A stretch of 55,143 nt of DNA, taken from positions 1-55,143 of the IMG/VR virus record IMGVR_UViG_3300033153_005039; one strand, written 5' to 3'. The notes under the pieces are model-generated. The model saw only the letters and a list, made by a program, of their open reading frames with translations. It was not told where the DNA came from and made no database searches. Below are positions 1 to 55,143 of the stretch, piece by piece. Both the position numbers and the translations under genes were made by a program. The DNA is from a virus. How positions within the stretch are numbered: the stretch's first letter is position 1; every line of letters begins with the position of its first letter.

Positions 1-37
1 GGAGGCAAGGGTGAGGATATTGACGGTAAGTTAGTGG
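1..37. repeat. 37-bp direct terminal repeat, left copy
   Basis: These bases are identical to the last 37 bases of the window. The helicase reading frame crosses the join without interruption, so this is the overlap of a circular assembly (a circularly permuted or circular phage genome). It is not evidence of a true packaged terminal repeat. Confidence 0.95.
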
Positions 38-189
38 ACTTTGATGATTTTGAAATAGAACTCATGCAGGCGAAAGATCGGACTGGCGGTACGGGATCGG
101 CCCTGTTCAACTTCAACCGCCCTACCGGGATATTCACTGAGATAAACACACCGCCGATTGGCGACGAAAACGAGAGGATGATAACATGA
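1..189 (+). CDS. dnaB: Replicative DNA helicase DnaB, C-terminal end (continues from right edge)
   Basis: This is the last 62 codons of the DnaB-family helicase that begins at 53901. Joined across the circle the protein is about 464 residues, normal for DnaB. The stretch has the end of the RecA-like motor, including the KDRTGGTG segment typical of the DnaB motif that carries the arginine/lysine finger region, then NFNRPTGIF near the end. The stop codon overlaps the ATG of the next gene (ATGA), which indicates translational coupling. Confidence 0.9.
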   Translation, partial: GGKGEDIDGKLVDFDDFEIELMQAKDRTGGTGSALFNFNRPTGIFTEINTPPIGDENERMIT

Positions 190-821
190 CATTTACAAAC
201 ATCAAAGCCAAAGTTAATACCAAGGGCAAAAAGCAGGTGCCTCTACTTGGTCCGCTGTTATTCGATGTTCGCGACTGGGGCGACGGCAAGGACAAAGATG
301 CCATGCTGTCAATCGAGACAGCGGTGCTGCAGGCATATTTTGAGGCCATTGATGATCTGAAAGAACGTCTGGGGTTCACCACGTCACGCGAGGATGATAA
401 CGTGACAAACGACGAAATCAACGCAACGCCGACATCGAATCTAACGGACTGCCTGATTGAGCGTATGACCAGTATGATTCACAGTCATCGCATCGACGGC
501 GTACAGCTTGCCGATGTACTCTCGCCACACGACGACGATACGATCACCATCGGACTCAAAAGAACGGAGGATTTGCTGGATGCAATTCTTGGTATGATTG
601 AGTCACACCGGGTACACATCGACAAGGCCAACATGCACGATGAGCTTGTGACGGCGTTGGGAAAGTCGAACGAATCGCTGAGGGCGTGGATGGAAAGCGT
701 CAGGGATGGAGATATCAACCCGCCAGATGATCCGGGTAAGGACGACTGGGACCAGCTTGAATCTCTTGAGAGGACACACGCCCGTGCGAAAGGAGCAACC
801 GATGATAACGATTCAGGCTAA
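186..821 (+). CDS. Hypothetical protein, 211 aa
   Basis: The ATG overlaps the helicase stop, so it belongs to the replication operon. The protein is acidic and hydrophilic, mostly helical by appearance, with no signal peptide or membrane segment. The C-terminus is rich in Asp and Glu. I recognise no domain. Its place directly after DnaB would suit a replication accessory protein, but that is inference from position only. Confidence 0.8.
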   Translation: MTFTNIKAKVNTKGKKQVPLLGPLLFDVRDWGDGKDKDAMLSIETAVLQAYFEAIDDLKERLGFTTSREDDNVTNDEINATPTSNLTDCLIERMTSMIHSHRIDGVQLADVLSPHDDDTITIGLKRTEDLLDAILGMIESHRVHIDKANMHDELVTALGKSNESLRAWMESVRDGDINPPDDPGKDDWDQLESLERTHARAKGATDDNDSG

Positions 822-1008
822 AATCGAAGATGAACACGTGCTAAAAGCATTGAAATTCTGTGGGGTTTACAAATCTCAAGAGAGGGCGACTGGGGGATAT
901 ACCCACCATTGGATAGCGGTATGGGGGGACCATCGCCTTTATGCCGAGGACGAGGCAGGAGCATGGAATCATTTCGACAATCTCAAACGGGATTTCCCGG
1001 ATAAATAA
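802..1008 (+). CDS. Hypothetical protein, 68 aa
   Basis: Start chosen at the ATG after AAAGGAGCAACCG; the frame is open further upstream but only inside the previous gene and without a ribosome site. The leader AAGGAGCAACCGATGATAA is nearly repeated at the next gene. The protein has a mixed alpha/beta look, with an aromatic YTHHWIAVWGDH segment. No family recognised. Confidence 0.7.
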   Translation: MITIQAKIEDEHVLKALKFCGVYKSQERATGGYTHHWIAVWGDHRLYAEDEAGAWNHFDNLKRDFPDK

Positions 1009-1020
1009 AAGGAGCAACCG

Positions 1021-1233
1021 ATGATAATTAACCGATTCGACATGACAGACAACATGCACTTTCATTTTTACCATTACGACGATCCGCTTTACCGGAGGTC
1101 GATGTCGTTCGCGTGTTGTGAACTGGCGATTGCCACTAAACATCTTGGGCGCAAGATCGCAAAAGTCATAGTGCCGCCGATAAACAAACTTTTAAAACTG
1201 ACACCGTCCCAGGTTCAGGCGCATGTGCAGTGA
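1021..1233 (+). CDS. Hypothetical protein, 70 aa, His/Tyr-rich N-terminus
   Basis: Preceded by the same AAGGAGCAACCG leader as the gene before it. The N-terminal part is rich in His, Phe and Tyr (HFHFYHYDD). The C-terminal part is basic and ends with a short amphipathic helix. No known domain. Confidence 0.65.
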   Translation: MIINRFDMTDNMHFHFYHYDDPLYRRSMSFACCELAIATKHLGRKIAKVIVPPINKLLKLTPSQVQAHVQ

Positions 1234-1260
1234 ACTCATGGCACAGGAGGGGCATTACTG

Positions 1261-1455
1261 ATGAGTGAAAAACTGCCATTCAAGCTTATGGAGGACAGAA
1301 TCGACACGTCGGAAGTTGATTGGATGTGTTTTAGCTGCACGTTTATATACAGCTACGGGAACGAATCGTGCCCTAATTGCGGGAGCAAGGACAGGGTTCC
1401 GATTGACGGCAGATGCAGAAAAGAAAGGGAGGGCTTTATTAATGACACCACTTGA
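1261..1455 (+). CDS. Zinc-ribbon protein, 64 aa
   Basis: A CxxC pair (CFSC) and a second pair (CPNC) 15 residues on form a rubredoxin-like zinc knuckle, flanked by charged sequence. GGAGG lies eleven bases before the ATG. It is one of many small zinc-ribbon proteins in this genome. Nucleic-acid or protein binding is likely but not shown. Confidence 0.7.
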   Translation: MSEKLPFKLMEDRIDTSEVDWMCFSCTFIYSYGNESCPNCGSKDRVPIDGRCRKEREGFINDTT

Positions 1456-1630
1456 AATCGAAGCCGCGATGGTAGCTGAATATCTCGCCACTCTGAAAGA
1501 ACTCATCTGCAAACACGGTGCGGGTAAGGCATCGCTGATGTTGAGGCTGGAGCAGTTGGAACAGGAAGCCGCCGTCACATACGACAGGCTGCTTAAACAG
1601 GACAGCGAGAAAATGGCGAGAATGAATTGA
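1442..1630 (+). CDS. Hypothetical helical protein, 62 aa
   Basis: Start taken at the ATG after AGGGAGGGCTTTATTA, overlapping the end of the zinc-ribbon gene. A longer frame upstream would lie wholly inside that gene. The sequence is amphipathic and helical, with heptad-like Leu and Glu, probably a small dimeric coiled coil. Function unknown. Confidence 0.65.
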   Translation: MTPLEIEAAMVAEYLATLKELICKHGAGKASLMLRLEQLEQEAAVTYDRLLKQDSEKMARMN

Positions 1631-1899
1631 TGTGCCAGCACGGGACACATAAGCGGGTAGAAATCTGCGGTGAGTTCATCGACATCGATGCCTGCATAGC
1701 GGACCAGGTTCAGGTTATCGCTTCACGGGGCATCAGGACGATCCAGTGCTGTTGCGGTCACGGCTCATCTGGTACGGCGATACTCCAGATCAGAGATGGG
1801 CAGGAAGCTTTGATAAAACGGCACGGATACAGATTGGACAGGACGGATGGACCATTCATCTGGCTAACGACACGGCACGATCCCGACGAACTTTACTGA
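1630..1899 (+). CDS. Hypothetical protein, 89 aa, CCCGHG motif
   Basis: The ATG overlaps the preceding stop (TGATG). The middle contains a run of three cysteines followed by GHG, and another Cys lies near the N-terminus, so metal binding is plausible. The pattern TIQCCCGHGSSG followed by a basic C-terminal half resembles small phage proteins of unknown role. No enzyme motif recognised. Confidence 0.7.
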   Translation: MCQHGTHKRVEICGEFIDIDACIADQVQVIASRGIRTIQCCCGHGSSGTAILQIRDGQEALIKRHGYRLDRTDGPFIWLTTRHDPDELY

Positions 1900-1911
1900 G
1901 GAGATGGAGCG

Positions 1912-2370
1912 ATGAAGAATATTTTCGAGATACATCATCACCGCATATTGCACCCGGTTTATTCGGCTTATTTTATGGGGCAATTCTTAGCATGTGCAGA
2001 GACAGAGAATGCGCTTGCCAAAAGGATACTGGACATGGGGGACGATGGAATATTAATTCCACGAATTTCATGCTCTGTGCCAACCGGGAAACCATTATTG
2101 GCAATCTGTCGGATATCATCAGAGGAATACATGGAGGATTGGAAGTCCCATAGCGCAAATCCAATGCCGCATGTAGACTGGTACAAGGTTAGCCGAATCG
2201 GATTGGACGATTTTACGATTCCAGATTACGGATCGGGGGATTATGAATATATTATTACGCATGGCACTACTAATTCCAAAACCGTTATCAAATACCACGC
2301 ATCGAGCATTTTCGAGATTGTAAAATGCGGTGTTGCCGATTACATGGAACGGCAGAAAGATATGCTATAA
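1912..2370 (+). CDS. Hypothetical protein, 152 aa
   Basis: Preceded by GAGGAGATGGAGCG. The N-terminus carries a histidine cluster (EIHHHRILH). The rest is a mixed alpha/beta globular sequence without membrane segments. No family recognised. The final codons contain the extended -10 element that drives the lipoprotein gene downstream. Confidence 0.7.
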   Translation: MKNIFEIHHHRILHPVYSAYFMGQFLACAETENALAKRILDMGDDGILIPRISCSVPTGKPLLAICRISSEEYMEDWKSHSANPMPHVDWYKVSRIGLDDFTIPDYGSGDYEYIITHGTTNSKTVIKYHASSIFEIVKCGVADYMERQKDML

Positions 2371-2371
2371 T
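2363..2371 (+). promoter_or_regulatory. Extended -10 promoter (TGCTATAAT)
   Basis: TG-C-TATAAT sits at the end of the upstream gene and 28 bases before the lipoprotein start, with no clear -35 box. It is one of six TGnTAYAAT elements in the first 9 kb. Confidence 0.6.
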
Positions 2372-2398
2372 AGTCCAATAAATCTTAAGGAGACAACA

Positions 2399-2839
2399 AT
2401 GAAATATCTACTCGTAGCAGTACTCGCACTGGTTTTGACATTCGCATCGGCATGTTTCAGCACCGTACCGACGGAACCGGAGCCTGTAGATGCGGAGATG
2501 AATACCGCTCTCGACATGATCCCTGACCTGCCGTATGATCTCGATTGCGGTAAGACGATGCGGGACTATTTCAACGTCACATTCTTTGACTCGGAGCGCA
2601 CAGCCCAGGCAGAATTTGAATGGGGCACTGACATGACCCCGGATGAGGTTCGACAATACTTCGCGGTCAAGATCAGCCTCGAAAGTTTTAAACCATATGA
2701 ATGCCTTGTGTACCCGTACTTTCTCGCAGCCATGCACTCACCCACGTTCACCGACGATTCAATCATGATGCTTGTAATGTGGATTGAGATGGGCGGGGAA
2801 GATGTACCGAACGGACCTCCGCCGGAGATGGATTGCTGA
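2399..2839 (+). CDS. Phage-encoded lipoprotein, 146 aa
   Basis: ATG follows AAGGAGACAACA. The N-terminus is a classic lipoprotein signal: Lys, a hydrophobic core of about 14 residues and the lipobox ASAC, so Cys19 would be lipidated. The mature part is acidic, with two TPDEV-like helices and a Pro-rich end. Phage lipoproteins often alter the host envelope or block superinfection, which is inference here. A dedicated upstream promoter suggests expression independent of the replication operon. Confidence 0.75.
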   Translation: MKYLLVAVLALVLTFASACFSTVPTEPEPVDAEMNTALDMIPDLPYDLDCGKTMRDYFNVTFFDSERTAQAEFEWGTDMTPDEVRQYFAVKISLESFKPYECLVYPYFLAAMHSPTFTDDSIMMLVMWIEMGGEDVPNGPPPEMDC

Positions 2840-2841
2840 TG

Positions 2842-2850
2842 TGATATAAT
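2842..2850 (+). promoter_or_regulatory. Extended -10 promoter (TGATATAAT)
   Basis: TG-A-TATAAT lies just past the lipoprotein stop. Its predicted start point (near 2857) is the first strand of a strong RNA stem, and no ORF follows before a terminator. Confidence 0.6.
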
Positions 2851-2855
2851 CAAAC

Positions 2856-2979
2856 GGGGGGCGGTCCTCTCACAACTACCTCCAACCGAAAGCACTGCAC
2901 TGTTCACCCTCGCAATATACCGTCCCCCTTATTTCGTCCTCCTCTCTTTACGCCCCCGGTGACCCGAGCCGGGGGTTTT
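2856..2979 (+). ncRNA. Candidate small RNA, ~124 nt, with anti-SD-like loops
   Basis: The intergenic stretch has its own extended -10 upstream and an intrinsic terminator at its end. Bases 2856-2864 (GGGGGGCGG) pair with 2920-2928 (CCGTCCCCC) through nine base pairs including one G-U. The 55-nt loop contains ACCTCC at 2878-2883, and a linker before the terminator contains TCCTCCTCTC at 2937-2946. Both match the anti-Shine-Dalgarno sequence and could pair with GGAGG ribosome sites. No coding potential is visible. The transcript and its role are inferred. Confidence 0.5.
2953..2979 (+). terminator. Intrinsic terminator
   Basis: Perfect 7-bp stem CCCCCGG/CCGGGGG around a nine-base loop, followed by TTTT. 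It ends the candidate small RNA and insulates the ParB-methyltransferase gene. Confidence 0.75.
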
Positions 2980-2980
2980 A

Positions 2981-2989
2981 TGGTACAAT
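2981..2989 (+). promoter_or_regulatory. Extended -10 promoter (TGGTACAAT)
   Basis: TG-G-TACAAT directly after the terminator and 16 bases before the start codon of the ParB-methyltransferase gene. No -35 match is evident. Confidence 0.55.
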
Positions 2990-3005
2990 CCGGGCAGGAG
3001 CGAAT

Positions 3006-4172
3006 ATGAAGATCGCGACTAAGAAATTATCAGAGCTGAAACCGGCTCAATATAATCCCCGTCAAATCTCAGACACCGCAATGGCAGGACTCCGGGCGAG
3101 TATCGAGCGATTCGGACTCGTGGAGCCCATCGTGTGGAATAAGCAGACTGGGCATATCGTAGGCGGACACCAACGCCTGAAGGTCCTGGAAGAGCAGGGC
3201 GTTAAAAAAACCGAGGTAGTCGTAATCGATATCGCGGAATCAGAGGAACGTGCCCTTAACGTGACGCTGAATAATCCCGGTATCACTGGTGAGTTCACGC
3301 CTGACCTACAGGCAATACTTGGTGATATCAAGCTGGACATCGGCGAGGATGATTTCTGTGACCTGCGTCTCGACGATTTGCTCGATCCAGTGCTGAAGGA
3401 AGGCAAGACTGATCCCGACGACATCCCTGAAGTAACAGAGCCGACAGTCAAGCCCGGTCAGATATGGAAGCTAGGCATGCACCGGGTTATGTGTGGTGAC
3501 TCGACCGACGCGGGAGCTGTGGCGTTGCTTATGGACGGGATGAAGGCTGATATGGTTTTCACTGATCCGCCATATGGTATCGATTATATTCCGAATTATT
3601 CAACATCGAACCGCCCTTATAAGAATTCTGCTATTAAAGGGGATGACAAAGTTGACATATCATGGATTGAGCTATTCGAGGCACCGCGAAGATATGTTTG
3701 CACACGCTGGGATGTATATCCACACTGGCTGACTGCCCTAAGTAATGTTAAAAATTTAATTGTCTGGGATAAAGGTCAAGGTGCGGCGGGCAATGTAAAA
3801 TCATATGCGCCAAGACACGAATTTATAATCTTTACGGCAAGTGATTCAGGGGAAACGCATCGAGACAAAAGGCAGGATAACCTCTGGTTGGTTCCCGGAT
3901 TCGCGCAATTCACAGCAAGAACAAAAGAGGATACATGGGGTGTTCATCCAACGCAGAAGCCGGTTCAGTTAGTCGAGAATGCGATATTAGATAGCTCGCA
4001 TGCAGGAGAAGTCGTCGTGGACCCATTCCTCGGTTCCGGCTCAACCCTGATAGCCTGCGAACGCACCGACCGCGCATGTTATGGAATGGAAATAGATCCC
4101 CACTACTGCGATGTGATAATCAAACGCTGGGAGGATTATACCGGCTACAAGGCCGCACTTGTGGTACAATAA
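3006..4172 (+). CDS. ParB-like nuclease/CTPase domain fused to a DNA methyltransferase
   Basis: Residues 1-120 form a ParB/Srx-type domain, with the GGHQR signature at 53-57. Residues 145-388 form an SAM-dependent N6-adenine/N4-cytosine methyltransferase, with the catalytic DPPYGIDY at 187-194 and the cofactor loop DPFLGSGST at 339-347 (beta-class order: catalytic motif first). Such fusions are common in phages and usually methylate phage DNA. Target sequence cannot be read from the protein. The gene has its own promoter and ribosome site GCAGGAG. It is one of three methyltransferases in the genome. Confidence 0.92.
   Translation: MKIATKKLSELKPAQYNPRQISDTAMAGLRASIERFGLVEPIVWNKQTGHIVGGHQRLKVLEEQGVKKTEVVVIDIAESEERALNVTLNNPGITGEFTPDLQAILGDIKLDIGEDDFCDLRLDDLLDPVLKEGKTDPDDIPEVTEPTVKPGQIWKLGMHRVMCGDSTDAGAVALLMDGMKADMVFTDPPYGIDYIPNYSTSNRPYKNSAIKGDDKVDISWIELFEAPRRYVCTRWDVYPHWLTALSNVKNLIVWDKGQGAAGNVKSYAPRHEFIIFTASDSGETHRDKRQDNLWLVPGFAQFTARTKEDTWGVHPTQKPVQLVENAILDSSHAGEVVVDPFLGSGSTLIACERTDRACYGMEIDPHYCDVIIKRWEDYTGYKAALVVQ
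4162..4170 (+). promoter_or_regulatory. Extended -10 promoter (TGGTACAAT), probably leaderless
   Basis: TG-G-TACAAT ends eight bases before the ATG of the small terminase candidate. Initiation about 7-8 bases downstream would fall on the start codon itself, and no Shine-Dalgarno sequence lies between. Confidence 0.55.
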
Positions 4173-4177
4173 ACCCG

Positions 4178-4756
4178 ATGGCAGGTAAACCAAAATATGA
4201 CTGGGACAAGATCGAGGCACTCTTTGTAACGGGCGACATGTCGATGAATGATCTCGCGGCATCTGAGGGCGTACCCGTAACAACACTATATACAAACGCA
4301 TCCGACAGAAACTGGACTAAGAAACGACAGGAATACAGGGACTCTCTCAGAGAAGAGCAAATCGAGATCGCCCGGAAGGATGCCATCGATGATAAGTCGA
4401 AGTTCGATACTATGACTGATCGGGCTTGCAACGTGGCGTCGGCAATGGTGGCAAAGAAATTAACCGACGCTCATAACGACCCTAAGAACAAATCGATTAC
4501 CAGTGGCGAGCTCAAGACGATGATGGATACGGTCCGCACGACCCAGGAAATCAAATACCGCCGTCACGATATCCCGGCTCCTAAGCAGCCCATTGAACTC
4601 GAAAGCAAAGATTCATTCATGCGATACCAGGAAATGCTCGCTATGGAGACAGCCAAGCTCAGGGAGCGCGGTAACGGCAACGGTGCCGACGATGAACCGG
4701 AGAAGGAAGAGGGCACATACGTCCCGGTGAAGCTGGAACTGCCAGTACAGAATTAG
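4178..4756 (+). CDS. terS: Probable terminase small subunit, 192 aa
   Basis: Residues 5-55 look like the helix-turn-helix of terminase small subunits: YDWDKIEALFVTGDMS, then LAASEGV, then TTLYTNASDRNW, then KKRQEYR. A long helical middle and a charged C-terminal tail follow, as expected for a DNA-recognising oligomer that docks on the large subunit. The ORF opens upstream but only inside the methyltransferase gene. No ribosome site is present; the -10 element directly upstream suggests a leaderless mRNA. About 4 kb of small genes separate it from the large subunit, which is unusual. Confidence 0.7.
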   Translation: MAGKPKYDWDKIEALFVTGDMSMNDLAASEGVPVTTLYTNASDRNWTKKRQEYRDSLREEQIEIARKDAIDDKSKFDTMTDRACNVASAMVAKKLTDAHNDPKNKSITSGELKTMMDTVRTTQEIKYRRHDIPAPKQPIELESKDSFMRYQEMLAMETAKLRERGNGNGADDEPEKEEGTYVPVKLELPVQN

Positions 4757-4789
4757 ACCATCTACCCATTTCGGGATTGTTTTAGAATG

Positions 4790-4819
4790 CCTGGTCACGG
4801 AGGACCGGGTGTTTTTTTT
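4790..4819 (+). terminator. Intrinsic terminator
   Basis: CCTGGTC/GACCGGG stem (7 bp, one G-U), six-base loop, then TG and eight Ts. It ends the small terminase transcript just before a consensus promoter. Confidence 0.85.
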
Positions 4820-4840
4820 GTCGATAGCATATAAAACCGC

Positions 4841-4869
4841 TTGACAGTAAGTACAAAGGGGTTTATACT
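4841..4869 (+). promoter_or_regulatory. Consensus sigma70 promoter
   Basis: TTGACA and TATACT separated by exactly 17 bases, 39 bases upstream of the next start codon. The spacer shares much of its sequence with the leftward promoter at 35986-36014, ending in GGTTTATACT in both, so a common regulator may bind there. Confidence 0.85.
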
Positions 4870-4907
4870 GCCCGTGTGGGCTAAGACCGAACATACAGGA
4901 GGACGTT

Positions 4908-5195
4908 ATGGACAAACTACCAGACGTAATCACAATGGGCAAGAAGTACAAACCCGCAATGGAGATCACCGAGCAGGCCGCAGCCGACGAATACTTTGAG
5001 ATTCTTGTCGAGCACAGCATGCGGGTATCTGAGAATTCCCGCGAGGAAGCAGAGAGCGTCGAACGACAAAATCTTGGATACGTCGCCGGGTTTTACAATC
5101 AGGAAACGATGGATCGCGTTAACCGTTTATTCAGGACAACGCACCCAATATTCGGCGAGACTGCGCCACGCGGCGGTGGCATATTGTCACGATAG
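4908..5195 (+). CDS. Hypothetical protein, 95 aa
   Basis: First gene after the strong promoter; ribosome site AGGAGG followed by ACGTT. The protein is mostly alpha-helical by appearance and has a C-terminal Gly-rich tail. Strong transcription suggests an early or abundant product. No domain recognised. Confidence 0.75.
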   Translation: MDKLPDVITMGKKYKPAMEITEQAAADEYFEILVEHSMRVSENSREEAESVERQNLGYVAGFYNQETMDRVNRLFRTTHPIFGETAPRGGGILSR

Positions 5196-5205
5196 GAGGA
5201 CGTTG

Positions 5206-5424
5206 ATGTCACACGACAAACCGCCACTAGAAAACAAACATCTCAAATCGAGCCCAGGTGATGGCTGGGAATTCTGTACCAACACCGACCGCATGAGCCG
5301 CGGCCTATGCTGGGCACGTGAAGAGTACGGTGATGACTACCGCTACAAGGTGGTCGGCAAGGCTTACGACGATGGCGGGAACCTGATGAAGGGTCGCGTG
5401 TCGATCTGGAGAAAGAAAAAGTAA
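5206..5424 (+). CDS. Hypothetical protein, 72 aa
   Basis: Start set at the ATG after AGGAGGACGTTG, a near copy of the preceding gene's leader, so the two starts look duplicated. The sequence has a DGWEFCTNTDR stretch and a strongly basic end (WRKKK). A small beta-rich fold is likely. Function unknown. Confidence 0.7.
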   Translation: MSHDKPPLENKHLKSSPGDGWEFCTNTDRMSRGLCWAREEYGDDYRYKVVGKAYDDGGNLMKGRVSIWRKKK

Positions 5425-5436
5425 AGGGAGGATGCG

Positions 5437-5685
5437 ATGAATATTTATCTGATATCGCAGGGAGTAAATGACGATTATGACACCTATGATTCAGCCGTGG
5501 TGATTGCCGCAACGCTTGACGATGCGCAATTAATGCATCCAGAAGGTGCCCAATGGCGTGATGGTAGATGGAGTAGGGGCGGAAATACCTGGGCACCGCC
5601 TGAAAAAGTGGCTGCTCAGATGATTGGAACTGCTGGCCCGAATGACACGCCAAACGTTATATGCGCCAGTTTTAATGCAGGGTGA
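5437..5685 (+). CDS. Hypothetical protein, 82 aa
   Basis: Ribosome site GGGAGG before the ATG. The pattern of an N-terminal beta strand (NIYLISQG), then SAVVIAATLDDA, then HP and a W-rich turn resembles small phage proteins built like VVxAxTxxEAxxIHP. It may be related to that family, but this is a weak resemblance. The stop lies within the ribosome-site region of the regulator gene that follows. Confidence 0.7.
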   Translation: MNIYLISQGVNDDYDTYDSAVVIAATLDDAQLMHPEGAQWRDGRWSRGGNTWAPPEKVAAQMIGTAGPNDTPNVICASFNAG

Positions 5686-5689
5686 CATC

Positions 5690-5872
5690 GTGAAAGATAA
5701 AATCAAATCAGCCAGGATCAAAGCCGGGTGGACGCAACAGAAACTTGCTGACGAGGCCGGTACGACCAAGCAGACCGTGAGCAACATCGAGACGGGCAGG
5801 TTCTCGCCAACGATGACGACGATAAAGAAGATCGGCAAGGCTCTCGATATGGACTGGCGCGATTTGGTATAA
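5690..5872 (+). CDS. XRE-family helix-turn-helix regulator, 60 aa
   Basis: A compact Cro/CI-type DNA-binding domain: KIKSARIKAGWTQQKLAD, then TTKQTVSNIETGR as recognition region, then a C-terminal helix. GTG start chosen because GCAGGG precedes it; an in-frame ATG 15 bases upstream lacks a ribosome site. There is no oligomerisation or cleavage domain. It may act as a Cro-like repressor of a nearby promoter. The last codons carry the next gene's extended -10 element. Confidence 0.85.
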   Translation: MKDKIKSARIKAGWTQQKLADEAGTTKQTVSNIETGRFSPTMTTIKKIGKALDMDWRDLV

Positions 5873-5873
5873 T
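5865..5873 (+). promoter_or_regulatory. Extended -10 promoter (TGGTATAAT)
   Basis: TG-G-TATAAT overlaps the end of the XRE gene and lies 17 bases before the next start codon. Confidence 0.55.
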
Positions 5874-5890
5874 CACATAAGGAGAATATC

Positions 5891-6055
5891 ATGACCAATG
5901 ACCAGAATAATCAGGGACGAATGCCGGGCGGTACAGGACAGGGGCCGGATGGTATTTGCACATGTCCGGTATGCGGGAATATTGAGTCGCACGTAACGGG
6001 GCAGCCATGTAATCAGAGAAAATGCCCTGCATGTGGCGCGACGATGACCAGGTAA
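5891..6055 (+). CDS. Small zinc-ribbon protein, 54 aa, CxCPxCG...CPxCG type
   Basis: Preceded by AAGGAG. Gly-rich N-terminus (GRMPGGTGQGPDG), then CTCPVCG, then GQPC and CPACGATM. The arrangement closely resembles a family of small bacterial and archaeal proteins I recall from anaerobes, often near iron-sulfur or nitrogenase-cofactor-related genes. That association is recollection, not a search result. In a phage it would be an acquired accessory gene with its own promoter. Confidence 0.75.
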   Translation: MTNDQNNQGRMPGGTGQGPDGICTCPVCGNIESHVTGQPCNQRKCPACGATMTR

Positions 6056-6069
6056 AGGGAGCGTGAGAG

Positions 6070-6243
6070 ATGAAATATTTAATTCCAAGTGGCTACACAG
6101 TATCATTTGCTGCTGGCGGCATGGTCTATCATATCTGGATTCTTTACGGGCGAGCACCCGTAACATGGCTCATGGCTATTGGCGTAATCACAATCATGTT
6201 TCTGATTGCAAGTACTTGTGACCGTTACAGGAAAGGAGCGTGA
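6070..6243 (+). CDS. Small membrane protein, 57 aa
   Basis: Two hydrophobic segments (about residues 8-25 and 30-48) around a short basic turn, with a positively charged C-terminus (DRYRKGA). Ribosome site GGGAGCGT. A phage inner-membrane miniprotein. Holin-like topology is possible, but its position among early small genes argues against a lysis role. Confidence 0.65.
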   Translation: MKYLIPSGYTVSFAAGGMVYHIWILYGRAPVTWLMAIGVITIMFLIASTCDRYRKGA

Positions 6244-6246
6244 GTG

Positions 6247-6660
6247 ATGAACGATAAGAAAAAAATATCACCCACGCCTTGGGAGATCGTGTTTGACAAT
6301 GCAGCCGAAGAATACAGACTGAAAGATGCTGATGGAAACTATATCGATGCCGGCTGTACAATAACACTAGCATGGGAGCAGATAGTTAACGCCGTCAACT
6401 CCCCTGATGGTTTTAAAGACGAAATTAGGAAAGCCAACCGCGAATACAAGGAAGAAAACACAAACCTCGAAACTGAAGTTAGGAATGCCTACGATATTAT
6501 CGAGGGGCTTATCTCGGTAATTGATGAAACAATTGAGACGTTAAAGGGGAGGCATCCTGCTGATGTCACGGCAAGAGAGGCGGCACTAAACTATCTTGAA
6601 GCCCGTTATTACCGAGTCGATGAGGCGAATGAAATCATCAAACCAAAGGACGAATCATGA
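6247..6660 (+). CDS. Hypothetical protein, 137 aa, coiled coil
   Basis: Starts with a PTPWEIVFDN segment and a short beta domain like the small phage proteins that begin with TPW and an xDAxG hairpin. From about residue 60 a helical coiled coil follows. ATG preferred over the in-frame GTG three bases upstream because AAGGAG is better spaced. Function unknown. Confidence 0.75.
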   Translation: MNDKKKISPTPWEIVFDNAAEEYRLKDADGNYIDAGCTITLAWEQIVNAVNSPDGFKDEIRKANREYKEENTNLETEVRNAYDIIEGLISVIDETIETLKGRHPADVTAREAALNYLEARYYRVDEANEIIKPKDES

Positions 6661-6797
6661 AACAACACAGACCCGATAACATTGCCACCTGCCCCAAATG
6701 CGGGAAGCTTCACAGAGTCAAGCGCAACAGGACGGGCACGGTTCGCTGCATGTGCAAGGCGATATTCAGGATTTGGAAGGGGCGACGGTATGAGTGA
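6657..6797 (+). CDS. Basic zinc-ribbon protein, 46 aa
   Basis: The ATG overlaps the previous stop (ATGA). CPKCG and CMC are separated by 14 residues rich in Arg and Lys, a likely nucleic-acid-binding zinc ribbon. Confidence 0.6.
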   Translation: MKQHRPDNIATCPKCGKLHRVKRNRTGTVRCMCKAIFRIWKGRRYE

Positions 6798-6957
6798 ACC
6801 ATTGATATTTAAAAAAGCCATGTTGATTATCGGCGACACCGCTATTCCAGTAACCGATGTCGTGATTACATTATACGAGCCAGCCTGGTACGTGCTGGAT
6901 TTCGACGATATTCACATGGGGATGATCTTTGATGATTTGGGTGCAAGCCATGACTGA
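6790..6957 (+). CDS. Hypothetical protein, 55 aa
   Basis: Overlaps the end of the zinc-ribbon gene by eight bases. The sequence alternates hydrophobic beta strands (AMLIIGDTAIPVTDVVITLY) with an acidic C-terminus. No known domain. Confidence 0.6.
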   Translation: MSEPLIFKKAMLIIGDTAIPVTDVVITLYEPAWYVLDFDDIHMGMIFDDLGASHD

Positions 6958-7291
6958 ACAGGACTAGAGCGATTACAAGCGATGGAGGGCGATCTACGGG
7001 GAGCCTGAACAGGTGCATTTTTTTGGAAGCTATAAGATTGCGACATTCCCCAACGGAGCCAGGTTCAAGATGTATTGGGCATTGGGCACGTTTTGCCGTG
7101 GGCGAATTATGGGAGTGTTCCCTGATGGCAGGATTAATTATCAGCCATACGAGTATGGGTTTGATGATTTGGAACTATGCGATGCTTGCCTTGAGAAACT
7201 TAAAAAGTACGGCGACGACTTTTCGATACGCACTGTGGAGAAGATTTCTCAAGGAGCGGGAGGGGGAGTAGGATGCAGTGGTGGCATATAA
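6950..7291 (+). pseudogene. Small gene interrupted by an in-frame amber codon
   Basis: An ATG overlapping the previous gene opens MTEQD, then TAG at 6965-6967, then the frame continues for over 100 codons with SDYKRWRAIYGEPEQ and a globular domain containing a CDAC motif. The paralogue two genes on (7379) begins MTKSDWSHYR and shares the IYGEPE motif, so the part around the amber codon looks like real protein. Restart at GTG 7013 would give 92 residues without a good ribosome site. It is either a point-mutated gene or a leaky stop. Confidence 0.55.
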
Positions 7292-7386
7292 TCATAATCT
7301 GCCTGTTTTTCGGCATAGTGCTATATTATCTCTGTCGCGCCCACGAATACAACATCGGTGCAAGAGGATGGTGGACAGATGACTAA
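7273..7386 (+). CDS. Membrane miniprotein, 37 aa
   Basis: One transmembrane helix (IIIICLFFGIVLYYLC) after MQWWH, followed by a short soluble tail. GGAGGGGGAGTAGG precedes the ATG. It overlaps both neighbours by a few codons. Confidence 0.55.
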   Translation: MQWWHIIIICLFFGIVLYYLCRAHEYNIGARGWWTDD

Positions 7387-7654
7387 ATCAGATTGGTCCC
7401 ACTATCGGCTATGGCACGGGATTTACGGGGAGCCGGAACTAAGCGATGTCCCTGATATTTTCTGGCACATTCATTGGCGCGCGGGACTAGCCTTGTTAAT
7501 ACACGGAATAAACAAAAGTTATTATGTCGGTTCATATCCAGGTGAAGCAATATACATGGGCTTCGTCATTGATGATGGACCATTCGAGCCCTTGTGGAGA
7601 ATATTTGATATGACGGAGAACACAGTCACGTGGAGGGCAGCTAATGGACAATGA
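7379..7654 (+). CDS. Hypothetical protein, 91 aa
   Basis: Start set at the ATG that overlaps the miniprotein's end. It carries the HGIYGEPEL motif found also in the amber-interrupted gene upstream. Trp- and Tyr-rich, mixed alpha/beta. Function unknown. Confidence 0.7.
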   Translation: MTKSDWSHYRLWHGIYGEPELSDVPDIFWHIHWRAGLALLIHGINKSYYVGSYPGEAIYMGFVIDDGPFEPLWRIFDMTENTVTWRAANGQ

Positions 7655-7898
7655 ACCGATCCCCGACGATATCATGCACCTGATAGACGAGATCGGGCAC
7701 ACGTCGGAAGCCGTGGTCATCCTTGAGGCCGTGGTCGAGTATGCACTACTCGTTGATCTGGCCACTGATGAACTCAACTGGAAGCTGTTCAACATCATGA
7801 ACGAGATGGATGATCTCAGTCCGGGCTTACAGGACTGGCTCGATCAGCGGAAGGAATTACTGGACGATGGAGGACAGGATGAAACCGATACCGATTAA
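7644..7898 (+). CDS. Acidic hypothetical protein, 84 aa
   Basis: Overlaps the previous gene by 11 bases. Very acidic (about a quarter Asp/Glu) and helical. Small acidic phage proteins often mimic DNA or inhibit host factors; here that is only a possibility. Confidence 0.65.
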   Translation: MDNEPIPDDIMHLIDEIGHTSEAVVILEAVVEYALLVDLATDELNWKLFNIMNEMDDLSPGLQDWLDQRKELLDDGGQDETDTD

Positions 7899-8046
7899 CG
7901 TTGTGAACTGGGCAGACCTATTTGAACATCTACCTGAGATAACAGACGAGATGATTCATGACTGGGCTTTTTTCCGGGCATTCATGTGGCTGATAAGTGA
8001 AAAGGGACATTATTTAAAACCCGGAGAAAAGCCAGATTATCCATGA
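7879..8046 (+). CDS. Hypothetical protein, 55 aa
   Basis: ATG after GGAGGACAGG inside the previous gene's end. Aromatic-rich, including HDWAFFRAFMWLI, and ending with a proline-containing tail. No signature recognised. Confidence 0.6.
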   Translation: MKPIPINVVNWADLFEHLPEITDEMIHDWAFFRAFMWLISEKGHYLKPGEKPDYP

Positions 8047-8183
8047 CCTGTGACAACTGCAATGCGCCGATCAAACACAGTCAGGCTACCGGGCTGGGTG
8101 ACGGCTACTGGATGGTGTACGACAAGGAAACAGATAAGTGGCGACGGCTCTGCCAGGTCTGCTACGAGGAGCGTAAAGGATGA
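8043..8183 (+). CDS. Zinc-finger miniprotein, 46 aa
   Basis: CDNC and CQVC pairs about 30 residues apart enclose a beta-hairpin-like stretch (GYWMVYDKE). The start overlaps the previous stop. It resembles small treble-clef or zinc-ribbon phage proteins. Confidence 0.6.
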   Translation: MTCDNCNAPIKHSQATGLGDGYWMVYDKETDKWRRLCQVCYEERKG

Positions 8184-8263
8184 ACGAAGATATCAAGAAT
8201 CTACTAGCTGATTGCTTTGACGAAAACGGCAAATTGAAACCTGATAGGGAGCGTGAGGCGTGA
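8180..8263 (+). CDS. Tiny ORF, 27 aa
   Basis: Coupled by ATGA to the zinc-finger gene and by TGATG to the next one; codon use fits its neighbours. Its main role may be to keep ribosomes moving through the operon. Confidence 0.4.
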   Translation: MNEDIKNLLADCFDENGKLKPDREREA

Positions 8264-8589
8264 TGGAAGAACAGATTGACTCCAATAAGGGTGTTCACTT
8301 ATTCAAAAAACAACGAGAAGTCATCTGGTGTATCGATCTTGCGGCGCGACTGTCGGCGCATTTACCTGAGCACTATTCAGTAGCGGTCGAGATGGAAAAC
8401 GATGACGGCGTAAACGTTTGGATGATTCACATTCATTTTAGCCCACCAGAAGTCGGCGGTCGGTACGAGCTCAGGGTATTGGATTTCTATGCCGGACGCG
8501 ATGAAGCGGATATTGTCGAGGCAGTTACACAGGAAATTGATAAGTTCAAATCCCTGATGACCCAATACGGAAAGGAGCGTAAGATATGA
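8263..8589 (+). CDS. Hypothetical protein, 108 aa
   Basis: Starts at the ATG overlapping the preceding stop, with GGGAGCGTGAGGC upstream. Predicted alpha/beta with a central MENDDGVNVWMIHIHF strand and a helical end. No known domain. Confidence 0.7.
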   Translation: MEEQIDSNKGVHLFKKQREVIWCIDLAARLSAHLPEHYSVAVEMENDDGVNVWMIHIHFSPPEVGGRYELRVLDFYAGRDEADIVEAVTQEIDKFKSLMTQYGKERKI

Positions 8590-8792
8590 CTGACAAAGAA
8601 GCGAGAGGCAAGAAGGCGAGAGAAATTCTAGTAGCGCATCTAAGGAAAATCGCTGACGGAATCGAGAGCGAAAGCATGGAGCTAGAAGCATGGGCAATCA
8701 GCGATGATTGCATTTTCAATACGCCGATGCTGGGAATGCCTACGCCGACTGATAGACGAAAGCTGGAAATCACAGTATCTGTGAAATATTAA
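8586..8792 (+). CDS. Hypothetical protein, 68 aa
   Basis: Ribosome site AAGGAGCGT, a leader used many times in this genome. The N-terminal helix is basic (EARGKKAREILVAHLRKIAD). The C-terminal part forms two strands (RRKLEITVSVKY). Function unknown. Confidence 0.7.
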   Translation: MTDKEARGKKAREILVAHLRKIADGIESESMELEAWAISDDCIFNTPMLGMPTPTDRRKLEITVSVKY

Positions 8793-8807
8793 CGCAGCGA
8801 ATTTCCG

Positions 8808-8816
8808 TGCTATAAT
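8808..8816 (+). promoter_or_regulatory. Extended -10 promoter (TGCTATAAT), probably leaderless
   Basis: TG-C-TATAAT ends six bases before the terminase ATG. The predicted transcription start falls on or beside the start codon, and no ribosome site is present. Confidence 0.6.
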
Positions 8817-8822
8817 TAATCC

Positions 8823-10220
8823 ATGACCGCCATCCAACAGGCACAAGATCACTACGGGCTAATCGAACCGTGGCGTCTCGCGATCTGGAATACTATCGGA
8901 TTCAAGATGCATCCGGGGCAGGCTCGCGGACTGAAATCATTCCTTGAGCATGACTTCACCTGGATTTGCGCCGGCGGTCGTGGCGGAAAGTCATCACTCA
9001 TCGCGGCAATTATATACTCTGAATTCGTTCGCACACCCGACACTGTAGCAGAGGGTGAACGCTGGCCCAAACAAATCCTCATCCTTGCACCCCAGTACAA
9101 GCAGGCGCGAATCATCTTCGGGATGGTCTACCGCCTCGTAAAGAAATTCGGCATCCCCTTGAAAACGGATCGATTCAGTGAGCAGGCGATGGAACTCGAA
9201 TCAACATGGGGCGCACTCCTGATGTGCATGACCGGACGTAACAAGGATGCATGGGCTGGATTCAACTGGGATTTTGTCGTTGTCGATGAGGCTCCGATAT
9301 TCCGCGATGGGAAAGCTTTCGAAGAGATAATATTCCCGACGCTGTTAGATGAGCAGGGTAAATTCCTCGCAATCGGCACACCGGATTACCCCGGTTCGTT
9401 CTCCCATACCTGGATGCTGGACGGGCTCGATCCCGCCGTGGAGGACTGGGGCTTTGCTCACTGGACAACAATTGATAATTGGTTCATACCCCATGCAGAG
9501 GAGTGGATCGATAAGCGACGGCGCACGACCCCCGATGATATTATTCGACGGCGTTACTTTGCCGAATACGTGAGCCGTTCCGGTCTGGTCTATCCTGAGT
9601 ACCTGCAATGCGTCCACGACTTCACAGCCCCCACCAGTGGACGTTATAACCGCGCCATTGACTTCGGGTTCATTAATCCGTTCGCGTGCCTTGTCGTGCC
9701 CCGTGTGAGCGATGAGTTCTACGTCGTGGATGAAATATTTGAAACGCAGATGAATAAGAGCGAACTCGCGCCGATGCTTAGAGCCCAGGATCATGAGCAC
9801 CCGTTTAAGAGGTCCAGCTTCAATGTGTGCGACCCTGCCGATCCCGAAGGAATTGATTACTTCGGCAAATGGATAGACCCCAAGGGAGGCCGTATCAAGG
9901 GCGTGTGGGTCCGTGATTATTCCAAGGGCGGTATCATGGACCGGATAGATTTCGTGCGCCGTATGATGACCTCAGGGCTCGTACACATACACCCACGGTG
10001 CAGAGAGCTTGTACGTGAGTACTCAGTTTATGCATACCCTGAAAAGAAGGTCGCTAAGAATATTTCAGAGAAGCCGGTCGATTCCGATAACCACGGCATC
10101 AAGGGATTCGAGTATTTGACAGAGTATTTATTTAGTGGTACATTCGATTTGAATATGGATTCGATTCAAGCTGGCGGGAAACGTAAGAGTGCGCGGATAT
10201 TAAAGGGTTATAATGGCTAA
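8823..10220 (+). CDS. terL: Terminase large subunit
   Basis: DNA-packaging motor. The ATPase has a Walker A at residues 51-58 (GGRGGKSS) and a Walker B at 151-158 (FVVVDEAP), with the coupling segment near 185. The RNase H-like nuclease begins around AIDFGF at 278-283, whose Asp is a likely metal ligand. Length (465 residues) is normal and the sequence has the style of Mu gp28-type terminases. It overlaps the portal gene by eight bases. The mRNA seems leaderless, with a dedicated extended -10 promoter that probably starts the late operon. Confidence 0.95.
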   Translation: MTAIQQAQDHYGLIEPWRLAIWNTIGFKMHPGQARGLKSFLEHDFTWICAGGRGGKSSLIAAIIYSEFVRTPDTVAEGERWPKQILILAPQYKQARIIFGMVYRLVKKFGIPLKTDRFSEQAMELESTWGALLMCMTGRNKDAWAGFNWDFVVVDEAPIFRDGKAFEEIIFPTLLDEQGKFLAIGTPDYPGSFSHTWMLDGLDPAVEDWGFAHWTTIDNWFIPHAEEWIDKRRRTTPDDIIRRRYFAEYVSRSGLVYPEYLQCVHDFTAPTSGRYNRAIDFGFINPFACLVVPRVSDEFYVVDEIFETQMNKSELAPMLRAQDHEHPFKRSSFNVCDPADPEGIDYFGKWIDPKGGRIKGVWVRDYSKGGIMDRIDFVRRMMTSGLVHIHPRCRELVREYSVYAYPEKKVAKNISEKPVDSDNHGIKGFEYLTEYLFSGTFDLNMDSIQAGGKRKSARILKGYNG

Positions 10221-12528
10221 AGCCAAGTCTGAAAAAAAGAAATCGATGCCCTCCCTTGAAGCCGCAAAGCTACTCGCGGCACAGCCCCCGAAATCTTTAA
10301 AAAGGCAGATCAGGAACCTGCTCGGAGTACTATCATCGCCTGAGAAAGCGCACGATGTCTGGGCAGCCCTGCTTTCATACCTTCCCAATCCTGATAAAAT
10401 CCTTGAAACTGCTGGAGCGGATGAAAACGTTCGCTTCTATGACAGCATGGTCGATAGTGACAGCCATCTTGCCGGGTTAATCAACACCCGCATGGATGCC
10501 GTCACTGGTTTGGACTGGGAGATCATACCCGCCAGTGAAGAGGACAAGGATGTCGAGATTGCCGATTTTGTCCGGGATCAGTTCCTGAACATCTTTGAAT
10601 TCGAGAACGATCTCGAAGAACTCATGGGCGCGGTCCGTACCGGGTACTCGGTATCTGAAATCGTATGGGAGCGGCAGGACTCAAAGATCGGCGTCGTTGC
10701 TTTATTATCACGCAGACCTGAAAGATTCAGGTTCGATAACGATTACCAGCTTAGATTAAGGACGAAAGACAACTGGCATATCGGCGAACCAGTCCCGCCG
10801 AATAAATTTATTGTTCACAGAAACAGGATGCGCTACGAAGGCCCGTATGGTGTCAGTGCGTGTCGTGCCGCTTACTGGGCATGGCGATTCAAACATGAGG
10901 GCTTCCAGTGGTGGATCGTGGCTGCTGAAAGGAACGCGGTGCCTACACCTGTCGGGGCGTATCCTGCAGGATGGGATGCGGACCAGCAAAACGATTTCAT
11001 GAACCGGCTCGTGGGTTTCCAGAACGATAACGCGATCATTTACGAGATTGGCGCGGAAATAAACATGATCGCGACGAAAACGGACCCGCAACTGAATGAA
11101 AAACTACGAGATGCCTGCAATGAAGAAATGGCATGGGCTATCATCGGTTCGACTCATGCGACGGGCACCGGGGCAAAAGGCGGCGGATCATACGCGCTTG
11201 CCCGTGAGCATGGCACTGTCCGCCAGGATATTCTGGAACGCGACTCGAAGCGTTTGATGTCCACGATCAACAACCAACTCGTAACGCCGCTGGTCCTATT
11301 TAATTACTTCGAGCCCGAGAATGGCTATCCACGGTTCAGATTGATGTGCGAACCCCCGGCTGATCGTAAATTAGAGACTGAAATCACTGAGAAAGCGGTC
11401 AAGATGGGCATCGAAGTGGATGAGCGTATTGCTACAGAGAAGATGGGAATCAAGGTTGCAGAGGATGGCGCGAAAGCAATTGAGGGTCCTACTACCGGAT
11501 TTGGTAATGATGAATTTCCAGCAGGCGAACTCAGCGAAAAGAAATCTTATCCCGTCACTATCGAACTAGCGTCGGCGGCGGAGAAGGAAGGGAATCGAAA
11601 CGTCAAGATAATGGACAAGCTGGGCGATGCGGCAGTTGAATACGGCACACCTGCGATGGAGAAGACGGCGGATCAGTTCAAGGACTGGCTCAAAACGCAG
11701 GCAACGCTCGAATCCGCCCTGGGCAATCTGAACTATTTCAGTTTCAGCCCGGACCCACTAGCAAGTAATCTCACCGATATTAATTTCTGGAACCTGCTCT
11801 GGGGCTATCATGAAGTGTTCCGGGATAAGCGGATAACAAAGAATCTGTCACGGCAGACCAAGAACATATTCGGCCTGAAACGTACCGTTGAACTGCCAAT
11901 ACAGCTACAATCGGCGCAATATAAGCCGTTACGACCCGATGAGGCCATTAAATTATTCGAGAAACGGAAAGTGCTGGACAGGGAGCAGTTCGATCTATTA
12001 CTGGACTATGCACGACAGGAATCATTCACTGCGGCAGGGATCACCCTTGACACGCTCGATAAAAAACTTAAACCTGCAATGATCGAGGCGTTGAGTGAGG
12101 GACAAACCCTGTCGCAATTTACAAAGGCGGTCGATGATATTCTGGTCACACCGGGACATATCGAGGTCGTATACCGCACAAACATGATCGCAGCGTACAA
12201 TCAGGGGCATACTGACGCTTATTTCGACCCGTTAGTGGCCGATTCGATCCCCGCGATACAATTCATTGCCGTGATCGATGACAGGACCACGGATATTTGC
12301 GAGAGCCTTGACGGTCAGATATTCTTGAAGGGTGATGCTCTCGGAGCACAGCTTACGCCTCCGCTTCATTATCAGTGCAGGTCAACGACGGTCCCGGTGT
12401 TCAGTGATGAGTTCGCTAAGGTATCCGGTGACAAGGTGTTCGACCCGTCCGTGATGAGCCGATGGCCTGAGAAAGCACAGCCATTACCGGGATTCGGGTA
12501 TTTCAGACCCGTCGTGAACAAAGTTTAA
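10213..12528 (+). CDS. Portal protein (DUF935/Mu gp29-like) fused to MuF head morphogenesis domain
   Basis: Residues 1-430 match the Mu gp29/DUF935 portal family in style: YDSMVDSDSHLAGLINTR, then GLDWEI and the DxQxNEKL region. The last 200 residues carry the MuF hallmark: VYRTNMIAAYNQG, then DDRTTDIC and PPLHYQCRST. Separate genes in Mu (29 and 30) are one 771-residue polypeptide here. The portal forms the dodecameric DNA channel; MuF domains are minor internal head proteins. It is translated in coupling with the terminase. Confidence 0.92.
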   Translation: MAKAKSEKKKSMPSLEAAKLLAAQPPKSLKRQIRNLLGVLSSPEKAHDVWAALLSYLPNPDKILETAGADENVRFYDSMVDSDSHLAGLINTRMDAVTGLDWEIIPASEEDKDVEIADFVRDQFLNIFEFENDLEELMGAVRTGYSVSEIVWERQDSKIGVVALLSRRPERFRFDNDYQLRLRTKDNWHIGEPVPPNKFIVHRNRMRYEGPYGVSACRAAYWAWRFKHEGFQWWIVAAERNAVPTPVGAYPAGWDADQQNDFMNRLVGFQNDNAIIYEIGAEINMIATKTDPQLNEKLRDACNEEMAWAIIGSTHATGTGAKGGGSYALAREHGTVRQDILERDSKRLMSTINNQLVTPLVLFNYFEPENGYPRFRLMCEPPADRKLETEITEKAVKMGIEVDERIATEKMGIKVAEDGAKAIEGPTTGFGNDEFPAGELSEKKSYPVTIELASAAEKEGNRNVKIMDKLGDAAVEYGTPAMEKTADQFKDWLKTQATLESALGNLNYFSFSPDPLASNLTDINFWNLLWGYHEVFRDKRITKNLSRQTKNIFGLKRTVELPIQLQSAQYKPLRPDEAIKLFEKRKVLDREQFDLLLDYARQESFTAAGITLDTLDKKLKPAMIEALSEGQTLSQFTKAVDDILVTPGHIEVVYRTNMIAAYNQGHTDAYFDPLVADSIPAIQFIAVIDDRTTDICESLDGQIFLKGDALGAQLTPPLHYQCRSTTVPVFSDEFAKVSGDKVFDPSVMSRWPEKAQPLPGFGYFRPVVNKV

Positions 12529-12540
12529 GGAGCGTACAGA

Positions 12541-12840
12541 ATGACACACGTAGAAACACATGAATTTCTAAGCCAAACAAAGGATGAGCGAATTGCAGCG
12601 CTTGAGCAATTGCTTGTCAAAGAGCGGGCGATATCTGAATCCCTCAGGAAGCCATACGTCCCAAAATGGACGACAATCGAGCTAAGTGGTGGCAGCGCAT
12701 ATCAGTACATGATCGATGACCACTGCATCCGACTCAAGGGCAACTGGATTAATCCTGCGATGTGTACTTGGCTTGGCCAGAATGGAACTCGCCTAATTGA
12801 AGAGCATTGCGCACAGCTTGATAAGGAGCGTACAGAATGA
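12541..12840 (+). CDS. Hypothetical protein, 99 aa
   Basis: Leader AAGGAGCGTACAGA is identical to that of the next gene. N-terminal coiled coil (TKDERIAALEQLLVKE), then a beta-rich half with a WTTIELSGGS strand. Located between portal and protease genes; possibly a minor head protein or regulator. Not recognised. Confidence 0.7.
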   Translation: MTHVETHEFLSQTKDERIAALEQLLVKERAISESLRKPYVPKWTTIELSGGSAYQYMIDDHCIRLKGNWINPAMCTWLGQNGTRLIEEHCAQLDKERTE

Positions 12841-13136
12841 ACGATGAAGCACGTGCGGAAGAAGCAGTGCGTTTTGCAAAAGACAGTTCGCCGCATCTTG
12901 AATCGCTAAAAGAGCTTGCAGAAAAGGTCGGAGCCAGTATTGATACTCGCTCCAATCCAGTAACGAAGAAGCGGTACATTTTGATTAGCGGTGATGGAAT
13001 CCCCTTCCTCGACGGCATCAGAATCGAGTTCACCTATGAAGCGTATCGTCTGATAAATGCCGCGCTTCAAGGTCAGGCATGGTATAACGAATTGACCGAA
13101 AAGATTCATACAGGATGCCAATTGAATAAAGTTTAA
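12837..13136 (+). CDS. Hypothetical protein, 99 aa
   Basis: Overlaps the preceding gene and repeats its 14-base leader. The sequence has an N-terminal helix pair and a beta hairpin (KKRYILISGDG). No known family. Its position in the head gene cluster does not by itself prove a structural role. Confidence 0.7.
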   Translation: MNDEARAEEAVRFAKDSSPHLESLKELAEKVGASIDTRSNPVTKKRYILISGDGIPFLDGIRIEFTYEAYRLINAALQGQAWYNELTEKIHTGCQLNKV

Positions 13137-13309
13137 TGAGCAATGAAGATTACAGAAAATTACAGCAGGCCCATGAAAAAATACTTATTGAAAACATGGA
13201 TGCACTTGACAACCTCAATGTAAAGGTTGTATCTTCAAAGATAGAGCTGAGTGAGAAGTACGGCTGGCGATACGTTATCATTCTCCAGTCGGACGATTCT
13301 AAAAACTGA
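13136..13309 (+). CDS. Hypothetical protein, 57 aa
   Basis: ATG overlaps the previous stop (TAATG). Helical N-terminus, then strands VKVVSSKIEL and WRYVIILQ. This repeats the alpha/beta layout and the K(R/W)RYxxI pattern of the preceding gene, so it may be a shortened relative. Confidence 0.6.
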   Translation: MSNEDYRKLQQAHEKILIENMDALDNLNVKVVSSKIELSEKYGWRYVIILQSDDSKN

Positions 13310-13352
13310 TTCATGCCCGGTCCATTGCGGACGGCGCGAAAAGTCCCACGTG

Positions 13353-13374
13353 GCACTCTAACGAGTGTCTTTTT
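13353..13374 (+). terminator. Weak intrinsic terminator
   Basis: GCACTC/GAGTGT stem (5 GC/AT pairs plus a G-U) with a TAAC tetraloop, followed by CTTTTT. It lies just before the protease gene and may limit readthrough from the small genes or be partial. Confidence 0.5.
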
Positions 13375-13391
13375 GCATTAGGGAGAAAAAT

Positions 13392-14699
13392 ATGGCTGAA
13401 CACTGGATGGAAATACTACGACCCGGTGAATGGAATGGATACGATTTCACCGCCACTTATATCCGTGATCTGCAAGCCAGTTATGATCCTGCCGAAATTG
13501 AAGCTCCCATCGTTGTCGGACACCCGGACCCTTTCGGCGGCGAGCGACCCGCTTATGGATGGGTGCAGAAACTTGAAATCAGGAAGCAGGCCGGGGCTGA
13601 AACCGACGATGATATCAGTCTTTGGGCACTTACCGACCTCGGTGAAGAAGCAGAGGGCATGATCCGGGAGCGCAAGTTCCCAAAGCGATCCGTCGGCGTC
13701 CTGGACCGAAAAGGAATCCCATATTTAAGGCATGTCGCGTTACTCGGAGCATCGAACCCCGCAGTGTCGAGTCTCGAAAAAGTCGAGTTAAAGGATTCAT
13801 TCACAGCCGATGACGGGATACTGGTCACGCTTGCATTCAGCGACAAAATGATCGAGCTGATATGGGAAAGTAAGGACAAGGAATACTGGTACAGGCGCAG
13901 GCCACCGACCAGATTTGAAAAAGAATCCTTCCGTAGCGTTGATATCAAGGGCATCAAGGGTGTCAGGGCCGTGATGGGAAAATTAAAGAGTCAATATGTA
14001 CCGGAGGGCGGCAAAGCCGGATCGATGGTCATTCAGGCTCTCCGTTTTGATAAAAAGGAGTTCGACCTCGCCAAAGCTAAGGCGTGGGTCACATCTCACA
14101 AAAAGGAGTTATCTAACATGAGTGAAACAATCACTCTCGATTCGCAAGAAGAGCTAATCCAGCTCAAGGCGGAAAACGTGAAGCTTGCAGCTCGGAATAC
14201 TAAGGCTGAAGAAGAAGCCAAAGAGCTGAAAGAAAAAGCGAAAGCAGCCGAGGCCGAACTTGAGATCATTCATCTGGCAAAACTTGAAGGCGAATATGAG
14301 CACGAACTCAACGCCCTGATCGAAGACGGCAACGGTGTCCCGGCGTATATCGAAGCCGGAGTCCATAAAGCACTTGTCGCTGTCGATGGGATCGAGGTCG
14401 AGCTCAAGGACGGCAAGAAGGAAAAGGCCAGTACTATCTTCCTCAACGTTCTGAAAGCGATGCCGAAGGTCATTGAGACGAGCGAGATCAGCAAGACCAC
14501 CACGGATGTCACGCTCTCGGACGCTATCCCCAAGGATAAGAAATTCGGCAATGCAATGGCCGGATACGAGGCCGACGGCAAGAAGGTAGTCAATCTGAAT
14601 GCTGTCGAATTGGCGAACAAGATCGAGAAGGAAGAAGGACTGTCGCCAAAGGACGCGGCTGCAAGGGCACTGACTCTCATTTCACAGGGAGGTAACTAA
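13392..14699 (+). CDS. Prohead protease (Mu protein I-like) with C-terminal scaffold
   Basis: Residues 1-150 have the Mu I-type protease pattern APIVVGHP...PAYGWVQKLEIR, then ERKFPKRSVGVL and HVALLGASNP. Residues 165-240 form an extra basic domain (YWYRRRPPTRFEKESFRS, then GIKGVRAVMGKL) seen in some phage proteases. Residues from 243 are a coiled-coil scaffold that the protease would remove during head maturation. Start chosen at the ATG after GGGAGAAAAAT rather than an earlier in-frame codon without a ribosome site. The scaffold also has its own internal start. Confidence 0.88.
   Translation: MAEHWMEILRPGEWNGYDFTATYIRDLQASYDPAEIEAPIVVGHPDPFGGERPAYGWVQKLEIRKQAGAETDDDISLWALTDLGEEAEGMIRERKFPKRSVGVLDRKGIPYLRHVALLGASNPAVSSLEKVELKDSFTADDGILVTLAFSDKMIELIWESKDKEYWYRRRPPTRFEKESFRSVDIKGIKGVRAVMGKLKSQYVPEGGKAGSMVIQALRFDKKEFDLAKAKAWVTSHKKELSNMSETITLDSQEELIQLKAENVKLAARNTKAEEEAKELKEKAKAAEAELEIIHLAKLEGEYEHELNALIEDGNGVPAYIEAGVHKALVAVDGIEVELKDGKKEKASTIFLNVLKAMPKVIETSEISKTTTDVTLSDAIPKDKKFGNAMAGYEADGKKVVNLNAVELANKIEKEEGLSPKDAAARALTLISQGGN
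14118..14699 (+). CDS. Nested scaffolding protein, 193 aa (internal start in protease gene)
   Basis: AAGGAG lies nine bases before an in-frame ATG at codon 243 of the protease gene, giving MSETITLDSQEEL and a Lys/Glu/Ala coiled coil of about 60 residues. The layout repeats lambda C/Nu3 and Mu I/Z, where a shorter scaffold is made in excess from inside the protease gene. The product would line the prohead interior and share its C-terminus with the protease. Confidence 0.8.
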   Translation: MSETITLDSQEELIQLKAENVKLAARNTKAEEEAKELKEKAKAAEAELEIIHLAKLEGEYEHELNALIEDGNGVPAYIEAGVHKALVAVDGIEVELKDGKKEKASTIFLNVLKAMPKVIETSEISKTTTDVTLSDAIPKDKKFGNAMAGYEADGKKVVNLNAVELANKIEKEEGLSPKDAAARALTLISQGGN

Positions 14700-14701
14700 C
14701 A

Positions 14702-15142
14702 ATGGTCGATTACGAAAGCGACTACATGCGTGACAGAGGTCACAAATGCAAGAAATCCGGGCAGGGTATGGGGAAGGAATTTGTCGCGGGTGAAGCGATC
14801 ACCCAGGGCACGTTCGTTCAGTTTTCCGGTGCCGACGATATCACTGTCGTAACCGGAGGCGCAGCCGGACCAATTATCGGAATCGCAATGGATACGGTAA
14901 ATACTGGCGATACCATTGAAGTCCAGATGGATGGATTCCACTGGATCATCGTAGGAACCGCAGCCGATCTCGTACCCGGTGACTGGGTTATGTCCGATGC
15001 GAGTGGTATGGCAGTTGAGTACATATGTCCGGCTGCCGGTAATGAGACCACGCTTGGCGGATACATCCTCTCGACACCAACTGACGATGAAGATTGTGTC
15101 TGCATGAAAATCCAACTTGACCGGATATGTTCGGTTGCATAA
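14702..15142 (+). CDS. Capsid decoration protein A (DUF2190-like), 146 aa
   Basis: Small beta-rich protein with the DUF2190-type pattern GEAITQGTFVQFSG, then IIGIAMDTV and GDTIEVQMDG. It lies directly before the major capsid gene, the usual place of head-stabilising proteins. A tandem paralogue follows. Six cysteines, including CVC near the end and CKK near the start, are conserved in both copies, so disulfide or metal stabilisation of the shell is possible. Confidence 0.82.
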   Translation: MVDYESDYMRDRGHKCKKSGQGMGKEFVAGEAITQGTFVQFSGADDITVVTGGAAGPIIGIAMDTVNTGDTIEVQMDGFHWIIVGTAADLVPGDWVMSDASGMAVEYICPAAGNETTLGGYILSTPTDDEDCVCMKIQLDRICSVA

Positions 15143-15155
15143 GGAGGACCATTAA

Positions 15156-15614
15156 ATGTCACCAAATTATTCAAGTGATTACATGCGTGACCGTGGTCAT
15201 TCCTGTAAAAAGTCTGACCAGGGCATGGGTAAAGAGTTCGTTGCCGGAGTAGGTGGTGTCGTACAGGGAACATTTGTAATGTTTGCCGGTACTGATGACA
15301 TCACCGTTATTGATTGCACACTCAACGGTCCCTTGATCGGCGTTGCAATGGACACGGTTGACGAAGGCGATACTGTCGAAGTTCAAATGGACGGCTATCA
15401 CTGGATTCAGATCGGGTCCGTAGGTGATGGACTCGTTGCAGGCGACTGGGTTGTATCCTCCGCTGTTGGCGGACTGGCGGCCCCGTTTGTTTGCCCCGAC
15501 GCTGGTTTTACAACAGTAATGGGCGGATACATCCTTTCTACTCCGGAAGAGAGCGAGGACTGTGTTTGCTTAAAGATTCAGCCAAAGGTGGCTTGCGAAA
15601 TTCAGCGAGGATAA
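15156..15614 (+). CDS. Capsid decoration protein B (DUF2190-like), 152 aa
   Basis: Paralogue of the preceding gene: both share YMRDRGH.CKKS.QGMGKEFVAG, GVAMDTV-type and EVQMDGxHWI segments, and ED.VC.KIQ near the end. Differences concentrate in surface-like loops. AAGGAGG precedes the ATG. The pair may occupy different lattice positions (for example hexon centres and three-fold sites), which is inference. Confidence 0.82.
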   Translation: MSPNYSSDYMRDRGHSCKKSDQGMGKEFVAGVGGVVQGTFVMFAGTDDITVIDCTLNGPLIGVAMDTVDEGDTVEVQMDGYHWIQIGSVGDGLVAGDWVVSSAVGGLAAPFVCPDAGFTTVMGGYILSTPEESEDCVCLKIQPKVACEIQRG

Positions 15615-15656
15615 AGGCCAATGCGCCGATTTAAAATAATTTAAGGAGAAAACAAC

Positions 15657-16640
15657 ATGAGTTCAGGACAAAGCACCCCTGGAATCTATGAAGTCCATAT
15701 CGATGCCGTAATGACCAACTTGATGGCACGATTAATGGATGGCGGCGATTACGTCGTCAATCAGGCGTGGCCGATCATAAAGGTGAAGAAAGAGCGTGAT
15801 GCGTATTTCGTCGATAATGATCGTGGTCACCTGAATCCGAAAGGTCCGGACACTTTCCGGGCAGCGGGTATGGTCGCCCAGAACTTTGACTTTCATGTCG
15901 AGACTGATTATTACGAGTGTGTCGAACACGCTCTGAAACGTCCCGTACCGGATCGCGTCCGCGAGAACGCCGACGAACCGCTTAAGGGCGAACTGGATGC
16001 GGTTGAGAAGATGTGTCGGGCAGTCAGCCTGAAATTCGAGATGGAATTTCATGATTTCGCCTTCACCATCGGGAACTACCTCGCAAACAACATCATTGTC
16101 GCGACGGCACCGTGGAGCAACACCGCAACGTCAACACCGGAGCAGGATATCGATCTTGCTAAGGTCGCAATTCTGGAGTCGGCTGGCGTGGTCGCGAACA
16201 CTATCATCATTCCTGAGAACATCTATCGGGACTTGAAAGTCCATCCGGATGTCGTCCAGTACATGGCCGGTTATTCCGCCGCCGAGAATCGGTTACAGAC
16301 AGGTAATCTATTCCCGTACCTGTACGGCTTGAAGGTAATCGTCCCCGGTGTCATCTACGATGCCGCGAATCCGTGTCAGGACGCTGACATCCAGTTACTC
16401 TACGATGAGTGCGATGTTGTCGTGTTCTACAAGGAAGACAATCCCGGCGTGACTACCGCGACATGGGGCGGACAGTTCCGGCATATCCGAAACGGTGAGG
16501 GTCCTTGCCGTGTCAGGAAATGGCGTGATGATCCTGCCGAGGCCAACGTAGTCGAGGTTTCCGTGTTGAATCATCCCAAAGAGATCAACCAGGGAGCCGG
16601 AGCGATTGTCACAGGTCTTTGCACCACAGGAACCAGTTAA
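15657..16640 (+). CDS. Major capsid protein, 327 aa
   Basis: Identified by length, position (after protease, scaffold and decoration genes) and a lambda E/Mu T-like composition: NQAWPIIKVKKERDAYFV, then FDFHVETDYYECVEHAL, then a helical spine and VIVPGVIYDA with a WGGQFRHIRN strand. HK97-type fold expected. Ribosome site AAGGAG. Abundant product. I have no direct homologue in mind, so family placement is by context. Confidence 0.85.
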   Translation: MSSGQSTPGIYEVHIDAVMTNLMARLMDGGDYVVNQAWPIIKVKKERDAYFVDNDRGHLNPKGPDTFRAAGMVAQNFDFHVETDYYECVEHALKRPVPDRVRENADEPLKGELDAVEKMCRAVSLKFEMEFHDFAFTIGNYLANNIIVATAPWSNTATSTPEQDIDLAKVAILESAGVVANTIIIPENIYRDLKVHPDVVQYMAGYSAAENRLQTGNLFPYLYGLKVIVPGVIYDAANPCQDADIQLLYDECDVVVFYKEDNPGVTTATWGGQFRHIRNGEGPCRVRKWRDDPAEANVVEVSVLNHPKEINQGAGAIVTGLCTTGTS

Positions 16641-16659
16641 AAAAAGGAGCGTGTAGATA

Positions 16660-17235
16660 ATGAGTACAATAGTAACTTATCAGGCTATTTATCGCATAGG
16701 CCCAGTCAAAGTCTCAAAGGGTCATGCTGGAATGCAGTCCCGGAAAGTTAACGAAACGTTCACTCTCAACATTGATGATCCGCTTGAGAGGGCGTTGCGT
16801 GACCGGCTACAGAAATTGGGCGCGATATTGCCGATCAATGAACCTGATCTTCCAATTGTTCAGGGGCAGGTGGATGAGCCTGCCCCTGTTGTCGTGGAAG
16901 TATCGGAGCCGCCAGAGTATTCCGAGCCTATTGAGGGCATAACTCCTGAGCATATTCCGGAATCCACTGAGACTGATTACGTCCCAGGTTCCGGGGTACA
17001 AACCAAGCCACTCGATGAACCCATCGATACCCTGATCGATATTCTCACGCCTGAAATCGTGGACACTTTGGAACGCTCCGGCGTTAAGACAATCCGCGAT
17101 CTAGAACGGCGTGAGGACAATGCACTCAGGAATATTGGTGGAATCGGTGCCAAGCGTCTGAAAAACCTCCGCGAAGCTTACAATGAACGCAAAGTGGAGG
17201 AGATGAAGGCAGATGGCGCGGTATCTCACGATTAG
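16660..17235 (+). CDS. Head-associated protein with C-terminal helix-hairpin-helix, 191 aa
   Basis: Beta-rich N-terminus, a Pro/Glu-rich linker (residues 70-120), then a C-terminal domain LTPEIVDTLERSGVKTIRDL...GGIGAKRLKNL, which reads as a helix-hairpin-helix like that in RNA polymerase alpha C-terminal domains and SLOG/HhH connectors. In phages such C-terminal domains occur in head-tail joining proteins. DNA binding inside the head is possible. Confidence 0.7.
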   Translation: MSTIVTYQAIYRIGPVKVSKGHAGMQSRKVNETFTLNIDDPLERALRDRLQKLGAILPINEPDLPIVQGQVDEPAPVVVEVSEPPEYSEPIEGITPEHIPESTETDYVPGSGVQTKPLDEPIDTLIDILTPEIVDTLERSGVKTIRDLERREDNALRNIGGIGAKRLKNLREAYNERKVEEMKADGAVSHD

Positions 17236-17431
17236 AACGTGTCATACCGGATGTAAGCGGCGACCAAAGTATCTGCATCCGGAAGGTGTCGTTATCGAGA
17301 TGCCACCGGATAATAACCGGGTCAAGACATGGCTTTCGCAGCGACGTATCAAGCAGGTTGCCGATGATACGCCGTTGACATCGCCGAAGGATTACAAGGC
17401 CAAGATGGTCGCATTGATGAGGCGAAAATGA
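17213..17431 (+). CDS. Hypothetical basic protein, 72 aa
   Basis: Starts 23 bases inside the previous gene and ends overlapping the next start, so it is translationally coupled on both sides. The protein is basic and ends ALMRRK. It contains a short beta segment (EGVVIEMP). It lies among head-completion genes; role unknown. Confidence 0.65.
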   Translation: MARYLTIRTCHTGCKRRPKYLHPEGVVIEMPPDNNRVKTWLSQRRIKQVADDTPLTSPKDYKAKMVALMRRK

Positions 17432-18147
17432 CCGTAAGGGATATCGATAATCGCTACACGACCATTGAGCGGCTTGCTCTGAGTCAGGGCGAACGCGATC
17501 TTGCTGATGCCTGCGATCAGACCGGGCAAAGCGAGATCGATGCCGAACTGGTCCAGCAGAAGTTACTCGATATCATCTATATGGCGTCCAGGACGGTCGA
17601 TGGCTACCTTCTGAAGCATATGACCATCCCGATACCGGAGACCATCACAGCGTTGACCGTGGGTACTTCTATCACTATGACAAACGGGAGTCATGCCGTT
17701 GTCGGTGTCGGCACTTTGTTTTTGACTGAACTCACTGAAGGTGACGAGATTTATCTCGTTGATGACGAAAATTACTGGTTTGGGGTCGTCGATTCCATTA
17801 CCGACGACCTCAACCTGGTTTTAAAGTATCAGTACAATGGTTTAACAGTTATTGCGACGATAGCCAACAAGCGACAGATCGTAGTGCCCGGATGGGTAGA
17901 ATTACACGCCCGGAATTATGCCCTGTATGAAGTGTGGCGGTTACGTGGTCGGAAGGATGAGGATAATCCGTGGGCAGAGGACAGGGAGAATTCCCGACTG
18001 GCACTGGTAGATTTTCAAAGGTCAAAGCAGAAGTTCCTTGACGGCACGACTGTTCGCAAGAATAACCCCGTTCAAGGCGAAAAAGAGTATTCGGATCGGG
18101 TAATGACACAGACATCTTTGGGCGATTATACGAGTCCACCTTACTGA
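17428..18147 (+). CDS. Head-tail connector (Mu gp36/DUF1320-like) with inserted beta domain
   Basis: The outer parts match DUF1320: an N-terminal helix bundle with QKLLDIIYMASRTVDGYL and a C-terminal helical arm ending YTSPPY. Between residues about 73 and 147 a beta module is inserted with the signature TMTNGSHAVVGVGTLF, then GDEIYLV and ITDDLNLVLKYQYNG. The same module appears in two other virion proteins. The usual family length is near 140, so the 239 residues here are explained by the insertion. Confidence 0.82.
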   Translation: MTVRDIDNRYTTIERLALSQGERDLADACDQTGQSEIDAELVQQKLLDIIYMASRTVDGYLLKHMTIPIPETITALTVGTSITMTNGSHAVVGVGTLFLTELTEGDEIYLVDDENYWFGVVDSITDDLNLVLKYQYNGLTVIATIANKRQIVVPGWVELHARNYALYEVWRLRGRKDEDNPWAEDRENSRLALVDFQRSKQKFLDGTTVRKNNPVQGEKEYSDRVMTQTSLGDYTSPPY

Positions 18148-18148
18148 T

Positions 18149-18631
18149 ATGGCAGATACCGGACTGACATTAAAAGTTGACTTCAAGGACCGTGACGGGT
18201 TCCTGCCCATGCTCAAGAAAGCGAGTCTGGTCAATACGTCGTCGCTGATGCGTAAGATCGGAATGCGGATGCGGAAGCATCAAGTGGGTCATTTCAAAAA
18301 GGAAGAAGATTCAAGCGGTGGAAAATGGCAACCGCTTTCTCAAGTAACACTGGAAGCGCGGCGAAAGGGTAAAAAAAAGGGAAGGCGCAAAGGAATCCTG
18401 AAGGATAACGGATTATTAAGGGATACAATCAGTTGGAGCAGTGATCCTGACAGGGCGGAAGTCGGATCGAATCAGCCCTATGCTGCGACGCACCAGTTTG
18501 GGCGCAAGGGCGGTGGCTGGCAAGGCAGCGATATTCCAGCCCGTGAGTTCCTTTACATCAGTGAAACCGAAGGTAAAGAACTAGCGCAGATAATCGGCGA
18601 TGAAATGTTCAAGTGGATGAAGAAGAAATAA
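18149..18631 (+). CDS. Virion morphogenesis protein (Mu G/P2 S family)
   Basis: Follows the family layout: KVDFKDRDGFLPMLKKA, then a basic GGKWQPLS motif (the conserved W-x-P-L), then ILKDNGLLRDTISW, then YAATHQFG and a C-terminal PAREFLYIS with a helix. These proteins act in tail completion or head-tail joining. Normal length at 160 residues. Immediately followed by the tail terminator candidate. Confidence 0.9.
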   Translation: MADTGLTLKVDFKDRDGFLPMLKKASLVNTSSLMRKIGMRMRKHQVGHFKKEEDSSGGKWQPLSQVTLEARRKGKKKGRRKGILKDNGLLRDTISWSSDPDRAEVGSNQPYAATHQFGRKGGGWQGSDIPAREFLYISETEGKELAQIIGDEMFKWMKKK

Positions 18632-19342
18632 ATGGCTACACCATCAGAAATACGATCCCCGACTAATTTAATCATTGACAGGTTAACCGACCTGTCCAAT
18701 CAGGTTATCGGTGCTGCACATGGTACTGAGCGCACTGGAAAAATCACGTTAACGAATGGTGCTGCTGCCGTTACCGGAACGGATACTTTATTCGTTGCTC
18801 AAGTCGCTATCGGAAATTATATTGCTATCAAATCAGATCGTCTCGGTTACGCAGGTTTCGGACTTGTCTCCAATGTAGCCAACGATACCACGATCACCAT
18901 TGATGCGAATTATACCGGCCCCACAGAGAGCGGCAATTATGTCGTGCTGACAAAGGATGAATATCTTGAAGCGGTCGAATACCCTTCACTTGTGGACGTT
19001 CGCATCTATGACACGATGAAGGAGTTCGCGCCGAACACGCCGTATATTGAGTGGTGGTTCTATTCTGAGGAAATCACGGATCACGGCGAGAACGCGCTCG
19101 GGTTCGTAGCCTGTACCGTCGCTGTGCATCGTTCAAATTTCCGACTGATGCAGCAGGAGTCGAACGAGATTATTCACGATCTCCTGCGCTGGATTCATAT
19201 GCATCATTCACAAACGCACTGGGATTACATCGAGTACGCAGGGTTTGAATCGCCTACAGTTTACACCGATGAAGATCAGCGAAAAGAAACCCTGGTCACG
19301 ACCTATTTCTTTAACATCGCATTTACAAGGCAGGCATACTAA
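18632..19342 (+). CDS. Tail terminator/completion protein with inserted beta domain, 236 aa
   Basis: Position between the morphogenesis protein and tail tube genes suggests a tail terminator. Residues about 37-107 hold the inserted beta module: LTNGAAAVTGTDTLF, then GNYIAI, then VANDTTITIDANYTG. The rest is an alpha/beta fold with an aromatic-rich core (YIEWWFYSEEITDH). The stop and the next ATG overlap by one base. Confidence 0.7.
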   Translation: MATPSEIRSPTNLIIDRLTDLSNQVIGAAHGTERTGKITLTNGAAAVTGTDTLFVAQVAIGNYIAIKSDRLGYAGFGLVSNVANDTTITIDANYTGPTESGNYVVLTKDEYLEAVEYPSLVDVRIYDTMKEFAPNTPYIEWWFYSEEITDHGENALGFVACTVAVHRSNFRLMQQESNEIIHDLLRWIHMHHSQTHWDYIEYAGFESPTVYTDEDQRKETLVTTYFFNIAFTRQAY

Positions 19343-19833
19343 TGGAGTTTAAACCGATCAGACTTATTGCAGACATCACGATTCCGGCGGGAACACGCGC
19401 CCTTGCGGAGCGGAATTATCCCCACGGAACGATCTCCTGTATCACGTCCAAGTTCGGCAGGAACTTACCCGCATACTCGGTGTCATATTACAAACCGCAG
19501 CGGATCGATGCACCGACACCGGAAGAAAGACGCGCCCTGCTTGGAGCCCAGAGCGGTGAGGGGCAAGTCTACGCTATGGAGATTCCACAGCATAAGGAAT
19601 TGAAATGTGACGATCCCGCGTCCCCGCTTGCAGGCAGTCGTATGCAGGCAAAAACAAGGCAGCGGAAAGCGAGATTGGAAGATTTAGAGCGTGAGGATGA
19701 ACGGAAACGGGAAGCTATCGAGGCTCCTGCTCCTGAACCGGAGCCTATTCCAGAGCCAGAACCCGTACCCAAAAAAGACAAGCCCAAACGTTCATATAGA
19801 AAGAAAATAACGGAGGTCACCGAAAATGACTGA
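19342..19833 (+). CDS. Hypothetical protein with charged Pro/Glu C-terminus, 163 aa
   Basis: N-terminal 70 residues look globular and beta-rich (IRLIADITIPAGTR); the second half is a charged helix followed by a PxPEPEP repeat and a Lys-rich tail. Such tails suggest an extended linker. Located between tail terminator and tail tube genes. No family recognised. Confidence 0.7.
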   Translation: MEFKPIRLIADITIPAGTRALAERNYPHGTISCITSKFGRNLPAYSVSYYKPQRIDAPTPEERRALLGAQSGEGQVYAMEIPQHKELKCDDPASPLAGSRMQAKTRQRKARLEDLEREDERKREAIEAPAPEPEPIPEPEPVPKKDKPKRSYRKKITEVTEND

Positions 19834-21079
19834 TACGAAACAATACACGAACCGACAAAGGCAGATGACAGGTCCGGCGGTCCTTAGTGCCTATGATGAT
19901 GTCAACGATTACTATTACCGCCTCGGTTATATCGATGGGATTAGGGTCAGACGTGAATCGGACAACGTTTACCAGTCTGAGATTCATGTCAGCCGTTCGG
20001 TCGCCATTGATGGTCTTACCGTCGGTGAGAGATGGTTCTGTAACTGCTCCGTTATGGAACGGCTCAACCCGGATTGGCAGCGGTTGATTTTCAAGGACTG
20101 CGGTACGCCGTCGATCTTTGGATCATGCAGCTTGCAAACAATCACTGAGGAATTGAGAATGTTCCGTAATCATGCCCAGGTCCTTGCGTTCAAGAATGGA
20201 TTCTGGGGTGACGGTATATTACCCGCGCCGACCGGAGCTGCAAGTGCGGCGGCAGGTGCCGGGGCGACTATCCCGACCGGGACCTATGTAATTGTTGTCG
20301 AGGCCGTTTATACCGATGCACAGGGCTTGAATCCTATCAGGTCAGCGGAAAACGAAGCTGCCGGAACAGGTGTTGTACTTGGACAGGAATTAACTGTGAC
20401 ATGGAATGCACCTGTCGGCGGATACACACCGTCCTATTATAATATCTACGAGTATGATACAGCCCTTGCCGAAACACGAGCAGATGCCGATCTTATAGCC
20501 ATTGTACTGGGCACATCACCGACAGCCGTTATATTCGATTCTTTCACCGATCTTGGCGACTGGCCCGGTGACACACTGGGCGCGGCCTTCACCGTCACGG
20601 ATAATACGGGTCTGATCGATTTCACTGCCGGTGATGACTACACTATCGATGCTACATGCGCCAGGTTCGCATTGCTGGACGACGGCGACATTGACGATGG
20701 GGAGCTGTTACTCGTGACATACACTTACGTCGCGAATCCCTATTACACGCAGACAATTGGACCCGGTGATCGCAATCCGAAGATAATGCATCTTGTTATT
20801 CAGTGGTTCAAGGACGATGAACGTATCACGCCTTCCGGTCGCGGTTGCGAGGTTCATCTATACCATGTCCACACTGAATCCGGTTTTGAATGGCTCTTTG
20901 ACCAGATGGACTTCGAGAGCGGCTTCGATCAGGAATGGCGCGTTCTCCTGGACAGTGCTACCGGAAAGTACGGCGATATTTATACGTATCATAAAGACAT
21001 GGAAACATGGGAGCTATTCGAGCTTTCCAACATCAGTAATTACACAACTGACGACGAATGCAGCCTCGTTAGTTCGTAA
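19826..21079 (+). CDS. Major tail tube-like protein with inserted Ig/FN3-type domain, 417 aa
   Basis: Position before the tail chaperone and tape measure marks it as the tail tube candidate. A central insert of about 100 residues (GTYVIVVEAVYTD, then LTVTWNAPVGGY, then YYNIYEYD) has an FN3-like look, as surface Ig domains do on tail tubes. The flanks have YYRLGY and DFESGFDQEWRVLLDS. A full-length paralogue lies at 30408, sharing N- and C-terminal parts closely. Confidence 0.75.
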   Translation: MTDTKQYTNRQRQMTGPAVLSAYDDVNDYYYRLGYIDGIRVRRESDNVYQSEIHVSRSVAIDGLTVGERWFCNCSVMERLNPDWQRLIFKDCGTPSIFGSCSLQTITEELRMFRNHAQVLAFKNGFWGDGILPAPTGAASAAAGAGATIPTGTYVIVVEAVYTDAQGLNPIRSAENEAAGTGVVLGQELTVTWNAPVGGYTPSYYNIYEYDTALAETRADADLIAIVLGTSPTAVIFDSFTDLGDWPGDTLGAAFTVTDNTGLIDFTAGDDYTIDATCARFALLDDGDIDDGELLLVTYTYVANPYYTQTIGPGDRNPKIMHLVIQWFKDDERITPSGRGCEVHLYHVHTESGFEWLFDQMDFESGFDQEWRVLLDSATGKYGDIYTYHKDMETWELFELSNISNYTTDDECSLVSS

Positions 21080-21097
21080 TAAATAAAGGAGCGTATG

Positions 21098-21652
21098 ATG
21101 ACAGAATCAACTCCCCGCGAGAGGTTGGAATTTAGTATATCCAACAAACCGCCGATGGTGGGCGTGTTCAATGGGAAACCTATATCCATTGAGCGCATCA
21201 AGCTTTCCGAAATAAAAGAAACATGGTCGGAAGTAGTCAAGATCATGCGTACCGCGCAGAATCATGCTATGTTCGCACGCTCCAAAGGTGGCGGCGATCC
21301 AGAGTCAGACGATTCGGTCGCCGCCGCCGATGGACTTTTCGACACGCTGGAAGAACTCGGACCCGGAGCGATTAATATCATCCACACATTCATCAAGGCA
21401 TCGACTGATAGCACCGATGAGATGCTGGACGATGCCGATTTCTGGTCACTGGCAGAACTGGTCGTTTTAATCCTTGAGCATAACGTGGGTCCTGATCTTA
21501 TGGATTTTTTCGGGCGCGGGGCAAGCGTTCTAAGAACACTGAACTTATTGCCCGAATCACCCGATACCAAGGGGAACAATACCTCATCGAGCGAGGATGG
21601 AGCCCCGGAGACATCGACAACTTCTACCCCGGTGAACTCGAATGCAGATTAG
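21098..21652 (+). CDS. Tail assembly chaperone, gpG-like
   Basis: Acidic helical protein between the tail tube and tape measure genes, matching lambda G in position and type. ATG chosen with AAGGAG six bases away; an overlapping in-frame ATG lies one codon earlier. A slippery T TTT TTC sequence at 21505-21511 near codon 137 allows a -1 shift into an overlapping frame, giving a longer GT form. The unshifted product ends in a Ser/Thr-rich tail. Confidence 0.85.
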   Translation: MTESTPRERLEFSISNKPPMVGVFNGKPISIERIKLSEIKETWSEVVKIMRTAQNHAMFARSKGGGDPESDDSVAAADGLFDTLEELGPGAINIIHTFIKASTDSTDEMLDDADFWSLAELVVLILEHNVGPDLMDFFGRGASVLRTLNLLPESPDTKGNNTSSSEDGAPETSTTSTPVNSNAD

Positions 21653-21819
21653 ACGTTATCATTCTCGAAAAGGTAGTTGAGATGATCGAGGCCAATATTA
21701 AGCACATTGAATCGTCAATGATTATGGGTGACAAAGACGGGAAGATGAAGCGTGCGATTGAGGGCAGCAAAATGGATATCAAAAACCATTATTTGAGATT
21801 TCATCATTTGAAGTTCTAA
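21496..21819 (+). CDS. Tail assembly chaperone frameshift extension, T domain
   Basis: This open frame has no start codon near its beginning and reads like protein: ELIARITRYQGEQYLIERGWSPGD, abbreviated here, then NFYPGELECRLDVI and a helical EKVVEMIEANIKHIES. It ends three bases before the tape measure ATG. Expressed only as a G-T fusion by -1 frameshifting, it would recruit tail tube subunits to the tape measure while G coats it. Confidence 0.78.
   Translation, partial: SYGFFRARGKRSKNTELIARITRYQGEQYLIERGWSPGDIDNFYPGELECRLDVIILEKVVEMIEANIKHIESSMIMGDKDGKMKRAIEGSKMDIKNHYLRFHHLKF
21505..21511 (+). promoter_or_regulatory. Programmed -1 ribosomal frameshift site (TTTTTTC)
   Basis: In the G frame the heptamer reads T TTT TTC, a perfect X XXY YYZ slippery site. 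The -1 frame is closed by TGA twelve bases upstream and then open for 107 codons, as in classical G/GT systems. A GTTC-TAA-GAAC hairpin and a CGGGC...GCCCG pairing lie just downstream as possible stimulators. Confidence 0.8.
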
Positions 21820-21821
21820 TC

Positions 21822-24578
21822 ATGGCACTACCGGGATCAACAAAGTATAAAGTAGGACTCGTTTTCGATATCGAGCGAACCGGCTTTATGCGCGGTCTCA
21901 GGGAGATTAATACGAAGGTCGAGGAAAGCCGTAACAAGATGCAGAGGAATTACGGCGCGATCTCTCAATCGATAACGAACGTGGGTCAAAAGTTCATGGT
22001 GGCTACGGCTGCCATTGTCGGCTTCGGCGCGATGGCCGTAAAGACGGCTGCGGACTTTGAACGTGCCATGAACCGTGTCGGTGCTGTATCAGGGGCAACT
22101 GAGGAACAGCTTGCCGCGCTGACAGATCAGGCAAAGGAACTCGGACGCACGACTCAATTCTCGGCATCGCAGGCAGCGGACGCGATGGGATTTCTGGCAA
22201 TGGCTGGATTTGAGGTCAACGATATCATGGGCGCGATGCCGTCCACGTTACAGCTTGCAGCATCGGCCCAGATGGATCTTGCGCAGGCAGCTGATATCAC
22301 ATCGAATATTTTAACCGGCTACCGCATGACAGTTGAGGAACTGGAACACGCCAATGATGTTCTGGTAAAAACTTTCATCTCAACGAATACGAACCTGGCT
22401 CAATTAGGCGAGGCGATGAAATATGCCGCGCCTATTGCTGCATCTGCTGGGATTCAATTCGAGGAAGCATCGGCGGCCATTGGCCTGATGGGTAATGCTG
22501 GTATACAGGCTTCACTTGCCGGAACATCATTGCGTGGGGCGATTGTCAGATTATTGACACCGGGCGGTGAAGCGGCCTCGGTCATGGAGGAACTGGGCCT
22601 ACAAGTCCTTGACGCTACCGGAAACCTGCTACCCCTTGTCGATATCGTAGAACAATTGGAAAGGTCCGGGGCGACCACAGCGGATATGATGACGATATTC
22701 GGACTCAGGGCCGGACCAGCATTCGCCGCTCTTGTCTCGCAGGGCAGTGTCGCTTTGCGTGAGCTTATCGTTGAACTTGAAAATTCAGGAGGCACGGCGG
22801 AGCGAATTGCAGAGAAACAAATGGAAGGACTGCACGGCCAGTTATTGAAATTAAAAAGCGCATTCGAGGGCTTCATGATCGCCCTTGCTGACTCCGGGCT
22901 GATTCAGTGGGTGACAGATACCGCGACGAAAATAACTGAGTGGGTCAGTGCGATGGCGAAATATGATAAACAGACTTTGAAAACAATTATTGTCGTCGGT
23001 GCTCTCGTAGCCGCGATAGGTCCCCTGTTAATAATTCTTGGACAGATTATTATGATTGCCCCCGCTGTCGGAACTGCCGTTACATTCATGTTCGGGCCGT
23101 GGGGATTAGTTATTGCCGGGGCCGTGACAGCGCTTATTCTGGTAACGAAGCATATCAATGCGGTAACGGTAGCGATTCGAGCAGAGATGGACGCCTTAAA
23201 CGCGGAAATTGATGCTATCAACGAAAGCATAGATGCCCATGATGAAATGAGAGAGGAGGTAATTGATCTCAATACTGAGATTGAAAATCTGAGCGAGGAA
23301 ACTGATATAGCGGCGGGAACTTTCGACACATTAAACGACAGGATAATTAAAGTAATTGATGCGTATCCCAAATTGACAGAACAGATGGGATATTCACTGA
23401 CTGCTACTGGCGAGCTTTACGACAAATCCGGGGACCTTGTAGATACAATTGAAGACCAGCAGAGATTATTCGATGCATTTTCATCGGCCTCGATTGTGGG
23501 AGAAATAGACCGGCTGACAACGGCTGAAAGAACTTTGATGGAAGCAGTCAGGGAACGGGCAAGAGTACAGGCCAAAGAGGAATTTTTCGCAGAAAAGGGC
23601 GGATTCGCTGGGTGGTTCAATCGTTTAATCGGACTTGGCGAATGGCAGAAAGAGGGAATGGAACAGGCGTATGGCGGAAATGCATTCGAGGAGTGGCTTA
23701 GAGAAAATTACCCACATCTTGCCACGCCACAGCCGTGGTTAGATGCGCCGCCAACCGTTACGCCCACGGCACCCATTCCGGTTGTAATTGAAGACGATGG
23801 TGAAGATGGCCGTACAAGTACAGGAAGGGCGGCGACTGATGCAACTGAGGATAACACGGAAGCGGTAATAAGCCTTGAAGATGAAATGGCGCAACTGCGA
23901 GAAGCGTTCTTTGAAGTGCCGGACCTGATATTCCGTGGCATGACAACAGGCGCGGATATCGCTTTCGGAGATTTCCTGCGTGATGCGATAGAGGCATTCA
24001 GAGATAGTGAACCGCCAAAGCCTGTAACTGAATTCGATTTTGCGGACCCATTCAGGCCAGCCGCTATGGGCGGTAACGTAATCGATAAGATCAGCGACTT
24101 CTTTGTTGACTTCACAGATGCGATGGAAAACGGTTTAATGGATATGGAGAAGCAGCTATACAATGTCGTGGGGCAATTCGCGGCTGATCTCGTAAGCGGT
24201 GACGTAGGGACTGCGATTCGCGGGGCATTCGCGGGACTCGCCAATTATATTGCGTCGGCAGTACAGCAATCGGTGTCTGCATCAATCGGCGGTGGCGGCA
24301 TGTTTGCCGGGATTGCCGGGGCCGCTATTGGCGGGGCTGTCGGTGCCGGAGTCGCAATACTTGGATCATTGCTATTCCCCGCGAAGCAACCCGGTTTCAG
24401 TAAGGAACTGCCGATCTATGCCAGCATCACGAACTGGAACGAACAGAACCTTGGCAGCTTCTTACCGTTCTCATTTATGATGTCGGGACGTGCCGGGGAG
24501 TTCGATGTTGACTACAGGGGCGCAAGTCTTGACCGCATGAGACAGGGACGACGGTTAGGATTCCATTACATGCAATAA
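21822..24578 (+). CDS. Tail tape measure protein, 918 aa
   Basis: N-terminal TP901-type tape measure domain: KTAADFERAMNRVGAVSGAT, then LGRTTQFSASQAADAMGFLAM, then GLMGNAGIQASLAGTSLRGA. Hydrophobic segments near residues 385-440 form probable membrane-inserting helices. A coiled coil follows (residues 450-510), then a Gly/Ala-rich membrane-like segment near 820-845. At about 0.15 nm per residue the tail would be around 135-140 nm. Position after G/GT is standard. Confidence 0.93.
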   Translation: MALPGSTKYKVGLVFDIERTGFMRGLREINTKVEESRNKMQRNYGAISQSITNVGQKFMVATAAIVGFGAMAVKTAADFERAMNRVGAVSGATEEQLAALTDQAKELGRTTQFSASQAADAMGFLAMAGFEVNDIMGAMPSTLQLAASAQMDLAQAADITSNILTGYRMTVEELEHANDVLVKTFISTNTNLAQLGEAMKYAAPIAASAGIQFEEASAAIGLMGNAGIQASLAGTSLRGAIVRLLTPGGEAASVMEELGLQVLDATGNLLPLVDIVEQLERSGATTADMMTIFGLRAGPAFAALVSQGSVALRELIVELENSGGTAERIAEKQMEGLHGQLLKLKSAFEGFMIALADSGLIQWVTDTATKITEWVSAMAKYDKQTLKTIIVVGALVAAIGPLLIILGQIIMIAPAVGTAVTFMFGPWGLVIAGAVTALILVTKHINAVTVAIRAEMDALNAEIDAINESIDAHDEMREEVIDLNTEIENLSEETDIAAGTFDTLNDRIIKVIDAYPKLTEQMGYSLTATGELYDKSGDLVDTIEDQQRLFDAFSSASIVGEIDRLTTAERTLMEAVRERARVQAKEEFFAEKGGFAGWFNRLIGLGEWQKEGMEQAYGGNAFEEWLRENYPHLATPQPWLDAPPTVTPTAPIPVVIEDDGEDGRTSTGRAATDATEDNTEAVISLEDEMAQLREAFFEVPDLIFRGMTTGADIAFGDFLRDAIEAFRDSEPPKPVTEFDFADPFRPAAMGGNVIDKISDFFVDFTDAMENGLMDMEKQLYNVVGQFAADLVSGDVGTAIRGAFAGLANYIASAVQQSVSASIGGGGMFAGIAGAAIGGAVGAGVAILGSLLFPAKQPGFSKELPIYASITNWNEQNLGSFLPFSFMMSGRAGEFDVDYRGASLDRMRQGRRLGFHYMQ

Positions 24579-24579
24579 A

Positions 24580-25122
24580 ATGTTAAGAATCTGGACATAC
24601 ATAAACCTTGACGCTTTCGGAGACCCCGCGACAGCCGGGACATACTTCGATCCCGAAATATATAATCTTCCCGTGCAGATGAGCCAGAACATTTTGCCGC
24701 AACTTGTCCGCGACGGCACTGAGCGAATAATCGATGATCCACAATTCATGTTCCCGGTCAGAGTAAATTTATCGCTCGCGTCAAGCCATGTCGATCTGAA
24801 AAGCAAGACGGTATATAACGGATCATCGCGTCGGCTTGGTCCGGTCCTGTACCTGCATAAATCAGCATCGATGTGGCTTGTTCTGTTTCATCAGAGTTCG
24901 CAGGGCACGTCACCGAAATGTTACCTGTGCAGGATATTACAACTCGACCCGACACTGGCGGGATACTCAACAATAGATACGTCTGATAAAACTTACGGTC
25001 CCGGTATGGAACCCGTGAGTGGCAATATGCAGTTCGTTCTGTCTGTTAATCGCGACGGAATCTTTACCGACTTTGACAATATTGCAAGTGGAACATACCA
25101 CGCAAGGGAGCCAGCATCATGA
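24580..25122 (+). CDS. Probable tail tip component, 180 aa
   Basis: Directly after the tape measure, where distal tail proteins usually lie. Beta-rich sequence with several aromatic strands (VLYLHKSASMWLVLFHQ). No characteristic motif. The tail-tip assignment rests on gene order. Confidence 0.6.
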   Translation: MLRIWTYINLDAFGDPATAGTYFDPEIYNLPVQMSQNILPQLVRDGTERIIDDPQFMFPVRVNLSLASSHVDLKSKTVYNGSSRRLGPVLYLHKSASMWLVLFHQSSQGTSPKCYLCRILQLDPTLAGYSTIDTSDKTYGPGMEPVSGNMQFVLSVNRDGIFTDFDNIASGTYHAREPAS

Positions 25123-25319
25123 GAATAATCTTTGTAATCCTTTTCGTTTTATTAATCGGTTGTGGCGGATTGTCACCGACAACACCATCGGATGAAATCT
25201 CGCTGTGTCAGGTCGGACCATACAAGTACGATGACGCTTACAGGATGTGGGAATTCTGCTCACACCCTGAAAGCAAACCGTCGCGTGACCTTTGCGGGAT
25301 ATGCCACTGGATTTATTAA
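25119..25319 (+). CDS. Small lipoprotein, 66 aa
   Basis: Signal of about 14 hydrophobic residues ending in LIGC, a good lipobox, so Cys15 would be lipidated. The mature part has four more cysteines (CQV, CSH, CGIC), suggesting disulfides outside the cell. ATGA overlap with the tail gene. A late-expressed lipoprotein among tail genes could block receptors against superinfection, as in T5 Llp; this is analogy only. Confidence 0.7.
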   Translation: MRIIFVILFVLLIGCGGLSPTTPSDEISLCQVGPYKYDDAYRMWEFCSHPESKPSRDLCGICHWIY

Positions 25320-25329
25320 GGAGAAAATC

Positions 25330-25869
25330 ATGTCACAAAAATCATTACTTGCAAGTACAGGTAGGCTTGCTGAAGTAGATCAACTGGGTTATCTGACGGT
25401 TCTCGAAATAGAACATCACAAGATACATTCACAGAAACATTATTGCGCTACTGACTACGATGCTGATGTCGATACTGGAGCAAAATACTGGTTTGTAAGG
25501 ACTCCGGCGACAGGCGCACTATGGCATTTGACCTTTGAGTTTAATTCGAGCCGACACGGATTACTCGAAGCATTCTGGAATCCGACCATAAATGTTGTCG
25601 GAGCCAGCGTTCCGTTCATCAATAATAATTTCAACAGTAATAATGTGGCTACCATTCTGTGTTACAGGGACCCGACAGTCGGTGCCGATGGAAACAGATT
25701 CTTTGTCAGAACAATGGGCGATGATGTGGTCGGTGCAAGCAAGGGATCGGCGGATAAAATCGAGCGACAGCATGAGCGCATCCTTAAACCAAGCAAAGAT
25801 TATCTGTTTAAGTTCACTGCGATTACAGATAATACAAGAGTGAGCATGGAATTCGATGTCTACAATTAA
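25330..25869 (+). CDS. Virion-associated structural protein, 179 aa
   Basis: ATG after AAGGAGAAAATC. Sequence type EIEHHKIHSQKHYCATD, then WHLTFEFNSS, then NFNSNN and GASKGSADKIERQHERILKPSKDYLFKFTA reads like the beta-sandwich minor structural proteins found in many phage genomes. It lies among tail tip genes. Exact role unknown. Confidence 0.65.
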   Translation: MSQKSLLASTGRLAEVDQLGYLTVLEIEHHKIHSQKHYCATDYDADVDTGAKYWFVRTPATGALWHLTFEFNSSRHGLLEAFWNPTINVVGASVPFINNNFNSNNVATILCYRDPTVGADGNRFFVRTMGDDVVGASKGSADKIERQHERILKPSKDYLFKFTAITDNTRVSMEFDVYN

Positions 25870-26000
25870 TGACTGGTGAATTAAAAATACAGCTTGAAAT
25901 CCTTGAAGTATTCTGGGTGATCGATGGTGAAATCCTGTGCGTGGTCGTACAGATCGGTGGCAGAATACTATCAAATCTTGTCTATGAAAAGGGAGCGTAA
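25869..26000 (+). CDS. Hypothetical protein, 43 aa
   Basis: ATG overlaps the preceding stop, and its own stop overlaps the next ATG (TAATG). One beta/helix unit (LEILEVFWVIDGEILCVVVQIGG). Small coupling gene of unknown role. Confidence 0.55.
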   Translation: MTGELKIQLEILEVFWVIDGEILCVVVQIGGRILSNLVYEKGA

Positions 26001-28534
26001 TGTTTTCAGCGGCAGTAGATACAATTATTGAATCCGGACGGGTGATTAAGCGGACAATTGCGCTTGAAATCCGTAATGGCTTTGCCGCATGTGATGACGA
26101 GGATTATACCTGGGTCCCGGTCATAGATTTTGATATCGGCGTCACTGAGAACGTGCCCACTATCGGATCGATGAGGGCATCGCTGGCAATAAAAGACTTC
26201 GAGTACTTCGATGAGTTCGACCACGAATATTATGACACGGGCAACGCGGTCATGTTATATGCGGAGGCTCGTCTCCAATGCACGATATATCTCGACACAG
26301 GGACCGGACTTGCCGGAAACGTTACAATAGTTGCCGGAAATCGTACTGTGACGGGTGCCGGAACCGCATTTCTGACTGATTTCGTGCCCGGTGACCAGTT
26401 TTATGTCAATACGAACCCTGAAATATTGCTCATGGTCTGGGAAGTAACCAATAACACGACCATGACCGTGTACGAGATACCCTCTGAGAGCTTCGCAGGT
26501 GCCGCGTACAGCGTGGTAGATGCCGAGCGCGAGTACATCTTCCGTGGGTTCATTACCGACCGTCAGATCGTCGATAAGGCGATTACGGTCGAATGCTATG
26601 ACTGGCTCCAGAAACTACAGACATGCCTGACGAATTTCCAATTAGAGGCTGATTATGTAGCGGGTTCGCCATTTGCCAACGCAGCCTTGCAGGAAGAGCC
26701 CGTACTTGATATGGGTCAGCACATGATTTATGAGATTGATCCTATCGCTCATCCGTGGGCCGAGAATCCCGCAGGATTGAATCGTGTCTTTGTACCCGCA
26801 GCCTTCGAGGTTGAGATTTTCTGGGGCGCGGCATGGCATTTAGTCGCAGCCAGCAGATATCAGGTAATTGAAGTACTTGGGCTGATTGATTTCAAGGAAG
26901 ACATGGGTGCCGGTGCTGTCATGCGTATAGTGTCGGTTTCGGTTTATCAGGAAGGGACGCTGGAACTTGAGGACGTCTACACTGAGGTTCTGACAGATGA
27001 TTCGACAGTTGACTGGCCGGACTGCCTTAACATTGCCTGTGGTTTCGATGATACGACATGGCGCGAAACTCTCACGGGAACATTCACCCTTACCAACGGA
27101 AACATCAATGTTATCGGAATCGGCTGCGCTTTCGATACTGAATTGACTGCCGGTGATCGTATCGCACATAACGCGACACCGACAGATTTCGGTATCGTCG
27201 CTTCAATCGCGGGGCCGAATGCGCTGACGTTGGAATATCCATATCCAGGCGGGACCGCTGGGCCTTTCGCGGGATTCAAATCAACACTGAGATGGTCCGG
27301 TTTATCGATCACGAAAGTTGAATGGCAGTATTGTGATGGAACCGCCGCGAATCTGATGCGATTATTGCAGCGCGACTATGCTGATGTTCGCGGGTATCGA
27401 ATCTGGTACGACCCCATGGATGACGTTGTGAGGGGTGACAGGGTTGAGATAAGAGAAGATGCGGACCCGCGAGTTATGGACCTCGGACTGATCGGTTCAT
27501 TGATGACGGATATCACAAGTGAAAATTTCTACTCTGCTATCGCCGTGACGGGGACACTTGACCGGGCTAAGAATTATGCCACCGACGCCCTCGTTGCGAC
27601 CACGCTTGATGCTGAAATCGCGGGATGGAAACCGGGGACATCAAAGGGCGGCTCGACAGCCTTTGGCAATATGACCTGGAGTGTTACGCCCGGTGCCGGA
27701 AATGCCGAACTTGGATTAAGAGATACCGATATCGAGGTTGCCTACCCTGTTTATTTTACTTTTCCAAATGCCGCCGCCGCCCTTGCTGCCGAATTGGTCT
27801 GGTACGATTACATCACGATTGATCTCGGTGTTGAAATTAATCTTGGCGACATCATAATTTACAACATTAATTGTAAGAATGAAAACAATTACTCACAGGG
27901 TGTCTGGCTACAGTACTCAACTGATGGCGTGAACTTCTACGATATCCTGAACTGCTATCAAGTGGAATTCTCCGAAGATGAACGCAAGACTATCGATGCG
28001 AGTCAGTACACGGCGCGGCATATCAAGATAATGTGCCGTCCATTTAAATGGCCGCAAGGGACGGCATGGAGCGGTACGAGAACTCGCACAATGGGACTCA
28101 GGGAAATAATCATCTTTGGTTCCGAGGATATCTGCGAGATGGTCTGTGTGCAGAATACAGATGTCGGTGGTGGTCGAACAGTCGGTGGCGTTTTCATCAG
28201 TGATTATTATCCTGAGATCATAAAGAAGCTTTGCAATATCGGGCATCAGGTTTTGATCGATGATTCCGGCCTTGTCCTCAGTAATGAGGAAGCAATCGAC
28301 CGTGGCTATCTCCTGCTCAATGAATACATACGCCTTTACAGGCAGATAACATGGGACGGTGCTTTCGATCCCCGAATACAGATTTACCGCACGGTTCGCA
28401 CTCAGGACGTTTACCGCGAGGTTGATACCGATGTGCTCCGTTATATTTGCGAGAATTACAGCATCAATAACGAATCGACAATGATCTCCGGAAGGGAGTA
28501 CGGGGGCGGTGTACTTGCACCGAATTACTCATGA
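26000..28534 (+). CDS. Tail tip/receptor-region protein with F5/8-type and inserted beta domains, 844 aa
   Basis: Large tail protein. Two copies of the inserted beta module lie at residues about 100-173 (GNRTVTGAGTAFLTDF) and 359-430 (LTNGNINVIGIGCAF). Residues about 545-708 read as a discoidin (F5/8 type C) domain: YITIDLGVEINLGDIIIYN, then YSTDGVNFYDIL, then ARHIKIMCR and LREIIIFG. Such domains bind sugars, so the protein probably contacts the cell surface glycan. The C-terminus resembles a tail hub end. Gene order supports the tail tip role. Confidence 0.75.
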   Translation: MFSAAVDTIIESGRVIKRTIALEIRNGFAACDDEDYTWVPVIDFDIGVTENVPTIGSMRASLAIKDFEYFDEFDHEYYDTGNAVMLYAEARLQCTIYLDTGTGLAGNVTIVAGNRTVTGAGTAFLTDFVPGDQFYVNTNPEILLMVWEVTNNTTMTVYEIPSESFAGAAYSVVDAEREYIFRGFITDRQIVDKAITVECYDWLQKLQTCLTNFQLEADYVAGSPFANAALQEEPVLDMGQHMIYEIDPIAHPWAENPAGLNRVFVPAAFEVEIFWGAAWHLVAASRYQVIEVLGLIDFKEDMGAGAVMRIVSVSVYQEGTLELEDVYTEVLTDDSTVDWPDCLNIACGFDDTTWRETLTGTFTLTNGNINVIGIGCAFDTELTAGDRIAHNATPTDFGIVASIAGPNALTLEYPYPGGTAGPFAGFKSTLRWSGLSITKVEWQYCDGTAANLMRLLQRDYADVRGYRIWYDPMDDVVRGDRVEIREDADPRVMDLGLIGSLMTDITSENFYSAIAVTGTLDRAKNYATDALVATTLDAEIAGWKPGTSKGGSTAFGNMTWSVTPGAGNAELGLRDTDIEVAYPVYFTFPNAAAALAAELVWYDYITIDLGVEINLGDIIIYNINCKNENNYSQGVWLQYSTDGVNFYDILNCYQVEFSEDERKTIDASQYTARHIKIMCRPFKWPQGTAWSGTRTRTMGLREIIIFGSEDICEMVCVQNTDVGGGRTVGGVFISDYYPEIIKKLCNIGHQVLIDDSGLVLSNEEAIDRGYLLLNEYIRLYRQITWDGAFDPRIQIYRTVRTQDVYREVDTDVLRYICENYSINNESTMISGREYGGGVLAPNYS

Positions 28535-30147
28535 CTTATCACGACAGATCATATAAGAACAGGCCACAGAATGAACCGCGTGAAATCGGACGTATCCATC
28601 GTGATCTTGCAGCGCAGGACGCGATGAGTATAAGTAAGATTTCCAGTAACCTTCACGCCATACCGACAGCACCGATAACAACAAGTGAAGGTGGCGATTC
28701 GGCCTGTTGCTGTGATCGAGTCGTGTATGTGAGCAAGGACGGCTCCGGTGATTTCGATGATATCCAGCAGGCCATTGACGATATCGCCGCTTACGAAACA
28801 CCATCGGCTACTGCGCCTTGGGTGATTTATATTTGTCCCGGCGAGTATGTCGGTGACGTTATCATGGCCGATTACGTGTCGCTGGTCGGCATCGGTACGA
28901 AGGAACATGGGGCGCGGATAATCGGCGTGGCGAATCCGGCTGTGATTACTTTTCCCGACCATGACACTACAATTGAAAATTTATATATTGAAACTGAAAT
29001 CGATCTCGGAGCAGCCACCTCAGCGGCGGTACATGTCCGGGGTTCTACGCACTGGATAATAAATTGCTCTGTAAATACGAATGCAATTAACGGGGCAGGT
29101 GGCGCATGTATTCATATCGACGAAGATGTCATAGTCCATATGGGAGAAAACATAATTAAATATGTCGGCACCGGGACAGATGCCGCAGCCAGAAGTCATA
29201 TTGGTGTCAATTTTGGATTCACTAACTCGAAGGTCTACTTTACCAACAATGAAATGAGCATTATCTTCGATGGTGATAACGATAACGGCTATCTGTTCCA
29301 TGAAGAGCCCGGAGTCGATCTCACGGTTTATGTCGAGAACAATATATTTAATATCGAAAGCACTACGTTAATCGGAGCCCCATCGATTTATAATTGGGAA
29401 GCGAATGGATTTGGCTATAGATATTCTGTTAATAATCACTGGATACAAAAATACAACGGCATTGGCGGCGCGGATACGGCTTTCAACTTAACAGGTGGGG
29501 CAAAGCTTGAATTCTTTAGCTCTCATAATAAATTGCAATATGACAGAGGCATAACCGGAATACTGGCAGCATGGGCTGGCGCGGAAACATTCTATTCCAT
29601 CTTCGACGATCTCGATAATTATACAGCTACTATCCCCGGTGCTCTCGCTGTTTTCAAATATGTAATATCGGGTGATGCGAATTACGGTACTCCCGGCAAC
29701 CTGCATATCAGCAATGCCTATACAAGCGATGACCCGCCGCGCTCCCGTGGATACCGTAACGGTAATCAGCTAATCGGCACAGGTGCCCTGACCATCGTTC
29801 AGACGAATGCTGAAACTTATGATTCATCGAACATTCATAATACTGGAACTTACAGAACGATCCCGAACGTGCCCGGTTACTATTCCGTTGAAGCGCAGAT
29901 AACGTATCAATCGGGTGTGGATACAAAGAAATACTATTGCGATATTCTGAAAAATGGCGGTCTGGCAGCGAGAACCATAGTCCGCACCGGTTCAGCAGGC
30001 GCGATAGCCGCCCGATGCTCTGATATAATCTTTTGCAATGGCTCGACAGACTTTATAGAATTACGAGCGTATCATGACTCCGGTGCGGGCAAGAATTTAT
30101 CAGGTAATACTTATTCCACTTTCATCTGTGTTCATAAATTATCATAG
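28531..30147 (+). CDS. Tail spike with pectin-lyase-like beta helix, 538 aa
   Basis: Residues 65-360 have the pectate lyase-like pattern VSKDGSGDFDDIQQAIDDI, YICPGEYVGDVIMADYVSLVG abbreviated, then NLYIE, NCSV and NNEM repeats of a right-handed parallel beta helix. The C-terminal 140 residues (after SRGYRNGNQ) look like a trimeric TNF/C1q-type beta-sandwich that may fold or cap the trimer. An N-terminal tail would attach it to the tip. It may bind or cut a host polysaccharide; no catalytic residues can be assigned with confidence. Confidence 0.8.
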   Translation: MTYHDRSYKNRPQNEPREIGRIHRDLAAQDAMSISKISSNLHAIPTAPITTSEGGDSACCCDRVVYVSKDGSGDFDDIQQAIDDIAAYETPSATAPWVIYICPGEYVGDVIMADYVSLVGIGTKEHGARIIGVANPAVITFPDHDTTIENLYIETEIDLGAATSAAVHVRGSTHWIINCSVNTNAINGAGGACIHIDEDVIVHMGENIIKYVGTGTDAAARSHIGVNFGFTNSKVYFTNNEMSIIFDGDNDNGYLFHEEPGVDLTVYVENNIFNIESTTLIGAPSIYNWEANGFGYRYSVNNHWIQKYNGIGGADTAFNLTGGAKLEFFSSHNKLQYDRGITGILAAWAGAETFYSIFDDLDNYTATIPGALAVFKYVISGDANYGTPGNLHISNAYTSDDPPRSRGYRNGNQLIGTGALTIVQTNAETYDSSNIHNTGTYRTIPNVPGYYSVEAQITYQSGVDTKKYYCDILKNGGLAARTIVRTGSAGAIAARCSDIIFCNGSTDFIELRAYHDSGAGKNLSGNTYSTFICVHKLS

Positions 30148-30156
30148 GAGTTCGCA

Positions 30157-30411
30157 ATGGCCTTCAAGGAAGATTTAAAAAAGCATTTGCCGAGGATGAT
30201 AACCGACCCGGAATCCCCATATGATATAATGGGAACCGTTCTCGATTTATGTTCGCCGTTAACCCTGAGTTCGATAAAGAGCGACCTGACACCGGCACTG
30301 AATCAGGCCATTGATGAATATCATGCAGAGATAAGGGACACTATCAGGGCGCAAGCATTGGAGTTGCCGGAAGATGATCCATTACGATTAGCGATTGAGA
30401 TCACGCCATGA
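30157..30411 (+). CDS. Hypothetical protein, 84 aa
   Basis: Ribosome site AGGAG. Helical sequence with LKKHLPRMI and LNQAIDEYHAEIRDTIRA; overlaps the next gene by ATGA. Possibly a chaperone or regulator of the second tail-tube-like gene, from position only. Confidence 0.65.
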   Translation: MAFKEDLKKHLPRMITDPESPYDIMGTVLDLCSPLTLSSIKSDLTPALNQAIDEYHAEIRDTIRAQALELPEDDPLRLAIEITP

Positions 30412-31688
30412 CAGATAGAAAACAATTCACGCACAGACAGATTCAAATGGCCGGACCCGCCGTCCTGTCCGCATACGACGACGTGAACGACTATTACTAC
30501 CGTCTGGGGTACTTGGATAACCTCGCCCTCAGTCGCGTCTCTGACAGCGTGTATCAGCGCGAGTACCATGTTTCACGGTCGGTTGCCATTGACGCAATTA
30601 CCCGTGAAGAGGACTGGGCATTAAAATTCTCAATCAAGGAGCGATTAAACCCGGACTGGCAGCGGCTCGTTTTTAAAAATTGTGGCACTCCGGTAATCCA
30701 TGAGGAGTGTTCCCTGCAAGTGACCGCCGAAAAGATGCGGATGTTCCGACGGCACGCGAAATTTATTGACAGTGAGGGCGCATTATGGGGTAGTGAACTT
30801 CCCGGACCGCCACCGGATGTACCACCGCCAGTACCACCGCCCGTAAATGTTATCGGACACGACGGCGCAGGTGGCGCAATCCCTGCGGGAACTTACGTGA
30901 TCGTTGTCGAGGCAGAATATATCGATCATCAGAACGCGGGTATCGCTGTGCGATCTGAGTACATGGAAACGGGCGCGATAATTGTGGGCGCGTCGCGAGT
31001 AACGCTGACATGGGATGCCCCGGCGGGAACATATGAACCACATCACTACAATATTTACGTTTACAACACGACGCTGGGCCAAACCCGCGCCGATGCACAA
31101 CTAACAGCAGTTGTCGGAAATGAACAACCGGCCGCGATTGTGTTCGATGAATTTCAGGACTTCGGGGACTATCCCGGCGACGTTGACGGCGCGAGTTTTA
31201 TTGTCACTGACAGCACGGGAGAAATCGAGTACGTGAACGGTGACGATTACACCATTGATATTTCATGCGGGATTTTTAAGCTGGTCGAAGACGGCGATAT
31301 TCAGGACGGGCAATTAATAATTATTTACTATGCCTTTGTCGCGAATCCGTACTATCAGCAAAGTATCGGACCCGGTGACAGGAATCCTCGAATCCTTCAC
31401 TTTGTAATCAAGTGGTTCAAAGATGATGAAAGAATCAATCCAGCTGGGCGCGGGTGTGAAATTCATCTCTATCACGTTCACGCCGAGTCAGGCTTTGAAT
31501 GGCTATTCGATGAAATGAATTTTGAATCGGGCTGGGATCAGGACTACCGCGTCCTGCTCGACTCAGGCACTGGGAAATACGGTGATATCTTTACGTTCCA
31601 CAAGTACATGGAGTCATGGGAATTATTCGAGCTGTCTGGAATCAGCGATTACACGAACGATGAAGCATGCGATCTGGTGAGCTCATGA
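30408..31688 (+). CDS. Second tail-tube-like protein, paralogue of the major tail protein, 426 aa
   Basis: Shares AGPAVLSAYDDVNDYYYRLGY, SDSVYQ, VSRSVAID, ERLNPDWQRL and the whole C-terminal region with the protein at 19826. It differs in the insert, which here is preceded by a Pro-rich linker (PPPDVPPPVPPP). It is located after the spike genes rather than in the tube position, so it may form a special ring (tip or neck) or replace the main tube protein. Confidence 0.75.
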   Translation: MTDRKQFTHRQIQMAGPAVLSAYDDVNDYYYRLGYLDNLALSRVSDSVYQREYHVSRSVAIDAITREEDWALKFSIKERLNPDWQRLVFKNCGTPVIHEECSLQVTAEKMRMFRRHAKFIDSEGALWGSELPGPPPDVPPPVPPPVNVIGHDGAGGAIPAGTYVIVVEAEYIDHQNAGIAVRSEYMETGAIIVGASRVTLTWDAPAGTYEPHHYNIYVYNTTLGQTRADAQLTAVVGNEQPAAIVFDEFQDFGDYPGDVDGASFIVTDSTGEIEYVNGDDYTIDISCGIFKLVEDGDIQDGQLIIIYYAFVANPYYQQSIGPGDRNPRILHFVIKWFKDDERINPAGRGCEIHLYHVHAESGFEWLFDEMNFESGWDQDYRVLLDSGTGKYGDIFTFHKYMESWELFELSGISDYTNDEACDLVSS

Positions 31689-32005
31689 TCGAGGTCATGG
31701 TCAAAGAGATTACCCGCGACGGTGCAAAGAGCACTGTCGATATCGATTATCTCGACATGGACGACTTCGATCCGAACATGATTGTCAGCCTTCATGTCAC
31801 TGATGAAGAAGCGGTCGAAATGATTCGGTACTGTGAAGATGTCGTAAAAACTGTTAATATGAAAGCATATGAATATAAACCCGGCGAACCATCGTCCGGG
31901 CTTGTGTTTTTTGGATATCCACACCGGGGCAAAGTGCTTGCTTCAAAACTCAGAGACCTTTTACGGCATATCCTGAAAGCTCTGAATGCAGGAATGTCGA
32001 TATAA
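31685..32005 (+). CDS. Hypothetical protein, 106 aa
   Basis: Start at the ATG overlapping the previous stop. Acidic alpha/beta protein with VDIDYLDMDDFDPNMIVSLHV and a helical end. No domain recognised. Lies between tail and lysis genes. Confidence 0.7.
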   Translation: MIEVMVKEITRDGAKSTVDIDYLDMDDFDPNMIVSLHVTDEEAVEMIRYCEDVVKTVNMKAYEYKPGEPSSGLVFFGYPHRGKVLASKLRDLLRHILKALNAGMSI

Positions 32006-32016
32006 CGGAGGCAATC

Positions 32017-32277
32017 ATGGACGACAAGACAAAGCAACTTTACCGCGATATCAGGGAAGCAAAGGATCGATTCGTCAGGGAGATCGGCGATATCTGTGTC
32101 GGTTACGGCATGGAGGTTGTACCGCTTTCCTTCGATGACATCTTCGGCATCTGGAATCCTGGCATTGAGAAGATCATCGATAAGGATTTCAGGCGCGGGA
32201 TCGAACGCAAGGTAAAGAAGATCAACAAGGAACTCAATCCTTTATGGAGAGCGTTGCGTAAATTATTCGGGAAATAA
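32017..32277 (+). CDS. Hypothetical basic helical protein, 86 aa
   Basis: Ribosome site CGGAGG. Predominantly helical and basic toward the end (ERKVKKINKELNPLW). The helix-rich small protein before a holin-like gene could be a lysis regulator, unsupported beyond position. Confidence 0.65.
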   Translation: MDDKTKQLYRDIREAKDRFVREIGDICVGYGMEVVPLSFDDIFGIWNPGIEKIIDKDFRRGIERKVKKINKELNPLWRALRKLFGK

Positions 32278-32289
32278 AACGGGGGAATT

Positions 32290-32532
32290 ATGACTGGCAA
32301 GAAACCAAATGGAATCAGGGGATGGATCGCGATAGCGACATTCATTCTCATGGTATGCGGCATGTTCATCTGGGTAGGATTCTGGAAAGCCGAGGCTGCC
32401 GATAACACCGCGACAAATATCGATCAGGAATCTCGTATTAGAACTATTGAGGAAGCTACGATCAGAACTGATGAACGCCTTACTAACATCGAGGAAGATA
32501 TCGATGAAATATTAGAGGAGGTGAAGAGATGA
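32290..32532 (+). CDS. Membrane-anchored coiled-coil protein, XhlA/holin-associated type, 80 aa
   Basis: One transmembrane segment at residues 11-30 (WIAIATFILMVCGMFIWVGF), then a coiled coil (RIRTIEEATIRTDERLTNIEEDI). This layout, with TM and coil in a small protein beside another membrane protein, is typical of XhlA-like partners of holins, though XhlA normally has the coil first. ATGA-type overlap with the next gene. Confidence 0.65.
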   Translation: MTGKKPNGIRGWIAIATFILMVCGMFIWVGFWKAEAADNTATNIDQESRIRTIEEATIRTDERLTNIEEDIDEILEEVKR

Positions 32533-32714
32533 AACCCACAGTTATAACGACTGAATTTATTCTTACCGCAATCTTTCTAGTCGGTGTAATCGTGATCGCC
32601 ATAGCGCGTCCGGAATCTCTTGAGGAATTCAAGAATATGTTCTATACCGCTGGCGGCCTGATCGGTGCTTACAACATCAGCCGTGGCATCGCCAAGAACG
32701 GTAATGGTAAATGA
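32529..32714 (+). CDS. Putative holin, 61 aa
   Basis: N-terminal transmembrane helix (FILTAIFLVGVIVIAIA) and a second weakly hydrophobic segment (FYTAGGLIGAYNI), short basic C-terminus. Length and order (tail genes, TM/coil protein, then this) fit a small holin that would release the lysozyme at the end of infection. The lysozyme itself is on the other strand. Confidence 0.6.
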   Translation: MKPTVITTEFILTAIFLVGVIVIAIARPESLEEFKNMFYTAGGLIGAYNISRGIAKNGNGK

Positions 32715-33295
32715 GCTTCGTAATAATATCTGCCTTCACTATTGGAACGCCTTATGAGTTTGAGGTCAGAAAGCTTCACGACTCAATCAGGCGTTTTGAA
32801 CTGCCTCATAAAATCTATCCCATGCAGGATCATGGTGACTGGTTTACCAATTGTCATCACATCATAGAAGTTATCGAGCAGGGATTAAAGGAATTCCCCA
32901 ATAAAAATATTGTCTGGCTGGATGCCGATGCTGTGATTGTTAAGAATCCTGTACTATTCAGCACCTTCTCTCGCGATCTCGGAGCTCACCGAAGGAAGAA
33001 CAAAAAGGATGCGGGTTATCACTGGAATACGGGCACGATCTTCTATCGCAATAATGAAAAGGTGAGAGAGAGAATACATCTGATGGCTCTGAATATGAGG
33101 GCGTATTATTGTGGTGAAGCGGAAATTTATTATGATGTCGATTGGATGCTTGCGAACGCTGATAAATTAGGTCTTGATCTGGGAGAACTGCCAACCGCAT
33201 ACAGTATAATCTTTGATACCAAACAGCCGGAAGAGATTAATGTCGAGCCGGTCATAATCCATAACCAGGCATCGCGACGATTAAAGAATGTCTGA
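32711..33295 (+). CDS. GT-A-like glycosyltransferase/nucleotide-sugar transferase, 194 aa
   Basis: GT-A style fold: N-terminal VIISAFTIGTPYEFEVRKL, then a WLDADAVIVKNP motif (DxD, which normally binds metal and the nucleotide sugar), then WNTGTIFYRNN. First gene of a four-gene cassette joined by 4-8 base overlaps. The acceptor may be a host surface glycan, a virion protein or a sugar-lipid. Basic chemistry is supported by the motif; substrate is unknown. Confidence 0.72.
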   Translation: MSFVIISAFTIGTPYEFEVRKLHDSIRRFELPHKIYPMQDHGDWFTNCHHIIEVIEQGLKEFPNKNIVWLDADAVIVKNPVLFSTFSRDLGAHRRKNKKDAGYHWNTGTIFYRNNEKVRERIHLMALNMRAYYCGEAEIYYDVDWMLANADKLGLDLGELPTAYSIIFDTKQPEEINVEPVIIHNQASRRLKNV

Positions 33296-34049
33296 GAAAA
33301 AACATACTACCAAATGGAAAAGACGCCGTTGTTCGATCTGTGATGAATCGGAACGACTCAAGCTTCTTCACCATCGGACCCTGCAATTAAAGGTGAATGA
33401 TGGCTGGTTTATATTCGAGCAATACGATACTGTCTGTAATGGGTGCGGCTTTGTATTTAATGGCAGGGTCCCGGATGAATCATTCATCAGGGAATATTAT
33501 GAGAAATCGGTAATCAGAGTCAAGGCGGATTACGATTCTGAGAGCAGATTGAAATTAATCAAAGAGCTTATACCTTCGGGTTCAAAAGTAATCGAGTTCG
33601 GTTCCGGTCGCGGTGAGTTTGTAGATGATTTGAACAATGCCGGATACATCGCCGATGGTCTCGATTATATCGATGACGCTGGGAGTGATTTGATATACGA
33701 TGCCGCCATTGCATATTACGTTCTGGAGCACGTAATTAATCCAGGTGTATTTATAAAAAAGATGAAATCATTCGTCGTGGACGGTGGCTTTATAATTGTT
33801 GAGGTCCCGGATTTCCACAACTATACCGAGCATTCCCTTTATCATGAACACTTGAACCATTTCACCGTTCAGCATTTGACCACCTTGTTTACAATGAATG
33901 ATTTGCAGGTATTGAAAGTGTTAACAGGCCACAGTCGAGACTTCGGGTTCGCCATTGTCGGTATAAATAATTATAGCAATATCCTTGATAAGAAATATCG
34001 GAAAACGATGTTTAGAATAAAGGAATACTGGACTGCCAAGAATGGCTGA
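33288..34049 (+). CDS. SAM-dependent methyltransferase with N-terminal zinc domain, 253 aa
   Basis: Residues 10-60 form a zinc-binding unit (CSIC...CNGCGFVF). The class I methyltransferase motif VIEFGSGRGEFVDDL is at about 98-112, and HEHLNHFTVQHL toward the end. This arrangement is that of sugar C-/O-methyltransferases of the NovU/TylC3 type. With the flanking glycosyltransferase-like genes it suggests methylation of a nucleotide sugar or glycan. Confidence 0.78.
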   Translation: MSEKKHTTKWKRRRCSICDESERLKLLHHRTLQLKVNDGWFIFEQYDTVCNGCGFVFNGRVPDESFIREYYEKSVIRVKADYDSESRLKLIKELIPSGSKVIEFGSGRGEFVDDLNNAGYIADGLDYIDDAGSDLIYDAAIAYYVLEHVINPGVFIKKMKSFVVDGGFIIVEVPDFHNYTEHSLYHEHLNHFTVQHLTTLFTMNDLQVLKVLTGHSRDFGFAIVGINNYSNILDKKYRKTMFRIKEYWTAKNG

Positions 34050-34692
34050 TGATATTTTAAAATCCAATTTCATACCCGCTAAGACAGCGGTTATTCTAGC
34101 TCCGGGTCCCAATGGTCGCGAGCATTGGGATAAAATTCTATCAGGTACATTCGTTATTGCCGTGAATCAGGCAATAGAAATCAAAGAAGTAAATAAGACG
34201 ATCTGGCTTGCCAGTGATGGAACGCTGCCTGAAAAGAAATGGTTCGACAAGGCAGCCAATGAACTCATCGCAAGCAATTATGACCTGCACGATCTCGACA
34301 AACCCACACCTGTTTTCGATTCCGGTAAGTTGTTGAGATCATATCCTGATGTAAAATATACTTTCGAGCACGGCGGATCGTTATCGAAACAACCGTGGGG
34401 GTGCTTCCCCGGTGTTCTCCGTGGTGGTGCTACCGTGGCAGCTCAGGCGATGCAGCTCGCGTATCATTTGGGCTGTAAAAAAATAATCCTGTGCGGGGTT
34501 GACATGATGGGGAAGTATTATTTTAATGGGGGAATGATCGATAATATCCAGGTCCCCGATAATTCCGCAGGCAAGAAATGGCTCGCGCTGAACTGGATGC
34601 AGATACTCGTTAAGTGGTTTAAAGAAAACGGTACAGAAGTCAATTCAATAAGCAAGACAGCGATAAATGTTGCGAAAGTAAGGAGCGTATGA
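34042..34692 (+). CDS. DUF115/MptE-like protein A, 216 aa
   Basis: N-terminal KTAVILAPGPNGREHW, then FVIAVNQAI, then a central RGGATVAAQAMQLAYHLGCKKIILCGVDM abbreviated to GATVAAQAMQLAY and IILCGVDM. These match the Rossmann-like DUF115/6-hydroxymethylpterin pyrophosphokinase-like proteins that also occur in glycan biosynthesis clusters. Paralogue of the next gene. Confidence 0.68.
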   Translation: MADDILKSNFIPAKTAVILAPGPNGREHWDKILSGTFVIAVNQAIEIKEVNKTIWLASDGTLPEKKWFDKAANELIASNYDLHDLDKPTPVFDSGKLLRSYPDVKYTFEHGGSLSKQPWGCFPGVLRGGATVAAQAMQLAYHLGCKKIILCGVDMMGKYYFNGGMIDNIQVPDNSAGKKWLALNWMQILVKWFKENGTEVNSISKTAINVAKVRSV

Positions 34693-35489
34693 TGCCACAG
34701 TTAACCAAGATGTTTCCCGGAATAAAAAAAGGTAAGTACGGATTCGGTAAGAAACAGCATCAGGACCGCCATAAGCAGCGCGACATCCTCAAGCTGAAAC
34801 ACAAGATCACCCTACCCCTTGAAGATGGAAAGCGAACGTGCTACGTGGTTTCTCCGGGCCTGTACGGCCGCGACCATTACGGAGAGATACCAGAGGATGC
34901 ATTCGTTATCATCGTCAACTACGCGATAATGATCCCGGCATGGTGTCGCGAGAACGGTATCAGGGAATTGAAACCCGCGATATGGCTTTGCGCTGACAGG
35001 AATCTGGCAACGAAACCGGAATGCAAATGGTTCGTTGATGAACTCGATAAGATTATTGCAGCCGGGTACTCGCTCGAAATGGAAAACATTAAGGCAGGTG
35101 GCCCGGTCGTGCCCGTATTCGATAGCGGATTTCTTGGTGGTATCTTCCCAGTAGTCAGGACCATATTCAGTCATGGAAGATCGATGCGCCGTAAGCAGCC
35201 GCAGCCGATACCGAATCGATTACGCGCCGGATTAACGATAAGCTGTCAGGCAATGCAGTTGGCTTACTGGCTCGGAGCGGAGACTATTAAAATTTGCGGG
35301 ATAGATATGTGGTCAGATGATTACTTCGATGGGCACAAGACGAATGTGAGCGCGAGGCGTAACCGGGCATGGCCCCAGTGCACGCACTTCGATCAGTTCA
35401 TTCGATGGCTTAAAGCAAATGGGATACGCCCGGTGAGCATCAGCAGGACGGCGTTAAAGATCGAGCAGCCGCCAGCGGTGCCGGATTAA
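34692..35489 (+). CDS. DUF115/MptE-like protein B, 265 aa
   Basis: Paralogue of the gene before: PGLYGRDHY, then FVIIVNYAIMI, then RAGLTISCQAMQLAYWLGAE and IKICGIDMW. It has an extra basic N-terminus. ATG 34692 is preferred over the adjacent ATG because AAGGAG is six bases away. The pair probably acts on the same or a related sugar phosphate, which is inference. It is the last rightward gene before the convergent operon. Confidence 0.68.
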   Translation: MPQLTKMFPGIKKGKYGFGKKQHQDRHKQRDILKLKHKITLPLEDGKRTCYVVSPGLYGRDHYGEIPEDAFVIIVNYAIMIPAWCRENGIRELKPAIWLCADRNLATKPECKWFVDELDKIIAAGYSLEMENIKAGGPVVPVFDSGFLGGIFPVVRTIFSHGRSMRRKQPQPIPNRLRAGLTISCQAMQLAYWLGAETIKICGIDMWSDDYFDGHKTNVSARRNRAWPQCTHFDQFIRWLKANGIRPVSISRTALKIEQPPAVPD

Positions 35490-35501
35490 TCAATGGCAGT
35501 T

Positions 35502-35741
35502 TCATGCATGAAAAAAACTTGGCTTACTTTCGGTATGCTTCATCCTCTCCGCATACTCTGATCGGTTCTTGATTTCGCCCAGGAATGTATGTACTGATTC
35601 AAGTTCGGGGTGCGCCTTGAAAGTGGCGGCTATCGTGTTCGGTGTATCCATTCCAGTACCCGCGAGTTTGCCATTCCTGTTATAATATTTCGCCCCGGCC
35701 TGGTGAATGATTTCTTGCTTTAACTTTTTCATCGTGAACAT
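35502..35741 (-). CDS. Hypothetical protein, 79 aa
   Basis: Last gene of the leftward operon. GGAGGAAATAGA precedes the ATG. Basic, helical, with NRNGKLAGTGMDTPNTI and HTFLGEIKNRSEYAERM. No family recognised. Only 12 bases separate it from the end of the rightward sugar cassette, with no clear terminator between the convergent operons. Confidence 0.7.
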   Translation of the reverse strand: MFTMKKLKQEIIHQAGAKYYNRNGKLAGTGMDTPNTIAATFKAHPELESVHTFLGEIKNRSEYAERMKHTESKPSFFHA

Positions 35742-35794
35742 TTCTATTTCCTCCGTAGTGTTGCGCGTTTCCCGTCGCGCCCCGGCTCTATTGA

Positions 35795-35950
35795 TTATGA
35801 TGTGATCTTGAATTCCTTGATGATGATGTCCCTGATTGCCCTCCGCGCCCTTCCCATCTCTCTGGATTTTTCGTAGTCTCCCTTTTTGATTTTGTCATCC
35901 TGCATGTCGTAAAGGTCTGATTGGATTTTCTGTAGTTCGTTGATTTTCAT
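35795..35950 (-). CDS. Hypothetical basic helical protein, 51 aa
   Basis: Ribosome site AGGAG seven bases before ATG. Helical and basic (KIKKGDYEKSREMGRARRAIRD). First gene behind a consensus leftward promoter, so it is probably well expressed. Confidence 0.7.
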   Translation of the reverse strand: MKINELQKIQSDLYDMQDDKIKKGDYEKSREMGRARRAIRDIIIKEFKITS

Positions 35951-35985
35951 TTCATGTCTCCTGTTTGTTTTTATCTTACACCCAT

Positions 35986-36014
35986 AGTATAAACCACCTT
36001 ATACCTTTTGTCAA
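35986..36014 (-). promoter_or_regulatory. Consensus sigma70 promoter, leftward
   Basis: On the minus strand TTGACA and TATACT are separated by 17 bases, 36 bases upstream of the 51-aa gene. The sequence resembles the rightward promoter at 4841 (GCTTGACA...GGTTTATACT), so both may be co-regulated. Confidence 0.85.
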
Positions 36015-36071
36015 GCACTTTTATACATAATAATCAATAAAAATACCCGCCGCCGTTGCCGGATTAATCCT

Positions 36072-36179
36072 CTACGACGTTTGCAGCGACAATAGAATGT
36101 ATAACATGGCGACTATCGGTATAAATAGTATTGAGCCGATTAGCATTCTCCATTGCCCGTCAGACATGTTCCTGAACAT
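36072..36179 (-). CDS. Membrane miniprotein, 35 aa
   Basis: AGGAGACATA precedes the ATG. One transmembrane helix (MLIGSILFIPIVAMLYILLSL). Its start overlaps the stop of the 23-residue ORF upstream (TAATG). Confidence 0.55.
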   Translation of the reverse strand: MFRNMSDGQWRMLIGSILFIPIVAMLYILLSLQTS

Positions 36180-36250
36180 TATGTCTCCTCGACGAATTCA
36201 CAGGGTATGTTGAGGGATTGCAAGTTGCCCGATTTAAGTTCGTCTATCAT
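36179..36250 (-). CDS. Tiny ORF, 23 aa, ending CEFVEET
   Basis: Coupled to the membrane miniprotein by TAATG and carrying that gene's ribosome site in its last codons. The tail IPCEFVEE resembles LPCEFIE at the end of the 99-aa protein at 50024, so it may be a remnant of a duplicated gene end. Confidence 0.35.
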   Translation of the reverse strand: MIDELKSGNLQSLNIPCEFVEET

Positions 36251-36296
36251 CGACAAACTCATCCAGTGTCATCGGTTCAATCTGTTTGTCTGTCAT
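36234..36296 (-). CDS. Tiny ORF, 20 aa
   Basis: GGAGGAAACTG precedes the ATG. The first residues (MTDKQ) repeat the start of the 124-aa gene just upstream (MTDKQNP), a sign of a duplicated start region. Confidence 0.4.
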   Translation of the reverse strand: MTDKQIEPMTLDEFVDDRRT

Positions 36297-36651
36297 CAGT
36301 TTCCTCCACGGTTAGACGGTCAATATGCGCTTGCGCTTCTTCCTCTGTTGGATAGCTTGCAAGACAAGCAGGGAGAATCTCACCACAACACGGACAGGTT
36401 TCCATACAGCGAACTTGATACTCTCTTCTCTTTGGATCACCGGGAAAAATTACTCCAATGTTAAAGTCGTCTTGCTTAAACGTCCCTCTTATCCCTTCAA
36501 TCATGGCAGCCCGTTCAGCTACAAGGCGATCACGACACCAGTAAATTCCACGTGCGAGTTCAGATGAATGGACTTCGCTTTCAGCGTAGTAGTTTGCCTT
36601 GTCGGTTAATTCGGCGATCAGCGCATCAATTGGATTCTGTTTGTCTGTCAT
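36277..36651 (-). CDS. Hypothetical protein, 124 aa, CPCC motif
   Basis: Helical N-terminal half with ALIAELTDKANYYAES and a C-terminal part holding CMETCPCCGEILPAC, a cysteine cluster fit for zinc. Overlaps its upstream neighbour by four bases. Function unknown. Confidence 0.72.
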   Translation of the reverse strand: MTDKQNPIDALIAELTDKANYYAESEVHSSELARGIYWCRDRLVAERAAMIEGIRGTFKQDDFNIGVIFPGDPKRREYQVRCMETCPCCGEILPACLASYPTEEEAQAHIDRLTVEETDDRQTD

Positions 36652-37079
36652 AGAAAAGGGTCCTCCCAGATTTTAATTTCGGCAATGTCTTTATAAATAT
36701 TTTCCCATTCGCTAAGTTTCAATAATACATCCCTGTGTGGATTCCCGTTTTCGAGAACGCGGATATAAAATTCATCACGCGAAGATTCCATTATAAACTT
36801 TCGCAGCCAGATAACTTCAAGGACTTTCTCTTCTTCGGCTTCATTCAGCTCCTCTCTCTTCGTTAGCATCTTCTTTCGCAAATCCCTGACTTCCACTAGC
36901 TGATATCTGATATGTGAAATCAAAGGTTTGAGCCAGCCAAACTCCGTAATCGTATCCGTGTCATCGGAGTCCCAATCCACCTTATCGAATTCACTGTCCA
37001 ATTCGTCGAACAATTTTTTACTGATTTTATAGCAGTCTAGTAAATAACCAAGAGCCATACTGGCATAGAAGTTACTCAT
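36648..37079 (-). CDS. Hypothetical helical protein, 143 aa
   Basis: Nearly all-helical, charged, with a likely coiled coil at residues 65-90 (LRKKMLTKREELNEAEEEK). No signal or membrane segment. Overlaps both neighbours. Not recognised. Confidence 0.72.
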   Translation of the reverse strand: MSNFYASMALGYLLDCYKISKKLFDELDSEFDKVDWDSDDTDTITEFGWLKPLISHIRYQLVEVRDLRKKMLTKREELNEAEEEKVLEVIWLRKFIMESSRDEFYIRVLENGNPHRDVLLKLSEWENIYKDIAEIKIWEDPFL

Positions 37080-37299
37080 GATTCCCCCCTTCGTTTAGTT
37101 TAATTAGTTTTTCGAGTGGACTCGGCTTCCCATCCATACAGTCGAGAACTTCCTGAAACGCCTGCCCTTTCCAGGAAGATTCTGCCATTGACTGCATTCC
37201 CCCATCCCTGGCTTGGTCTAGCCATGATTTGACCTGAGTACGGAGTTCCGCAAACCGCTTCTCCCATGCAGCGCACGTATCGCATTTGCCGTTTGTCAT
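37072..37299 (-). CDS. Hypothetical protein, 75 aa, CDTC motif; paralogue of 48765 gene
   Basis: Shares a SMAESSWKGQAFQEVLD block and an SPLEK end with the protein at 48765-49007, where it reads SIAESIWKRRAFEEVL. The N-terminus has CDTC, which the paralogue lacks. Role unknown. Confidence 0.7.
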   Translation of the reverse strand: MTNGKCDTCAAWEKRFAELRTQVKSWLDQARDGGMQSMAESSWKGQAFQEVLDCMDGKPSPLEKLIKLNEGGNHE

Positions 37300-37502
37300 T
37301 ATTTACCTCCACTCCTCTTAAAATAACCGCCGATGATTGAAAGCAACAATGCGAGTCCGAACGCCTGCCAGTAAGTAAGTTCCGGCGCACTGAATACTCC
37401 CGCTGCAATCCAGTTCCATAGAAGCATTAAGAACAACGCTCCGGCGAATGCACAGATTGCGATGATTAATAATATTCCGAGACATCCTAGAAAAATTGTC
37501 AT
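37299..37502 (-). CDS. Two-helix membrane protein, 67 aa
   Basis: Two hydrophobic segments (FLGCLGILLIIAICAFAGAL and YWQAFGLALLLSIIGGYF, given here as separate stretches) and a basic end (KRSGGK). It is of a type often found in phage and prophage genomes without known function. AAGGAGCGTAATC leader. Confidence 0.7.
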   Translation of the reverse strand: MTIFLGCLGILLIIAICAFAGALFLMLLWNWIAAGVFSAPELTYWQAFGLALLLSIIGGYFKRSGGK

Positions 37503-37504
37503 GA

Positions 37505-38245
37505 TTACGCTCCTTGATTTTTTATCCTCTCTCTCAACTTAGCAATCTCGAACCCGTCCTTTGTCGCCTCGACCGTCAACTCATTTACCTTGTCCCTGAG
37601 CGTCTTGATTACCTGATCCTTATTCTCCAATCGCTCAGGATACTTTTCATCGACGAAAGCCTGCAATGCGACGTTGGAATCGTCAAGCTTTTTCTGCAAG
37701 AGTTGATTCGCCGATTTAATCCGCTTCATATCTATTTCATATTGATTCAGTCTTGTCCGCAGCGTTGTAATTTCCCTTTGGAGTCCAGCGAGTGCCTTGC
37801 TGTCTTCGCTTATGGTCAACGTGTCACGTTTCTTTTTCAACTCAGGTTGTACGTGACGTTTCCGCTCAGTAACAAGATCGACATTCGCTTTGTCCAGTTT
37901 CGTTCTCAGGATTTTCATGTCCGTTTCCATGAGGTCATGCTTTTGCTTCGAGATCGCACATGCATCCTGCAACTTTTTGACAGCGTAATTATGCTCTACT
38001 CGATTGGAAGTTATCACACTTTCCTTATCGGCGATGCCCTTAGTCAGTTTCGCAATCTCATTCGTCTTAACCGCCAGCGCAACCTTCGCAGTCTTTAAAC
38101 TTCCGGCAGCCCTTTGATATTCTATGCGGGTAGATGTCAGCTCTTTATTCAGCGCATCGACCTTGCCTGATAGATCGTTCAGTTCAGCATCTTTAACTTT
38201 CAGGGCTGTCATTGCGGACTCATATAATTGTTCGTAGTCTTTCAT
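37505..38245 (-). CDS. Long coiled-coil protein, 246 aa
   Basis: Heptad-rich over most of its length (LNDLSGKVDALNKELTSTR and similar), highly charged. Lacks membrane anchors. Such proteins in early operons may scaffold replication or hijack host complexes; nothing specific is visible. GGAGGTGATGAAGAT leader. Confidence 0.75.
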   Translation of the reverse strand: MKDYEQLYESAMTALKVKDAELNDLSGKVDALNKELTSTRIEYQRAAGSLKTAKVALAVKTNEIAKLTKGIADKESVITSNRVEHNYAVKKLQDACAISKQKHDLMETDMKILRTKLDKANVDLVTERKRHVQPELKKKRDTLTISEDSKALAGLQREITTLRTRLNQYEIDMKRIKSANQLLQKKLDDSNVALQAFVDEKYPERLENKDQVIKTLRDKVNELTVEATKDGFEIAKLRERIKNQGA

Positions 38246-38430
38246 ATCTTCATCACCTCCGGGAGTTTATGACTCAGCCTCGCTTCTATTTTCTCTCTCA
38301 GTATTATCAGCGCACGTTCGTAACTCTGCGTGGTATCTGATGAATTACCGCTGTCGTCGTATATGGCAAAGCAATACGGCTCATCCTGTTCGATGATACC
38401 GAAAAGCATTTCAGGCTTGATGTCTGTCAC
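38242..38430 (-). CDS. Hypothetical protein, 62 aa
   Basis: GTG start overlapping the previous gene's TGA (GTGA), with GGAGGATGATGAATC in front. This is one of five junctions with nearly the same sequence. Alpha/beta protein with PYCFAIYDDSGN. Confidence 0.65.
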   Translation of the reverse strand: MTDIKPEMLFGIIEQDEPYCFAIYDDSGNSSDTTQSYERALIILREKIEARLSHKLPEVMKI

Positions 38431-38597
38431 GATTCATCATCCTCCATCCACATCGGTTTGAATATTCCACCACCGAAATAGATACTGAATACGATTCCTG
38501 GGATCAGGACGACTATTAACTCATCGGTGTGGTCAAAGTACATAACTCCCCAAAATGCGATAGGATAGCAGTCTATGTGGAATCGCCACTTGCTCAC
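38427..38597 (-). CDS. Membrane-associated protein, 56 aa
   Basis: GTG start overlapping the preceding stop. A hydrophobic stretch (LIVVLIPGIVFSIYFGGGIF) would span the membrane. Ends MEDDES, so its last codons form the repeated ribosome-site junction. Confidence 0.6.
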   Translation of the reverse strand: MSKWRFHIDCYPIAFWGVMYFDHTDELIVVLIPGIVFSIYFGGGIFKPMWMEDDES

Positions 38598-38863
38598 GAT
38601 TCATCCTTCTGCCACATGAAATCCATGTGGACGTAAGCGCAGTTGGCGCAGTAATCACTTGTCGGTTCTAGCCATCCCCAAAAGCCGGAAAGCGTCACGC
38701 ACGGTTCACCACAGTCCTGACATGGTATCGGATCAGTTGCGTCGGCGAGTGTGCGCTGAACAGGAGTGATGTATTTATACTCCGGCTCACCCTCGCGTGG
38801 GAAACACCAGACGTGCCCATTTCTGGCTGCACTTGAACCCCCACACACCGTAGAATATGTCAT
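38594..38863 (-). CDS. Zinc-finger protein, 89 aa
   Basis: CQDC, then C, then CANC pairs over residues 45-75 suggest a zinc ribbon or treble clef. N-terminal part resembles small phage proteins with WCFPREGEPEYKY. Ends with KDES at the repeated junction. Confidence 0.68.
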   Translation of the reverse strand: MTYSTVCGGSSAARNGHVWCFPREGEPEYKYITPVQRTLADATDPIPCQDCGEPCVTLSGFWGWLEPTSDYCANCAYVHMDFMWQKDES

Positions 38864-38952
38864 TATTTACACCCCGCTAGAAATAGAATTATCGATCCCG
38901 CCACGGCGATGAAGTTCCAGAACGCCCACCATTCATATTTAGTCTGGCTCAC
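38863..38952 (-). CDS. Tiny membrane/lipoprotein-like peptide, 29 aa
   Basis: GTG start at the EDGS junction, stop overlapping the next ATG (TAATG). Consists of a WWAFWNF stretch and a hydrophobic helix ending LFLAGCK. The LAGC would fit a lipobox but so close to the C-terminus it would leave only Cys-Lys. Confidence 0.5.
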   Translation of the reverse strand: MSQTKYEWWAFWNFIAVAGSIILFLAGCK

Positions 38953-39209
38953 GATCCATCCTCCAGGAGCTTGCGGGCTTCATCAAGAGCTTTATCTTGA
39001 CGAAGGTCATCAAATTCAGCCTTGTCATACACGGCAAAATTAGTAGACCTCAATTTGGCAAAGGCTCTATTCCAGCACTCACATAATGCCACCACCTTCG
39101 GCAGCATGTCCGCACGGGCTTTCATGCGGTCAAACTCATCCGCAGGCAGACCTTTAAGCTCCGTTACGTTAACACCGATCACCTGCGTCCATTTGTAATT
39201 GTTAGTCAC
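38949..39209 (-). CDS. Hypothetical protein, 86 aa
   Basis: GTG start at the repeated junction; the longer frame upstream lies in the neighbouring gene. Helical, acidic, ending ARKLLEDGS. Not recognised. Confidence 0.65.
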   Translation of the reverse strand: MTNNYKWTQVIGVNVTELKGLPADEFDRMKARADMLPKVVALCECWNRAFAKLRSTNFAVYDKAEFDDLRQDKALDEARKLLEDGS

Positions 39210-39544
39210 GATCCATCCTCCGGGTAGTCGAATTCCACAACCCACGGCATCTTGGCGGGACCGCCCATCATGGTTATAAATTCTTCCTTGTCTTTCCAGT
39301 ACCTTGCCCCGCCCTCTCGCTCGAAGTCTTCATCTGTCATTGAATACATTGACTGCCTGTACGGGTATTCCGTGATCCTGATCTTGCGTATGAACTCACC
39401 GCCACGATGCGGTCCTGCCGTCCATGCGTCAACGATCATACCGGGTTTGAATTTCGCAGCGTGACTGCCCTGCCAGAAACGGCGCGTGACTGTCTTGGTG
39501 CCGTCCTGGATAGCCTCAACTGTTTTCTGGAAGCTGACTATCAC
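39206..39544 (-). CDS. ASCH/morphogenesis-like small protein, 112 aa
   Basis: Sequence IVSFQKTVEAIQDGTKTVTRRFW, abbreviated as a stretch with TVTRR, then KPGMIVDAW, then GEFIRKIRITEYPYRQS and MTDEDFEREGG. This matches the ASCH/PUA-like domain proteins that many phages carry and that may bind RNA or nucleotides. GTG start at the repeated junction. Confidence 0.75.
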   Translation of the reverse strand: MIVSFQKTVEAIQDGTKTVTRRFWQGSHAAKFKPGMIVDAWTAGPHRGGEFIRKIRITEYPYRQSMYSMTDEDFEREGGARYWKDKEEFITMMGGPAKMPWVVEFDYPEDGS

Positions 39545-39918
39545 GATCCATCCTCCCCGTCCACGAATTCGGCGGTTCTGCCCAAAGCGGTGATAAACTG
39601 TTCTGCATCAACCCTAGTATAGCCGTGTAGGGCGAATTGCTTATTACCAATCATGATACACGGCAATCCGCCCGGTAGCAGCTTAAACCTCAACACCCCC
39701 CGCATACCCGCTTCCTTGCAATCGCAGTCGTACCCTAGCCGTCCGACGATGTACCTGCCAGTGTCCAGACATATCTTGCACTGACCGGGCTTGTACACTG
39801 GATTTGTCTCCTGCTGCTCCCGCCCCTTTTTCAAACACCGTGAGCACAGATGCGTTTCGTCGCGCGTTAACGGACACTCGCATTCAGCACATAGCCTGTC
39901 GCCTAATCCATCAGTCAT
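39541..39918 (-). CDS. Zinc-ribbon protein, 125 aa
   Basis: N-terminal CAECECPL...CSRC knuckle and a second unit CKIC...CDC near residues 47-68; the C-terminal half is a small alpha/beta domain (GLPCIMIGNKQFALHGYT). Ends GEDGS at the repeated junction. Two zinc sites are likely. Function unknown. Confidence 0.7.
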   Translation of the reverse strand: MTDGLGDRLCAECECPLTRDETHLCSRCLKKGREQQETNPVYKPGQCKICLDTGRYIVGRLGYDCDCKEAGMRGVLRFKLLPGGLPCIMIGNKQFALHGYTRVDAEQFITALGRTAEFVDGEDGS

Positions 39919-40043
39919 TTCTTCATCGCCTCCCGTAATTTGTCCTCGACTATAGTCTCTGGCTTCCCGATCACCTTGGCGATGTCCTGTATACTCACGC
40001 CGTACATAAACGCTCCCAGGATTACTTTTTGTAGTGTGGTCAT
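39915..40043 (-). CDS. Helix-turn-helix miniprotein, 42 aa
   Basis: VILGAFMYGVSIQDIAKVIGKP followed by ETIVEDKLREAM reads like a single helix-turn-helix (MYGVSIQDIAKVIGK as turn and recognition helix). Start and stop overlap the neighbours by ATGA. A small DNA-binding regulator or terminase-like fragment. Confidence 0.6.
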   Translation of the reverse strand: MTTLQKVILGAFMYGVSIQDIAKVIGKPETIVEDKLREAMKK

Positions 40044-40498
40044 GCGCTCACATCCTTGCCATGCAGGTACCAGTAAGCCTCGACCGCACGTCTGAGCACC
40101 AGCCCTTTGAGTATCCTTCTCGCAGCGTAGATATGATTCATGAAAGCGTATGCGGCCTTGAATCGCTCGCCTGCGTTGTGATATTTCATTACCTTACTCT
40201 TCCTCAACGCGCCGATCCCGATGTTGTACGCTAGCGATACCAGGGCATCGAACTCGCGCTGATTCGCCGGACGTTCAAGCATGTTCGCTACCTTTTCCAT
40301 GCGGTAATGGGTGTCGTTACGGAAAAGTTCGTCTGCTTTCTCACGGGTGATCTTCATTCCCCTGCCGATGGGTATGCCGTCCACCTTGCCAGTCTGACCG
40401 TAGCCGATTGTCCAGACACCAGCGGGGCACTTGTAGGCTGTCAGGCGTAAGCCCTCCCAATTTTGTATCTTGTTGATTATTCCGTTACTTAGTTCCAT
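40040..40498 (-). CDS. Endolysin, GH24 lysozyme, 152 aa
   Basis: Peptidoglycan muramidase. Catalytic Glu15 in NWEGLRLTAYKC, then Cys24 and Thr30 in GVWTIGYG, giving the E-8-C-5-T triad spacing of P1/P21-type lysozymes. Start at ATG with AGGAG seven bases upstream; no signal or SAR helix, so it needs a holin. It sits among zinc and unknown genes in the leftward operon, far from the holin-like genes at 32.3-32.7 kb, which is unusual. Confidence 0.92.
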   Translation of the reverse strand: MELSNGIINKIQNWEGLRLTAYKCPAGVWTIGYGQTGKVDGIPIGRGMKITREKADELFRNDTHYRMEKVANMLERPANQREFDALVSLAYNIGIGALRKSKVMKYHNAGERFKAAYAFMNHIYAARRILKGLVLRRAVEAYWYLHGKDVSA

Positions 40499-40664
40499 CG
40501 CTTGTCTCCTGCTGAAAGTTTCTACGCGCATGTTGATTGATTTCTTTGGCACATTGATGACAAACGTAAGTGATCCTATTTACGCTTGTCACTACCGGGT
40601 ATTCCCTGTCACAAAAATCACATTTAGCATTGCGGATTCTGTGAAACAAAAGCTTGCTACTCAT
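40485..40664 (-). CDS. Zinc-finger protein, 59 aa
   Basis: CDFC and CHQC pairs 17 residues apart, basic and His-rich C-terminus. AAAGGAGAGAGCG leader. Overlaps the endolysin start by 14 bases, so the endolysin is translated in coupling with it. Confidence 0.62.
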   Translation of the reverse strand: MSSKLLFHRIRNAKCDFCDREYPVVTSVNRITYVCHQCAKEINQHARRNFQQETSDGTK

Positions 40665-41100
40665 CGCTCTCTCCTTTCATGGCGGCGTCGATAGCTGCTC
40701 GTGGTGTGTTGTCATCGGTGGCCACATCCTCGCATTGTTCAGTGTCCTCTAATACCTCATCCTGAATGACGGGGCACCAAAATTCGCCACCGCCATTGTT
40801 GGTCGTTTTGTAATGTGAGCAGTCAATACATGTTTTCATATCGTTTTCTCCTTTCATTGCAGCGTCGATGGCTGCATTTATTGTTGAGTGCCATTGCGTG
40901 ACACCTCCAATGGCGTAAAGTTCTCTATCGCCCTGCTGCATGATTACCCACTCAGGGTGAGCGAGTAATGCCATGTACCGCTCCCGGTCGGCCTGCAGGG
41001 CGGCGAGTTCGGCTTTAACCTTATACCCCAACTGAATTGCGTTGCCGAAATGTGTATGATGAGAAGTTAATTCGTCAAGTAATTTATCTATTGCACTCAC
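40657..41100 (-). CDS. Apparent two-part fusion with repeated AAIDAAMKGE tail, 147 aa
   Basis: Residues 1-90 are a helical domain (LTSHHTHFGNAIQLGYKV) ending AAIDAAMKGEND. A cysteine-rich part follows (MKTCIDCSHYK, then CPV, then CED) and ends again in AAIDAAMKGESD. The first copy contains AAGGAG and a well-spaced ATG, so the second half can also start on its own as a 59-aa protein. The layout suggests two adjacent genes with the same ending that lost the stop between them. GTG start overlapping TGA. Confidence 0.7.
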   Translation of the reverse strand: MSAIDKLLDELTSHHTHFGNAIQLGYKVKAELAALQADRERYMALLAHPEWVIMQQGDRELYAIGGVTQWHSTINAAIDAAMKGENDMKTCIDCSHYKTTNNGGGEFWCPVIQDEVLEDTEQCEDVATDDNTPRAAIDAAMKGESDE

Positions 41101-41723
41101 GACGTCACCCCCAGCTCATTCCGCGCTTCATGCAAAGCTTGTAGATTCTTGAGCGGATGCCCTAAGTCATCTACAGCATTACTTTTTTCAACTTGCGTAC
41201 ACAGTGCATCCAACAGCCCACGCAGCCTGTCGTTGTCGGCCTGCATCGATGCGACGGCGGTGCGGAGAGCTTGAAGTAAGGGCCACTTCTTGTAATACGA
41301 CACGCCTTCAAGTTTATCCAACAGCGCCCCTAAATCCCCCGTCGGTTGCGGGTCTTTGGCGATCGCGTCGTCGAACAGGGTGAGGACTTTCTTGTAGGCG
41401 TGATACGCACTCAGGATACATTGTCCGACCAATGCGCCGTAACGTTTATCGACATCTCTGCTCAGTATATCGGTCAACTCATCAGCTTCCCTCTTTTCCT
41501 TTTCGGCCTCATCCCTCAACTTCACAATCTTATCTCGCATCAGGTTGCGGTCAGGGAATGATTCGACCGTGCCTAAGAAATCGGGGATGCTGGGTTCAAG
41601 GCGGTGGAAGGTTTCGCGCAGCAAGTCAAGACCGCGTGGCATTTGAAGGGATACAGAATGCAGCTTAACCCATTCTGTAAATTCGCGTTTCAACTCCTCA
41701 TGACTCAGTGTTTTCAGATCCAT
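41097..41723 (-). CDS. Hypothetical helical protein, 208 aa
   Basis: GGAGGAACGTG precedes the ATG. Mostly helical, with coiled-coil stretches around residues 65-85 (RDEAEKEKREADELTDIL) and 160-185. No domain recognised. Confidence 0.72.
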   Translation of the reverse strand: MDLKTLSHEELKREFTEWVKLHSVSLQMPRGLDLLRETFHRLEPSIPDFLGTVESFPDRNLMRDKIVKLRDEAEKEKREADELTDILSRDVDKRYGALVGQCILSAYHAYKKVLTLFDDAIAKDPQPTGDLGALLDKLEGVSYYKKWPLLQALRTAVASMQADNDRLRGLLDALCTQVEKSNAVDDLGHPLKNLQALHEARNELGVTS

Positions 41724-42303
41724 CACGTTCCTCCAGTTTTTTAATGATTGTTCTTATTTCCTTTCTGAGAGTTCGTCGATATCCTTTTGATGCCCGATCA
41801 TTGGCTGTAGCCAGTGCATACATAGTGTCGAATCTAGCCACCTGATCTACTTGAAAACTATTTGACCAGACAATCCATTTAAGAGTTTCCCTCAATTCGC
41901 CACCAGAATATTTCCACAAATTACATTCGATTAATCCAACCCCTGATGCCAGTTCAGTCTTTTTGATAATTCCAGGCGGGGTTACGAAAAAGAACCTGTC
42001 TGTTCTGCCAATATAATTATGCCATTTTTTATCAGCAGTAAAGTCCGCACGGCTTGATTTGATCTCGTACCCATCGATCCTGAACGGTTTATTACCACGG
42101 CGACGCTGCCTTTCAAGAGTGCAGACATCGATATGGTATTTTGCGTCCCATGTGTCTGGAATAATAGCCGGGGTTTTAGATACGCTGACTTGCTCAAATA
42201 GTTTGTTTCTATATTGGACACCAAGCATTGTTGCTGCCGTGAGAATTCGAGTAGCATCTTTACGATCCATTTTGCGCCAAAGATGATTGCAATCAATCCT
42301 CAT
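41698..42303 (-). CDS. MmcB-like PD-(D/E)xK nuclease, 201 aa
   Basis: The core HIDVCTLERQ, then FRIDGYEIKSSRADFTADKKW, then YIGRTDRFFFVTPPG and GVGLIE closely matches the MmcB family of putative DNA repair nucleases. D59, E80 and K82 would form the metal site (E-I-K). It probably resolves or nicks DNA during repair or recombination. ATG start in the repeated ACG-CATG context; a 29-aa ORF overlaps its beginning. Confidence 0.8.
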   Translation of the reverse strand: MRIDCNHLWRKMDRKDATRILTAATMLGVQYRNKLFEQVSVSKTPAIIPDTWDAKYHIDVCTLERQRRRGNKPFRIDGYEIKSSRADFTADKKWHNYIGRTDRFFFVTPPGIIKKTELASGVGLIECNLWKYSGGELRETLKWIVWSNSFQVDQVARFDTMYALATANDRASKGYRRTLRKEIRTIIKKLEERDGSENTES

Positions 42304-42382
42304 GCGTCCCGTCCTTTTTGAACCGCGCCATACACAGCCCGGTGCCGTCCTTGATTGCCTGGTCAACGCCGATGGATATCAT
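42293..42382 (-). CDS. Tiny ORF, 29 aa
   Basis: GGGAGGACAC precedes the ATG, and the ORF overlaps the nuclease start by 11 bases. Reads MISIGVDQAIKDGTGLCMAR, hydrophilic. Likely translated as a coupling peptide. Confidence 0.45.
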   Translation of the reverse strand: MISIGVDQAIKDGTGLCMARFKKDGTHED

Positions 42383-42675
42383 GTGTCCTCCCGTGGGATG
42401 AAGTCGGGACAGGCGGGTCTTTTCTTAGAGCAATATGCGCCTGACTTCCTGCATCCACTGTCAAAGGAGGTGCCGTGTTCGTGTACGACACCACGAACAA
42501 CAATACAATCATGACTCCAATACCCACACTCCCCGCATGTGCGCTTGCGCCAGTCATGAAGCGGTACACGCTGCATCCTGATTGCGTCTGCGATGATTTC
42601 TAACCCGCCCTCCAAATTACTGAGGCGGTTGTTGATATCCTTGAGTTCATTCACGGTCCTAACCCACTCACTCAT
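42379..42675 (-). CDS. Cysteine-rich protein, 98 aa
   Basis: Start at the ATG overlapping the upstream stop, with GGGAGG nearby. N-terminal coiled coil (ELKDINNRLSNLEGGLEI), then CGECGYW, C, C, C and C residues suitable for zinc or disulfides. Function unknown. Confidence 0.66.
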   Translation of the reverse strand: MSEWVRTVNELKDINNRLSNLEGGLEIIADAIRMQRVPLHDWRKRTCGECGYWSHDCIVVRGVVHEHGTSFDSGCRKSGAYCSKKRPACPDFIPREDT

Positions 42676-43034
42676 CACCACACCTCCCATACCTGGCATA
42701 TGAGCGCGAACCCCATCGCCACGATTACGAAGATCATGAACCACCCAATGCCGTTGCTGAAATGATGCGTGTCGGGTTTGGGGTCGGGTTGGAATGAATC
42801 CCAATCAGATTCACTGGCTTGTGCGCCGATAGCACGTATGCGCTTGTGAATCGGCTCATTCTCAACAGCCCTGAACTCAGGCTGTTTACCGTCAAGCCGT
42901 TCCTTCTCGACAGCCTTAGCCTTCTTGTGGATCGCCACGTCCTTAGCAGCCTTGTGTAGCGGGTGCGATTCGTACAATACAAACGGATCATCGTCGGATA
43001 TCGGTTGCGGATCGTCAGGTAGTGTCGCTGTCAT
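42675..43034 (-). CDS. C-terminally membrane-anchored protein, 119 aa
   Basis: Charged Lys/Glu-rich N-terminal half (KAKAVEKERLDGKQ) followed by a single C-terminal transmembrane helix (GWFMIFVIVAMGFALICQVW). Tail-anchored proteins in phage early operons may recruit complexes to the membrane. Not recognised. Confidence 0.68.
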   Translation of the reverse strand: MTATLPDDPQPISDDDPFVLYESHPLHKAAKDVAIHKKAKAVEKERLDGKQPEFRAVENEPIHKRIRAIGAQASESDWDSFQPDPKPDTHHFSNGIGWFMIFVIVAMGFALICQVWEVW

Positions 43035-43164
43035 CGGGTGCCTCCTGCGTCAGATAGAATGGGCATGTCTTACAAATATCCTCACGAACAGTACTAGAAG
43101 CGAACGTGCAATAGTCGCCATGCATGGGATGGTTCATGTAATAACCGCAGTTAGGATTTGTCAT
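43015..43164 (-). CDS. Cysteine-rich miniprotein, 49 aa
   Basis: GGAGGCTGACAGCG precedes the ATG. C, C, C and C (CGYY, YCTF, CKTC) arranged as a small zinc site with His residues nearby. Ends PDDSDTT. Confidence 0.6.
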   Translation of the reverse strand: MTNPNCGYYMNHPMHGDYCTFASSTVREDICKTCPFYLTQEAPDDSDTT

Positions 43165-43336
43165 CGCTGTCAGCCTCCTTGACTTTAAATATCGTGTTCT
43201 CTAGTTTTTTAAGATCGTGAATTGATACAGGTTCCAATTTGTCCATCTTGATTTCGATAAACAAATCCTTTATGGCTTCCAGCGGATCACTAAACTCTGC
43301 GTAAAGGTTATCGCTTTTTAGGATTATGATCTTCAT
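43151..43336 (-). CDS. Hypothetical protein, 61 aa
   Basis: GGAGGTGCAGGGCG leader. Begins MKIIILKSDNLYAEF, an alternating beta pattern followed by helices. Overlaps both neighbours. Not recognised. Confidence 0.65.
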   Translation of the reverse strand: MKIIILKSDNLYAEFSDPLEAIKDLFIEIKMDKLEPVSIHDLKKLENTIFKVKEADSDDKS

Positions 43337-43562
43337 CGCCCTGCACCTCCTCGTAGTCCTTGCATTCGCCGTCGGTGTTGATGTTTCGGCAGAATTCAAA
43401 GTCCATTACCTCCAGACCTGACACGTAGCAGAAACCTATCTGCTGGGCGTTCGCCTTGCATTCCCAAGTGTGGGGGGCTACCGCCCACGCGTTATTCTGT
43501 CCTTTGTACACATGCACACACCGGGCGCAGATCGTCTTGCCGTCTAGCTTGTCGTCTGTCAT
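43308..43562 (-). CDS. Cysteine-rich zinc-binding protein, 84 aa
   Basis: Start at the ATG after AGGAGGAATC. CARC, C, C and C (ICARCVHVYKGQNN, then TWECKA, then FCYV and FCR). One or two zinc sites are likely. It resembles the preceding small Cys-rich proteins in type. Confidence 0.65.
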   Translation of the reverse strand: MTDDKLDGKTICARCVHVYKGQNNAWAVAPHTWECKANAQQIGFCYVSGLEVMDFEFCRNINTDGECKDYEEVQGDEDHNPKKR

Positions 43563-43573
43563 GATTCCTCCTG

Positions 43574-43843
43574 TCAATCTTCGTATCTCGGACATGCATC
43601 TGTCGTGTTACAAACTTGGAATTCGTAATTGAGTCCACGACAAAGAAACCGCTTCCTGCCATCAGCAAACTTACCATCGTAAATATTCGCTCTCCAGCGA
43701 CACGTCTTGCAACTTTTGGAGCGATAATTATGTTGCCTGTGTTCCTGAATCGTGAGCGGACACTGGACACTGGCAGGTTTCCATTTCCTGATGAACCGTT
43801 CAATGAGTTTAAGGATTGACTCTCGATACTTTTCTACTTTCAT
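43574..43843 (-). CDS. Basic cysteine-rich protein, 89 aa
   Basis: Start chosen at the second of two close ATGs after GGAGGAAATG. N-terminal basic helix (KLIERFIRKWKP), then CKTCRW and three further Cys residues. The leader ACAATGGAGGAAATGATGA closely repeats that of the 84-aa gene at 44365. Confidence 0.65.
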   Translation of the reverse strand: MKVEKYRESILKLIERFIRKWKPASVQCPLTIQEHRQHNYRSKSCKTCRWRANIYDGKFADGRKRFLCRGLNYEFQVCNTTDACPRYED

Positions 43844-43859
43844 CATTTCCTCCATTGTT

Positions 43860-44378
43860 TTATTGAGCAAGTTCTAACATCTCATCTTTCGCAGCGGTCA
43901 ATCGCTGCATCGCTTCCGTGTCCCCGCCCTTGTCAGGGTGATTTTCCTTAGCCATTTTCCGGTAAGCTTTATGGACTTCCTCAATGGTGGCGTTACGATC
44001 CACACCGAGAATTTCCCACGGGTGTTTCTTTTCAGCCGGGAGTGCCAGTAAAACTTCCTGGTTTTTCAGCACCCTAAACCCTTTCATTAGCGTTTCCATA
44101 TTGAAGTCGCCACCTTCAGCGCGAACGCAATAATCCTCATGGATGCGCCACATGTAATCTAGTGCGACCTGGGCAGCCCGGTAATTGTCCGCCGGGTGAA
44201 TATATTTATCACAAATATATCGGTATTCGCGTCCATTAAGAACGAACATTATGATGGCAATACGCCCATCTTTTTCCGTAACCTCGTAATCAGATACACC
44301 CATACGGTTCATCGTGAGACGTAATCCCTTTTGTGCGGTCGCTACCTGATTACTAAATCTACGTTTAATCTTTGCCAC
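43860..44378 (-). CDS. J-domain (DnaJ-like) co-chaperone, 172 aa
   Basis: The C-terminal 60 residues are a J domain: [34 protein letters not shown], abbreviated to [13 protein letters not shown], and the essential HPD. The first 100 residues are a separate domain with beta strands ([16 protein letters not shown]). J domains stimulate Hsp70 ATPase, so this phage protein probably recruits host DnaK to replication or assembly. GTG start with GGAG. Confidence 0.9.
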
Positions 44379-44619
44379 TGTTGATCTCCGTATCTTGCCA
44401 GATTAATACTGCAATCCCATATCTATTTTTTAACTTGTGCCATGGATTGCGGAATTCTTCTTCGGCCTCTTCTACAACCTGCGTTCTAGTGAAATTGCAC
44501 ATCGAAGGAATTAATCGCAATTCACCATTGGACACCCTTTCGTAAAGTACATAATATTTATCCTCTCTATTTGTCTTGAATGGGGCCACTGTTTTTAGTT
44601 TTATTTTTATATCACTCAT
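44365..44619 (-). CDS. Hypothetical protein, 84 aa
   Basis: Start set at the ATG after GGAGGAAATG. Beta-rich beginning ([13 protein letters not shown]), then helical. The long upstream frame lies in the gene at 44681 and is not used. Not recognised. Confidence 0.62.
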
Positions 44620-44680
44620 CATTTCCTCCAGTGTTTTTGTGGGGACCGGACGCACACGCAAGTCGCCCGGTCCCCGGACG

Positions 44681-45979
44681 TTATGAGCTTCCTTCCGTGT
44701 CGCTTTGAACTTCCTTAGCGGTCCCTTTAAAATCATCTTCCCCATCCCGGACGGTCCGCTTTTCTGCCTCTGCCGTGAGCCAGTCCACGATCCGGCTAGC
44801 TTTCGACATCGATACTGTCTCAGCATCGGATAATTGGTTCAATCCGAAAGTTTTCTTGAATCGCCCCTTAAATGCCGCTCTTGTCTTGTTATCCATCCCC
44901 TTCATCACATCGTTAGCCAGTTCCTTTATCTCCCCGTACATGCCATCTGGCAGCCTCTGAGGGGATTCTGGCGAGGGAGAGTCAACACCTTTGAGATCAG
45001 ATATATCTGTCCGCGCCTGTACGTGCTCCGGTAATGAGCGGGGACCATCTACAAGATCGTCGTAGTGGTCATCCCGTGGTCCCGGTAATGCTGGCCTGAC
45101 TAACCCGTCCGGGAGCACGTACATGATATCCCCGGCTGTTATCTCGCGGCGTTCCATGCGCTCTTTAAGGGTATCGAAAGCATGTGGGAAGTGGATCATC
45201 GGCGAGTAGAATTCAGTTCGAATCATCTTGCCTGACTGATCCGGGTACATCCCGTGCTGTTTCTTTAGAATGAATTCGAGATGCAAGGGCAGGTATCCGC
45301 CGTGCGGTGCCATGAAATGAGTCAGTGTTTTCACCGCGTCCTGCACATTGTTGATCGTGTTGATACTCCCGGACTGAAACATGTAGGCGTCGAACCCGGC
45401 GCATTTCGGCAGCCATAGATACATCGTCACTTTCTCGCCGCATTGCGGACGGTTCGGGTCGATGGTCCGAGACTTGCCAGCGATGGTGACATTACCGCCT
45501 GCTCTTAGGGGACATCGTTCGGGGTCACATTCTATTTCTTTACCGCCCCTGACAGCAATATTTCGATTGATGAATTCACCGTTACGGGCATCGGGCTCGA
45601 ATCTGTTCTTGCAGTACAGTTTCCCGCCCTGATAGCAGACGTATCCGATCTCGACACAATCTATTGGGGCAGACTTGAAAGTGAATTGCAACTTGATTGA
45701 TTTCCCGTAAGCCTCGAATCCCGCTGATGGATTCCCGTCGTCAAAGAAAACAAAGTGATTCGTCTTGGTCGGGAACGTCGCGGAGAAATCCTTACCTCCG
45801 CAGTTCGGGCAGACATTCTCGAAAGCCCTGATAGCGTATCCTTTCCTTCCAGCGTTCTTGCACGTCCAGCAATTCTTAACCTGGTAGCCAAGTTTTATCT
45901 TGCCCATTCTCGGTGCTCTGGGATTATCGAGCCTGTTCATTCGTGCCCGGATGCGTCCTTGTGAAACGTCATTCGTCAT
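44681..45979 (-). CDS. gp3/recombination directionality factor-like protein, 432 aa
   Basis: Zinc knuckle near the start (CWTC...CPNC), then a large domain with VCYQGGKLYCKNRFEPDARNG, CPLRAGG and CGEKVTMYLWLPKCAGFDAYMFQSGSINTI, given here in parts. This resembles the gp3/RDF-like family of phiC31-type phages, though similar proteins are common in phages without integrase. No integrase is seen here, so a role in recombination or metal-dependent processing is more likely than excision. C-terminal 130 residues are helical and charged. Confidence 0.65.
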   Translation of the reverse strand: MTNDVSQGRIRARMNRLDNPRAPRMGKIKLGYQVKNCWTCKNAGRKGYAIRAFENVCPNCGGKDFSATFPTKTNHFVFFDDGNPSAGFEAYGKSIKLQFTFKSAPIDCVEIGYVCYQGGKLYCKNRFEPDARNGEFINRNIAVRGGKEIECDPERCPLRAGGNVTIAGKSRTIDPNRPQCGEKVTMYLWLPKCAGFDAYMFQSGSINTINNVQDAVKTLTHFMAPHGGYLPLHLEFILKKQHGMYPDQSGKMIRTEFYSPMIHFPHAFDTLKERMERREITAGDIMYVLPDGLVRPALPGPRDDHYDDLVDGPRSLPEHVQARTDISDLKGVDSPSPESPQRLPDGMYGEIKELANDVMKGMDNKTRAAFKGRFKKTFGLNQLSDAETVSMSKASRIVDWLTAEAEKRTVRDGEDDFKGTAKEVQSDTEGSS

Positions 45980-47084
45980 CCTCTTTAACCTCCCCGTCAT
46001 ATTTTACATCGCAGCATTTCAAATCATCACAGTGGTCTATCAGGTTACAAAATCTACACGGGCTTTGAAACCCTGTCCGGTTCTGTGTCTGTGGCCAGAT
46101 ACCGGACTCCTCACATGCCTTGATCTGCATGATTGTGATTTGCAACTGGCTTTCGAGAAACTTGATTTGATTCTCGTTCGGAACCTCGATGATAAACGCC
46201 GGGTTACGTCTGGGAGCCAGTGGAAGTTTCCAGACATCATCAATGCGGACTTTCGTTTTTAATTCAATTTCTTTTGTAGAGGTTTCGGCACCTTCCGGCG
46301 CTGTCTCACCTTTGTCCGGCCTGTACCGTGTCCACTTCAAGGCATTCGCCGGGGGAACGCATGACGGGATGTGATACCAGATCATCTTTGACGGGTACAC
46401 GCCGAACTTCTCCGCTCTCAGGCCACAACCTACTGATGTGCATCGATAGATATCCGGGCCGTCCTCGACAGCCTGTTCAAGTTCCCATTCATGGATGTGG
46501 TATTTGGGATCATCGACGGGGATGTACGGCATGTCACCGATAACGATGTAGCCGTATTTTAAAGCGTAACCCTGAATCAAACACTGGTAATCAAATTCGA
46601 GGTCGCGCCGGATGTTCTTATCTATCATTCCCGTCTTGAGTTCACGGACAATCAATCCCTTCTCGGGTCCCGCAATGATTTGATCGAACCGTCCCCGGAG
46701 CCATTCTATTTTATCACCTGGCATCGGGAGCGGGACATAAAACCATCGCTCAGATGACCGGATATCGATGTCCTTGTTCCAGTGCCAGTACCACTCAACC
46801 ATCGTCTTGGCTTTGAGAATACGCATGTCTCGACCAGTTGCGCCCCAATCAATAGGTGCATCGGTCATGGCTTCCTCGTAATCGAAAGCACTCTCTACTT
46901 CACTATCAAGATCGTATTCAGGATGCTCATGCAGGGTTTTAATCACGGCATGAACAGCCTTACCGATAATCCCGGCAGCGGACTCATGCGATGGTGGGTA
47001 CTGCTTACGGTTCCGGGCATATTTCTCTTTACGGCTACAGGAATTAAAACGGTTGAAGCCTGAGTATGAACGGTACTTAGTCAT
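45969..47084 (-). CDS. Cas4/RecB-like PD-(D/E)xK exonuclease, 371 aa
   Basis: Motifs: H45 in GKAVHAV, D134 in RGRFDQIIAG, E148-L-K150 in IVRELKTGM (the E-x-K of the nuclease), and a C-terminal CRFCNLIDHC which with Cys16 would bind a 4Fe-4S cluster as in Cas4/AddB. It probably processes DNA ends for phage recombination. AGGAGG before the ATG; overlaps the gp3-like gene, so the two are probably expressed together. Confidence 0.85.
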   Translation of the reverse strand: MTKYRSYSGFNRFNSCSRKEKYARNRKQYPPSHESAAGIIGKAVHAVIKTLHEHPEYDLDSEVESAFDYEEAMTDAPIDWGATGRDMRILKAKTMVEWYWHWNKDIDIRSSERWFYVPLPMPGDKIEWLRGRFDQIIAGPEKGLIVRELKTGMIDKNIRRDLEFDYQCLIQGYALKYGYIVIGDMPYIPVDDPKYHIHEWELEQAVEDGPDIYRCTSVGCGLRAEKFGVYPSKMIWYHIPSCVPPANALKWTRYRPDKGETAPEGAETSTKEIELKTKVRIDDVWKLPLAPRRNPAFIIEVPNENQIKFLESQLQITIMQIKACEESGIWPQTQNRTGFQSPCRFCNLIDHCDDLKCCDVKYDGEVKEDDE

Positions 47085-47140
47085 TTTGCCTCCTGGGTGA
47101 GTTCCCATAGGGATTTTGATTCGATTGGTTTTTCAGTCAT
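47081..47140 (-). CDS. Tiny ORF, 19 aa
   Basis: Codes MTEKPIESKSLWELTQEAK; its last codons carry the AGGAGG ribosome site of the Cas4-like gene. Weak own ribosome site. Probably a coupling ORF. Confidence 0.35.
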   Translation of the reverse strand: MTEKPIESKSLWELTQEAK

Positions 47141-47528
47141 GGGAATCACCTTTTATTAGCCACTGATGGAACTCGAAACACTTTCCATCCTCCATCCAGT
47201 CAAGCCCGTAGATTACCTCTTGATTTTCGCTGTAATCGCTTCCTTGTAGGAGTCCGCCAATTCTCCCTGCAATTTTACGCATGATCTCAATGGCTTCATC
47301 GTCAGCACTCAGGGAAAGCGAGTTGCACTGTCCGAGCGGCATATCCTGTCCGTACCAGAAGTTGATTTCACGGCGATAATCTTTACCGTCAAAGCTGATG
47401 CGAATAAGCCTGACTTCAAACGGACTGTCGATCTCTGGTTTGCATCCGGGTAATACGACTTCGAGTAAGTCTTTAATATCTTGCGGGTGCCATTTGGAAT
47501 TGATTAATAGGTTAGTGCTGCATCCCAT
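47133..47528 (-). CDS. Hypothetical protein, 131 aa
   Basis: Start at MGCSTN after GAGGTGG. Alpha/beta protein with EVRLIRISFDGKDYRREI and a helical C-terminus. No family recognised. Confidence 0.68.
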   Translation of the reverse strand: MGCSTNLLINSKWHPQDIKDLLEVVLPGCKPEIDSPFEVRLIRISFDGKDYRREINFWYGQDMPLGQCNSLSLSADDEAIEIMRKIAGRIGGLLQGSDYSENQEVIYGLDWMEDGKCFEFHQWLIKGDSHD

Positions 47529-47529
47529 G

Positions 47530-47817
47530 TTATTTTTCCACCTCATCGTGATATTCCAGCATCCATTCAATCCGCCTGATCGGTGACAGTTTAAAAAAGC
47601 TGTCCGACCAGTCGTCTAGAGTCGCTGCACGGTATCTCTGTGACGGTTCTACGGCCTGTGAGTTCGCGCAGTAATCATATGGGATAGTCTCGCCCACTTC
47701 ACGCTTACCGTACCATTCAATGAACGCATTCCAGTCGTCGTCCATTAAATCCCTGAGTGCATTAAAAACATGCTTTGGGTGATCGATTCGCAGTGTGAGT
47801 TTTTCTGAATCGGTCAT
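47530..47817 (-). CDS. Hypothetical protein, 95 aa
   Basis: Overlaps its upstream gene by four bases. Contains DWNAFIEWYGKREVGE and DDWSDSFFKLSPIRRIEWMLEY, given in short parts, a helical Trp-rich sequence. No domain recognised. Confidence 0.7.
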   Translation of the reverse strand: MTDSEKLTLRIDHPKHVFNALRDLMDDDWNAFIEWYGKREVGETIPYDYCANSQAVEPSQRYRAATLDDWSDSFFKLSPIRRIEWMLEYHDEVEK

Positions 47818-48296
47818 GCGAGTTCACCTTCCGCGCTTACTTCCCTGATGATTGTCCTGGGTTCGTTGTGCGTGATGTAACCCTGTTCGACAAGTTCATT
47901 CCACCTGTCGATATTAACACCTTCATCCTCATTGCGTTTGTCACATTCAGCCTGAGCCGCTTCCTGTTCAGTGAAAAGCCTGTCACCGTAATAAACGCTT
48001 CCGCTACCGACTCCGGTTTCAACGCACATGTAGCTTTCGTTGTGTGTATCGTCACGCTTTGGCTCTTGAAAGCGGACCAGTCCTATGGTGTACAGACCTT
48101 CAATATACCAGTGCCCCTGAACGTATTCGCGCTTGGTTTTGTGACCGTAACATTCAGAACATGAGCGCAAAGTATCATCGGGGTACTTGATTTTCCCTTC
48201 GCCCTTACATGCCGGACATGGCAGGTCTACGCTTCTTGTGGCGTGTATGATGCTGAATACCTTGTCGCCGATACTGAATTGTGTCTCGATTTTCAT
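47814..48296 (-). CDS. DnaJ-type zinc-finger protein, 160 aa
   Basis: Residues 27-52 hold CPACKGEGKI and CSECYGHK, the CxxCxGxG type of zinc hairpin that DnaJ uses, though with one unit rather than two. The C-terminal part is a helical domain with FTEQEAAQAECDKRN, as in small phage proteins that begin with a KVFSI-type strand. No J domain here, but a separate J-domain gene lies about 4 kb downstream in the same operon. Confidence 0.75.
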   Translation of the reverse strand: MKIETQFSIGDKVFSIIHATRSVDLPCPACKGEGKIKYPDDTLRSCSECYGHKTKREYVQGHWYIEGLYTIGLVRFQEPKRDDTHNESYMCVETGVGSGSVYYGDRLFTEQEAAQAECDKRNEDEGVNIDRWNELVEQGYITHNEPRTIIREVSAEGELA

Positions 48297-48354
48297 AACG
48301 TCCTCCGTTTAAAATTAGTCCCCGCCCGATGGTCCGTCCGGTTGGCAACTGTGA

Positions 48355-48573
48355 TTATTCGCCTTCGTACTCGATCCTGACCGTCTTGCCTGACAGCAAC
48401 GCCTTGCGCACGATGGGATCAATGACCGTCATCGCACGGTTGATGGCGCGGTTTTCGTTCGTTGACGCTTCGAGCCGCTCACGGTTTGTACCGCCGTCCG
48501 GCGAAGGTTCAGCGACGATCACCTGAGACGTATCCTTGCCGTTTCTCTTGAATTTGATTAGGCTAAAGTTCAT
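48355..48573 (-). CDS. Hypothetical protein, 72 aa
   Basis: GGAGGAAAAATAA precedes the ATG. Begins with beta strands (FSLIKFKRNGKD), then a helix (RAINRAMTVIDPIVRKAL) and a final strand. No known family. Gap of 58 bases follows with nothing obvious. Confidence 0.68.
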   Translation of the reverse strand: MNFSLIKFKRNGKDTSQVIVAEPSPDGGTNRERLEASTNENRAINRAMTVIDPIVRKALLSGKTVRIEYEGE

Positions 48574-48768
48574 TTATTTTTCCTCCATGTGATTGATGAT
48601 TGCTCGGTTTAATTCATACTGATGGTCCAGCTCTCCCTTGATTATATCGATCCTCTGTTCAAGGAAGTCGATGCGCTGATGGGCAACCCTTAGCCCTAAG
48701 TTTGTAGCGAATTCAACAAGCCCGATGACTCCGATGATTAAGAAAGCGAGTCCGATGAGGTAATTCAT
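48574..48768 (-). CDS. Membrane protein with coiled coil, 64 aa
   Basis: N-terminal transmembrane helix (YLIGLAFLIIGVIGLVEF) followed by a heptad-type helix (VAHQRIDFLEQRIDIIKGEL). Could be a membrane scaffold. TGGAGGAAAA leader. Confidence 0.68.
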   Translation of the reverse strand: MNYLIGLAFLIIGVIGLVEFATNLGLRVAHQRIDFLEQRIDIIKGELDHQYELNRAIINHMEEK

Positions 48769-49007
48769 TTTTCCTCCAGTGGATTTTGTTCAGCGTCGAT
48801 CAGGTTGAGGACTTCCTCGAACGCTCTGCGTTTCCATATGGATTCAGCAATTGACATCATAACCCCTTCGCTTGCCTCATCCCGCATCGCCTCGACCTTC
48901 GTGCGGAAGTCATCGATAGACGTCAAGGCTGCCCTTAAACAGCTACCAGTATCGTTTCCGTTTGGGTTTTCGAGAGCCTGTTCGATCCATTGCTTTGCTC
49001 TTTTCAT
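48765..49007 (-). CDS. Hypothetical protein, 80 aa; paralogue of 37072 gene
   Basis: Start at MKRAKQ with AAGGAGG nearby. The second half (MSIAESIWKRRAFEEVLNLI) matches the gene at 37072, so a shared helical domain was duplicated in the operon. Role unknown. Confidence 0.68.
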   Translation of the reverse strand: MKRAKQWIEQALENPNGNDTGSCLRAALTSIDDFRTKVEAMRDEASEGVMMSIAESIWKRRAFEEVLNLIDAEQNPLEEK

Positions 49008-49077
49008 AGCGTCCTCCTTAAATTCCCCCAACCCGCCCAGCGAACCGAGCGGGCTTAGGGGATCGCGTCAGTCGTGG

Positions 49078-49284
49078 TTATACTCGATGCACATGCTTGA
49101 AATCGATCACGGGGTCCCAACCCTCCATAGATTCAGCATGGTAATCTGTGATCCAGTCCTTTGTCTTTTTGTTAAGTTCCGCCATGCTGTCAGCGTCGAT
49201 TGTCTTGATGGGATCGTCCGAGTCGGCAGGGCAGATGTCGGCTGTCCATTTGCCGTTGATTGTGTAGATAAGTACGTCGTACAT
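49078..49284 (-). CDS. Hypothetical protein, 68 aa, first gene of the leftward operon
   Basis: The first gene behind the leftward promoter; AAGGGGATAGA leader of about 50 bases. Beta hairpin (YDVLIYTINGKWTADI) then a helix. Small early protein with no recognised domain. A GC-rich hairpin lies between it and the next gene. Confidence 0.7.
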   Translation of the reverse strand: MYDVLIYTINGKWTADICPADSDDPIKTIDADSMAELNKKTKDWITDYHAESMEGWDPVIDFKHVHRV

Positions 49285-49335
49285 TCTATCCCCTTGCGTT
49301 TAAAGTCCGCCGACTGTGGATTTACTGACAGGGGT

Positions 49336-49364
49336 ATCTTAGCACATTGTTTTAAGCCTGTCAA
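49336..49364 (-). promoter_or_regulatory. Leftward operon promoter
   Basis: On the minus strand TTGACA and TAAGAT are separated by 17 bases, with a TG just before the -10 (TGCTAAGAT). The 7-bp inverted repeat TGACAGG/CCTGTCA flanks the -10 and overlaps the -35, a probable operator. Confidence 0.82.
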
Positions 49365-49369
49365 GTCCG

Positions 49370-49621
49370 CTAACCGCTTTTCTTAGATTTCTTTTGTTTT
49401 TTCGCGTACCTATTTAATAGGTCTGGCTCCGCGCCCTCGATACATCGGAGCGTCCCGCGAGTGATTCCTTGAAACCCTTTGACAATGCGGGATATATGCG
49501 ATTCGTCCAGCATTGCAGCAAGGGCAATCTCGCGCTGGCTGTATCCAAGCCCCTTTAAGCGTTTAATAATCACCATTGCAGCGTCCCGGCGTTTTTGGTT
49601 GTTGAGTTTGTTTGTGCACAT
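49370..49621 (-). CDS. Helix-turn-helix regulator of the divergent switch, 83 aa
   Basis: Residues 20-52 (IIKRLKGLGYSQREIALAAM then DESHISRIVKGF) form a helix-turn-helix; the tail is basic (RYAKKQKKSKKSG). ATG at 49621 preferred; the frame is open further up but lies in the promoter. The predicted transcription start is at or next to this ATG, and no ribosome site precedes it, so the mRNA seems leaderless, as for lambda cI from PRM. It probably represses the adjoining promoters. Confidence 0.8.
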   Translation of the reverse strand: MCTNKLNNQKRRDAAMVIIKRLKGLGYSQREIALAAMLDESHISRIVKGFQGITRGTLRCIEGAEPDLLNRYAKKQKKSKKSG

Positions 49622-49627
49622 GCAGAG

Positions 49628-49656
49628 AATATAACACACTTAAATGTTTTTTGCAA
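49628..49656 (-). promoter_or_regulatory. Leftward promoter of the HTH regulator (PRM-like)
   Basis: Minus-strand TTGCAA and TATATT are separated by 17 bases. The -35 abuts the -35 of the rightward promoter (49657). The spacer contains CTTAAATGTTTT, part of a direct repeat. Confidence 0.7.
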
Positions 49657-49676
49657 TTGACATCCTTAAATTTTTC
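49639..49676. promoter_or_regulatory. Direct repeat, probable operator sites in the divergent promoters
   Basis: CTTAAATGTTTT (49639-49650) and CTTAAATTTTTC (49665-49676) lie in the spacers of the leftward and rightward promoters, 26 bases apart, on the same strand. They are the obvious binding sites for the HTH regulator, but no footprint is available. Confidence 0.5.
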
Positions 49677-49685
49677 GTTTATAAT
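49657..49685 (+). promoter_or_regulatory. Rightward early promoter
   Basis: TTGACA, a 17-base spacer and TATAAT, both boxes perfect. It drives the structured leader and the replication operon from 50024 on. Confidence 0.88.
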
Positions 49686-49751
49686 CCAAGCGTACACTCA
49701 AGTCCTCCCCCACGGAATGGGCTTTGAGGCCGGGGGTGACACGGAGGTTGC

Positions 49752-49770
49752 CCCCGGTGAACCTTGAAAA
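49752..49770 (+). repeat. 19-bp repeat in leader, copy 1
   Basis: CCCCGGTGAACCTTGAAAA, overlapping the 3' arm of the first hairpin. An exact second copy lies 96 bases downstream in the same position relative to another hairpin. Confidence 0.9.
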
Positions 49771-49847
49771 TAAAATAGAATCCTCATCAGAGGTTTCCTT
49801 GCCGACAGGGGCAAGCCACAATTAATGGGAGGTGGCCTGTCACATCT

Positions 49848-49866
49848 CCCCGGTGAACCTTGAAAA
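49848..49866 (+). repeat. 19-bp repeat in leader, copy 2
   Basis: Exact copy of 49752-49770. The hairpin arms upstream differ in sequence but both pair, so the structure appears to be conserved in the duplicate. Confidence 0.9.
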
Positions 49867-50023
49867 GTTATTGAAGTGGGCTGCCGGAAAGCTTAAACGT
49901 CACTGGCAATACTAGTCAGCCACACAAGCCTCTACCGACAGTCCTCTTGAATAACTGCGCTGTAAGGAATTCAGCCGGGGGACACCAGACGCGATTCTGA
50001 TCCCCCGGCACCTGGAGGACACG

Positions 50024-50323
50024 ATGGAAAAAATGACACTGGATGAATTACTACACCACATAAACTGCTTTGGCGAGGCGAACGAATCAAGCACGGCGAA
50101 CATTATCCACGCCTTCATTAAGAAAAACCGCGACGCCCTCACCGCTGGATTGCAGAAGCCTTTGAGGTTTAAAGAAAAAAACGGGACGTGGGCTGAGGTT
50201 TTTCCCGATGGCGAATATGTCTACGACGATGGAGACGGCAATTCGGCATTGAATTATTACGATAAGCAGGCAGTGATAAACGATTGTAAGCGTCGCGGCC
50301 TGCCCTGTGAATTCATCGAATAG
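50024..50323 (+). CDS. Hypothetical protein, 99 aa
   Basis: First gene of the rightward early operon; CTGGAGGACACG leader directly after the long hairpin. Helical beginning (LDELLHHINCFGE) and a C-terminal beta-containing part ending RRGLPCEFIE. A short leftward ORF at 36179 has a similar ending. Function unknown. Confidence 0.75.
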   Translation: MEKMTLDELLHHINCFGEANESSTANIIHAFIKKNRDALTAGLQKPLRFKEKNGTWAEVFPDGEYVYDDGDGNSALNYYDKQAVINDCKRRGLPCEFIE

Positions 50324-50331
50324 GAGACATC

Positions 50332-50610
50332 ATGGACTGCAAATGGAAACCAATAAGCGAACTCCCGCCCATGAATAAAATCGTCGTTGGATTAGTGCAA
50401 GAATATGGCTCGACGATTTACATGTTATTTTCTACTCACGATATGGGTTCAGGTCGGATTGTTTTTTCGACCAGCGAAGTCACCGTGGATTTCAATCGCG
50501 ACGGGGAGCGAGGGGACTTCAGTCATTGGATCACCCCTCATAAAGTCAACGCAAAACTAATAGCGTGGTGTCCAATACCAAAATTAGATACCACTGAATT
50601 CAAGCTATGA
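50332..50610 (+). CDS. DUF551-like small protein, 92 aa
   Basis: WKPISELPPMNKIVVGLVQEYG at the start and AWCPIPKL at the end match in outline the DUF551 family (W-x-P-x-x-x-x-P ... W-x-P-x-P), frequent in phage early regions. Beta-rich. Role in phage biology unknown. AGGAGACATC leader. Confidence 0.7.
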   Translation: MDCKWKPISELPPMNKIVVGLVQEYGSTIYMLFSTHDMGSGRIVFSTSEVTVDFNRDGERGDFSHWITPHKVNAKLIAWCPIPKLDTTEFKL

Positions 50611-50852
50611 CCACTGAACAAATAACCCGCCCCGGTGTACGTTGCCGCTGCGGACGGCTCCATGCGTTCTCAGATGGACGCTACGGGCTGATGCAACCGT
50701 CGGTATGCTCTGTGGGTGCTTCGGGGGCATTTACCGCCCTGAGAGTGGCGGTCCCGTCCTGTACAGGAACTTACTGGGTGCCGTGCATGAGCTGGAGTCA
50801 GTGGAAATTTTGCACAAAGGGTATTGATTATGAGCGTACATTTTTCAAGTAA
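50607..50852 (+). CDS. Uncertain small ORF, 81 aa
   Basis: ATG overlaps the previous stop. The start (GVRCRCGRLHAF) looks like a real small zinc motif, but the second half is poor in protein-like patterning. In the +1-related frame, downstream, YRPESGGPVLYRNLLGAVHELESVE reads more like protein (shown here as two short stretches: GGIYRPESGG and LLGAVHELESVEIL). A frameshift in the gene or an assembly indel would explain this. Confidence 0.4.
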   Translation: MTTEQITRPGVRCRCGRLHAFSDGRYGLMQPSVCSVGASGAFTALRVAVPSCTGTYWVPCMSWSQWKFCTKGIDYERTFFK

Positions 50853-51252
50853 AACGCCTGAATGGTCAACACCGCAAGACTTGTTCGACGAGTTGGATCG
50901 TGAATTCGGCTTCAAGCTTGACCCTTGTGCAAATCTAGAGAATCATAAATGCGAGAATTTCTATACCGTCGATAATGATGGGTTGAGTCACGATTGGCAT
51001 TTATTCGGGCCGGTCTTTATGAATCCCCCATATGGTAGAGTTATCGGGAAGTGGGTAAAGAAAGCATACGAGTCAAGCTTGAATGGGGCAACAGTTGTGT
51101 GTCTGCTCCCGGCGCGAACAGATACCCGGTGGTTCCATGATTACATCTACGGGAAAGCCGAAATAAGATTCATTCGCGGTCGTTTAAAATTCGGCGGATC
51201 TAAAAACTCCGCGCCATTTCCCAGCATGATTGCCATTTTTAGGAAGCCTTAA
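50830..51252 (+). CDS. Phage DNA N6-adenine methyltransferase (Dam, PF05869-type), 140 aa
   Basis: EWSTPQDLFDELDREFGF near the start, DPCAN next, then NPPYG at 65-69 (catalytic motif) and a C-terminal GRLKFGG...APFPSM. This is the phage dam family that modifies adenine. Short form without a separate target-recognition domain. Starts at ATG in the region of AAGGG. Confidence 0.93.
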   Translation: MSVHFSSKTPEWSTPQDLFDELDREFGFKLDPCANLENHKCENFYTVDNDGLSHDWHLFGPVFMNPPYGRVIGKWVKKAYESSLNGATVVCLLPARTDTRWFHDYIYGKAEIRFIRGRLKFGGSKNSAPFPSMIAIFRKP

Positions 51253-51253
51253 C

Positions 51254-51532
51254 ATGAAACGACTCACAAAAAAGCAGCTCGAAACCCTGCGAACCATCAG
51301 GGATAAGCCGGACATCTCGCTACGGGAGCTATCAGAACATGAAGGACTCACGATGAAGGGAAGCTACGACCGCATCAACCAGCTCAAAAGGAAGGGCTAT
51401 CTACACGACGATCATAACAAAGCCAGGTTTCTCAGGCTCACAGACAAGGGCAAGTGCGCCGTGGGCGAACCGCCACCACTGCTCGGCGTGATCGAATCGA
51501 CAGGTGAAATATACGAGAGGGTGATGATATGA
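51254..51532 (+). CDS. Winged-helix DNA-binding protein, 92 aa
   Basis: KQLETLRTIRDKPDISLRELSEHEGLTMKGSYDRINQLKRKGYL, given in parts: LRELSEHEGLT as the first helices, SYDRINQLKRKG as recognition helix and FLRLTDKGK as the wing. This is the MarR/LexA-type winged helix. It probably regulates the early operon or its methyltransferases. Overlaps the next gene by four bases. Confidence 0.82.
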   Translation: MKRLTKKQLETLRTIRDKPDISLRELSEHEGLTMKGSYDRINQLKRKGYLHDDHNKARFLRLTDKGKCAVGEPPPLLGVIESTGEIYERVMI

Positions 51533-52203
51533 GCGACATCCTCAAGATAGAGACCGACCAGTACACGCTGTACAACTGCGACTGCATGGACGTGCTGGCT
51601 ACGATCAAGGCTGATTGCGTGGTGACGGACCCGCCGTATGGGATGAATTGGCCATGCGATATGACACGATTTTCTGGGGGGAACCAAGATAGAAGTTTCG
51701 GAATAAAAAGGGAGCAAGTAATAAACGATGACAGACCATTTGATCCGGTACCTTGGCTAAATTTCAATGAAGTAATCTTATGGGGCTACAATCACTTCGC
51801 ATCAAAATTGCCAGTGGGGACTACGCTTGTCTGGATCAAGAGGCTCGACGGCCTTTATGGAACATTCCTTAGCGATGCCGAATTAGCATGGATGAAGGGC
51901 GGTCATGGGGTCTACTGCCAGAGAGATGTATCGATGTACTCTAAATATGCTGATTCGACTAAAGATTACCCTGATAAACATCCGACAGAAAAGCCAGTCG
52001 GCATCATGGAATGGTGTATTGAGAAATGTAAATCAGATACGATATTCGATCCCTACATGGGATCGGGCACAACGGGCGTGGCGTGCGCCCGGTTAGGTCG
52101 TAAGTTCATCGGGATCGAGATTGACAAGAAATACTTTGATATTGCCGTGGAGAGAATCGACCGTGAACACGCACAGGGCAAGCTGTTTGACACCGCCGAT
52201 TAA
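51529..52203 (+). CDS. DNA methyltransferase, N6-adenine/N4-cytosine, 224 aa
   Basis: VVTDPPYGMNW at 32-42 is the catalytic motif and DPYMGSGTTG at 174-183 the SAM loop; again beta-class order. KHPTEKPV precedes the loop, as usual. Third methyltransferase in the phage, so at least two different target types are likely. Followed by two hairpins in a 133-base gap. Confidence 0.93.
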   Translation: MSDILKIETDQYTLYNCDCMDVLATIKADCVVTDPPYGMNWPCDMTRFSGGNQDRSFGIKREQVINDDRPFDPVPWLNFNEVILWGYNHFASKLPVGTTLVWIKRLDGLYGTFLSDAELAWMKGGHGVYCQRDVSMYSKYADSTKDYPDKHPTEKPVGIMEWCIEKCKSDTIFDPYMGSGTTGVACARLGRKFIGIEIDKKYFDIAVERIDREHAQGKLFDTAD

Positions 52204-52225
52204 GTTTGGTAAGATATCAATGTAC

Positions 52226-52273
52226 ACCTGTCCAGGGCAAAAACCTTACGAGAAGCCCGCATCCTGGACAGGT
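52226..52273 (+). repeat. 11-bp perfect inverted repeat with overlapping terminator-like stem
   Basis: ACCTGTCCAGG (52226-52236) and CCTGGACAGGT (52263-52273) pair fully. CCCGC (52256-52260) in the loop can instead pair with GCGGG (52275-52279), which is followed by TTTTCT. The two structures exclude each other or form a pseudoknot, so this could act as an attenuator. Confidence 0.65.
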
Positions 52274-52288
52274 AGCGGGTTTTCTCTT

Positions 52289-52322
52289 GGAGTCGGGTCG
52301 ATCTAACCCCCGACCCGGCTCC
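52289..52322 (+). promoter_or_regulatory. 12-bp hairpin before the replication gene
   Basis: GGAGTCGGGTCG/CGACCCGGCTCC (eleven Watson-Crick pairs and one G-U) with a ten-base loop. It lies 14 bases before the ATG of the replisome organiser and can affect translation or be part of an origin. Confidence 0.6.
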
Positions 52323-52336
52323 AGCCAGGGGTTAGT

Positions 52337-53134
52337 ATGAACACAGACTTCAGAATCACAACAGACGCGCTAGACCACCCGAAACTGGTAAAACTTAAAC
52401 GTATGACAGGCGATGCCGGGATCATCAGCCTCATGCGGTTGTGGGGATTCACAGCCCGATACCATCCGCGCGGGGATCTGAATGATATGACCCCGGACGA
52501 TATCGAGATATCGGCGAAGTGGGAAGGTCCTGCAGGTGAGTTTTTCAACGCGATCCTGAACCTGAAATTGCTCGATGAATGCTTAGGGCAGTACTCAGTG
52601 CATGACTGGGAGGAACACAATTCATACGCCTATCATGCCCCGGAACGAACAGCTAAGGCTAAGAATGCAGCAAGGATACGATGGGCATCCCAAGAGGATG
52701 CTAGTAGCAATGCTGCGGGCAATGCGGATGGCAATGCCCCTTCTCCTAATCCTAATCCTGTTCCTGATCCTTCTCCCCCTCCTAATCCCTCTCCAAAGAA
52801 AACGCGGACGAAACCTAAGACAAAACAGCCCTCAGATAACAAGACCCGACAGATCACGGACTGTTATCAAGAGCTGTACATCAAGAGGTTCAACAAGAAA
52901 CCGATCTGGGGAGCAGTGGAAGGGAAACGAATTAAGCGTTTACTTACTGACTTCGACGGTGACGCTGACAGGATATGCACGGCATTTGAGAACGCATTCA
53001 AGTCAAAAGAAAAGTTCATGAGCGATAACGTGGGCTCCTTCATGACCTTGACGGCTAAGGCGGTAATCACTAAGGCCGATACTATAACGGGCGTTAAGGG
53101 GCCACGTATGGGCGGGAGGCCGTATTCTGAATGA
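52337..53134 (+). CDS. Replisome organiser/initiator-like protein, 265 aa
   Basis: N-terminal winged-helix-type domain (DHPKLVKLKRMTGDAG, then LMRLWGFTARYHP, then ISAKWEG) as in DnaD-like and O-type phage initiators. A Pro-rich repetitive linker (residues 135-155, PNPNPVPDPSPPPN) and a C-terminal helical domain (YQELYIKRFNKKPIWG). Located immediately upstream of the PP-loop enzyme and DnaB, as initiators are. The linker's DNA is a pyrimidine-rich repeat that may hold the replication origin. Confidence 0.78.
   Translation: MNTDFRITTDALDHPKLVKLKRMTGDAGIISLMRLWGFTARYHPRGDLNDMTPDDIEISAKWEGPAGEFFNAILNLKLLDECLGQYSVHDWEEHNSYAYHAPERTAKAKNAARIRWASQEDASSNAAGNADGNAPSPNPNPVPDPSPPPNPSPKKTRTKPKTKQPSDNKTRQITDCYQELYIKRFNKKPIWGAVEGKRIKRLLTDFDGDADRICTAFENAFKSKEKFMSDNVGSFMTLTAKAVITKADTITGVKGPRMGGRPYSE
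52738..52797 (+). repeat. Pyrimidine-rich tandem repeat inside the replication gene (possible origin)
   Basis: About ten diverged copies of a 6-base unit CCTNAT/CCTTCT/CCCTCT code for the Pro-rich linker. The strand has almost no guanine. Lambda O and related initiators carry their iterons inside the gene, so this may be the origin, though codon bias for Pro/Asn could also create the pattern. Confidence 0.45.
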
Positions 53135-53904
53135 CTGGCTTAATCGAAAAGCAATTATTCGGAACTGTTGACAAGGTGGCGGATGCCATCAAATTGCTTC
53201 GCGCACTTGAACCGAATGATGGTTACTATCTCGCATTCAGCGGCGGTAAAGATTCTGTAACTATCAAGGCGCTGGCTGATATGGCGGGTGTTAAATACGA
53301 TGCCCATTACAGTGTGACGACAATTGATCCGCCCGAACTCGTGAGGTTTATCAGGAATAATCACACTGATGTACACTTTGAAAAGCCGCTCCATCCATAT
53401 TTTCAAGAATTCAAAACTAACGGAATGCCTTTGCGGACAACGCGATGGTGCTGTAAATTACTAAAAGAACGGGCCGGGAAGGGCAGAACCGTTTTGACTG
53501 GCGTGAGAGCAGATGAAAGCATAAAGCGGAAAGGGCGCAAGAAGGTAGAGAATTGCTTGCGTGGTAGTGGCAAGCGTTACGTTCATGTGATATTTGATTG
53601 GACCAATAACGATGTGTGGGATTTTATCAAGCAGGAAAGTTTGCCGTATTGCTCACTTTACAATGAGGGTTACAAGAGAATCGGATGCATCGCATGTCCT
53701 ATGAAGTCGGCAAAATTGCGACAGCAAGAACTTGAACGCTGGCCCAAATATAAAAGAGCTTTCAGAAATGCCTGCCTGAAATATTACAATAAGGGATTGC
53801 CATCAGTAAAGAGGTGGGAGAGCGGAGAGGCAATGTGGCAATGGTGGATTAGCGATGAGTCTTTACCGCAGTTCGATGATGATGAATTGGGATTATTCGC
53901 ATGA
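53131..53904 (+). CDS. PAPS-reductase/PP-loop family enzyme, 257 aa
   Basis: PP-loop SGGKDS at 37-42 binds ATP or a related nucleotide; RTTRWCCKLLKE and IGCIACPM cysteines in the second half are typical of the CysH/DndC-like group and may bind an iron-sulfur cluster. Phages carry such genes near replication genes, and DNA phosphorothioation or other sulfur chemistry has been proposed for relatives. The neighbouring methyltransferases make a DNA-modification role plausible. No Dnd partner genes are seen. ATGA overlap with DnaB. Confidence 0.85.
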   Translation: MTGLIEKQLFGTVDKVADAIKLLRALEPNDGYYLAFSGGKDSVTIKALADMAGVKYDAHYSVTTIDPPELVRFIRNNHTDVHFEKPLHPYFQEFKTNGMPLRTTRWCCKLLKERAGKGRTVLTGVRADESIKRKGRKKVENCLRGSGKRYVHVIFDWTNNDVWDFIKQESLPYCSLYNEGYKRIGCIACPMKSAKLRQQELERWPKYKRAFRNACLKYYNKGLPSVKRWESGEAMWQWWISDESLPQFDDDELGLFA

Positions 53905-55143
53905 ACGACACACAGCCAAAACCGCCACCGCATAACCTGGAAGCTGAACGAGCCATACTCGGATGCTGTCTGCTCGATCGTCGCGCCTTGATAACCGTGC
54001 TGTCGAACGTGAAGGCCGTGGACTTCTTCCATCCACCGCACCGGATCATATTCGAGGCGATACTGGCACTGTACGAGGCGAACGTGTCCCCGGACTACGT
54101 GTCGTTAACTCAACACTTACTTACTTTAAATAACCTTGAGGCTGCCGGTGGCGGGGAGTATATCGCTGGTTTAACTAACGTGGTCCCGAGTGTCCGGAAC
54201 GCGAATCACTACGCGGAGATAGTCCGGAACGCGCACGGTTATCGCAGATTGATCCGTTTGGGCAACGAACTGCAAAAACTGGCACTAGACCCGAAGCAAA
54301 TGAGCCTGACTGATATCCAGAACCACGCCCTCGATTCCCTGATGGACATAGGAGCAGCCCAGGCCAGCGACAAGGCGCATAGTATCTTCGAGACGTCCAA
54401 TGCATCAGCTCATCACGCGCAGCTCGTTAGGGAGGGCGTGAGGCGCAAGCCAATAAATCTTGGTTATCAGTGCCTTAACGAGCGTGTCGGACTTGAACCG
54501 GGTAATCTGGCATTCATCGGTGGCTATACGTCAACAGGCAAAACGACACTCGCAGTGAATATAGTCAAGAGGATGGTGCTTGCAGGGGAGTCAGTTCTAT
54601 TCCTGAGCATGGAAATGACAGAGCGGGAGATTGATCACAAGTTCGCATCCTGTATTACGGGACTGAGAGGCGGCGTTTTTAAATACGGTAATTTCTGGGA
54701 CCCAGGGACGTATCCTGAAGAATGGCGCGTATATACTGACGCGATAGTGCAGATGGATGAAAAGCTCTGGATTAAGCATGTTGATCGTAATCCAACAGAC
54801 AAGAATATCTCGCGAATCGTCAAGCAGGAAATGCTTGAACATCCACAAATCGGGCTTGTCGTGATCGATTATCTACAGCAAATCGAGTTGGATACAAATA
54901 GTTACGTGACTGAATATTTCAGAGTCAGTGAAGTTACGCGGGCAATGAAGCGGATGGTGAACGAGTGCAAGGTTGCCGGGTTGGTACTGTCGCAATTCAA
55001 TCGACCGGACAGGGGGGACCCGAATCGACCACCGCGATTAACCGACATGCGCGGGTCCGGTGTCATTGAGGAAGTGGGCGGGATGCTGTTTTTAATCAAC
55101 GTGATTGGAGGCAAGGGTGAGGATATTGACGGTAAGTTAGTGG
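53901..55143 (+). CDS. dnaB: Replicative DNA helicase DnaB (continues at left edge)
   Basis: DnaB helicase. N-terminal domain PHNLEAERAILGCCLLD; Walker A GGYTSTGKTT at 207-216; Walker B LVVIDYLQQ around 319-327; then SQFNRPDRGD and the DMRGSGVIE motif for the last RecA-type elements. Unwinds DNA at the phage fork and loads with the initiator upstream. Frame runs through the circular junction to give about 464 residues. Coupled by ATGA to the PP-loop enzyme gene. Confidence 0.95.
   Translation, partial: MNDTQPKPPPHNLEAERAILGCCLLDRRALITVLSNVKAVDFFHPPHRIIFEAILALYEANVSPDYVSLTQHLLTLNNLEAAGGGEYIAGLTNVVPSVRNANHYAEIVRNAHGYRRLIRLGNELQKLALDPKQMSLTDIQNHALDSLMDIGAAQASDKAHSIFETSNASAHHAQLVREGVRRKPINLGYQCLNERVGLEPGNLAFIGGYTSTGKTTLAVNIVKRMVLAGESVLFLSMEMTEREIDHKFASCITGLRGGVFKYGNFWDPGTYPEEWRVYTDAIVQMDEKLWIKHVDRNPTDKNISRIVKQEMLEHPQIGLVVIDYLQQIELDTNSYVTEYFRVSEVTRAMKRMVNECKVAGLVLSQFNRPDRGDPNRPPRLTDMRGSGVIEEVGGMLFLINVIGGKGEDIDGKLV
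55107..55143. repeat. 37-bp direct terminal repeat, right copy
   Basis: Exact copy of bases 1-37. Removing one copy gives a unit genome of 55,106 bp. Position 55107 is a codon boundary of the helicase gene, and position 1 continues the same frame. Confidence 0.95.

Follow-up and report, generated by a model that had tools for sequence, protein, structure and literature searches.

A candidate phage small RNA with exposed anti-Shine-Dalgarno-like segments and a stem-closed C/U-rich loop

A predicted non-coding RNA between two phage genes

The 55,143-base virus record analyzed here (the window, i.e. the whole stretch of DNA at its full length) carries an element at 2840-2979 of the + strand that is probably a real regulatory RNA. 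The record belongs to a tailed phage with terminase, portal, head and tail genes, and the element is positioned between the predicted genes for a lipoprotein and a ParB-domain DNA methyltransferase (Table 1). That it specifies a discrete non-coding RNA with segments resembling the anti-Shine-Dalgarno (anti-SD) sequence in exposed positions is well supported by sequence features, chance controls and two elements of the same build in a related contig. With slightly less than even confidence we favor a trans-acting, stand-alone anti-SD sRNA of about 124 nt, for which we infer expression, trans action and targets.

Table 1. Positions of the element, its neighbors and comparable features in related contigs (window coordinates unless a contig is named)
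Feature	Position	Strand	Details
Upstream gene	2399-2839	+	predicted 146-aa lipoprotein (signal + Cys)
Extended -10 promoter	2840-2850	+	TGTGATATAAT (TRTGnTATAAT); no -35 hexamer evident
Closing stem, 5' arm	2856-2865	+	GGGGGGCGGT; predicted transcription start 2856-2857
C-rich, G-poor loop, 53 nt	2866-2918	+	CCUCU (2866), CCUCC (2879), CCUCG (2908)
Closing stem, 3' arm	2919-2928	+	ACCGTCCCCC; predicted fold
Single-stranded linker, 23 nt	2929-2951	+	carries CCUCCUCUC (2938-2946)
Intrinsic terminator	2952-2979	+	9-pair stem (2952-2976) and TTTT tail; hairpin z -3.75
Extended -10 promoter of next gene	2979-2989	+	TATGGTACAAT; abuts terminator, belongs to methyltransferase gene
Downstream gene	3006-4172	+	ParB-domain DNA methyltransferase
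L101 element a	L101: 292-381		TGTGATATAAT, stem GGGGCCGCTTGC/GCAAGCGGCTCT, 49-nt loop containing ACUCCUCUU
L101 element b	L101: 2341-2442		TGTGTTATAAT, stem GAGAGAGCGGGA/TTCCGCTCTCTC, 61-nt loop, then UUUCCUCCUUC
terS/terL starts after extended -10, window	4162-4178, 8808-8823		starts 4178, 8823
terS/terL starts after extended -10, L101	L101: 897-914, 2460-2475		starts 914, 2475
terS only, leaderless in appearance	L099: 287; L105: 5700
Hairpin and extended -10 borders	2952-2989; L101: 2316-2353 and about 860-907; L084: about 868-922

A sequence-only reading of this region had claimed an extended -10, a start point on the 5' arm of a nine-pair closing stem and a terminator with a T-run, all within 124 nt between two genes, and each of these features was recovered. 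The start was placed according to the position of the -10 and the spacing of 6-8 nt at leaderless genes of the clade. The closing stem comprises 10 pairs including one G-U pair, or nine if transcription starts at 2857, and the predicted RNA from 2856 to 2979 measures 124 nt. The same reading had proposed two anti-SD loops. Two exposed CCTCC copies are present (2879 and 2938; unpaired probability 0.71-1.0 in the predicted ensemble), but only the first lies in the large loop, whereas the second is located in the linker ahead of the terminator, whose own loop is GACCCGA. Additional CCTC copies at 2866, 2908 and 2941 are also mostly unpaired. The sequence and the predicted fold would thereby place an exposed anti-SD core in a terminated, stand-alone transcript. 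The + strand of 2842-2979 contains no ATG. The upstream lipoprotein gene has a promoter of its own at 2361-2371; a family search assigned no protein family to its product, and no relatives of the protein were found. On the other side, the methyltransferase promoter begins on the T-run of the element's terminator.

This combination of features was absent from randomized sequence. When the window was shuffled 200 times with dinucleotide frequencies preserved, no extended -10 was followed by a strong terminator within 300 nt, and the same holds when the closing stem is included. The sense strand harbors nine CCTCC in 53.9 kb compared to 67 GGAGG; the 124-nt element accounts for two of these CCTCC copies (Poisson P for at least two about 1e-4, an uncorrected local value for a region picked by eye beforehand). 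Among all 86-nt segments of the sense strand the maximal excess of C over G is located in the element, as are all segments reaching that level. The folding energy of the element is unremarkable (z -1.8), as expected for an RNA that would be built to stay open.

Recurrence of the build in a related contig

Searches with the terminase retrieved five contigs of the same clade, whose TerL proteins are 64-66% identical to that of the window. One of them, L101 (64%), carries two elements of the same build, consisting of an extended -10, a G-initiated stem of 12 pairs and a C/U-rich loop (Table 1). The stem sequences differ among the three elements, and each stem starts with a G at the predicted start, which lies six or seven bases downstream of the -10. 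Under a strict descriptor, in which an exact TGnTATAAT is followed after 4-8 nt by a stem of nine or more pairs with a loop of about 35-75 nt, there were exactly three matches in 951 kb, namely the window element and both L101 elements, and none in 9.6 Mb of shuffled sequence. Correspondingly, elements were located at 3 of the 12 extended -10 sites in the window and L101, compared to none of 57 in unrelated loci. If the promoter was not required, stem-closed C-rich loops arose by chance, with 10 cases in 750 kb, which indicates that the coupling to a promoter is the distinctive part. A build that recurs while its sequence is replaced is the strongest evidence that the RNA structure matters, in a sample of three elements, two of them on one contig.

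Both L101 elements lack a terminator and therefore might not exist as free sRNAs; one continues into a small ORF and the other into the terL promoter. The element is absent from the other clade contigs examined, which are mostly fragments. C-rich islands in the contigs L098 and L100 were considered and rejected, as they show neither an extended -10 nor a closing stem and resemble a proline-rich coding stretch. In a MAFFT alignment of the three elements the 5' arms align but the 3' arms do not align exactly, and therefore the base pairs were listed directly instead of building a covariance model. Loop 9-mers shared between the three elements arise in about 4-5% of shuffles and were not taken as evidence. 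Regarding shorter motifs, CUCCU, which forms the core of the anti-SD sequence in 16S rRNA, occurs seven times in loops and tails compared to 2.4 expected from dinucleotide shuffles (4 of 1000; uncorrected, one of six motifs tested). CCUCC is not enriched there beyond composition (142 of 1000).

No homologues of the element were found by DNA sequence in phages, plasmids, viral contigs or genomes, and exact-word matches were rejected as unrelated sequence that does not share the build. Rfam returned no family match; the covariance model of PsrR1 (RF02701) scored 16.8 bits (E 0.83) against a gathering score of 42, which corresponds to chance level. A search with TerL for a host or prophage in 395 and 398 genomes of two guessed phyla found nothing. 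An architecture-based search thus finds relatives that are missed by sequence searches.

Proposed action on ribosome-binding sites

As an anti-SD sRNA, the element would be transcribed from the extended -10 up to the intrinsic terminator, with its 5' end tied into the closing stem and thereby perhaps protected from decay. The stem would present the C/U-rich loop of 53 nt, and another C/U-rich stretch would remain single-stranded ahead of the terminator. Both stretches would imitate the 3' end of 16S rRNA and, by pairing in trans with ribosome-binding sites of the GGAG type, most probably on host mRNAs, could block initiation. A GGAG is present at 48 of the 82 phage genes, which indicates that the phage uses SD sites and that its host presumably does so, too. 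Target prediction, suggested as a check in the sequence-only reading, was run on the phage's own ribosome sites and gave no signal: the predicted pairing is no stronger than in flank-shuffled or fully shuffled controls. As the phage's sites show no special match, the targets are more likely to be found among host mRNAs. Of the earlier proposal, the discrete non-coding RNA that exposes anti-SD-like segments is well supported by the sequence, the chance controls and the two L101 elements, whereas a general translation modulator or sponge is only a candidate role, given predicted pairing at the level of shuffled controls and the missing terminators in L101, which make a cis role possible.

Bacterial chromosomes are known to encode small RNAs with redundant anti-SD motifs, and most of the known phage sRNAs come from well-studied lysogens. 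The NfeR1 / alpha-r14 sRNAs of rhizobia expose redundant anti-SD motifs in unpaired regions, while their stems vary in sequence (PMC10746234). The phage-borne element shares with these rhizobial RNAs the non-coding nature, several unpaired anti-SD motifs, sequence-variable stems and the terminator at the end. However, alpha-r14 consists of three hairpins, each with CCUCCUCCC in its unpaired region, a motif absent from the element, which instead has one closing stem enclosing a single large loop, a linker and a terminator, with CCUCC and CCUCCUCUC as motifs. LhrC of Listeria binds SD regions via CU-rich motifs in a 5' hairpin loop, a linker and the terminator loop (PMC4132741). The element is likewise G-poor, with repeated CU-rich motifs in a loop and a single-stranded linker, but LhrC is chromosomal and multicopy, its motif is CUCCC/UCCC with U-runs, and neither the linker motif of the element nor its terminator loop conforms to it; a relation in sequence is lacking. 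SprD of Staphylococcus aureus, a 142-nt sRNA from a converting phage, occludes the SD and start codon (PMC2880579). It resembles the element in being phage-borne, and a comparable SD occlusion would be expected of the element. SprD, however, folds into three stem-loops with a specific antisense region (to sbi), which differs from the predicted fold of the element, and the element has no match to phage records. Judged by sequence and predicted fold, the element is outside all families tested (alpha-r14 / NfeR1, LhrC, SprD and PsrR1). Its anatomy resembles the working principle of LhrC, NfeR1 and SprD, and for this reason a trans-acting anti-SD sRNA is favored. Anti-SD sRNAs as such are already known; new is the single large stem-closed C/U loop that is borne by phages and of which the build is conserved and the sequence is not.

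The terS and terL genes look leaderless in this clade, as their start codons follow an extended -10 at a distance of 6-8 nt (Table 1). Leaderless mRNAs do not need an SD, so that the terminase mRNAs would escape an SD-blocking RNA. This could be extended to a switch in translation mode, in which the C/U loop would prevent SD-dependent initiation on the mRNAs of the host and on early mRNAs, with leaderless terminase mRNAs still being translated. We regard such a switch as improbable, and the fact that most other phage genes are SD-led counts against a complete one; if true, it would represent an RNA-based shut-off of host translation. If a phage group retains the build of such an RNA but exchanges its sequence, in the neighborhood of leaderless terminase genes, this would provide a testable example of a virus that uses RNA alone to act on translation at the SD step.

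Alternative explanations

A cis-acting function is less likely but is a serious alternative. All three elements are located upstream of or among packaging genes, and they might form a 5' leader of these late genes, in which stem and loop stabilize the transcript or modify RNA polymerase. The missing terminators in L101 fit this explanation, and the short terminated RNA of the window would then be the product obtained without read-through. The late leader from the lambda pR' promoter (6S RNA, ending at tR') is such a short terminated RNA from a promoter upstream of late genes, and expression of the lambda late genes needs Q-dependent read-through. No antitermination factor (Q-like protein) was recognized among the proteins scanned here, a terminator closes the window element and, unlike in lambda, the genes following the elements have extended -10 promoters of their own. 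Furthermore, the loop is C/U-rich and unpaired, which also differs from the lambda leader, and stability does not require a G-free C/U-rich loop. In a read-through RNA the CCUCC linker would mask the SD of the methylase gene, and indeed this SD (2996-3000) is predicted to pair mainly with the linker around 2938-2940, but any CCUCC close to an SD would tend to mask it.

It is less likely still that a C/U-binding protein (Rho, ribosomal protein S1 or Hfq, for instance) lands on the element or is captured by it as by a decoy, which would protect phage transcripts or redirect the protein. Open, very G-poor and YC-rich stretches of 50-80 nt would suit this function (loop and tail of L101 element b hold 2 G in 78 nt), and Rho is known to prefer a C-over-G bubble (PMC10670590). 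However, the window has stretches that are more YC-rich than the element, a Rho site would be redundant given the intrinsic terminator, and the enrichment of CUCCU points toward a sequence-specific role.

Coincidence, with the promoter of the methylase region and the terminator of the lipoprotein gene flanking a C-rich spacer that has no RNA function, appears improbable. The small number of examples, their unconserved sequence and the chance occurrence of promoterless stem-closed loops would be compatible with it, but the descriptor found nothing in shuffled sequence and unrelated extended -10 sites lack the element. A minus-strand gene using the CCTCC motifs as GGAGG ribosome sites was rejected as highly improbable, since the 113-aa minus-strand ORF that exists here (2566-2907) overlaps the lipoprotein gene in antisense over most of its length and is surrounded by genes on the + strand, GGAGG at 2879-2883 precedes a GTG frame of just seven codons, GGAGG at 2938-2942 has no start codon nearby, and promoter and terminator are both on the + strand.

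Additional observations in the clade

A terminator-like hairpin directly followed by an extended -10 recurs in the clade, forming back-to-back borders of transcription units (Table 1). The phage harbors three DNA methyltransferase genes (3006-4172, 50824-51252 and 51529-52203), one of which is a fusion with a ParB-like domain and one Dam-like. A non-coding stretch of about 380 nt (49640-50024) ahead of the gene at 50024 resembles a structured leader; it has a promoter of the TTGACA-like/TATAAT type, segments rich in C and segments rich in G, and CCCCGGTGAACCTTGAAAA occurs in it twice. Between two minus-strand genes, a GC-rich inverted repeat (GGGGACCGG...CCGGTCCCC, 44620-44680) possibly represents a terminator or operator.

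Follow-up and report, generated by a model that had tools for sequence, protein, structure and literature searches.

Why would a single small domain occur four times in one virus, within three different virion proteins placed at the neck and in the tail-tip region? The question is raised by a 55 kb viral record (IMGVR_UViG_3300033153_005039), analyzed here over its whole length of 55,143 nucleotides (hereafter the window), for which we found no near DNA match among 50,697 phage records. Its late genes start with the terminase, followed by a fusion of portal and head morphogenesis domain, a protease, two cement proteins and the major capsid protein, then by a Gp36-type connector, a neck1/tail-completion protein, a tail terminator candidate and further tail genes, one of which probably codes for the major tail protein, and finally by the tape measure and the genes of the tail-tip region. 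Using the capsid protein as query, we identified six related contigs, mostly short.

Several other features of this locus can be mentioned. The portal and the minor head/head morphogenesis domain are coded by one 771-aa frame (10213-12528; phrog_113 at residues 18-539 and phrog_220 at 562-733). The two cement/decoration proteins (14702-15142 and 15156-15614) are tandem duplicates with 61% identity, the first of which matches PF09956, and two tandem copies are also present in relatives L005 and L006. The gene directly following that of the major capsid protein (16660-17235) has counterparts at the same place in L005-L009, and the C-terminus of its product weakly resembles helix-hairpin-helix/RNA polymerase alpha C-terminal domains (PF03118, E 3e-4; PF14520, E 2e-3; both below the cutoffs). 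The products of 19826-21079 and 30408-31688 (the latter downstream of the tail-tip-region genes) are paralogues with 59% identity from end to end, and weakly match phrog_807, a major tail protein with an Ig-like domain.

We identified four copies of a module of about 75 residues, all on the plus strand: copy 1 (17662-17889) in the connector, copy 2 (18734-18970) in the terminator candidate, and copies 3 (26312-26542) and 4 (27074-27301), both recognized by profile matches, in a tail-tip-region protein. The gene coding for the neck1/tail-completion protein (18149..18631, plus strand; PF05069), which separates the connector gene from that of the terminator candidate, is devoid of the module. An earlier note on this DNA had placed a repeated beta module at four sites in three virion proteins, and all four copies are indeed there, within about 25 nucleotides of its coordinates. 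The motif that it described is mostly as given, to the exception of copy 2 (GN instead of GD), copy 3 (GDQF) and copy 4 (no DT).

When each copy was compared to a profile of the other three, it scored 52.7, 35.9, 31.7 and 46.6 bits for copies 1 to 4, respectively, against a best of 9.2-15.1 bits over 2000 shuffles of the same residues, placing the alignment well above background. An independent profile, built exclusively from the fibre modules of phages N15, HK225, ES18, SPN3UB, ENT39118, phiES15, SaltyDalty and nickie, recovers all four, with E-values of 1.9e-15, 1.1e-13 and 1.4e-10 for the three carrier ORFs and of 3e-15 to 5.5e-7 for the single copies. In a six-frame search of the window the next ORF reaches only E 0.67, leaving four copies and nothing more, and a wider profile of 50 sequences also finds exactly four.

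AF2 models of the connector and of the terminator candidate confidently predict that the domain folds as a small beta-barrel, with the same strand order and one short helix in both. The pLDDT of the module is about 83-97 in the connector and about 88-98 in the terminator candidate, although the two models are not fully independent because both alignments share module rows. Convergence of unrelated low-complexity beta sequence, for which only the richness of the motif in T, N, G and V would speak, can be dismissed as next to impossible, since the real copies far outscore shuffles of their own residues, the outside profile picks out these four copies only, and two of them are modelled in different proteins with the same strand order and high pLDDT, even if with shared module rows.

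The fold alone shows no function. Its structural neighbours include small beta-barrels of virion proteins, such as those of the LKA1 gp49 tailspike (Z 9.0 and 8.1), a segment inserted in the Mystique tail tube (residues 103-181; Z 7.5 and 6.3) and the Chi tail tip (Z 6.5), and values of 5 to 7.5 are also reached by unrelated small barrels such as those of Uba1 and ATP synthases. The OB barrel of the T5 distal tail protein pb9 (residues 87-170; VIA-align Z 5.4, rmsd 3.1, 74 aligned residues) falls within this generic range. The OB decorations of the T5 and JBD30 distal tail proteins are likewise small beta-barrels on a tail ring; however, no sequence match to them was found, the Z-score is modest, and their carrier is different from those of the window. 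With Foldseek, no PDB entry was matched at E <= 1e-3. The listed structural neighbours include neither an Ig-domain nor a dedicated CBM entry, an absence that is not evidence against either.

Are these modules true insertions? Concerning copy 1, the answer is clear. Its carrier (17428..18147, plus strand; 239 aa) is a Gp36/DUF1320-type head-tail connector (PF07030; phrog_195 head-tail adaptor), which when intact matches the Mu Gp36 family PF07030 with 27.8 bits over profile positions 1-63 (gathering cutoff 24.7). In silico removal of copy 1 raises the score to 36.7 bits and extends the match to positions 1-102, which indicates that the module is a genuine insertion inside the connector fold. 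In the model it lies between two long helices, at residues 39-64 and 155-176. The connector used as a single query retrieved no relatives in IMG/VR and genome contigs.

The carrier of copy 2 (18632..19342, plus strand; 236 aa) is likely a gpU-like tail terminator, judging from its gene position between the neck and the major tail protein and from structural alignment of a low-confidence model. Residues 10-233 of this model, on both sides of copy 2, align with the lambda tail cap gpU (8iyd_K; VIA-align Z 7.1), and the model also aligns with the phage 812 neck (8qkh_G; Z 7.1) and the pyocin collar (6u5f_A), all through a core of low confidence (pLDDT 38-67). No sequence match to terminators was obtained, splicing out the module gave no convincing family match, and a single-protein query found no relatives in IMG/VR and genome contigs. 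The module follows helix 1 and precedes the remainder of the terminator fold, and because of the low-confidence core its insertion is supported rather than proven. The earlier view that the module interrupts its carriers is therefore borne out for copy 1 by the PF07030 splice, while for copy 2 it is backed by a low-confidence model.

Copies 3 and 4 share a protein of 844 aa (26000..28534, plus strand) coded in the tail-tip region. Its residues ~603-681 resemble a discoidin (F5/8 type C) domain, with 27.5 bits for PF00754, just below the cutoff of 28.2. The rest of the protein gave no family match, nor did the spliced version give a convincing one. We found no relatives of this protein in IMG/VR and genome contigs, no protein match elsewhere and no relative lacking the module for either copy, and copy 3 alone used as a protein query had no match. 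The product of the next gene (28531-30147), 538 aa long, weakly resembles pectinesterases (E 0.005) and may possibly be a beta-helix spike.

The domain is by no means confined to this virus. The module is a full-length homologue of the N-terminal module of N15 gp25, HK225, ES18 and other side/tail fibres, and matches the distal tail protein gp20 (PDB 23gd_B, residues 3-74, E 1.7e-19) and the F2-pyocin side fibre (PDB 25ve, residues 7-75, E 7.5e-16). A consensus query found it in 253 named phage records, and at least 118 loci from an IMG/VR pattern scan carry it by profile (118 of the 119 among those listed). It starts no more than 45 residues from the start of the open frame in 69 of the 104 strong matches among those listed, a sample biased by the search pattern and by near-duplicates, and is internal in the others. 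It occurs in a lipase and a fibre of Pseudomonas phage nickie, inside a TipJ/gpJ-related protein of L095, and in several divergent, tandem-like copies in two metagenomic phage proteins of 960-973 aa (L040:9194-12112 and L124:10130-13009). Pfam and NCBIfam hold no model for the module, and our literature search returned neither a name for it nor a paper for PDB 23gd or 25ve.

Comparison with these systems delimits what is particular to the window. The fibres of the N15 gp25 type (HK225 gp25, ES18 gp33; PHROG 1980, 17834, 28473) are homologous over the full module, but carry a single N-terminal copy, whereas in the window all four are internal and lie in proteins of the neck and of the tail-tip region. 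We therefore rejected an assignment of the window carriers as fibres of this type: what is shared is a homologous module, not a tail fibre, because all four copies are internal to the connector, the terminator candidate and the tail-tip-region protein. The F2-pyocin side fibre, too, has a homologous N-terminal domain, but as one copy in a fibre. Dhillonviruses have the same module in more than one copy per genome and in tail-end proteins: TheodorHerzl has two, one in the protein at the distal-tail position and one in the lateral tail fibre, and in gp20-like proteins (PDB 23gd; phrog_9922) the module precedes a minor-tail-protein part (PF05939, phrog_14). However, these copies are N-terminal and restricted to the tail end, with none in a connector or terminator. 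The domain itself is thus widespread and used at the base of fibres, and its presence in a neck connector and a likely tail cap is what is unusual. Profiles and models agree with the earlier note that three virion proteins, positioned at the neck and tail tip, share a homologous beta domain, and the modules are consistent with a known kind of thing, virion decoration.

The history of the copies was proposed in the same note to be a spread within one genome. Four copies in one genome, two of them in one protein, would suit a recent duplication of the module from protein to protein in this phage lineage, and forcing the four into a single clade does not worsen the tree (p-AU 0.665). This tree of 60 modules has too few columns and most of its forks are unresolved, so that it neither shows nor rejects one origin. 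However, identity among the copies (21-35%, mean 27%) does not exceed that to modules of unrelated phages (mean 30%), and in the tree copies 1 and 2 each fall beside their counterparts from the same site in relatives. Wherever the sequence of a relative extends far enough, the neck copies are present (copy 1 in L006, L007/L008 and L009; copy 2 in L007 and L009), and no empty, module-free site was found in these relatives. The proposed spread is therefore not supported, and recent duplication is improbable; the copies are old by their sequences, and any duplication in the lineage of the window must also be old, since inter-copy identity is low and copies 1 and 2 follow their positional orthologues.

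What, then, might the module do? We favour, at about an even chance of being correct, that it is an outward-facing add-on domain of the virion serving for docking or ring bracing. In many phages it forms the virion-proximal N-terminus of side fibres; in the window it would be inserted in a connector ring, a terminator ring and a tail-tip-region protein, presumably facing outwards from the rings. Its main work would be between proteins, in docking appendages or accessory proteins and bracing neighbouring rings, and not in host recognition. This reading is preferred because copy 1 is more conserved than its connector and because fibres often carry the module at their virion end. Identity to relatives is 73-81% in copy 1 against 63-69% in the surrounding connector, with dN of 0.10-0.22 against 0.18-0.36 (dS is saturated for most pairs, for which dN and not dN/dS was compared). 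Pairing of module with module would not be a general mechanism, since N15, HK225 and ES18 have one copy each. Against docking or bracing, the flanks of copy 2 are better conserved than the copy itself (64% and 53-55% identity to relatives, respectively, with dN in agreement), as would also fit a surface facing changing targets.

One alternative, which we consider unlikely, is that the module is mostly a passive decoration, a stable domain that ring proteins tolerate in their surface loops and that does little by itself. Its very wide distribution over unrelated carriers and positions, as well as the retention of structural residues only in divergent copies, would be expected in that case. However, all relatives checked have kept both neck copies, and dN is well below dS wherever dS can be estimated, that of copy 2 being saturated.

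A further alternative, in line with the earlier note and less probable than docking or bracing, is that the modules would be carbohydrate-binding decorations along the virion, keeping the phage close to cells or mucus until it binds irreversibly. In lactococcal 936 phages, carbohydrate-binding modules are found in the neck passage structure, the major tail protein and Dit, and two of them bind host cells (PMC6669499). These decorations resemble those of the window in being placed at neck and tail; they are described as carbohydrate-binding, whereas for the window module such binding is a proposal. The closest analogue in terms of function, the OB decorations of the T5 and JBD30 distal tail proteins, is also named or proposed as carbohydrate-binding (PMC10038345, PMC11445458), which speaks against docking. 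The discoidin-like domain of the tail-tip-region protein and the faster evolution of copy 2 relative to its carrier would point the same way. However, no candidate binding site is shared across 50 modules, the invariant or almost invariant residues being G, T, N, V and F, of structural character; in many phages the module occupies the virion end of the fibre and the host is bound by the other end; and the carrier of copy 1 is less conserved than the copy. The virion-proximal fibre position fits docking at least as well as binding to surfaces or mucus.

Docking or ring bracing thus remains our preferred reading. Neck connector rings normally have 12 subunits, tail terminator rings six, and the tail-tip-region protein, if it is a hub, three; should these canonical numbers hold, the virion would carry about 24 modules. 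A broader form of this reading, which we regard as quite doubtful, is that the same barrel, whether at side-fibre roots or outside on tail and neck rings, marks sites of appendage attachment, as a general virion dock; if so, this phage, with modules on both connector and terminator, would be expected to have neck fibres or a collar. More generally, naming this domain would clarify many annotations of 'tail fibre', and the modules at the neck predict extra density around it. Finding them in a head-tail connector and a likely terminator suggests that decoration of the kind seen on tail tubes and distal tail proteins can extend to the rings of the neck.

Follow-up and report, generated by a model that had tools for sequence, protein, structure and literature searches.

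What an uncultured tailed phage would gain from a compact set of putative sugar-modifying genes closing its late block is the question raised by a locus in IMG/VR record IMGVR_UViG_3300033153_005039, the whole 55,143-nucleotide stretch of which was analysed here (referred to below as the window). Virion glycosylation is documented in few phage systems, and most phage glycosyltransferase (GT) genes have no known acceptor. The first-pass annotation had proposed a four-gene cassette (32711-35489) that could act either on a virion protein or on the host surface. We therefore considered the gene layout, the predicted folds, the occurrence of the same families in other genomes and the possible acceptors.

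Organization of the locus

The cassette is real: four plus-strand ORFs overlap one another and each has a family match (Table 1), an arrangement for which chance is excluded. The joins of 4-8 bases described earlier were borne out, as the overlaps, counted from the 61-aa ORF preceding Orf1 through Orf4, are 4, 8, 8 and 4 bases. The placement at the end of the late operon likewise holds, with the terminase-to-tail block upstream on the plus strand and a convergent gene (35502-35741) next after Orf4; late expression would follow from this operon position. Among the structural genes, the MCP is encoded at 15657-16640, a tail fibre at 26000-28534 and a spike-like protein at 28531-30147. A promoter scan near the cassette revealed no excess (14 sites vs 12.0 in shuffles), nor did a terminator scan exceed its shuffles. 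A hydropathy scan of Orf1-Orf4 gave 19-residue means no higher than 1.42 and hence no hydrophobic segment.

The description of the preceding genes as holins is unsupported. Both ORFs have one hydrophobic segment apiece; the 80-aa ORF has only weak matches, to the Rz-like spanin phrog_7686 (E 0.011) and to XhlA (E 0.022), and the 61-aa ORF, for which a lysis role is possible, matched nothing in PHROGs or Pfam.

Table 1. Features of the cassette and of the two ORFs before it (positions in the window).
Feature	Positions	Strand	Length (aa)	Basis and remarks
ORF with an N-terminal hydrophobic segment and polar C-terminus	32290-32532	+	80	Rz/XhlA-like at best
ORF with one hydrophobic segment	32529-32714	+	61	Hydropathy; overlaps Orf1 by 4 bases
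Orf1, predicted GT-A-type glycosyltransferase	32711-33295	+	194	PF03407, predicted fold, DxD at residues 71-73, C-terminal His184
Orf2, putative class I SAM-dependent methyltransferase	33288-34049	+	253	PF13489, CxxC pairs at residues 15 and 50, YHEH at 185
Orf3, MptE-like/DUF115 protein, predicted sialyltransferase/Maf-type fold	34042-34692	+	216	PF01973, structural model
Orf4, Orf3 paralogue with a basic N-terminal extension	34689-35489	+	266	Identity to Orf3, PF01973 match below cut-off, clade

Families and predicted folds of the four proteins

The Pfam match of Orf1 to PF03407 (Nucleotid_trans) is marginal (E 1.1e-4, 22.7 bits with a cut-off of 22). Its high-confidence structural model (pLDDT 94) has a GT-A fold, with Z of at least 13.7 throughout the best 50 rows. 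The best PDB match is domain A064R-D1 of PBCV-1 (2p73; Z 16.3, 180 aligned residues, rmsd 3.2); crystal forms of this capsid glycosyltransferase make up the top three VIA chains (Z 16.1-16.3, the next rows being at 14.6), and it is also ranked first by Foldseek. The likeness to the capsid enzyme is at the level of the fold (12% identity) and extends likewise to glycogenin and blood-group GTs. Among Orf1 relatives, D71 and D73 are conserved in 39 of 39 rows and H184, which we take to be the metal-site His, in 38 of 39. Together, model and motif identify Orf1 as a predicted GT-A glycosyltransferase, in line with the GT-A-like DxD enzyme proposed earlier.

The PBCV-1 system is also instructive in its composition. 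According to PMC9614988, A064R combines two rhamnosyltransferase activities with that of a methyltransferase, and the A064R/A061L activities build and methylate one capsid-protein glycan; the domain resembling Orf1 is likewise a small metal-dependent GT-A domain of ~200 aa with DxD. On the other hand, PBCV-1 is a eukaryotic virus, its domains form parts of a single 638-aa protein expressed early, and the description given there mentions no DUF115/GT42-like partner.

Orf2 has a sole Pfam match above cut-off, PF13489 (Methyltransf_23; E 1.7e-12). The first two PDB rows were designed armadillo repeats and were treated as spurious; D-mycarose 3-C-methyltransferase (4rv9) was matched with E 0.0027, its YHEHL being aligned. 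The YHEH segment, presumably the catalytic one of sugar C-methyltransferases of the TcaB9/mycarose type, is common to Orf2 and these enzymes, as are the N-terminal Cys pairs; the two CxxC pairs of Orf2 would be compatible with a zinc site, in agreement with the methyltransferase with a zinc domain proposed previously. In contrast to these three-domain proteins of ~410 aa (426 for 4rv9), Orf2 is only 253 aa long and has no Pfam match to their C-terminal domain.

The view of Orf3 and Orf4 as paralogous DUF115/MptE-like proteins was confirmed: Orf3 matches PF01973 above the cut-off of 34.6 bits (E 3.2e-10, 40.5 bits), and Orf4 falls below it (E 0.0029, 17.8 bits), yet shares 41% identity with Orf3 across 199 residues and belongs to the same subfamily clade (support 100/99). 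The Orf3 model (pLDDT 92.4) has its best fold match in the flagellin glycosyltransferase Maf (5mu5; Z 14.4), aligning only to Maf residues 260-509, followed by the GT42 fold of Cst-I (2p2v; Z 12.3, 183 aligned, rmsd 3.9), the Cst-I/CstII chains together spanning Z 10.8-12.3. An archaeal pterin pyrophosphokinase, HPPK of M. jannaschii, is nearly as close (Z 11.8). A profile of 39 phage DUF115 sequences compared with PDB chains ranked CstII (E 1e-14) ahead of Maf (E 1e-4) and HPPK (E 0.0077). The earlier fold prediction thus stands in that both confident models resemble glycosyltransferases, with the DUF115 reading corrected to a Maf/sialyltransferase fold; the cassette would then probably consist of three glycosyltransferases and one methyltransferase.

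Some features set this DUF115 subfamily apart. Its own 8-row profile yielded nothing significant against sialyltransferases of known structure (E 0.33 for Cst-I, with HPPK at E 0.87), so that a fold is shared with GT42 enzymes and significant sequence similarity is not. Its members have Y/F/D at the H-x-H position of most phage relatives, and their chemistry may therefore differ. Conserved residues in Orf3 are N42, D59 and D154. The 39-row alignment has a gap at the region of the GT42 catalytic His, whose location in the aligned sialyltransferase we assumed. As to architecture, Maf has PF01973 as its central domain, the Pfam family of Orf3, between extra N- and C-terminal domains, whereas Orf3 and Orf4 are single-domain proteins. 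According to PMC11339370, flagellin is O-glycosylated by Maf, with CMP-activated Neu5Ac or Kdo as the donor; no flagellin acceptor is known for the cassette.

Recurrence of the GT-A/DUF115 pair

A GT-profile scan for Orf1 relatives recovered 43 viral loci. A DUF115 ORF was present in the same locus in 32 of them, and 18 of the 43 encode both domains as a single fused ORF, with the GT-A domain first in some and the DUF115 domain first in others; in 11 a DUF115 gene was absent from the fetched stretch. As an independent control, Pfam's PF01973 profile was run over whole records: 19 of its 45 matches lay within 2 kb of the GT, where 4.2 would be expected (p 5e-5 by permutation, the lowest value attainable with 20,000 trials); this count leaves out sister records L021, L025, L026 and L041, and with them becomes 22 of 51 versus 4.6 expected. 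A PF01973 match fell within the fused frame in 15 of 19 fused loci (none for L018, L025, L030 and L012). The 36-locus set omits L012, L013, L018, L021, L024, L026, L041, L048 and the window (sisters or non-scan entries), as well as L046, which has no GT ORF of its own under the ORF caller used. The DUF115 ORF of L007 is missing from the counts, probably because, where ORFs overlap, this caller retains the longer.

At a threshold of E 1e-3, none of the fetched loci contained an Orf2 relative. The cassette as a whole has thus only partly survived a survey of relatives: the GT-A/DUF115 pair recurs, the methyltransferase does not, and separation of the four genes, proposed as grounds for refuting the cassette, applies in part to the four-gene set, given the missing methyltransferase and the 11 of 43 loci with no DUF115 gene in the stretch fetched. 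The conserved unit is the glycosyltransferase pair rather than the exact set of four, and its recurrent pairing and fusion in phages is new here. Together with the glycosyltransferase folds, this linkage by neighbourhood and fusion upholds the sugar-transfer assignment made previously, and the fused pair provides a sequence handle for spotting such modules in uncultured phages. Single-sequence searches of viral_contigs with the four proteins and the portal retrieved one remote GT locus only, which gave no means of following the cassette through close sister phages. Within the phages collection, Orf1 matched one record, Orf3 five and Orf2 three (0 of 3 covering 80% of Orf2), with no match for Orf4.

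The gene neighbourhoods contain glycan genes. For example, some Orf1-relative loci encode synthesis genes for CMP-nonulosonate or CMP-Kdo: beside the pair lie NeuB and a cytidylyltransferase in L011, whereas L012 has DAHP_synth_1 (KdsA-like), CTP_transf_3 (KdsB-like) and a GT29 domain there. In lists limited to 25 families for each side, Glycos_transf_2 occurred in 8 of 142 ORFs near the GT versus 1 of 67 far from it, and GDP_Man_Dehyd in 5 of 142 versus none, an enrichment that is suggestive only. Portal, head, tail-fibre and endolysin families were also found among GT neighbours, and in L014 the GT locus is directly upstream of TerL.

A comparable arrangement exists in the Caulobacter phage CcrColossus, whose gp126, annotated as "alpha-2,3-sialyltransferase-like", is of the DUF115 type. 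Its region gp123-gp137, ending a rightward block, runs from tail genes through the DUF115-type gene and other GTs to lysis genes (endolysin, holin, spanins). It differs in that the GT genes precede the lysis genes, PF03407 does not match the "nucleotide-diphospho-sugar transferase" of CcrColossus, and no methyltransferase is annotated in its late region. Since this phage is grown on a laboratory Caulobacter, the similarly placed gene makes the acceptor question testable in an isolate.

Possible acceptors and alternative readings

The retention of the GT-A and DUF115 families, adjacent or fused, by many unrelated phages makes it probable that phages carry their own kit for sugar-coating something, most likely the virus particle. 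For the cassette itself we propose a late, soluble glycan-decoration kit with a virion protein as the most likely acceptor, a reading to which we give an even chance. Orf1 would be a metal-dependent enzyme using an NDP-sugar donor, Orf3 and Orf4 two Maf/GT42-like transferases probably using a CMP-activated sugar, and Orf2 would methylate one of the sugars, all acting in the cytoplasm during virion assembly; the activities, donors, methylation of the same glycan and virion acceptor are what we infer. CTP_transf_3 (PF02348, CMP-sugar synthetase) had 0 matches in this genome; own CMP-sugar synthesis was therefore rejected, and the donor would need to come from the host (in a Gram-negative one, CMP-Kdo may serve). 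If a CMP-sugar is the donor, phages would be using the chemistry that bacteria apply to flagella and LOS.

Precedents exist in mycobacteriophages: according to PMC11256854 and PMC12619734, Che8, Rita and Maravista have phage-encoded glycosyltransferases and glycans on capsid (and tail-tube) subunits, the capsids of Che8 and Rita being reported as glycan-bearing in the former. Their hosts are actinobacterial. A broader version of our proposal, which we offer only tentatively, is a portable GT-A plus Maf/GT42-like (DUF115) module, often fused, that in many lineages attaches nonulosonates or Kdo in O-linkage to virion proteins while these are in the cytoplasm. The sugars would be drawn from the CMP-sugar pool of the host or, where the phage is larger, supplied by its own synthesis genes; virions would then show the host's own surface sugars.

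The main rival, which we regard as rather unlikely, is a late alteration of the host surface glycan (LPS/LOS core or capsule) that keeps progeny from sticking to the lysing cell, debris and infected neighbours. It owes this rank to Psychrobacter chromosomes, which keep both families in one locus (9 of 12 genome loci); in L057, the one locus examined, the pair lies among glycosyltransferases of the surface-glycan type and adjoins GT4, GT8 and PMT_2-type genes. LOS is modified from the cytoplasmic side by soluble enzymes, both of the GT42 family and of the GT-A kind exemplified by LgtC, and some phage loci with the pair contain GT2, GT25 and nucleotide-sugar epimerase genes. On the other hand, the lack of promoter excess and the coupling to upstream late ORFs suggest expression only shortly before lysis. 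Neither PF00589 nor PF00239 (integrase/recombinase) is matched in this genome, which gives no sign of lysogenic conversion, and this variant was rejected. A serotype conversion of the GtrABC kind does not fit either, since the cluster has no membrane flippase or glucosyltransferase and PHROGs showed no Gtr family.

A second alternative, that the DUF115 proteins bind nucleotides as kinases or binders like MptE/HPPK and that late accessory genes have come together here by chance, appears improbable. The Pfam family name and the HPPK similarities above speak for it; however, Maf and Cst-I/CstII are better matches, the genes next to them in other loci encode GTs, sugar epimerases and CMP-sugar enzymes, and fusion with a GT-A domain has occurred repeatedly in both orders.

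Glycosylation of hypermodified DNA bases, rejected as a first choice, is very improbable: DNA-hypermodifying viral GTs do exist (judging by the title of Pyle et al. 2024, cited in PMC12619734) and this genome encodes DNA methyltransferases in places other than the late block, but PF00303 had 0 matches in a search for a thymidylate-synthase-family (dCMP/dUMP hydroxymethylase) gene, the cassette lies in the late block rather than the replication region, and DUF115 is tied to CMP-sugar genes in L011.

Apart from the cassette, and despite the absence of an integrase/recombinase match, a Gp3-like, RDF-like domain is encoded at 44684-46000.

Layout of the cassette at the end of the late block

The late block on the + strand encodes terminase, protease, major capsid protein, tape measure and a portal that also contains a minor-head domain. 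It ends in four overlapping ORFs, Orf1-Orf4, beyond which a convergent gene lies 12 bases further on. Orf1 belongs to a GT-A glycosyltransferase family (PF03407; GT), Orf2 to PF13489 and Orf3 to the MptE-like family PF01973 (DUF115), with Orf4 a paralogue of Orf3 (41% identity). The two small ORFs preceding the cassette had been called holins in the first-pass annotation, a label that their family searches did not support. Compared with 22 hand-picked late genes longer than 400 bp (mean GC 0.497, sd 0.024), Orf1-Orf3 are AT-richer but Orf4 is not; the cassette may thus combine genes of different ages. A 37-base direct repeat at the ends of the 55,143-base record makes it likely that this is a whole genome assembled as a circle. 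Profile searches of the window gave no match to a CMP-sugar synthetase and found no thymidylate-synthase-type base modifier. A Gp3-like domain resembling a recombination directionality factor (PF18897) is present despite the lack of a match in the window to the integrase/resolvase profiles PF00589 and PF00239.

Features of the viral record
Feature	Coordinates	Strand	Remarks
Direct terminal repeat	1-37 and 55107-55143
ParB_N domain fused to N6_N4 DNA methyltransferase	3006-4172
Portal with minor-head/MuF-like domain	10213-12528	+	771 aa; phrog_113 and phrog_220
Late protein	17428-18147		tail-fibre-type domain (phrog_1980/17834/28473)
Late protein	18632-19342		same domain
Tail fibre	26000-28534		844 aa; after late-block head/tail genes; same domain, twice; weak F5/8 C match
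Protein with weak pectinesterase-type match	28531-30147		after tail fibre
Small ORFs	32290-32532 and 32529-32714
Cassette	32711-35489	+
Orf1	32711-33295	+	GC 0.427
Orf2	33288-34049	+	GC 0.413
Orf3	34042-34692	+	GC 0.453
Orf4	34689-35489	+	GC 0.514
Gp3-like domain	44681-46000
PAPS-reductase-like gene	53131-53904		adjoins replication initiation gene

Predicted activities of the cassette proteins

AlphaFold2 models of Orf1 and Orf3, built on alignments of 39 sequences, were both confident (pLDDT 94.0 and 92.4, respectively). The three best VIA matches of Orf1 are the three crystal entries of A064R domain 1 from the chlorovirus PBCV-1 (2p73, 2p72 and 2p6w; Z 16.1-16.3, ~180 of 194 residues, rmsd 3.1-3.3), followed by glycogenin, blood-group and GT6-type enzymes at Z ~14.5; Foldseek also ranked 2p72 first. 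According to PMC9614988, this domain is a beta-L-rhamnosyltransferase building the glycan of the PBCV-1 major capsid protein, and the A064R protein also contains a methyltransferase and a further rhamnosyltransferase. Both aspartates of the GT family DxD motif (D71 and D73) are present in 39/39 rows, and the C-terminal His184 in 38/39.

Orf2 carries CxxC motifs at residues 15 and 50 and a YHEH at 185 that aligns to the YHEHL of D-mycarose 3-C-methyltransferase (E 0.0027), an enzyme whose C-terminal part it lacks.

The best fold match of Orf3 is Magnetospirillum Maf (5mu5; Z 14.4, 183 aligned, rmsd 3.3), ahead of the Cst-I/CstII sialyltransferases (Z 10.8-12.3), archaeal HPPK (11.8) and human sialyltransferases (~9). 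Maf, as described in PMC11339370, transfers nonulosonates from CMP to flagellin, in one case Neu5Ac and Kdo. A profile of the broad phage DUF115 family matches CstII (E 1e-14), Maf (1e-4) and HPPK (0.0077), but that of the window's own subfamily reaches no better than E 0.33 with Cst-I; the prediction that Orf3 and Orf4 are glycosyltransferases thus rests on fold, kinship with the broader family and context. N42 is present in 39/39 rows of the DUF115 alignment, D59 in 37/39 and D154 in 35/39. At the site where many relatives have H-x-H (histidine in 27/39 and 20/39 at its two positions), Orf3 has Y-F-N and Orf4 Y-F-D.

Pairing of GT and DUF115 genes

A GT profile from alignment A4 (the window, the viral loci L003 and L011, and the GT domain of viral locus L012) was scanned over viral contigs and yielded 43 loci. 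By our own profiles, a GT ORF is found in 42 of the 43, and 32 of the 43 loci contain a DUF115 ORF. Both domains occur, non-overlapping, in one ORF in 18 loci (19 counting L012), with DUF115 first in most and GT first in L022, L026, L027, L030 and L034. In L003, L014, L015 and L054 the two genes are separate but overlap or are at most 13 bases apart. As an independent control, Pfam PF01973 (E 0.01 or better) matched 34 of the 41 whole records of L014-L054. Once four sister records had been set aside, 19 of 45 matches lay no more than 2 kb from the GT, where uniform placement would predict 4.2 (p 5e-5, the lowest value that 20,000 permutations can give). Counting against pairing, 11 of the 43 loci show no DUF115, and the two genes are sometimes kilobases apart. 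The conserved unit, judged from these sequence comparisons, is the GT/DUF115 pair. Ten DUF115-GT fusions have near-identical locus coordinates (L020, L021, L023-L025, L028, L031, L041, L042 and L051).

The window proteins and those of phage L014 form their own subfamily, with GT clade support of 98/99 and a DUF115 clade (100/99; some rows on long branches) comprising Orf3, Orf4, three L014 copies, L004 and two L005 copies. The gene order in L014 is DUF115, GT, an unknown gene, methyltransferase (PF13578), DUF115, two GNAT acetyltransferases, DUF115 and terminase, so that, going by gene order in the window versus L014, the cassette can occupy either end of the late block. Besides the cassette families, the two genomes share a few genes that are not part of the late block, but their terminase, portal and capsid proteins showed no similarity to each other at E 1e-3, which argues that the cassette moves between unrelated virions. 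DUF115 genes also surround terminase- and portal-like genes (assigned by eye) in L005, and in CcrColossus a DUF115-type "sialyltransferase-like" gene comes after the tail genes, with further GT genes and the lysis genes downstream of it.

Among 142 GT-neighbour ORFs at 36 loci, the Pfam families listed included GT2 (8), methyltransferases (7), nucleotide-sugar dehydratase/epimerase (5) and GT25 (4), and PHROGs included portal (4), head morphogenesis (4), tail fibre (3) and endolysin (3). HSP20 family matches numbered 5 among the neighbours scanned. L011 additionally carries NeuB and cytidylyltransferase, and L012 KdsA-like, KdsB-like and GT29 genes.

Virion protein or host surface as the possible acceptor

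Nine of the 12 GT loci in cellular genomes are on Psychrobacter chromosomes, and each of these nine also contains a DUF115 gene. In L057, the one Psychrobacter locus examined, the pair lies among GT4, GT8 and PMT_2 genes, which ties it to glycans and makes a real alternative of the view that the cassette alters a host surface glycan late in infection. The simplest interpretation is that the cassette glycosylates a virion protein, with the acceptor, the donors and the order of steps all inferred. Membrane segments are absent from all four cassette proteins, and the genes are coupled to the late block; we therefore propose that Orf1-Orf4 would be active in the cytoplasm while virions assemble. 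NDP- and CMP-donors would supply a virion protein with one or two sugars, one of which would be methylated.

Phage virion glycosylation as such is already known (PMC11256854 and PMC12619734). The literature searched, which takes in a minority of subscription papers, yielded no account of GT-A and DUF115 genes paired as a phage module; papers on DUF115 and phage, judged by title and abstract, included none on phage glycosylation, and searches for PF01973, MAF_flag10 or MptE-like with bacteriophage found none. In the huge phage of L012 (LR756500.1, 7230-9740), an 836-aa protein carries a DUF115-like, then a GT-A and then a GT4-type domain and adjoins the GT29-type and KdsA/KdsB-like genes; L018 has the same locus coordinates.

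Follow-up and report, generated by a model that had tools for sequence, protein, structure and literature searches.

Most of what is known about Nus-dependent antitermination in phages comes from E. coli phages that supply an N protein of their own. In lambda, a boxA stands in the early leader beside a divergent regulator, with boxB located 3′ of boxA. The put element of phage HK022 comprises two stem-loops and has no boxA. It is an RNA antiterminator on an early phage transcript that requires no phage protein (cited in PMC11658703), and the present locus is likened to it by description. Nus-dependent coliphages with three nut sites have also been reported (PMC11893012), and the order of elements in rrn leaders is boxB-boxA-boxC (PMC10250234). 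Among conjugative elements, Tn916 carries canT, a demonstrated cis-acting processive antiterminator in the orf8-xis region that is most likely an RNA, with an active fragment 126-577 nt after orf8 and inactivating changes at 229-390 and 283 nt (PMC11658703). Control by boxA outside rRNA operons includes E. coli suhB and a Citrobacter toxin-antitoxin gene; the boxA in the suhB 5′ leader represses translation, and lambda nutL, ∼200 bp upstream of N, represses N (PMC5725501). Among the literature matches listed, none placed an rrn-type boxA in the leader of a phage or conjugative element outside the lambdoid and Nus-dependent coliphages.

The locus described here is most likely the early control region of a phage. 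Its rightward transcript begins with a structured leader containing two hairpin-boxA modules, and the balance tips slightly toward a leader that would load host Nus factors for antitermination.

Divergent promoters and a putative regulator

The window, meaning the whole stretch of DNA analyzed, is an IMG/VR virus record of 55,143 bases with identical 37-base sequences at its ends, so it is probably a circularly assembled genome. No tRNA or Rfam family was found in it, and the terminase matched phage proteins only below 60% identity, indicating no host. In the list of open reading frames, the plausible genes fall into two arms: one is read rightward, beginning at 50024, crossing the joined ends and reaching about 35489, and the other is read leftward, between 49621 and about 36277. 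The promoter region sits at the split of gene direction. The features at the split are as follows.

49628 to 49656, minus strand: leftward promoter TTGCAA-17-TATATT, 9/12 consensus positions, with TG before the -10 (extended -10)
49657 to 49685, plus strand: rightward promoter TTGACA-17-TATAAT, 12/12 consensus positions, the only such site in the window
49634 to 49649 and 49660 to 49675: two 16-nt direct repeats, 13/16 alike and weak, a possible operator half
49370 to 49621, minus strand: 83-residue helix-turn-helix-like regulator, ATG at 49621, alternative in-frame ATG at codon 16

Both promoters are of the sigma70 type, and their -35 boxes, TTGCAA and TTGACA, abut exactly, as the original prediction had stated. 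Chance was modeled with 200 simulated windows of equal length drawn from a first-order Markov model. Of these, 2% contained a 12/12 promoter and 8% an abutting divergent pair with both members at 9/12 or better; the real window has one of each, the pair being that at 49628-49685. No simulated window (0/200) held an abutting pair summing to at least 21/24. By these frequencies the rightward promoter and the abutting pair are beyond chance, and the leftward promoter alone is unremarkable, with 37 sites of at least 9/12 on the minus strand of the window.

The leftward -10 and the ATG at 49621 are six bases apart (CTCTGC), and no Shine-Dalgarno sequence precedes that ATG. Given a start 6-8 nt after the -10, the predicted leftward transcript begins on the ATG or within about one base of it, in agreement with the earlier claim of a start at the regulator's ATG without a ribosome site, and a leaderless regulator message is plausible by position. 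The regulator matched HTH_3 with an E value of 1e-4 and 22.7 bits, just below the curated cut-off of 23, and PHROG regulator families matched it weakly (best, 0.0013). The all-helical AlphaFold model has a mean pLDDT of 55, and this low confidence made it unsuitable for a fold search. Among viral contigs, 32 pattern stretches yielded no confirmed relative (0/32), and searches of phages yielded none.

Repeats shared by the two promoter spacers had been proposed as operators, and of this part of the original prediction the repeats themselves were recovered. CTTAAAT occurs in both spacers, at 49639 and 49665, and the likeness extends to 13 of 16 nt. When the 70-nt region was shuffled 1000 times, 0.6% of the shuffles gave a direct repeat of that quality, its length chosen post hoc, and 20% gave an exact 7-mer repeat. 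The operator proposal comes down to this one repeat. The best dyad, ACACTTAAATGT (10/12), was rejected as an operator because 50% of shuffles matched it.

The arrangement resembles lambda cI/cro in having divergent promoters beside a gene for a helix-turn-helix-like regulator, and the evidence supports a divergently transcribed control region, with a small regulator that putatively binds DNA, at the split of gene direction. The integration functions of a temperate phage are another matter: PF00589 and PF00239, the only integrase and resolvase families searched, had no match in the window, in keeping with the claim that the genome shows no integrase. A lambda-like bistable switch, with the regulator binding operators in both spacers, a leaderless message and an incidental leader, is rather improbable. 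The abutting promoters, the putative regulator, the 13/16 repeats and the leftward start at the ATG would all suit such a switch, but the dyad is at chance level, neither PF00589 nor PF00239 was found, no second repressor was identified and the rightward leader is left unexplained. The control region of the proposed switch holds up, and bistability, a second repressor and plasmid-like maintenance were not shown by the tests run.

The rightward leader and its two boxA copies

The comparison with lambda is strengthened by the rightward transcript, whose structured leader with two boxA copies would be a functional parallel to the nut sites that follow early promoters. The features of the leader and first gene, all on the plus strand, are as follows.

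49691 to 50023, plus strand: untranslated structured leader of the rightward transcript; start at about 49692, inferred from the promoter
49702 to 49708, plus strand: GTCCTCC, 5′ strand of a long-range stem, pairing probability 0.99-1.0 with 50014-50020
49729 to 49758, plus strand: hairpin 1, in a boxB-like position, predicted fold
49759 to 49770, plus strand: boxA1, exact string GAACCTTGAAAA, just after GC-rich hairpin 1
49782 to 49793, plus strand: small hairpin CCTC-ATCA-GAGG after boxA1, predicted minimum-energy fold
49827 to 49850, plus strand: hairpin 2, in a boxB-like position, predicted fold
49855 to 49866, plus strand: boxA2, exact string GAACCTTGAAAA, just after GC-rich hairpin 2
49974 to 50009, plus strand: hairpin GCCGGGGGA/TCCCCCGGC before the ribosome site, predicted fold
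50014 to 50020, plus strand: GGAGGAC, first gene's Shine-Dalgarno sequence, predicted to be occluded by the long-range stem
50024 to 50323, plus strand: first rightward gene, 99 residues, no relative found

The leader of about 333 nt has no recognizable coding sequence, and the longest frame across both boxA copies is 64 codons. Its predicted fold has a free energy of -138.9 kcal/mol (z -6.0). Compared with 330 tiled windows of the same length on both strands of the genome, the leader (z -5.5) is more extreme than all; the tile closest to it in score (49951, z -5.1) overlaps it in position. The next strongest folding outside the leader is at 16984-17317 on both strands (z -4.1 on the plus strand, -4.6 on the minus strand).

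A hairpin-rich stretch at such a place could also be a replication origin, which is very improbable here. The detrended cumulative GC skew has its minimum at about 50146, coinciding with the switch of gene direction, and a replication-initiation-like gene lies at 52337-53134. The switch of gene direction would by itself explain the skew, however; the transcribed strand folds more strongly (z -5.5) than its complement (-3.8), and no iteron array was seen.

The two boxA copies belong to a 19-nt repeat, CCCCGGTGAACCTTGAAAA, present twice in the leader with GAACCTTGAAAA as its core, and as parts of one repeat they are not independent. The exact GAACCTTGAAAA is absent elsewhere in the window, where 0.007 copies are expected. 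The same string is given as the boxA of 16S-23S spacers in a cyanobacterial genus (PMC8461337). The extended pattern GTGAACCTTGAAAANNNAATA gave 87 stretches in a scan of species genomes, seven of which lie no more than 3.5 kb from a 16S or 23S anchor: six are 108-191 nt before rRNA and one is in a spacer. The remaining stretches include contig ends and, judged by eye, sites before mobile-element-like genes. Of 25 Bacilli genomes, 7 contained the sister form GTTCTTTGAAAACT, and 21 of the 24 places examined are at 16S, either 79-93 nt before it or 106-144 nt past its 3′ end. These rRNA contexts and the printed boxA string identify the motif family as rrn boxA; the leader's strings are identical to a form used in rRNA operons of some bacteria, and this host's own form may differ.

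In the genome stretches, a hairpin before boxA with a stem score of at least 14 occurred in 42% of 62 non-redundant cases, compared with 14% of shuffles, a moderate enrichment. Because its hairpin is 5′ of boxA, the module resembles rrn rather than lambda. With the antitermination element of rRNA leaders (rrnTAC), the locus shares a strong promoter, a hairpin followed by boxA, an untranslated leader and the exact boxA string of some bacteria, but it has two hairpin-boxA modules, phage genes downstream and a much longer structured leader. The third rrn element, boxC, is poorly defined outside enterobacteria. With lambda nut it shares a boxA in an early phage leader beside a divergent regulator, yet the hairpin is on the other side and the boxA form is another. 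In the position of a nut boxB, which is a hairpin with a purine-rich loop 3′ of boxA, there is a small hairpin with an ATCA loop after boxA1 and no equivalent after boxA2.

The match to boxA might instead be a coincidence made conspicuous by the 19-nt duplication, the leader being another structured RNA such as a free noncoding RNA. The leader has no known relative, its boxA copies arose as one duplication, and tandem boxA at 70-100 nt spacing was found in none of 391 Clostridia genomes. Coincidence nonetheless seems improbable: a given exact 12-mer is expected 2e-5 times in a 333-nt leader, a figure that serves only as a guide since the motif was recognized post hoc, and other viral contigs share the layout.

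Nus loading, readthrough and translation

The favored scheme, Nus loading, would proceed as follows. The small helix-turn-helix protein would be produced from the leftward promoter and probably acts as a repressor of at least one of the two back-to-back promoters. When the strong rightward promoter fires, a 333-nt untranslated leader would be made, from which the two hairpin-boxA modules would emerge in turn. Host NusB/NusE and other Nus factors may then bind the modules as they do on rRNA leaders, and the Nus-loaded polymerase would resist termination and read through intrinsic terminators among the rightward genes. The completed leader is predicted to adopt a fold that shuts the first gene's ribosome site, perhaps adding translational control.

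In modeled folds of the growing transcript, boxA1 and boxA2 are 0.91 and 0.80 unpaired on emerging, a prediction from one sequence, as are the lower values of 0.46 and 0.32 in the complete leader, which count against Nus loading. Candidate terminators on the plus strand of the rightward array are strong terminator-like hairpins at 2952-2976, 4784-4815 and 13352-13369. The right arm is not enriched in terminator-like sites relative to shuffles, which counts against the antitermination reading, and a promoter-like site (11/12) at 4841, right after the second of these hairpins, could serve the later genes instead.

Alternatively, the leader could act as a translational riboregulator of the first gene, with Nus factors on boxA, or cleavage, tuning translation and no antitermination taking place. 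This is unlikely. In its favor, the Shine-Dalgarno sequence at 50014-50020 is predicted to be closed by 49702-49708 with a probability near 1, the ends of boxA2 and boxA1 are 148 and 244 nt before it, and in the repressing suhB boxA and lambda nutL leaders, too, boxA is 5′ of the ribosome site and set apart from it by structured RNA (PMC5725501). Here, by comparison, there are two boxA copies, and the ribosome site is closed by a predicted long-range stem. Two hairpin-boxA copies exceed the needs of a ribosome-site lock, and a 7-nt complement of the Shine-Dalgarno sequence within 330 nt is not very rare, at an estimated ∼2% by a simple count.

Related layouts in viral contigs and mobile elements

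The first gene had no family match, and five pattern stretches gave no confirmed relative; the leader had no relative in phages and no match in Rfam, and no syntenic leader was found. When 17 window proteins were compared with the collected loci, only dam, mtase, rep, paps and a 388-residue protein recurred. The replication-initiation-like protein had one distant relative (L011), and the protein at 53131-53904 matched 72 loci, among which were two boxA-like strings.

Viral contigs were scanned for tandem boxA copies 39-131 nt apart, and three scans gave 35, 5 and 3 stretches, or 41 distinct loci. Of these, 37 were dropped for open frames of at least 227 codons; the contexts examined were repetitive coding sequence, mostly collagen-like, and L114-L119 with parts of L113 and L120 were judged coding by open frame alone. 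In the four loci kept, the longest frame spanning both copies is 76 codons in L207, 55 in L210, 151 in L211 and 292 in L100, whose noncoding status is only presumed given a frame of that length in GC-rich DNA.

These four viral contigs have comparable promoter-leader-boxA layouts of varying strength. L207 has a 12/12 promoter with a 16-nt spacer, boxA at 544 and 619 on the reverse strand and a strongly folded leader (z -6.2). L100 has the promoter TTTACA-17-TATCCT, the hairpin GTGATATC/GATATCAC and boxA at 237 and 340 (z -2.0). The same hairpin occurs in L211, with boxA at 11669 and a second at 11804 (z +0.6); L100 and L211 are 89% alike over a 27-nt hairpin-boxA piece and share scattered short GC-rich matches. 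In L210, the first boxA-like string doubles as the -35 of a 12/12 promoter, so that the RNA carries a single boxA, preceded by a hairpin; its folding is z -3.3 over 698 nt and -0.2 over 333 nt. Strong folding is thus not common to all four, and the two weakly folded leaders (L100 and L211), like the single boxA of the L210 RNA, count against Nus loading. None of the four records contains an exact GAACCTTGAMAA besides its two strings, which lie on the same strand, and the backward-read control of GAACCTTGAMAA gave no match in any of the six records searched. Otherwise, the contigs have little in common with the window or one another beyond boxA, as would be expected if boxA is the selected part, a suggestion drawn from four cases of uneven quality. 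None of the four was seen to have a divergent regulator, which is perhaps peculiar to this phage.

An initial scan with a 17-mer gave nine stretches, of which L004 alone was apparently relevant. This 43-kb viral contig has four boxA-like copies (480-494, 1877-1891, 2725-2739 and 3238-3252) in intergenic gaps on both strands, some after GC hairpins.

A similar leader was found in the Tn916-like element of pCF10 (L212, 22100-22067, minus strand), where a hairpin, GGCT-AACG-AGCC, is followed by TTGTTCTTTGAAAACTGAATA between orf8 and xis. Like the present leader, it is a mobile-element leader with a hairpin and rrn-type boxA heading a long operon. It differs in having a proven antiterminator 3′ of its boxA, and no other sequence likeness was seen. 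Mapped on the pCF10 copy, the active canT fragment starts at 22080, inside boxA, and the mapping is confirmed by an ATA at 283, where PMC11658703 places it. The hairpin and the exact rrn-type boxA therefore lie just upstream of, and partly outside, the active fragment. A boxA thus accompanies a real antiterminator that may not need it, and the canT case counts against a simple boxA-antitermination reading. The word boxA does not occur in the text of that paper. The boxA beside canT offers a ready test of the part played by boxA in mobile-element antitermination.

A wider proposition is tentative and, on present evidence, somewhat doubtful: that in diverse non-lambdoid phages the main early transcript opens with an imitation of the host's rRNA leader, a hairpin-boxA unit, often in tandem and in the host's boxA form, which would capture the rRNA antitermination complex without N and may divert Nus factors from rRNA synthesis. 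If true, twin rRNA-type signals with the hairpin on the rRNA side would constitute a protein-free route to antitermination, the motif would help to locate early operons of uncultured phages, and phage early transcription would be tied to host ribosome production.

Near-identical leaders with GTGAACCTTGAAAANNNAATA recur across Clostridia genomes (L015, L027, L040, L066, L067 and L087; L046 and L081; L017; L065; L078; L095), and the genes that follow them resemble, by eye, mobile-element genes for ParA, replication, primase, recombinase or integrase. A separate repeat family has a GCACAT/ATGTGC hairpin directly 5′ of GTGAACCTTGAAAA (L021, L038, L043, L054, L055, L056 and L084), often at contig ends, and may represent an insertion-sequence end or a collapsed repeat.

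Follow-up and report, generated by a model that had tools for sequence, protein, structure and literature searches.

What is the role of a strong promoter that is followed by about 340 bases without a gene, at the head of the main rightward unit of an environmental phage? The window, i.e. the whole 55,143-nucleotide stretch of DNA that was analyzed (IMG/VR record IMGVR_UViG_3300033153_005039), carries a 37-bp direct terminal repeat (1-37 = 55107-55143), and a DnaB-like helicase gene spans the joint of the contig; it is probably the whole or nearly whole genome of a phage, circularly permuted and complete. Its genes encode terminase, portal, protease, capsid, tape measure, endolysin, methyltransferases, and a replication initiator. 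The sizeable plus-strand genes start at 50024 and continue over the joint as far as about 35.5 kb, forming a rightward unit of about 40 kb, and those of the minus strand extend leftward from 49639 to about 35.5 kb. The leader under study (49692-50023) heads the rightward unit, 3' of a sigma70-type promoter that is the strongest promoter-like site in the window.

Organization of the Leader

The main features of the locus are collected in Table 1. The promoter, described as perfect in a previous sequence-only reading of this DNA, indeed matches the consensus at every position, and the gene-free stretch reported behind it was confirmed, with no plus-strand ORF of at least 60 aa in the leader before the ATG at 50024. 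The interval contains only two short frames (33 and 27 aa) with no family evidence, and the Rfam search that was proposed in the same reading gave no family match (Rfam 15).

The predicted fold energy of the leader was -138.9 kcal/mol (z -5.1), a value that none of 100 shuffles reached, and in a survey of 184 windows covering both strands none had a lower absolute energy than the leader and only one a larger excess over shuffles. Within this fold, the previously noticed 19-mer CCCCGGTGAACCTTGAAAA is present in two exact copies (49752-49770 and 49848-49866), each directly 3' of a hairpin that is more stable than expected from shuffled sequences. Elsewhere in the window the 19-mer has no match within 3 mismatches, and window shuffles average 0.01 matches. 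The last 12 bases of each copy are GAACCTTGAAAA, and GAACCTTG is present in both of these elements, named boxA in Table 1 for the reasons given below. The modules show no residual similarity outside the 19-mer (P 0.79), and therefore the differing arms represent two different hairpins at the same place rather than compensatory changes of one ancestor; a large recent duplication of the modules was rejected on the same ground. Thus, of the initial proposal that a conserved structure with changed sequence points to an RNA function, an RNA-level function of the structured leader is supported, but compensatory change is not. Further downstream lie a long imperfect helix and, ending 4 nt before the GGAGG of the first gene, the perfect nine-pair stem that had been reported to abut the ribosome site; since no T-run follows it, this hairpin is not an intrinsic terminator.

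Table 1. Features of the leader and of the rightward unit (all on the plus strand)
Feature	Position	Details
Sigma70-type promoter	49657..49685	TTGACA-17-TATAAT; 12/12 consensus match
GUCCUCC near the 5' end	49702..49708	exact complement of GGAGGAC; pairing probability 0.84 in ensemble
boxB-like hairpin 1	49729..49758	12 bp, hexaloop ACGGAG; -23.0 kcal/mol in 36-nt window, P 0.004; tight window P 0.003
boxA 1	49759..49770	GAACCTTGAAAA; same sequence as boxA of cyanobacterial rRNA spacers; expected 0.0002 times per shuffled leader
boxB-like hairpin 2	49827..49850	8 bp, sequence unlike hairpin 1; -13.9 kcal/mol; 36-nt window P 0.044; tight window P 0.006
boxA 2	49855..49866	GAACCTTGAAAA; exact second copy
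Long imperfect helix	49866..49956	arms 49866-49887/49935-49956; 22-nt arms 82% complementary; in minimum-energy fold
Hairpin with perfect 9-bp base beside ribosome site	49974..50009	stem 49974-49982/50001-50009
Shine-Dalgarno region of first gene	50014..50020	GGAGGAC; predicted unpaired 0.008 versus mean 0.32 in shuffled leaders
First early gene	50024..50323	99 aa; no known family
Intrinsic-terminator-like site	2952..2980	9-bp stem then TTTT; candidate
Intrinsic-terminator-like site	4784..4820	13-pair stem and T-run; candidate

The Repeated Element Is Identical to a Ribosomal boxA

The element was recognized by way of a 16-mer scan of IMG/VR, which led to a virus contig (L036, also G011), and of the resemblance of its tail to rRNA boxA, which was followed by a literature search for GAACCTTGAAAA. 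In Thermoleptolyngbya this sequence is the listed boxA of the 16S-23S spacer, accompanied by a boxB helix (PMC8461337), and in an Arthrospira spacer it is found directly 3' of a hairpin, the printed sequence consisting of the hairpin and then GAACCTTGAAAACTGCATAG (PMC7699214). As judged from shuffled leaders, the chance of at least one exact boxA in the leader is about 2e-4. With its flank (TAAAATAG), boxA 1 matches the rrn pattern with one change, and the bases 3' of boxA 2 (GTTATTG) depart from that pattern. Hairpins located 5' of boxA, analyzed in ten elements from five sources, gave a combined P of 6e-6, and of 3e-4 without the window. The layout of the leader, initially taken to be of no known kind, is that of the boxB-boxA elements of bacterial rRNA operons.

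The sequence CCGGTGAACCTTGAAA was found in 16 contigs, 15 of which look like chance matches, nearly all lying inside long frames and lacking a second copy; one of these 15 (L034) shows a stable upstream fold, yet inside a 510-aa frame. The remaining contig, judged real, is the 43-kb G011 (IMGVR_UViG_3300008255_000207, also L054 and L056), which harbors five dispersed intergenic modules (at about 480, 1890, 2738, 3251, and 40879) made of a hairpin and GTGAAC[C/A]TTGA[A/C]AA, with an exact GAACCTTGAAAA in three of them. G011 and the window phage are unrelated except for a weak tape-measure match. The G011 modules are located between small genes that by eye encode an XRE-type regulator and DUF4145-like and PIN-like proteins. 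Behind three of the five lies the block AATGAATGGGGCATAGTAG, from which a second stem and a pseudoknot could form. A reading of these copies as attC-like cassettes was abandoned, as the core sites were not seen. A scan of IMG/VR for the two-copy pattern retrieved four contigs, all of them false matches to collagen-like repeat genes read backwards, and no exact boxA was present in twelve named cyanophages (about 1.03 Mb).

boxA and Hairpins in the rRNA Leaders of Synergistota

The association of the hairpin with boxA was checked in bacterial genomes. The boxA pattern was detected in 52 of 121 Synergistota genomes, with far fewer matches for the reversed control, and close variants of boxA are located 60-75 nt 5' of the 16S rRNA in this phylum; in one case (L076), a hairpin and GAACCTTGCCAACTGAATA lie about 60 nt before an Rfam-confirmed SSU (16S) rRNA. 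Of the 10 distinct copies before 16S rRNA, 9 had a hairpin of at most -10 kcal/mol on their 5' side, versus 1 of the 32 copies elsewhere (Fisher 2e-7); this cut-off was chosen after the values had been seen, and a rank test gave P 1e-4. Both window copies (-23.0 and -13.9 kcal/mol) pass this cut-off, and these values place them with the rrn type rather than with the bare boxA copies. Scans with a stricter or related pattern gave a match in only 1 of 299 Pseudomonadota genomes, and in none of 41 and none of 40 genomes from the phyla of G002 and G007, respectively; the Pseudomonadota match (L057, 2 mismatches) lies on a chromosome and seems fortuitous.

Bare boxA copies were observed before some protein genes and repeat arrays of Synergistota. 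The presence of boxA ahead of CRISPR arrays is known, and three boxA-like copies (L123, L128, and L080) stand directly 5' of apparent CRISPR arrays, visible as periodic translated repeats. Four others without strong hairpins (L120, L122, L115, and L077) precede ORFs that by eye correspond to RNase Y, SRP54, an IS200-type transposase, and another transposase.

A Proposed Role of the Leader in Antitermination

The leader thus combines a consensus promoter, two hairpins, a duplicated exact boxA, and a layout like that of rrn leaders. Taken together, these features make it probable that the leader constitutes two tandem rrn-type boxB-boxA antitermination modules that recruit host Nus factors for the rightward unit. 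According to this model, host RNA polymerase would transcribe the main rightward unit from the promoter in Table 1, and boxA in the nascent RNA would bind host NusB and ribosomal protein S10 (NusE), which together with NusA, NusG, and other partners would form a processive polymerase complex able to pass pauses and intrinsic terminators along the unit of about 40 kb. The two copies may raise the efficiency of loading and so exert a stronger effect. The rrn signals of E. coli are arranged as boxB, boxA, boxC, and for the recruitment of NusB-S10 and partners boxA is both necessary and sufficient, the role of boxB being called puzzling (PMC10250234); by analogy, the leader of the phage would be expected to load the host antitermination complex where the rightward unit starts.

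The two intrinsic-terminator-like sites of the rightward unit may be places where antitermination would matter, but they are no more than candidates, because in the rest of the unit scans for sigma70 promoters and terminators yielded about as many sites as in shuffles. A strong promoter-like site (4841-4869, 11 of 12) follows the second of them. Since Rho is absent from cyanobacteria (PMC13289151), antitermination in a cyanobacterial host would have to act on pausing or intrinsic termination. No boxA copy was found in the leftward operon.

A broader interpretation, which we regard as plausible but tentative, is that a complete host rrn signal has been taken over, duplicated, and used without a phage N protein for the early or the whole rightward genome, outside the Proteobacteria. 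As a part of it, and with the same reserve, the boxB hairpin might retain its shape while its sequence varies freely, as it does in rrn leaders. Most of what is known about processive antitermination in phages comes from lambda-like phages (nut and N, put) and from Nus-dependent relatives in E. coli, and the duplicated rrn-type modules heading an environmental phage operon suggest a direct hijack of the ribosomal antitermination complex with host factors alone. If this is true, phages would provide a natural test of the role of boxB, and two questions would become testable, namely the function of boxB in rrn operons and that of boxA complexes in Rho-less hosts such as cyanobacteria. The corresponding search rule is a host boxA located 3' of a hairpin in a phage leader. 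The literature searched, whose coverage was incomplete, yielded no report of a phage leader with rrn-type boxB-boxA modules.

Comparison with Known Systems and Alternative Explanations

In its proposed way of working the leader would resemble rrn antitermination, and in its purpose lambda nut. As in rrn operons, a hairpin lies immediately 5' of boxA, here in both modules, and a long unit starts behind a strong promoter; the boxA is that of cyanobacterial rRNA spacers and close to the Synergistota rrn boxA. Unlike rrn operons, the leader drives phage protein genes, with no rRNA detected by Rfam in the window, contains two complete modules but no recognized boxC, and continues downstream into further helices and a buried ribosome site. 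The nut sites of lambda and of the mEp021 group also combine boxA and a hairpin in a phage early leader, where host Nus factors are expected, and mEp021 has more than one nut site just as the leader has more than one module. The mEp021 group, i.e. Nus-dependent non-lambdoid coliphages, relies on the N-like Gp17, and the boxB loop of its nut sites is rich in adenine (PMC11893012). A lambda-type boxB loop that is bound by an N protein is adenine-rich or GNRA-like, with an N gene nearby. The loops of the leader (ACGGAG and GCCTGTCA) do not appear to be of the adenine-rich type, and its boxA differs from that of gamma-proteobacteria. In both modules boxA comes after the hairpin, the reverse of the lambda-type order, and in order and sequence the modules resemble rrn rather than lambda nut. 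An N-like arginine-rich protein was not identified, the first ORFs having no family and the first protein not being arginine-rich, but a distant N analogue may be encoded.

The predicted fold raises the question of translational control. The 7-mer GUCCUCC, complementary to the ribosome site, occurs in 3.6% of shuffled leaders, and an unpaired value of the ribosome site as low as that predicted occurs in 2.5% of them. These modeled values suggest that the leader fold buries the ribosome site against its own 5' end and that translational control of the 99-aa gene is possible, a weaker, second feature of the leader beside the boxB-boxA modules. The almost fully paired ribosome site could also mean that Nus factors on boxA, or the leader fold itself, block translation until a signal arrives, for which a boxA in the 5' UTR of E. 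coli suhB, a protein gene, provides a precedent (PMC5725501). Nevertheless, suhB has a single boxA close to the ribosome site that represses translation, whereas here two hairpin-boxA modules stand far upstream (150-250 nt from the ribosome site), and the pairing signal is modest; we consider such repression unlikely as the main role of the leader. Two boxA copies placed right after the strongest promoter-like site of the window might alternatively act as a decoy, an abundant leader RNA titrating NusB/S10 off the rRNA operons and helping to shut off host ribosome synthesis. This explanation shares the boxA evidence with antitermination, but the modules head the long operon of the phage itself, where antitermination is the simpler use, and no terminator after the modules supports a separate small RNA, which makes a decoy rather improbable.

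Two further explanations dispense with boxA, and both appear very improbable. A factor-free antiterminator RNA such as HK022 put, whose stem-loops bind RNA polymerase directly, would fit a structured RNA with stable paired stems 3' of an early promoter, and HK022 putR lies about 270 nt from the start site. However, put comprises a pair of neighboring stem-loops within about 70 nt, lacks boxA, and needs no dedicated protein factors. Among the features compared, the likeness is restricted to position, stable stems, and a likely role in antitermination, and the exact boxA carried twice by the leader would be left unexplained. The match to boxA might otherwise be coincidental, the leader being a riboswitch, a CsrA-type protein-binding leader, a leader-peptide attenuator, or another cis element. 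The CsrA/RsmE hairpin consensus is matched by CACGGAGG in hairpin 1 (at 49736-49750 this hairpin shows ACACGGAGGU, with the hexaloop closed by C-G), and both boxA copies open GTG AAC CTT GAA frames. Against such an element, Rfam 15 gave no match in the window (the best weak leader match, E 0.79, is on the opposite strand), no terminator for attenuation is present, and even one exact boxA is hardly expected by chance. The short peptides VNLE... from both copies belong to no family and are explained by boxA itself, and tRNA, Rfam, and CRISPR-repeat readings received no support.

Host and Relatives of the Phage

Searches with the terminase, DnaB, the first gene, the replication protein, and the tape measure revealed no close relatives of the phage or of the whole leader; they retrieved N-terminal replication-protein relatives and a tape-measure match only, none of which has the leader. 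The tape measure shows a 59% match to a Microcystis phage and the replication protein has distant matches to cyanophages, similarities that would point to a cyanobacterial host. Distant replication and reductase matches were also present in a Synergistales contig (L017), and cyanobacteria and Synergistota would both fit.

Two other loci of the window deserve mention. The Dam-type methyltransferase encoded at 50824-51249 is about 67% identical to Staphylococcus phage versions, far closer than other genes, and is likely a recent transfer. The plus-strand region 21001-21332, which lies both inside and 5' of the gene that precedes the tape measure gene, shows an excess of predicted RNA structure as strong as that of the leader.
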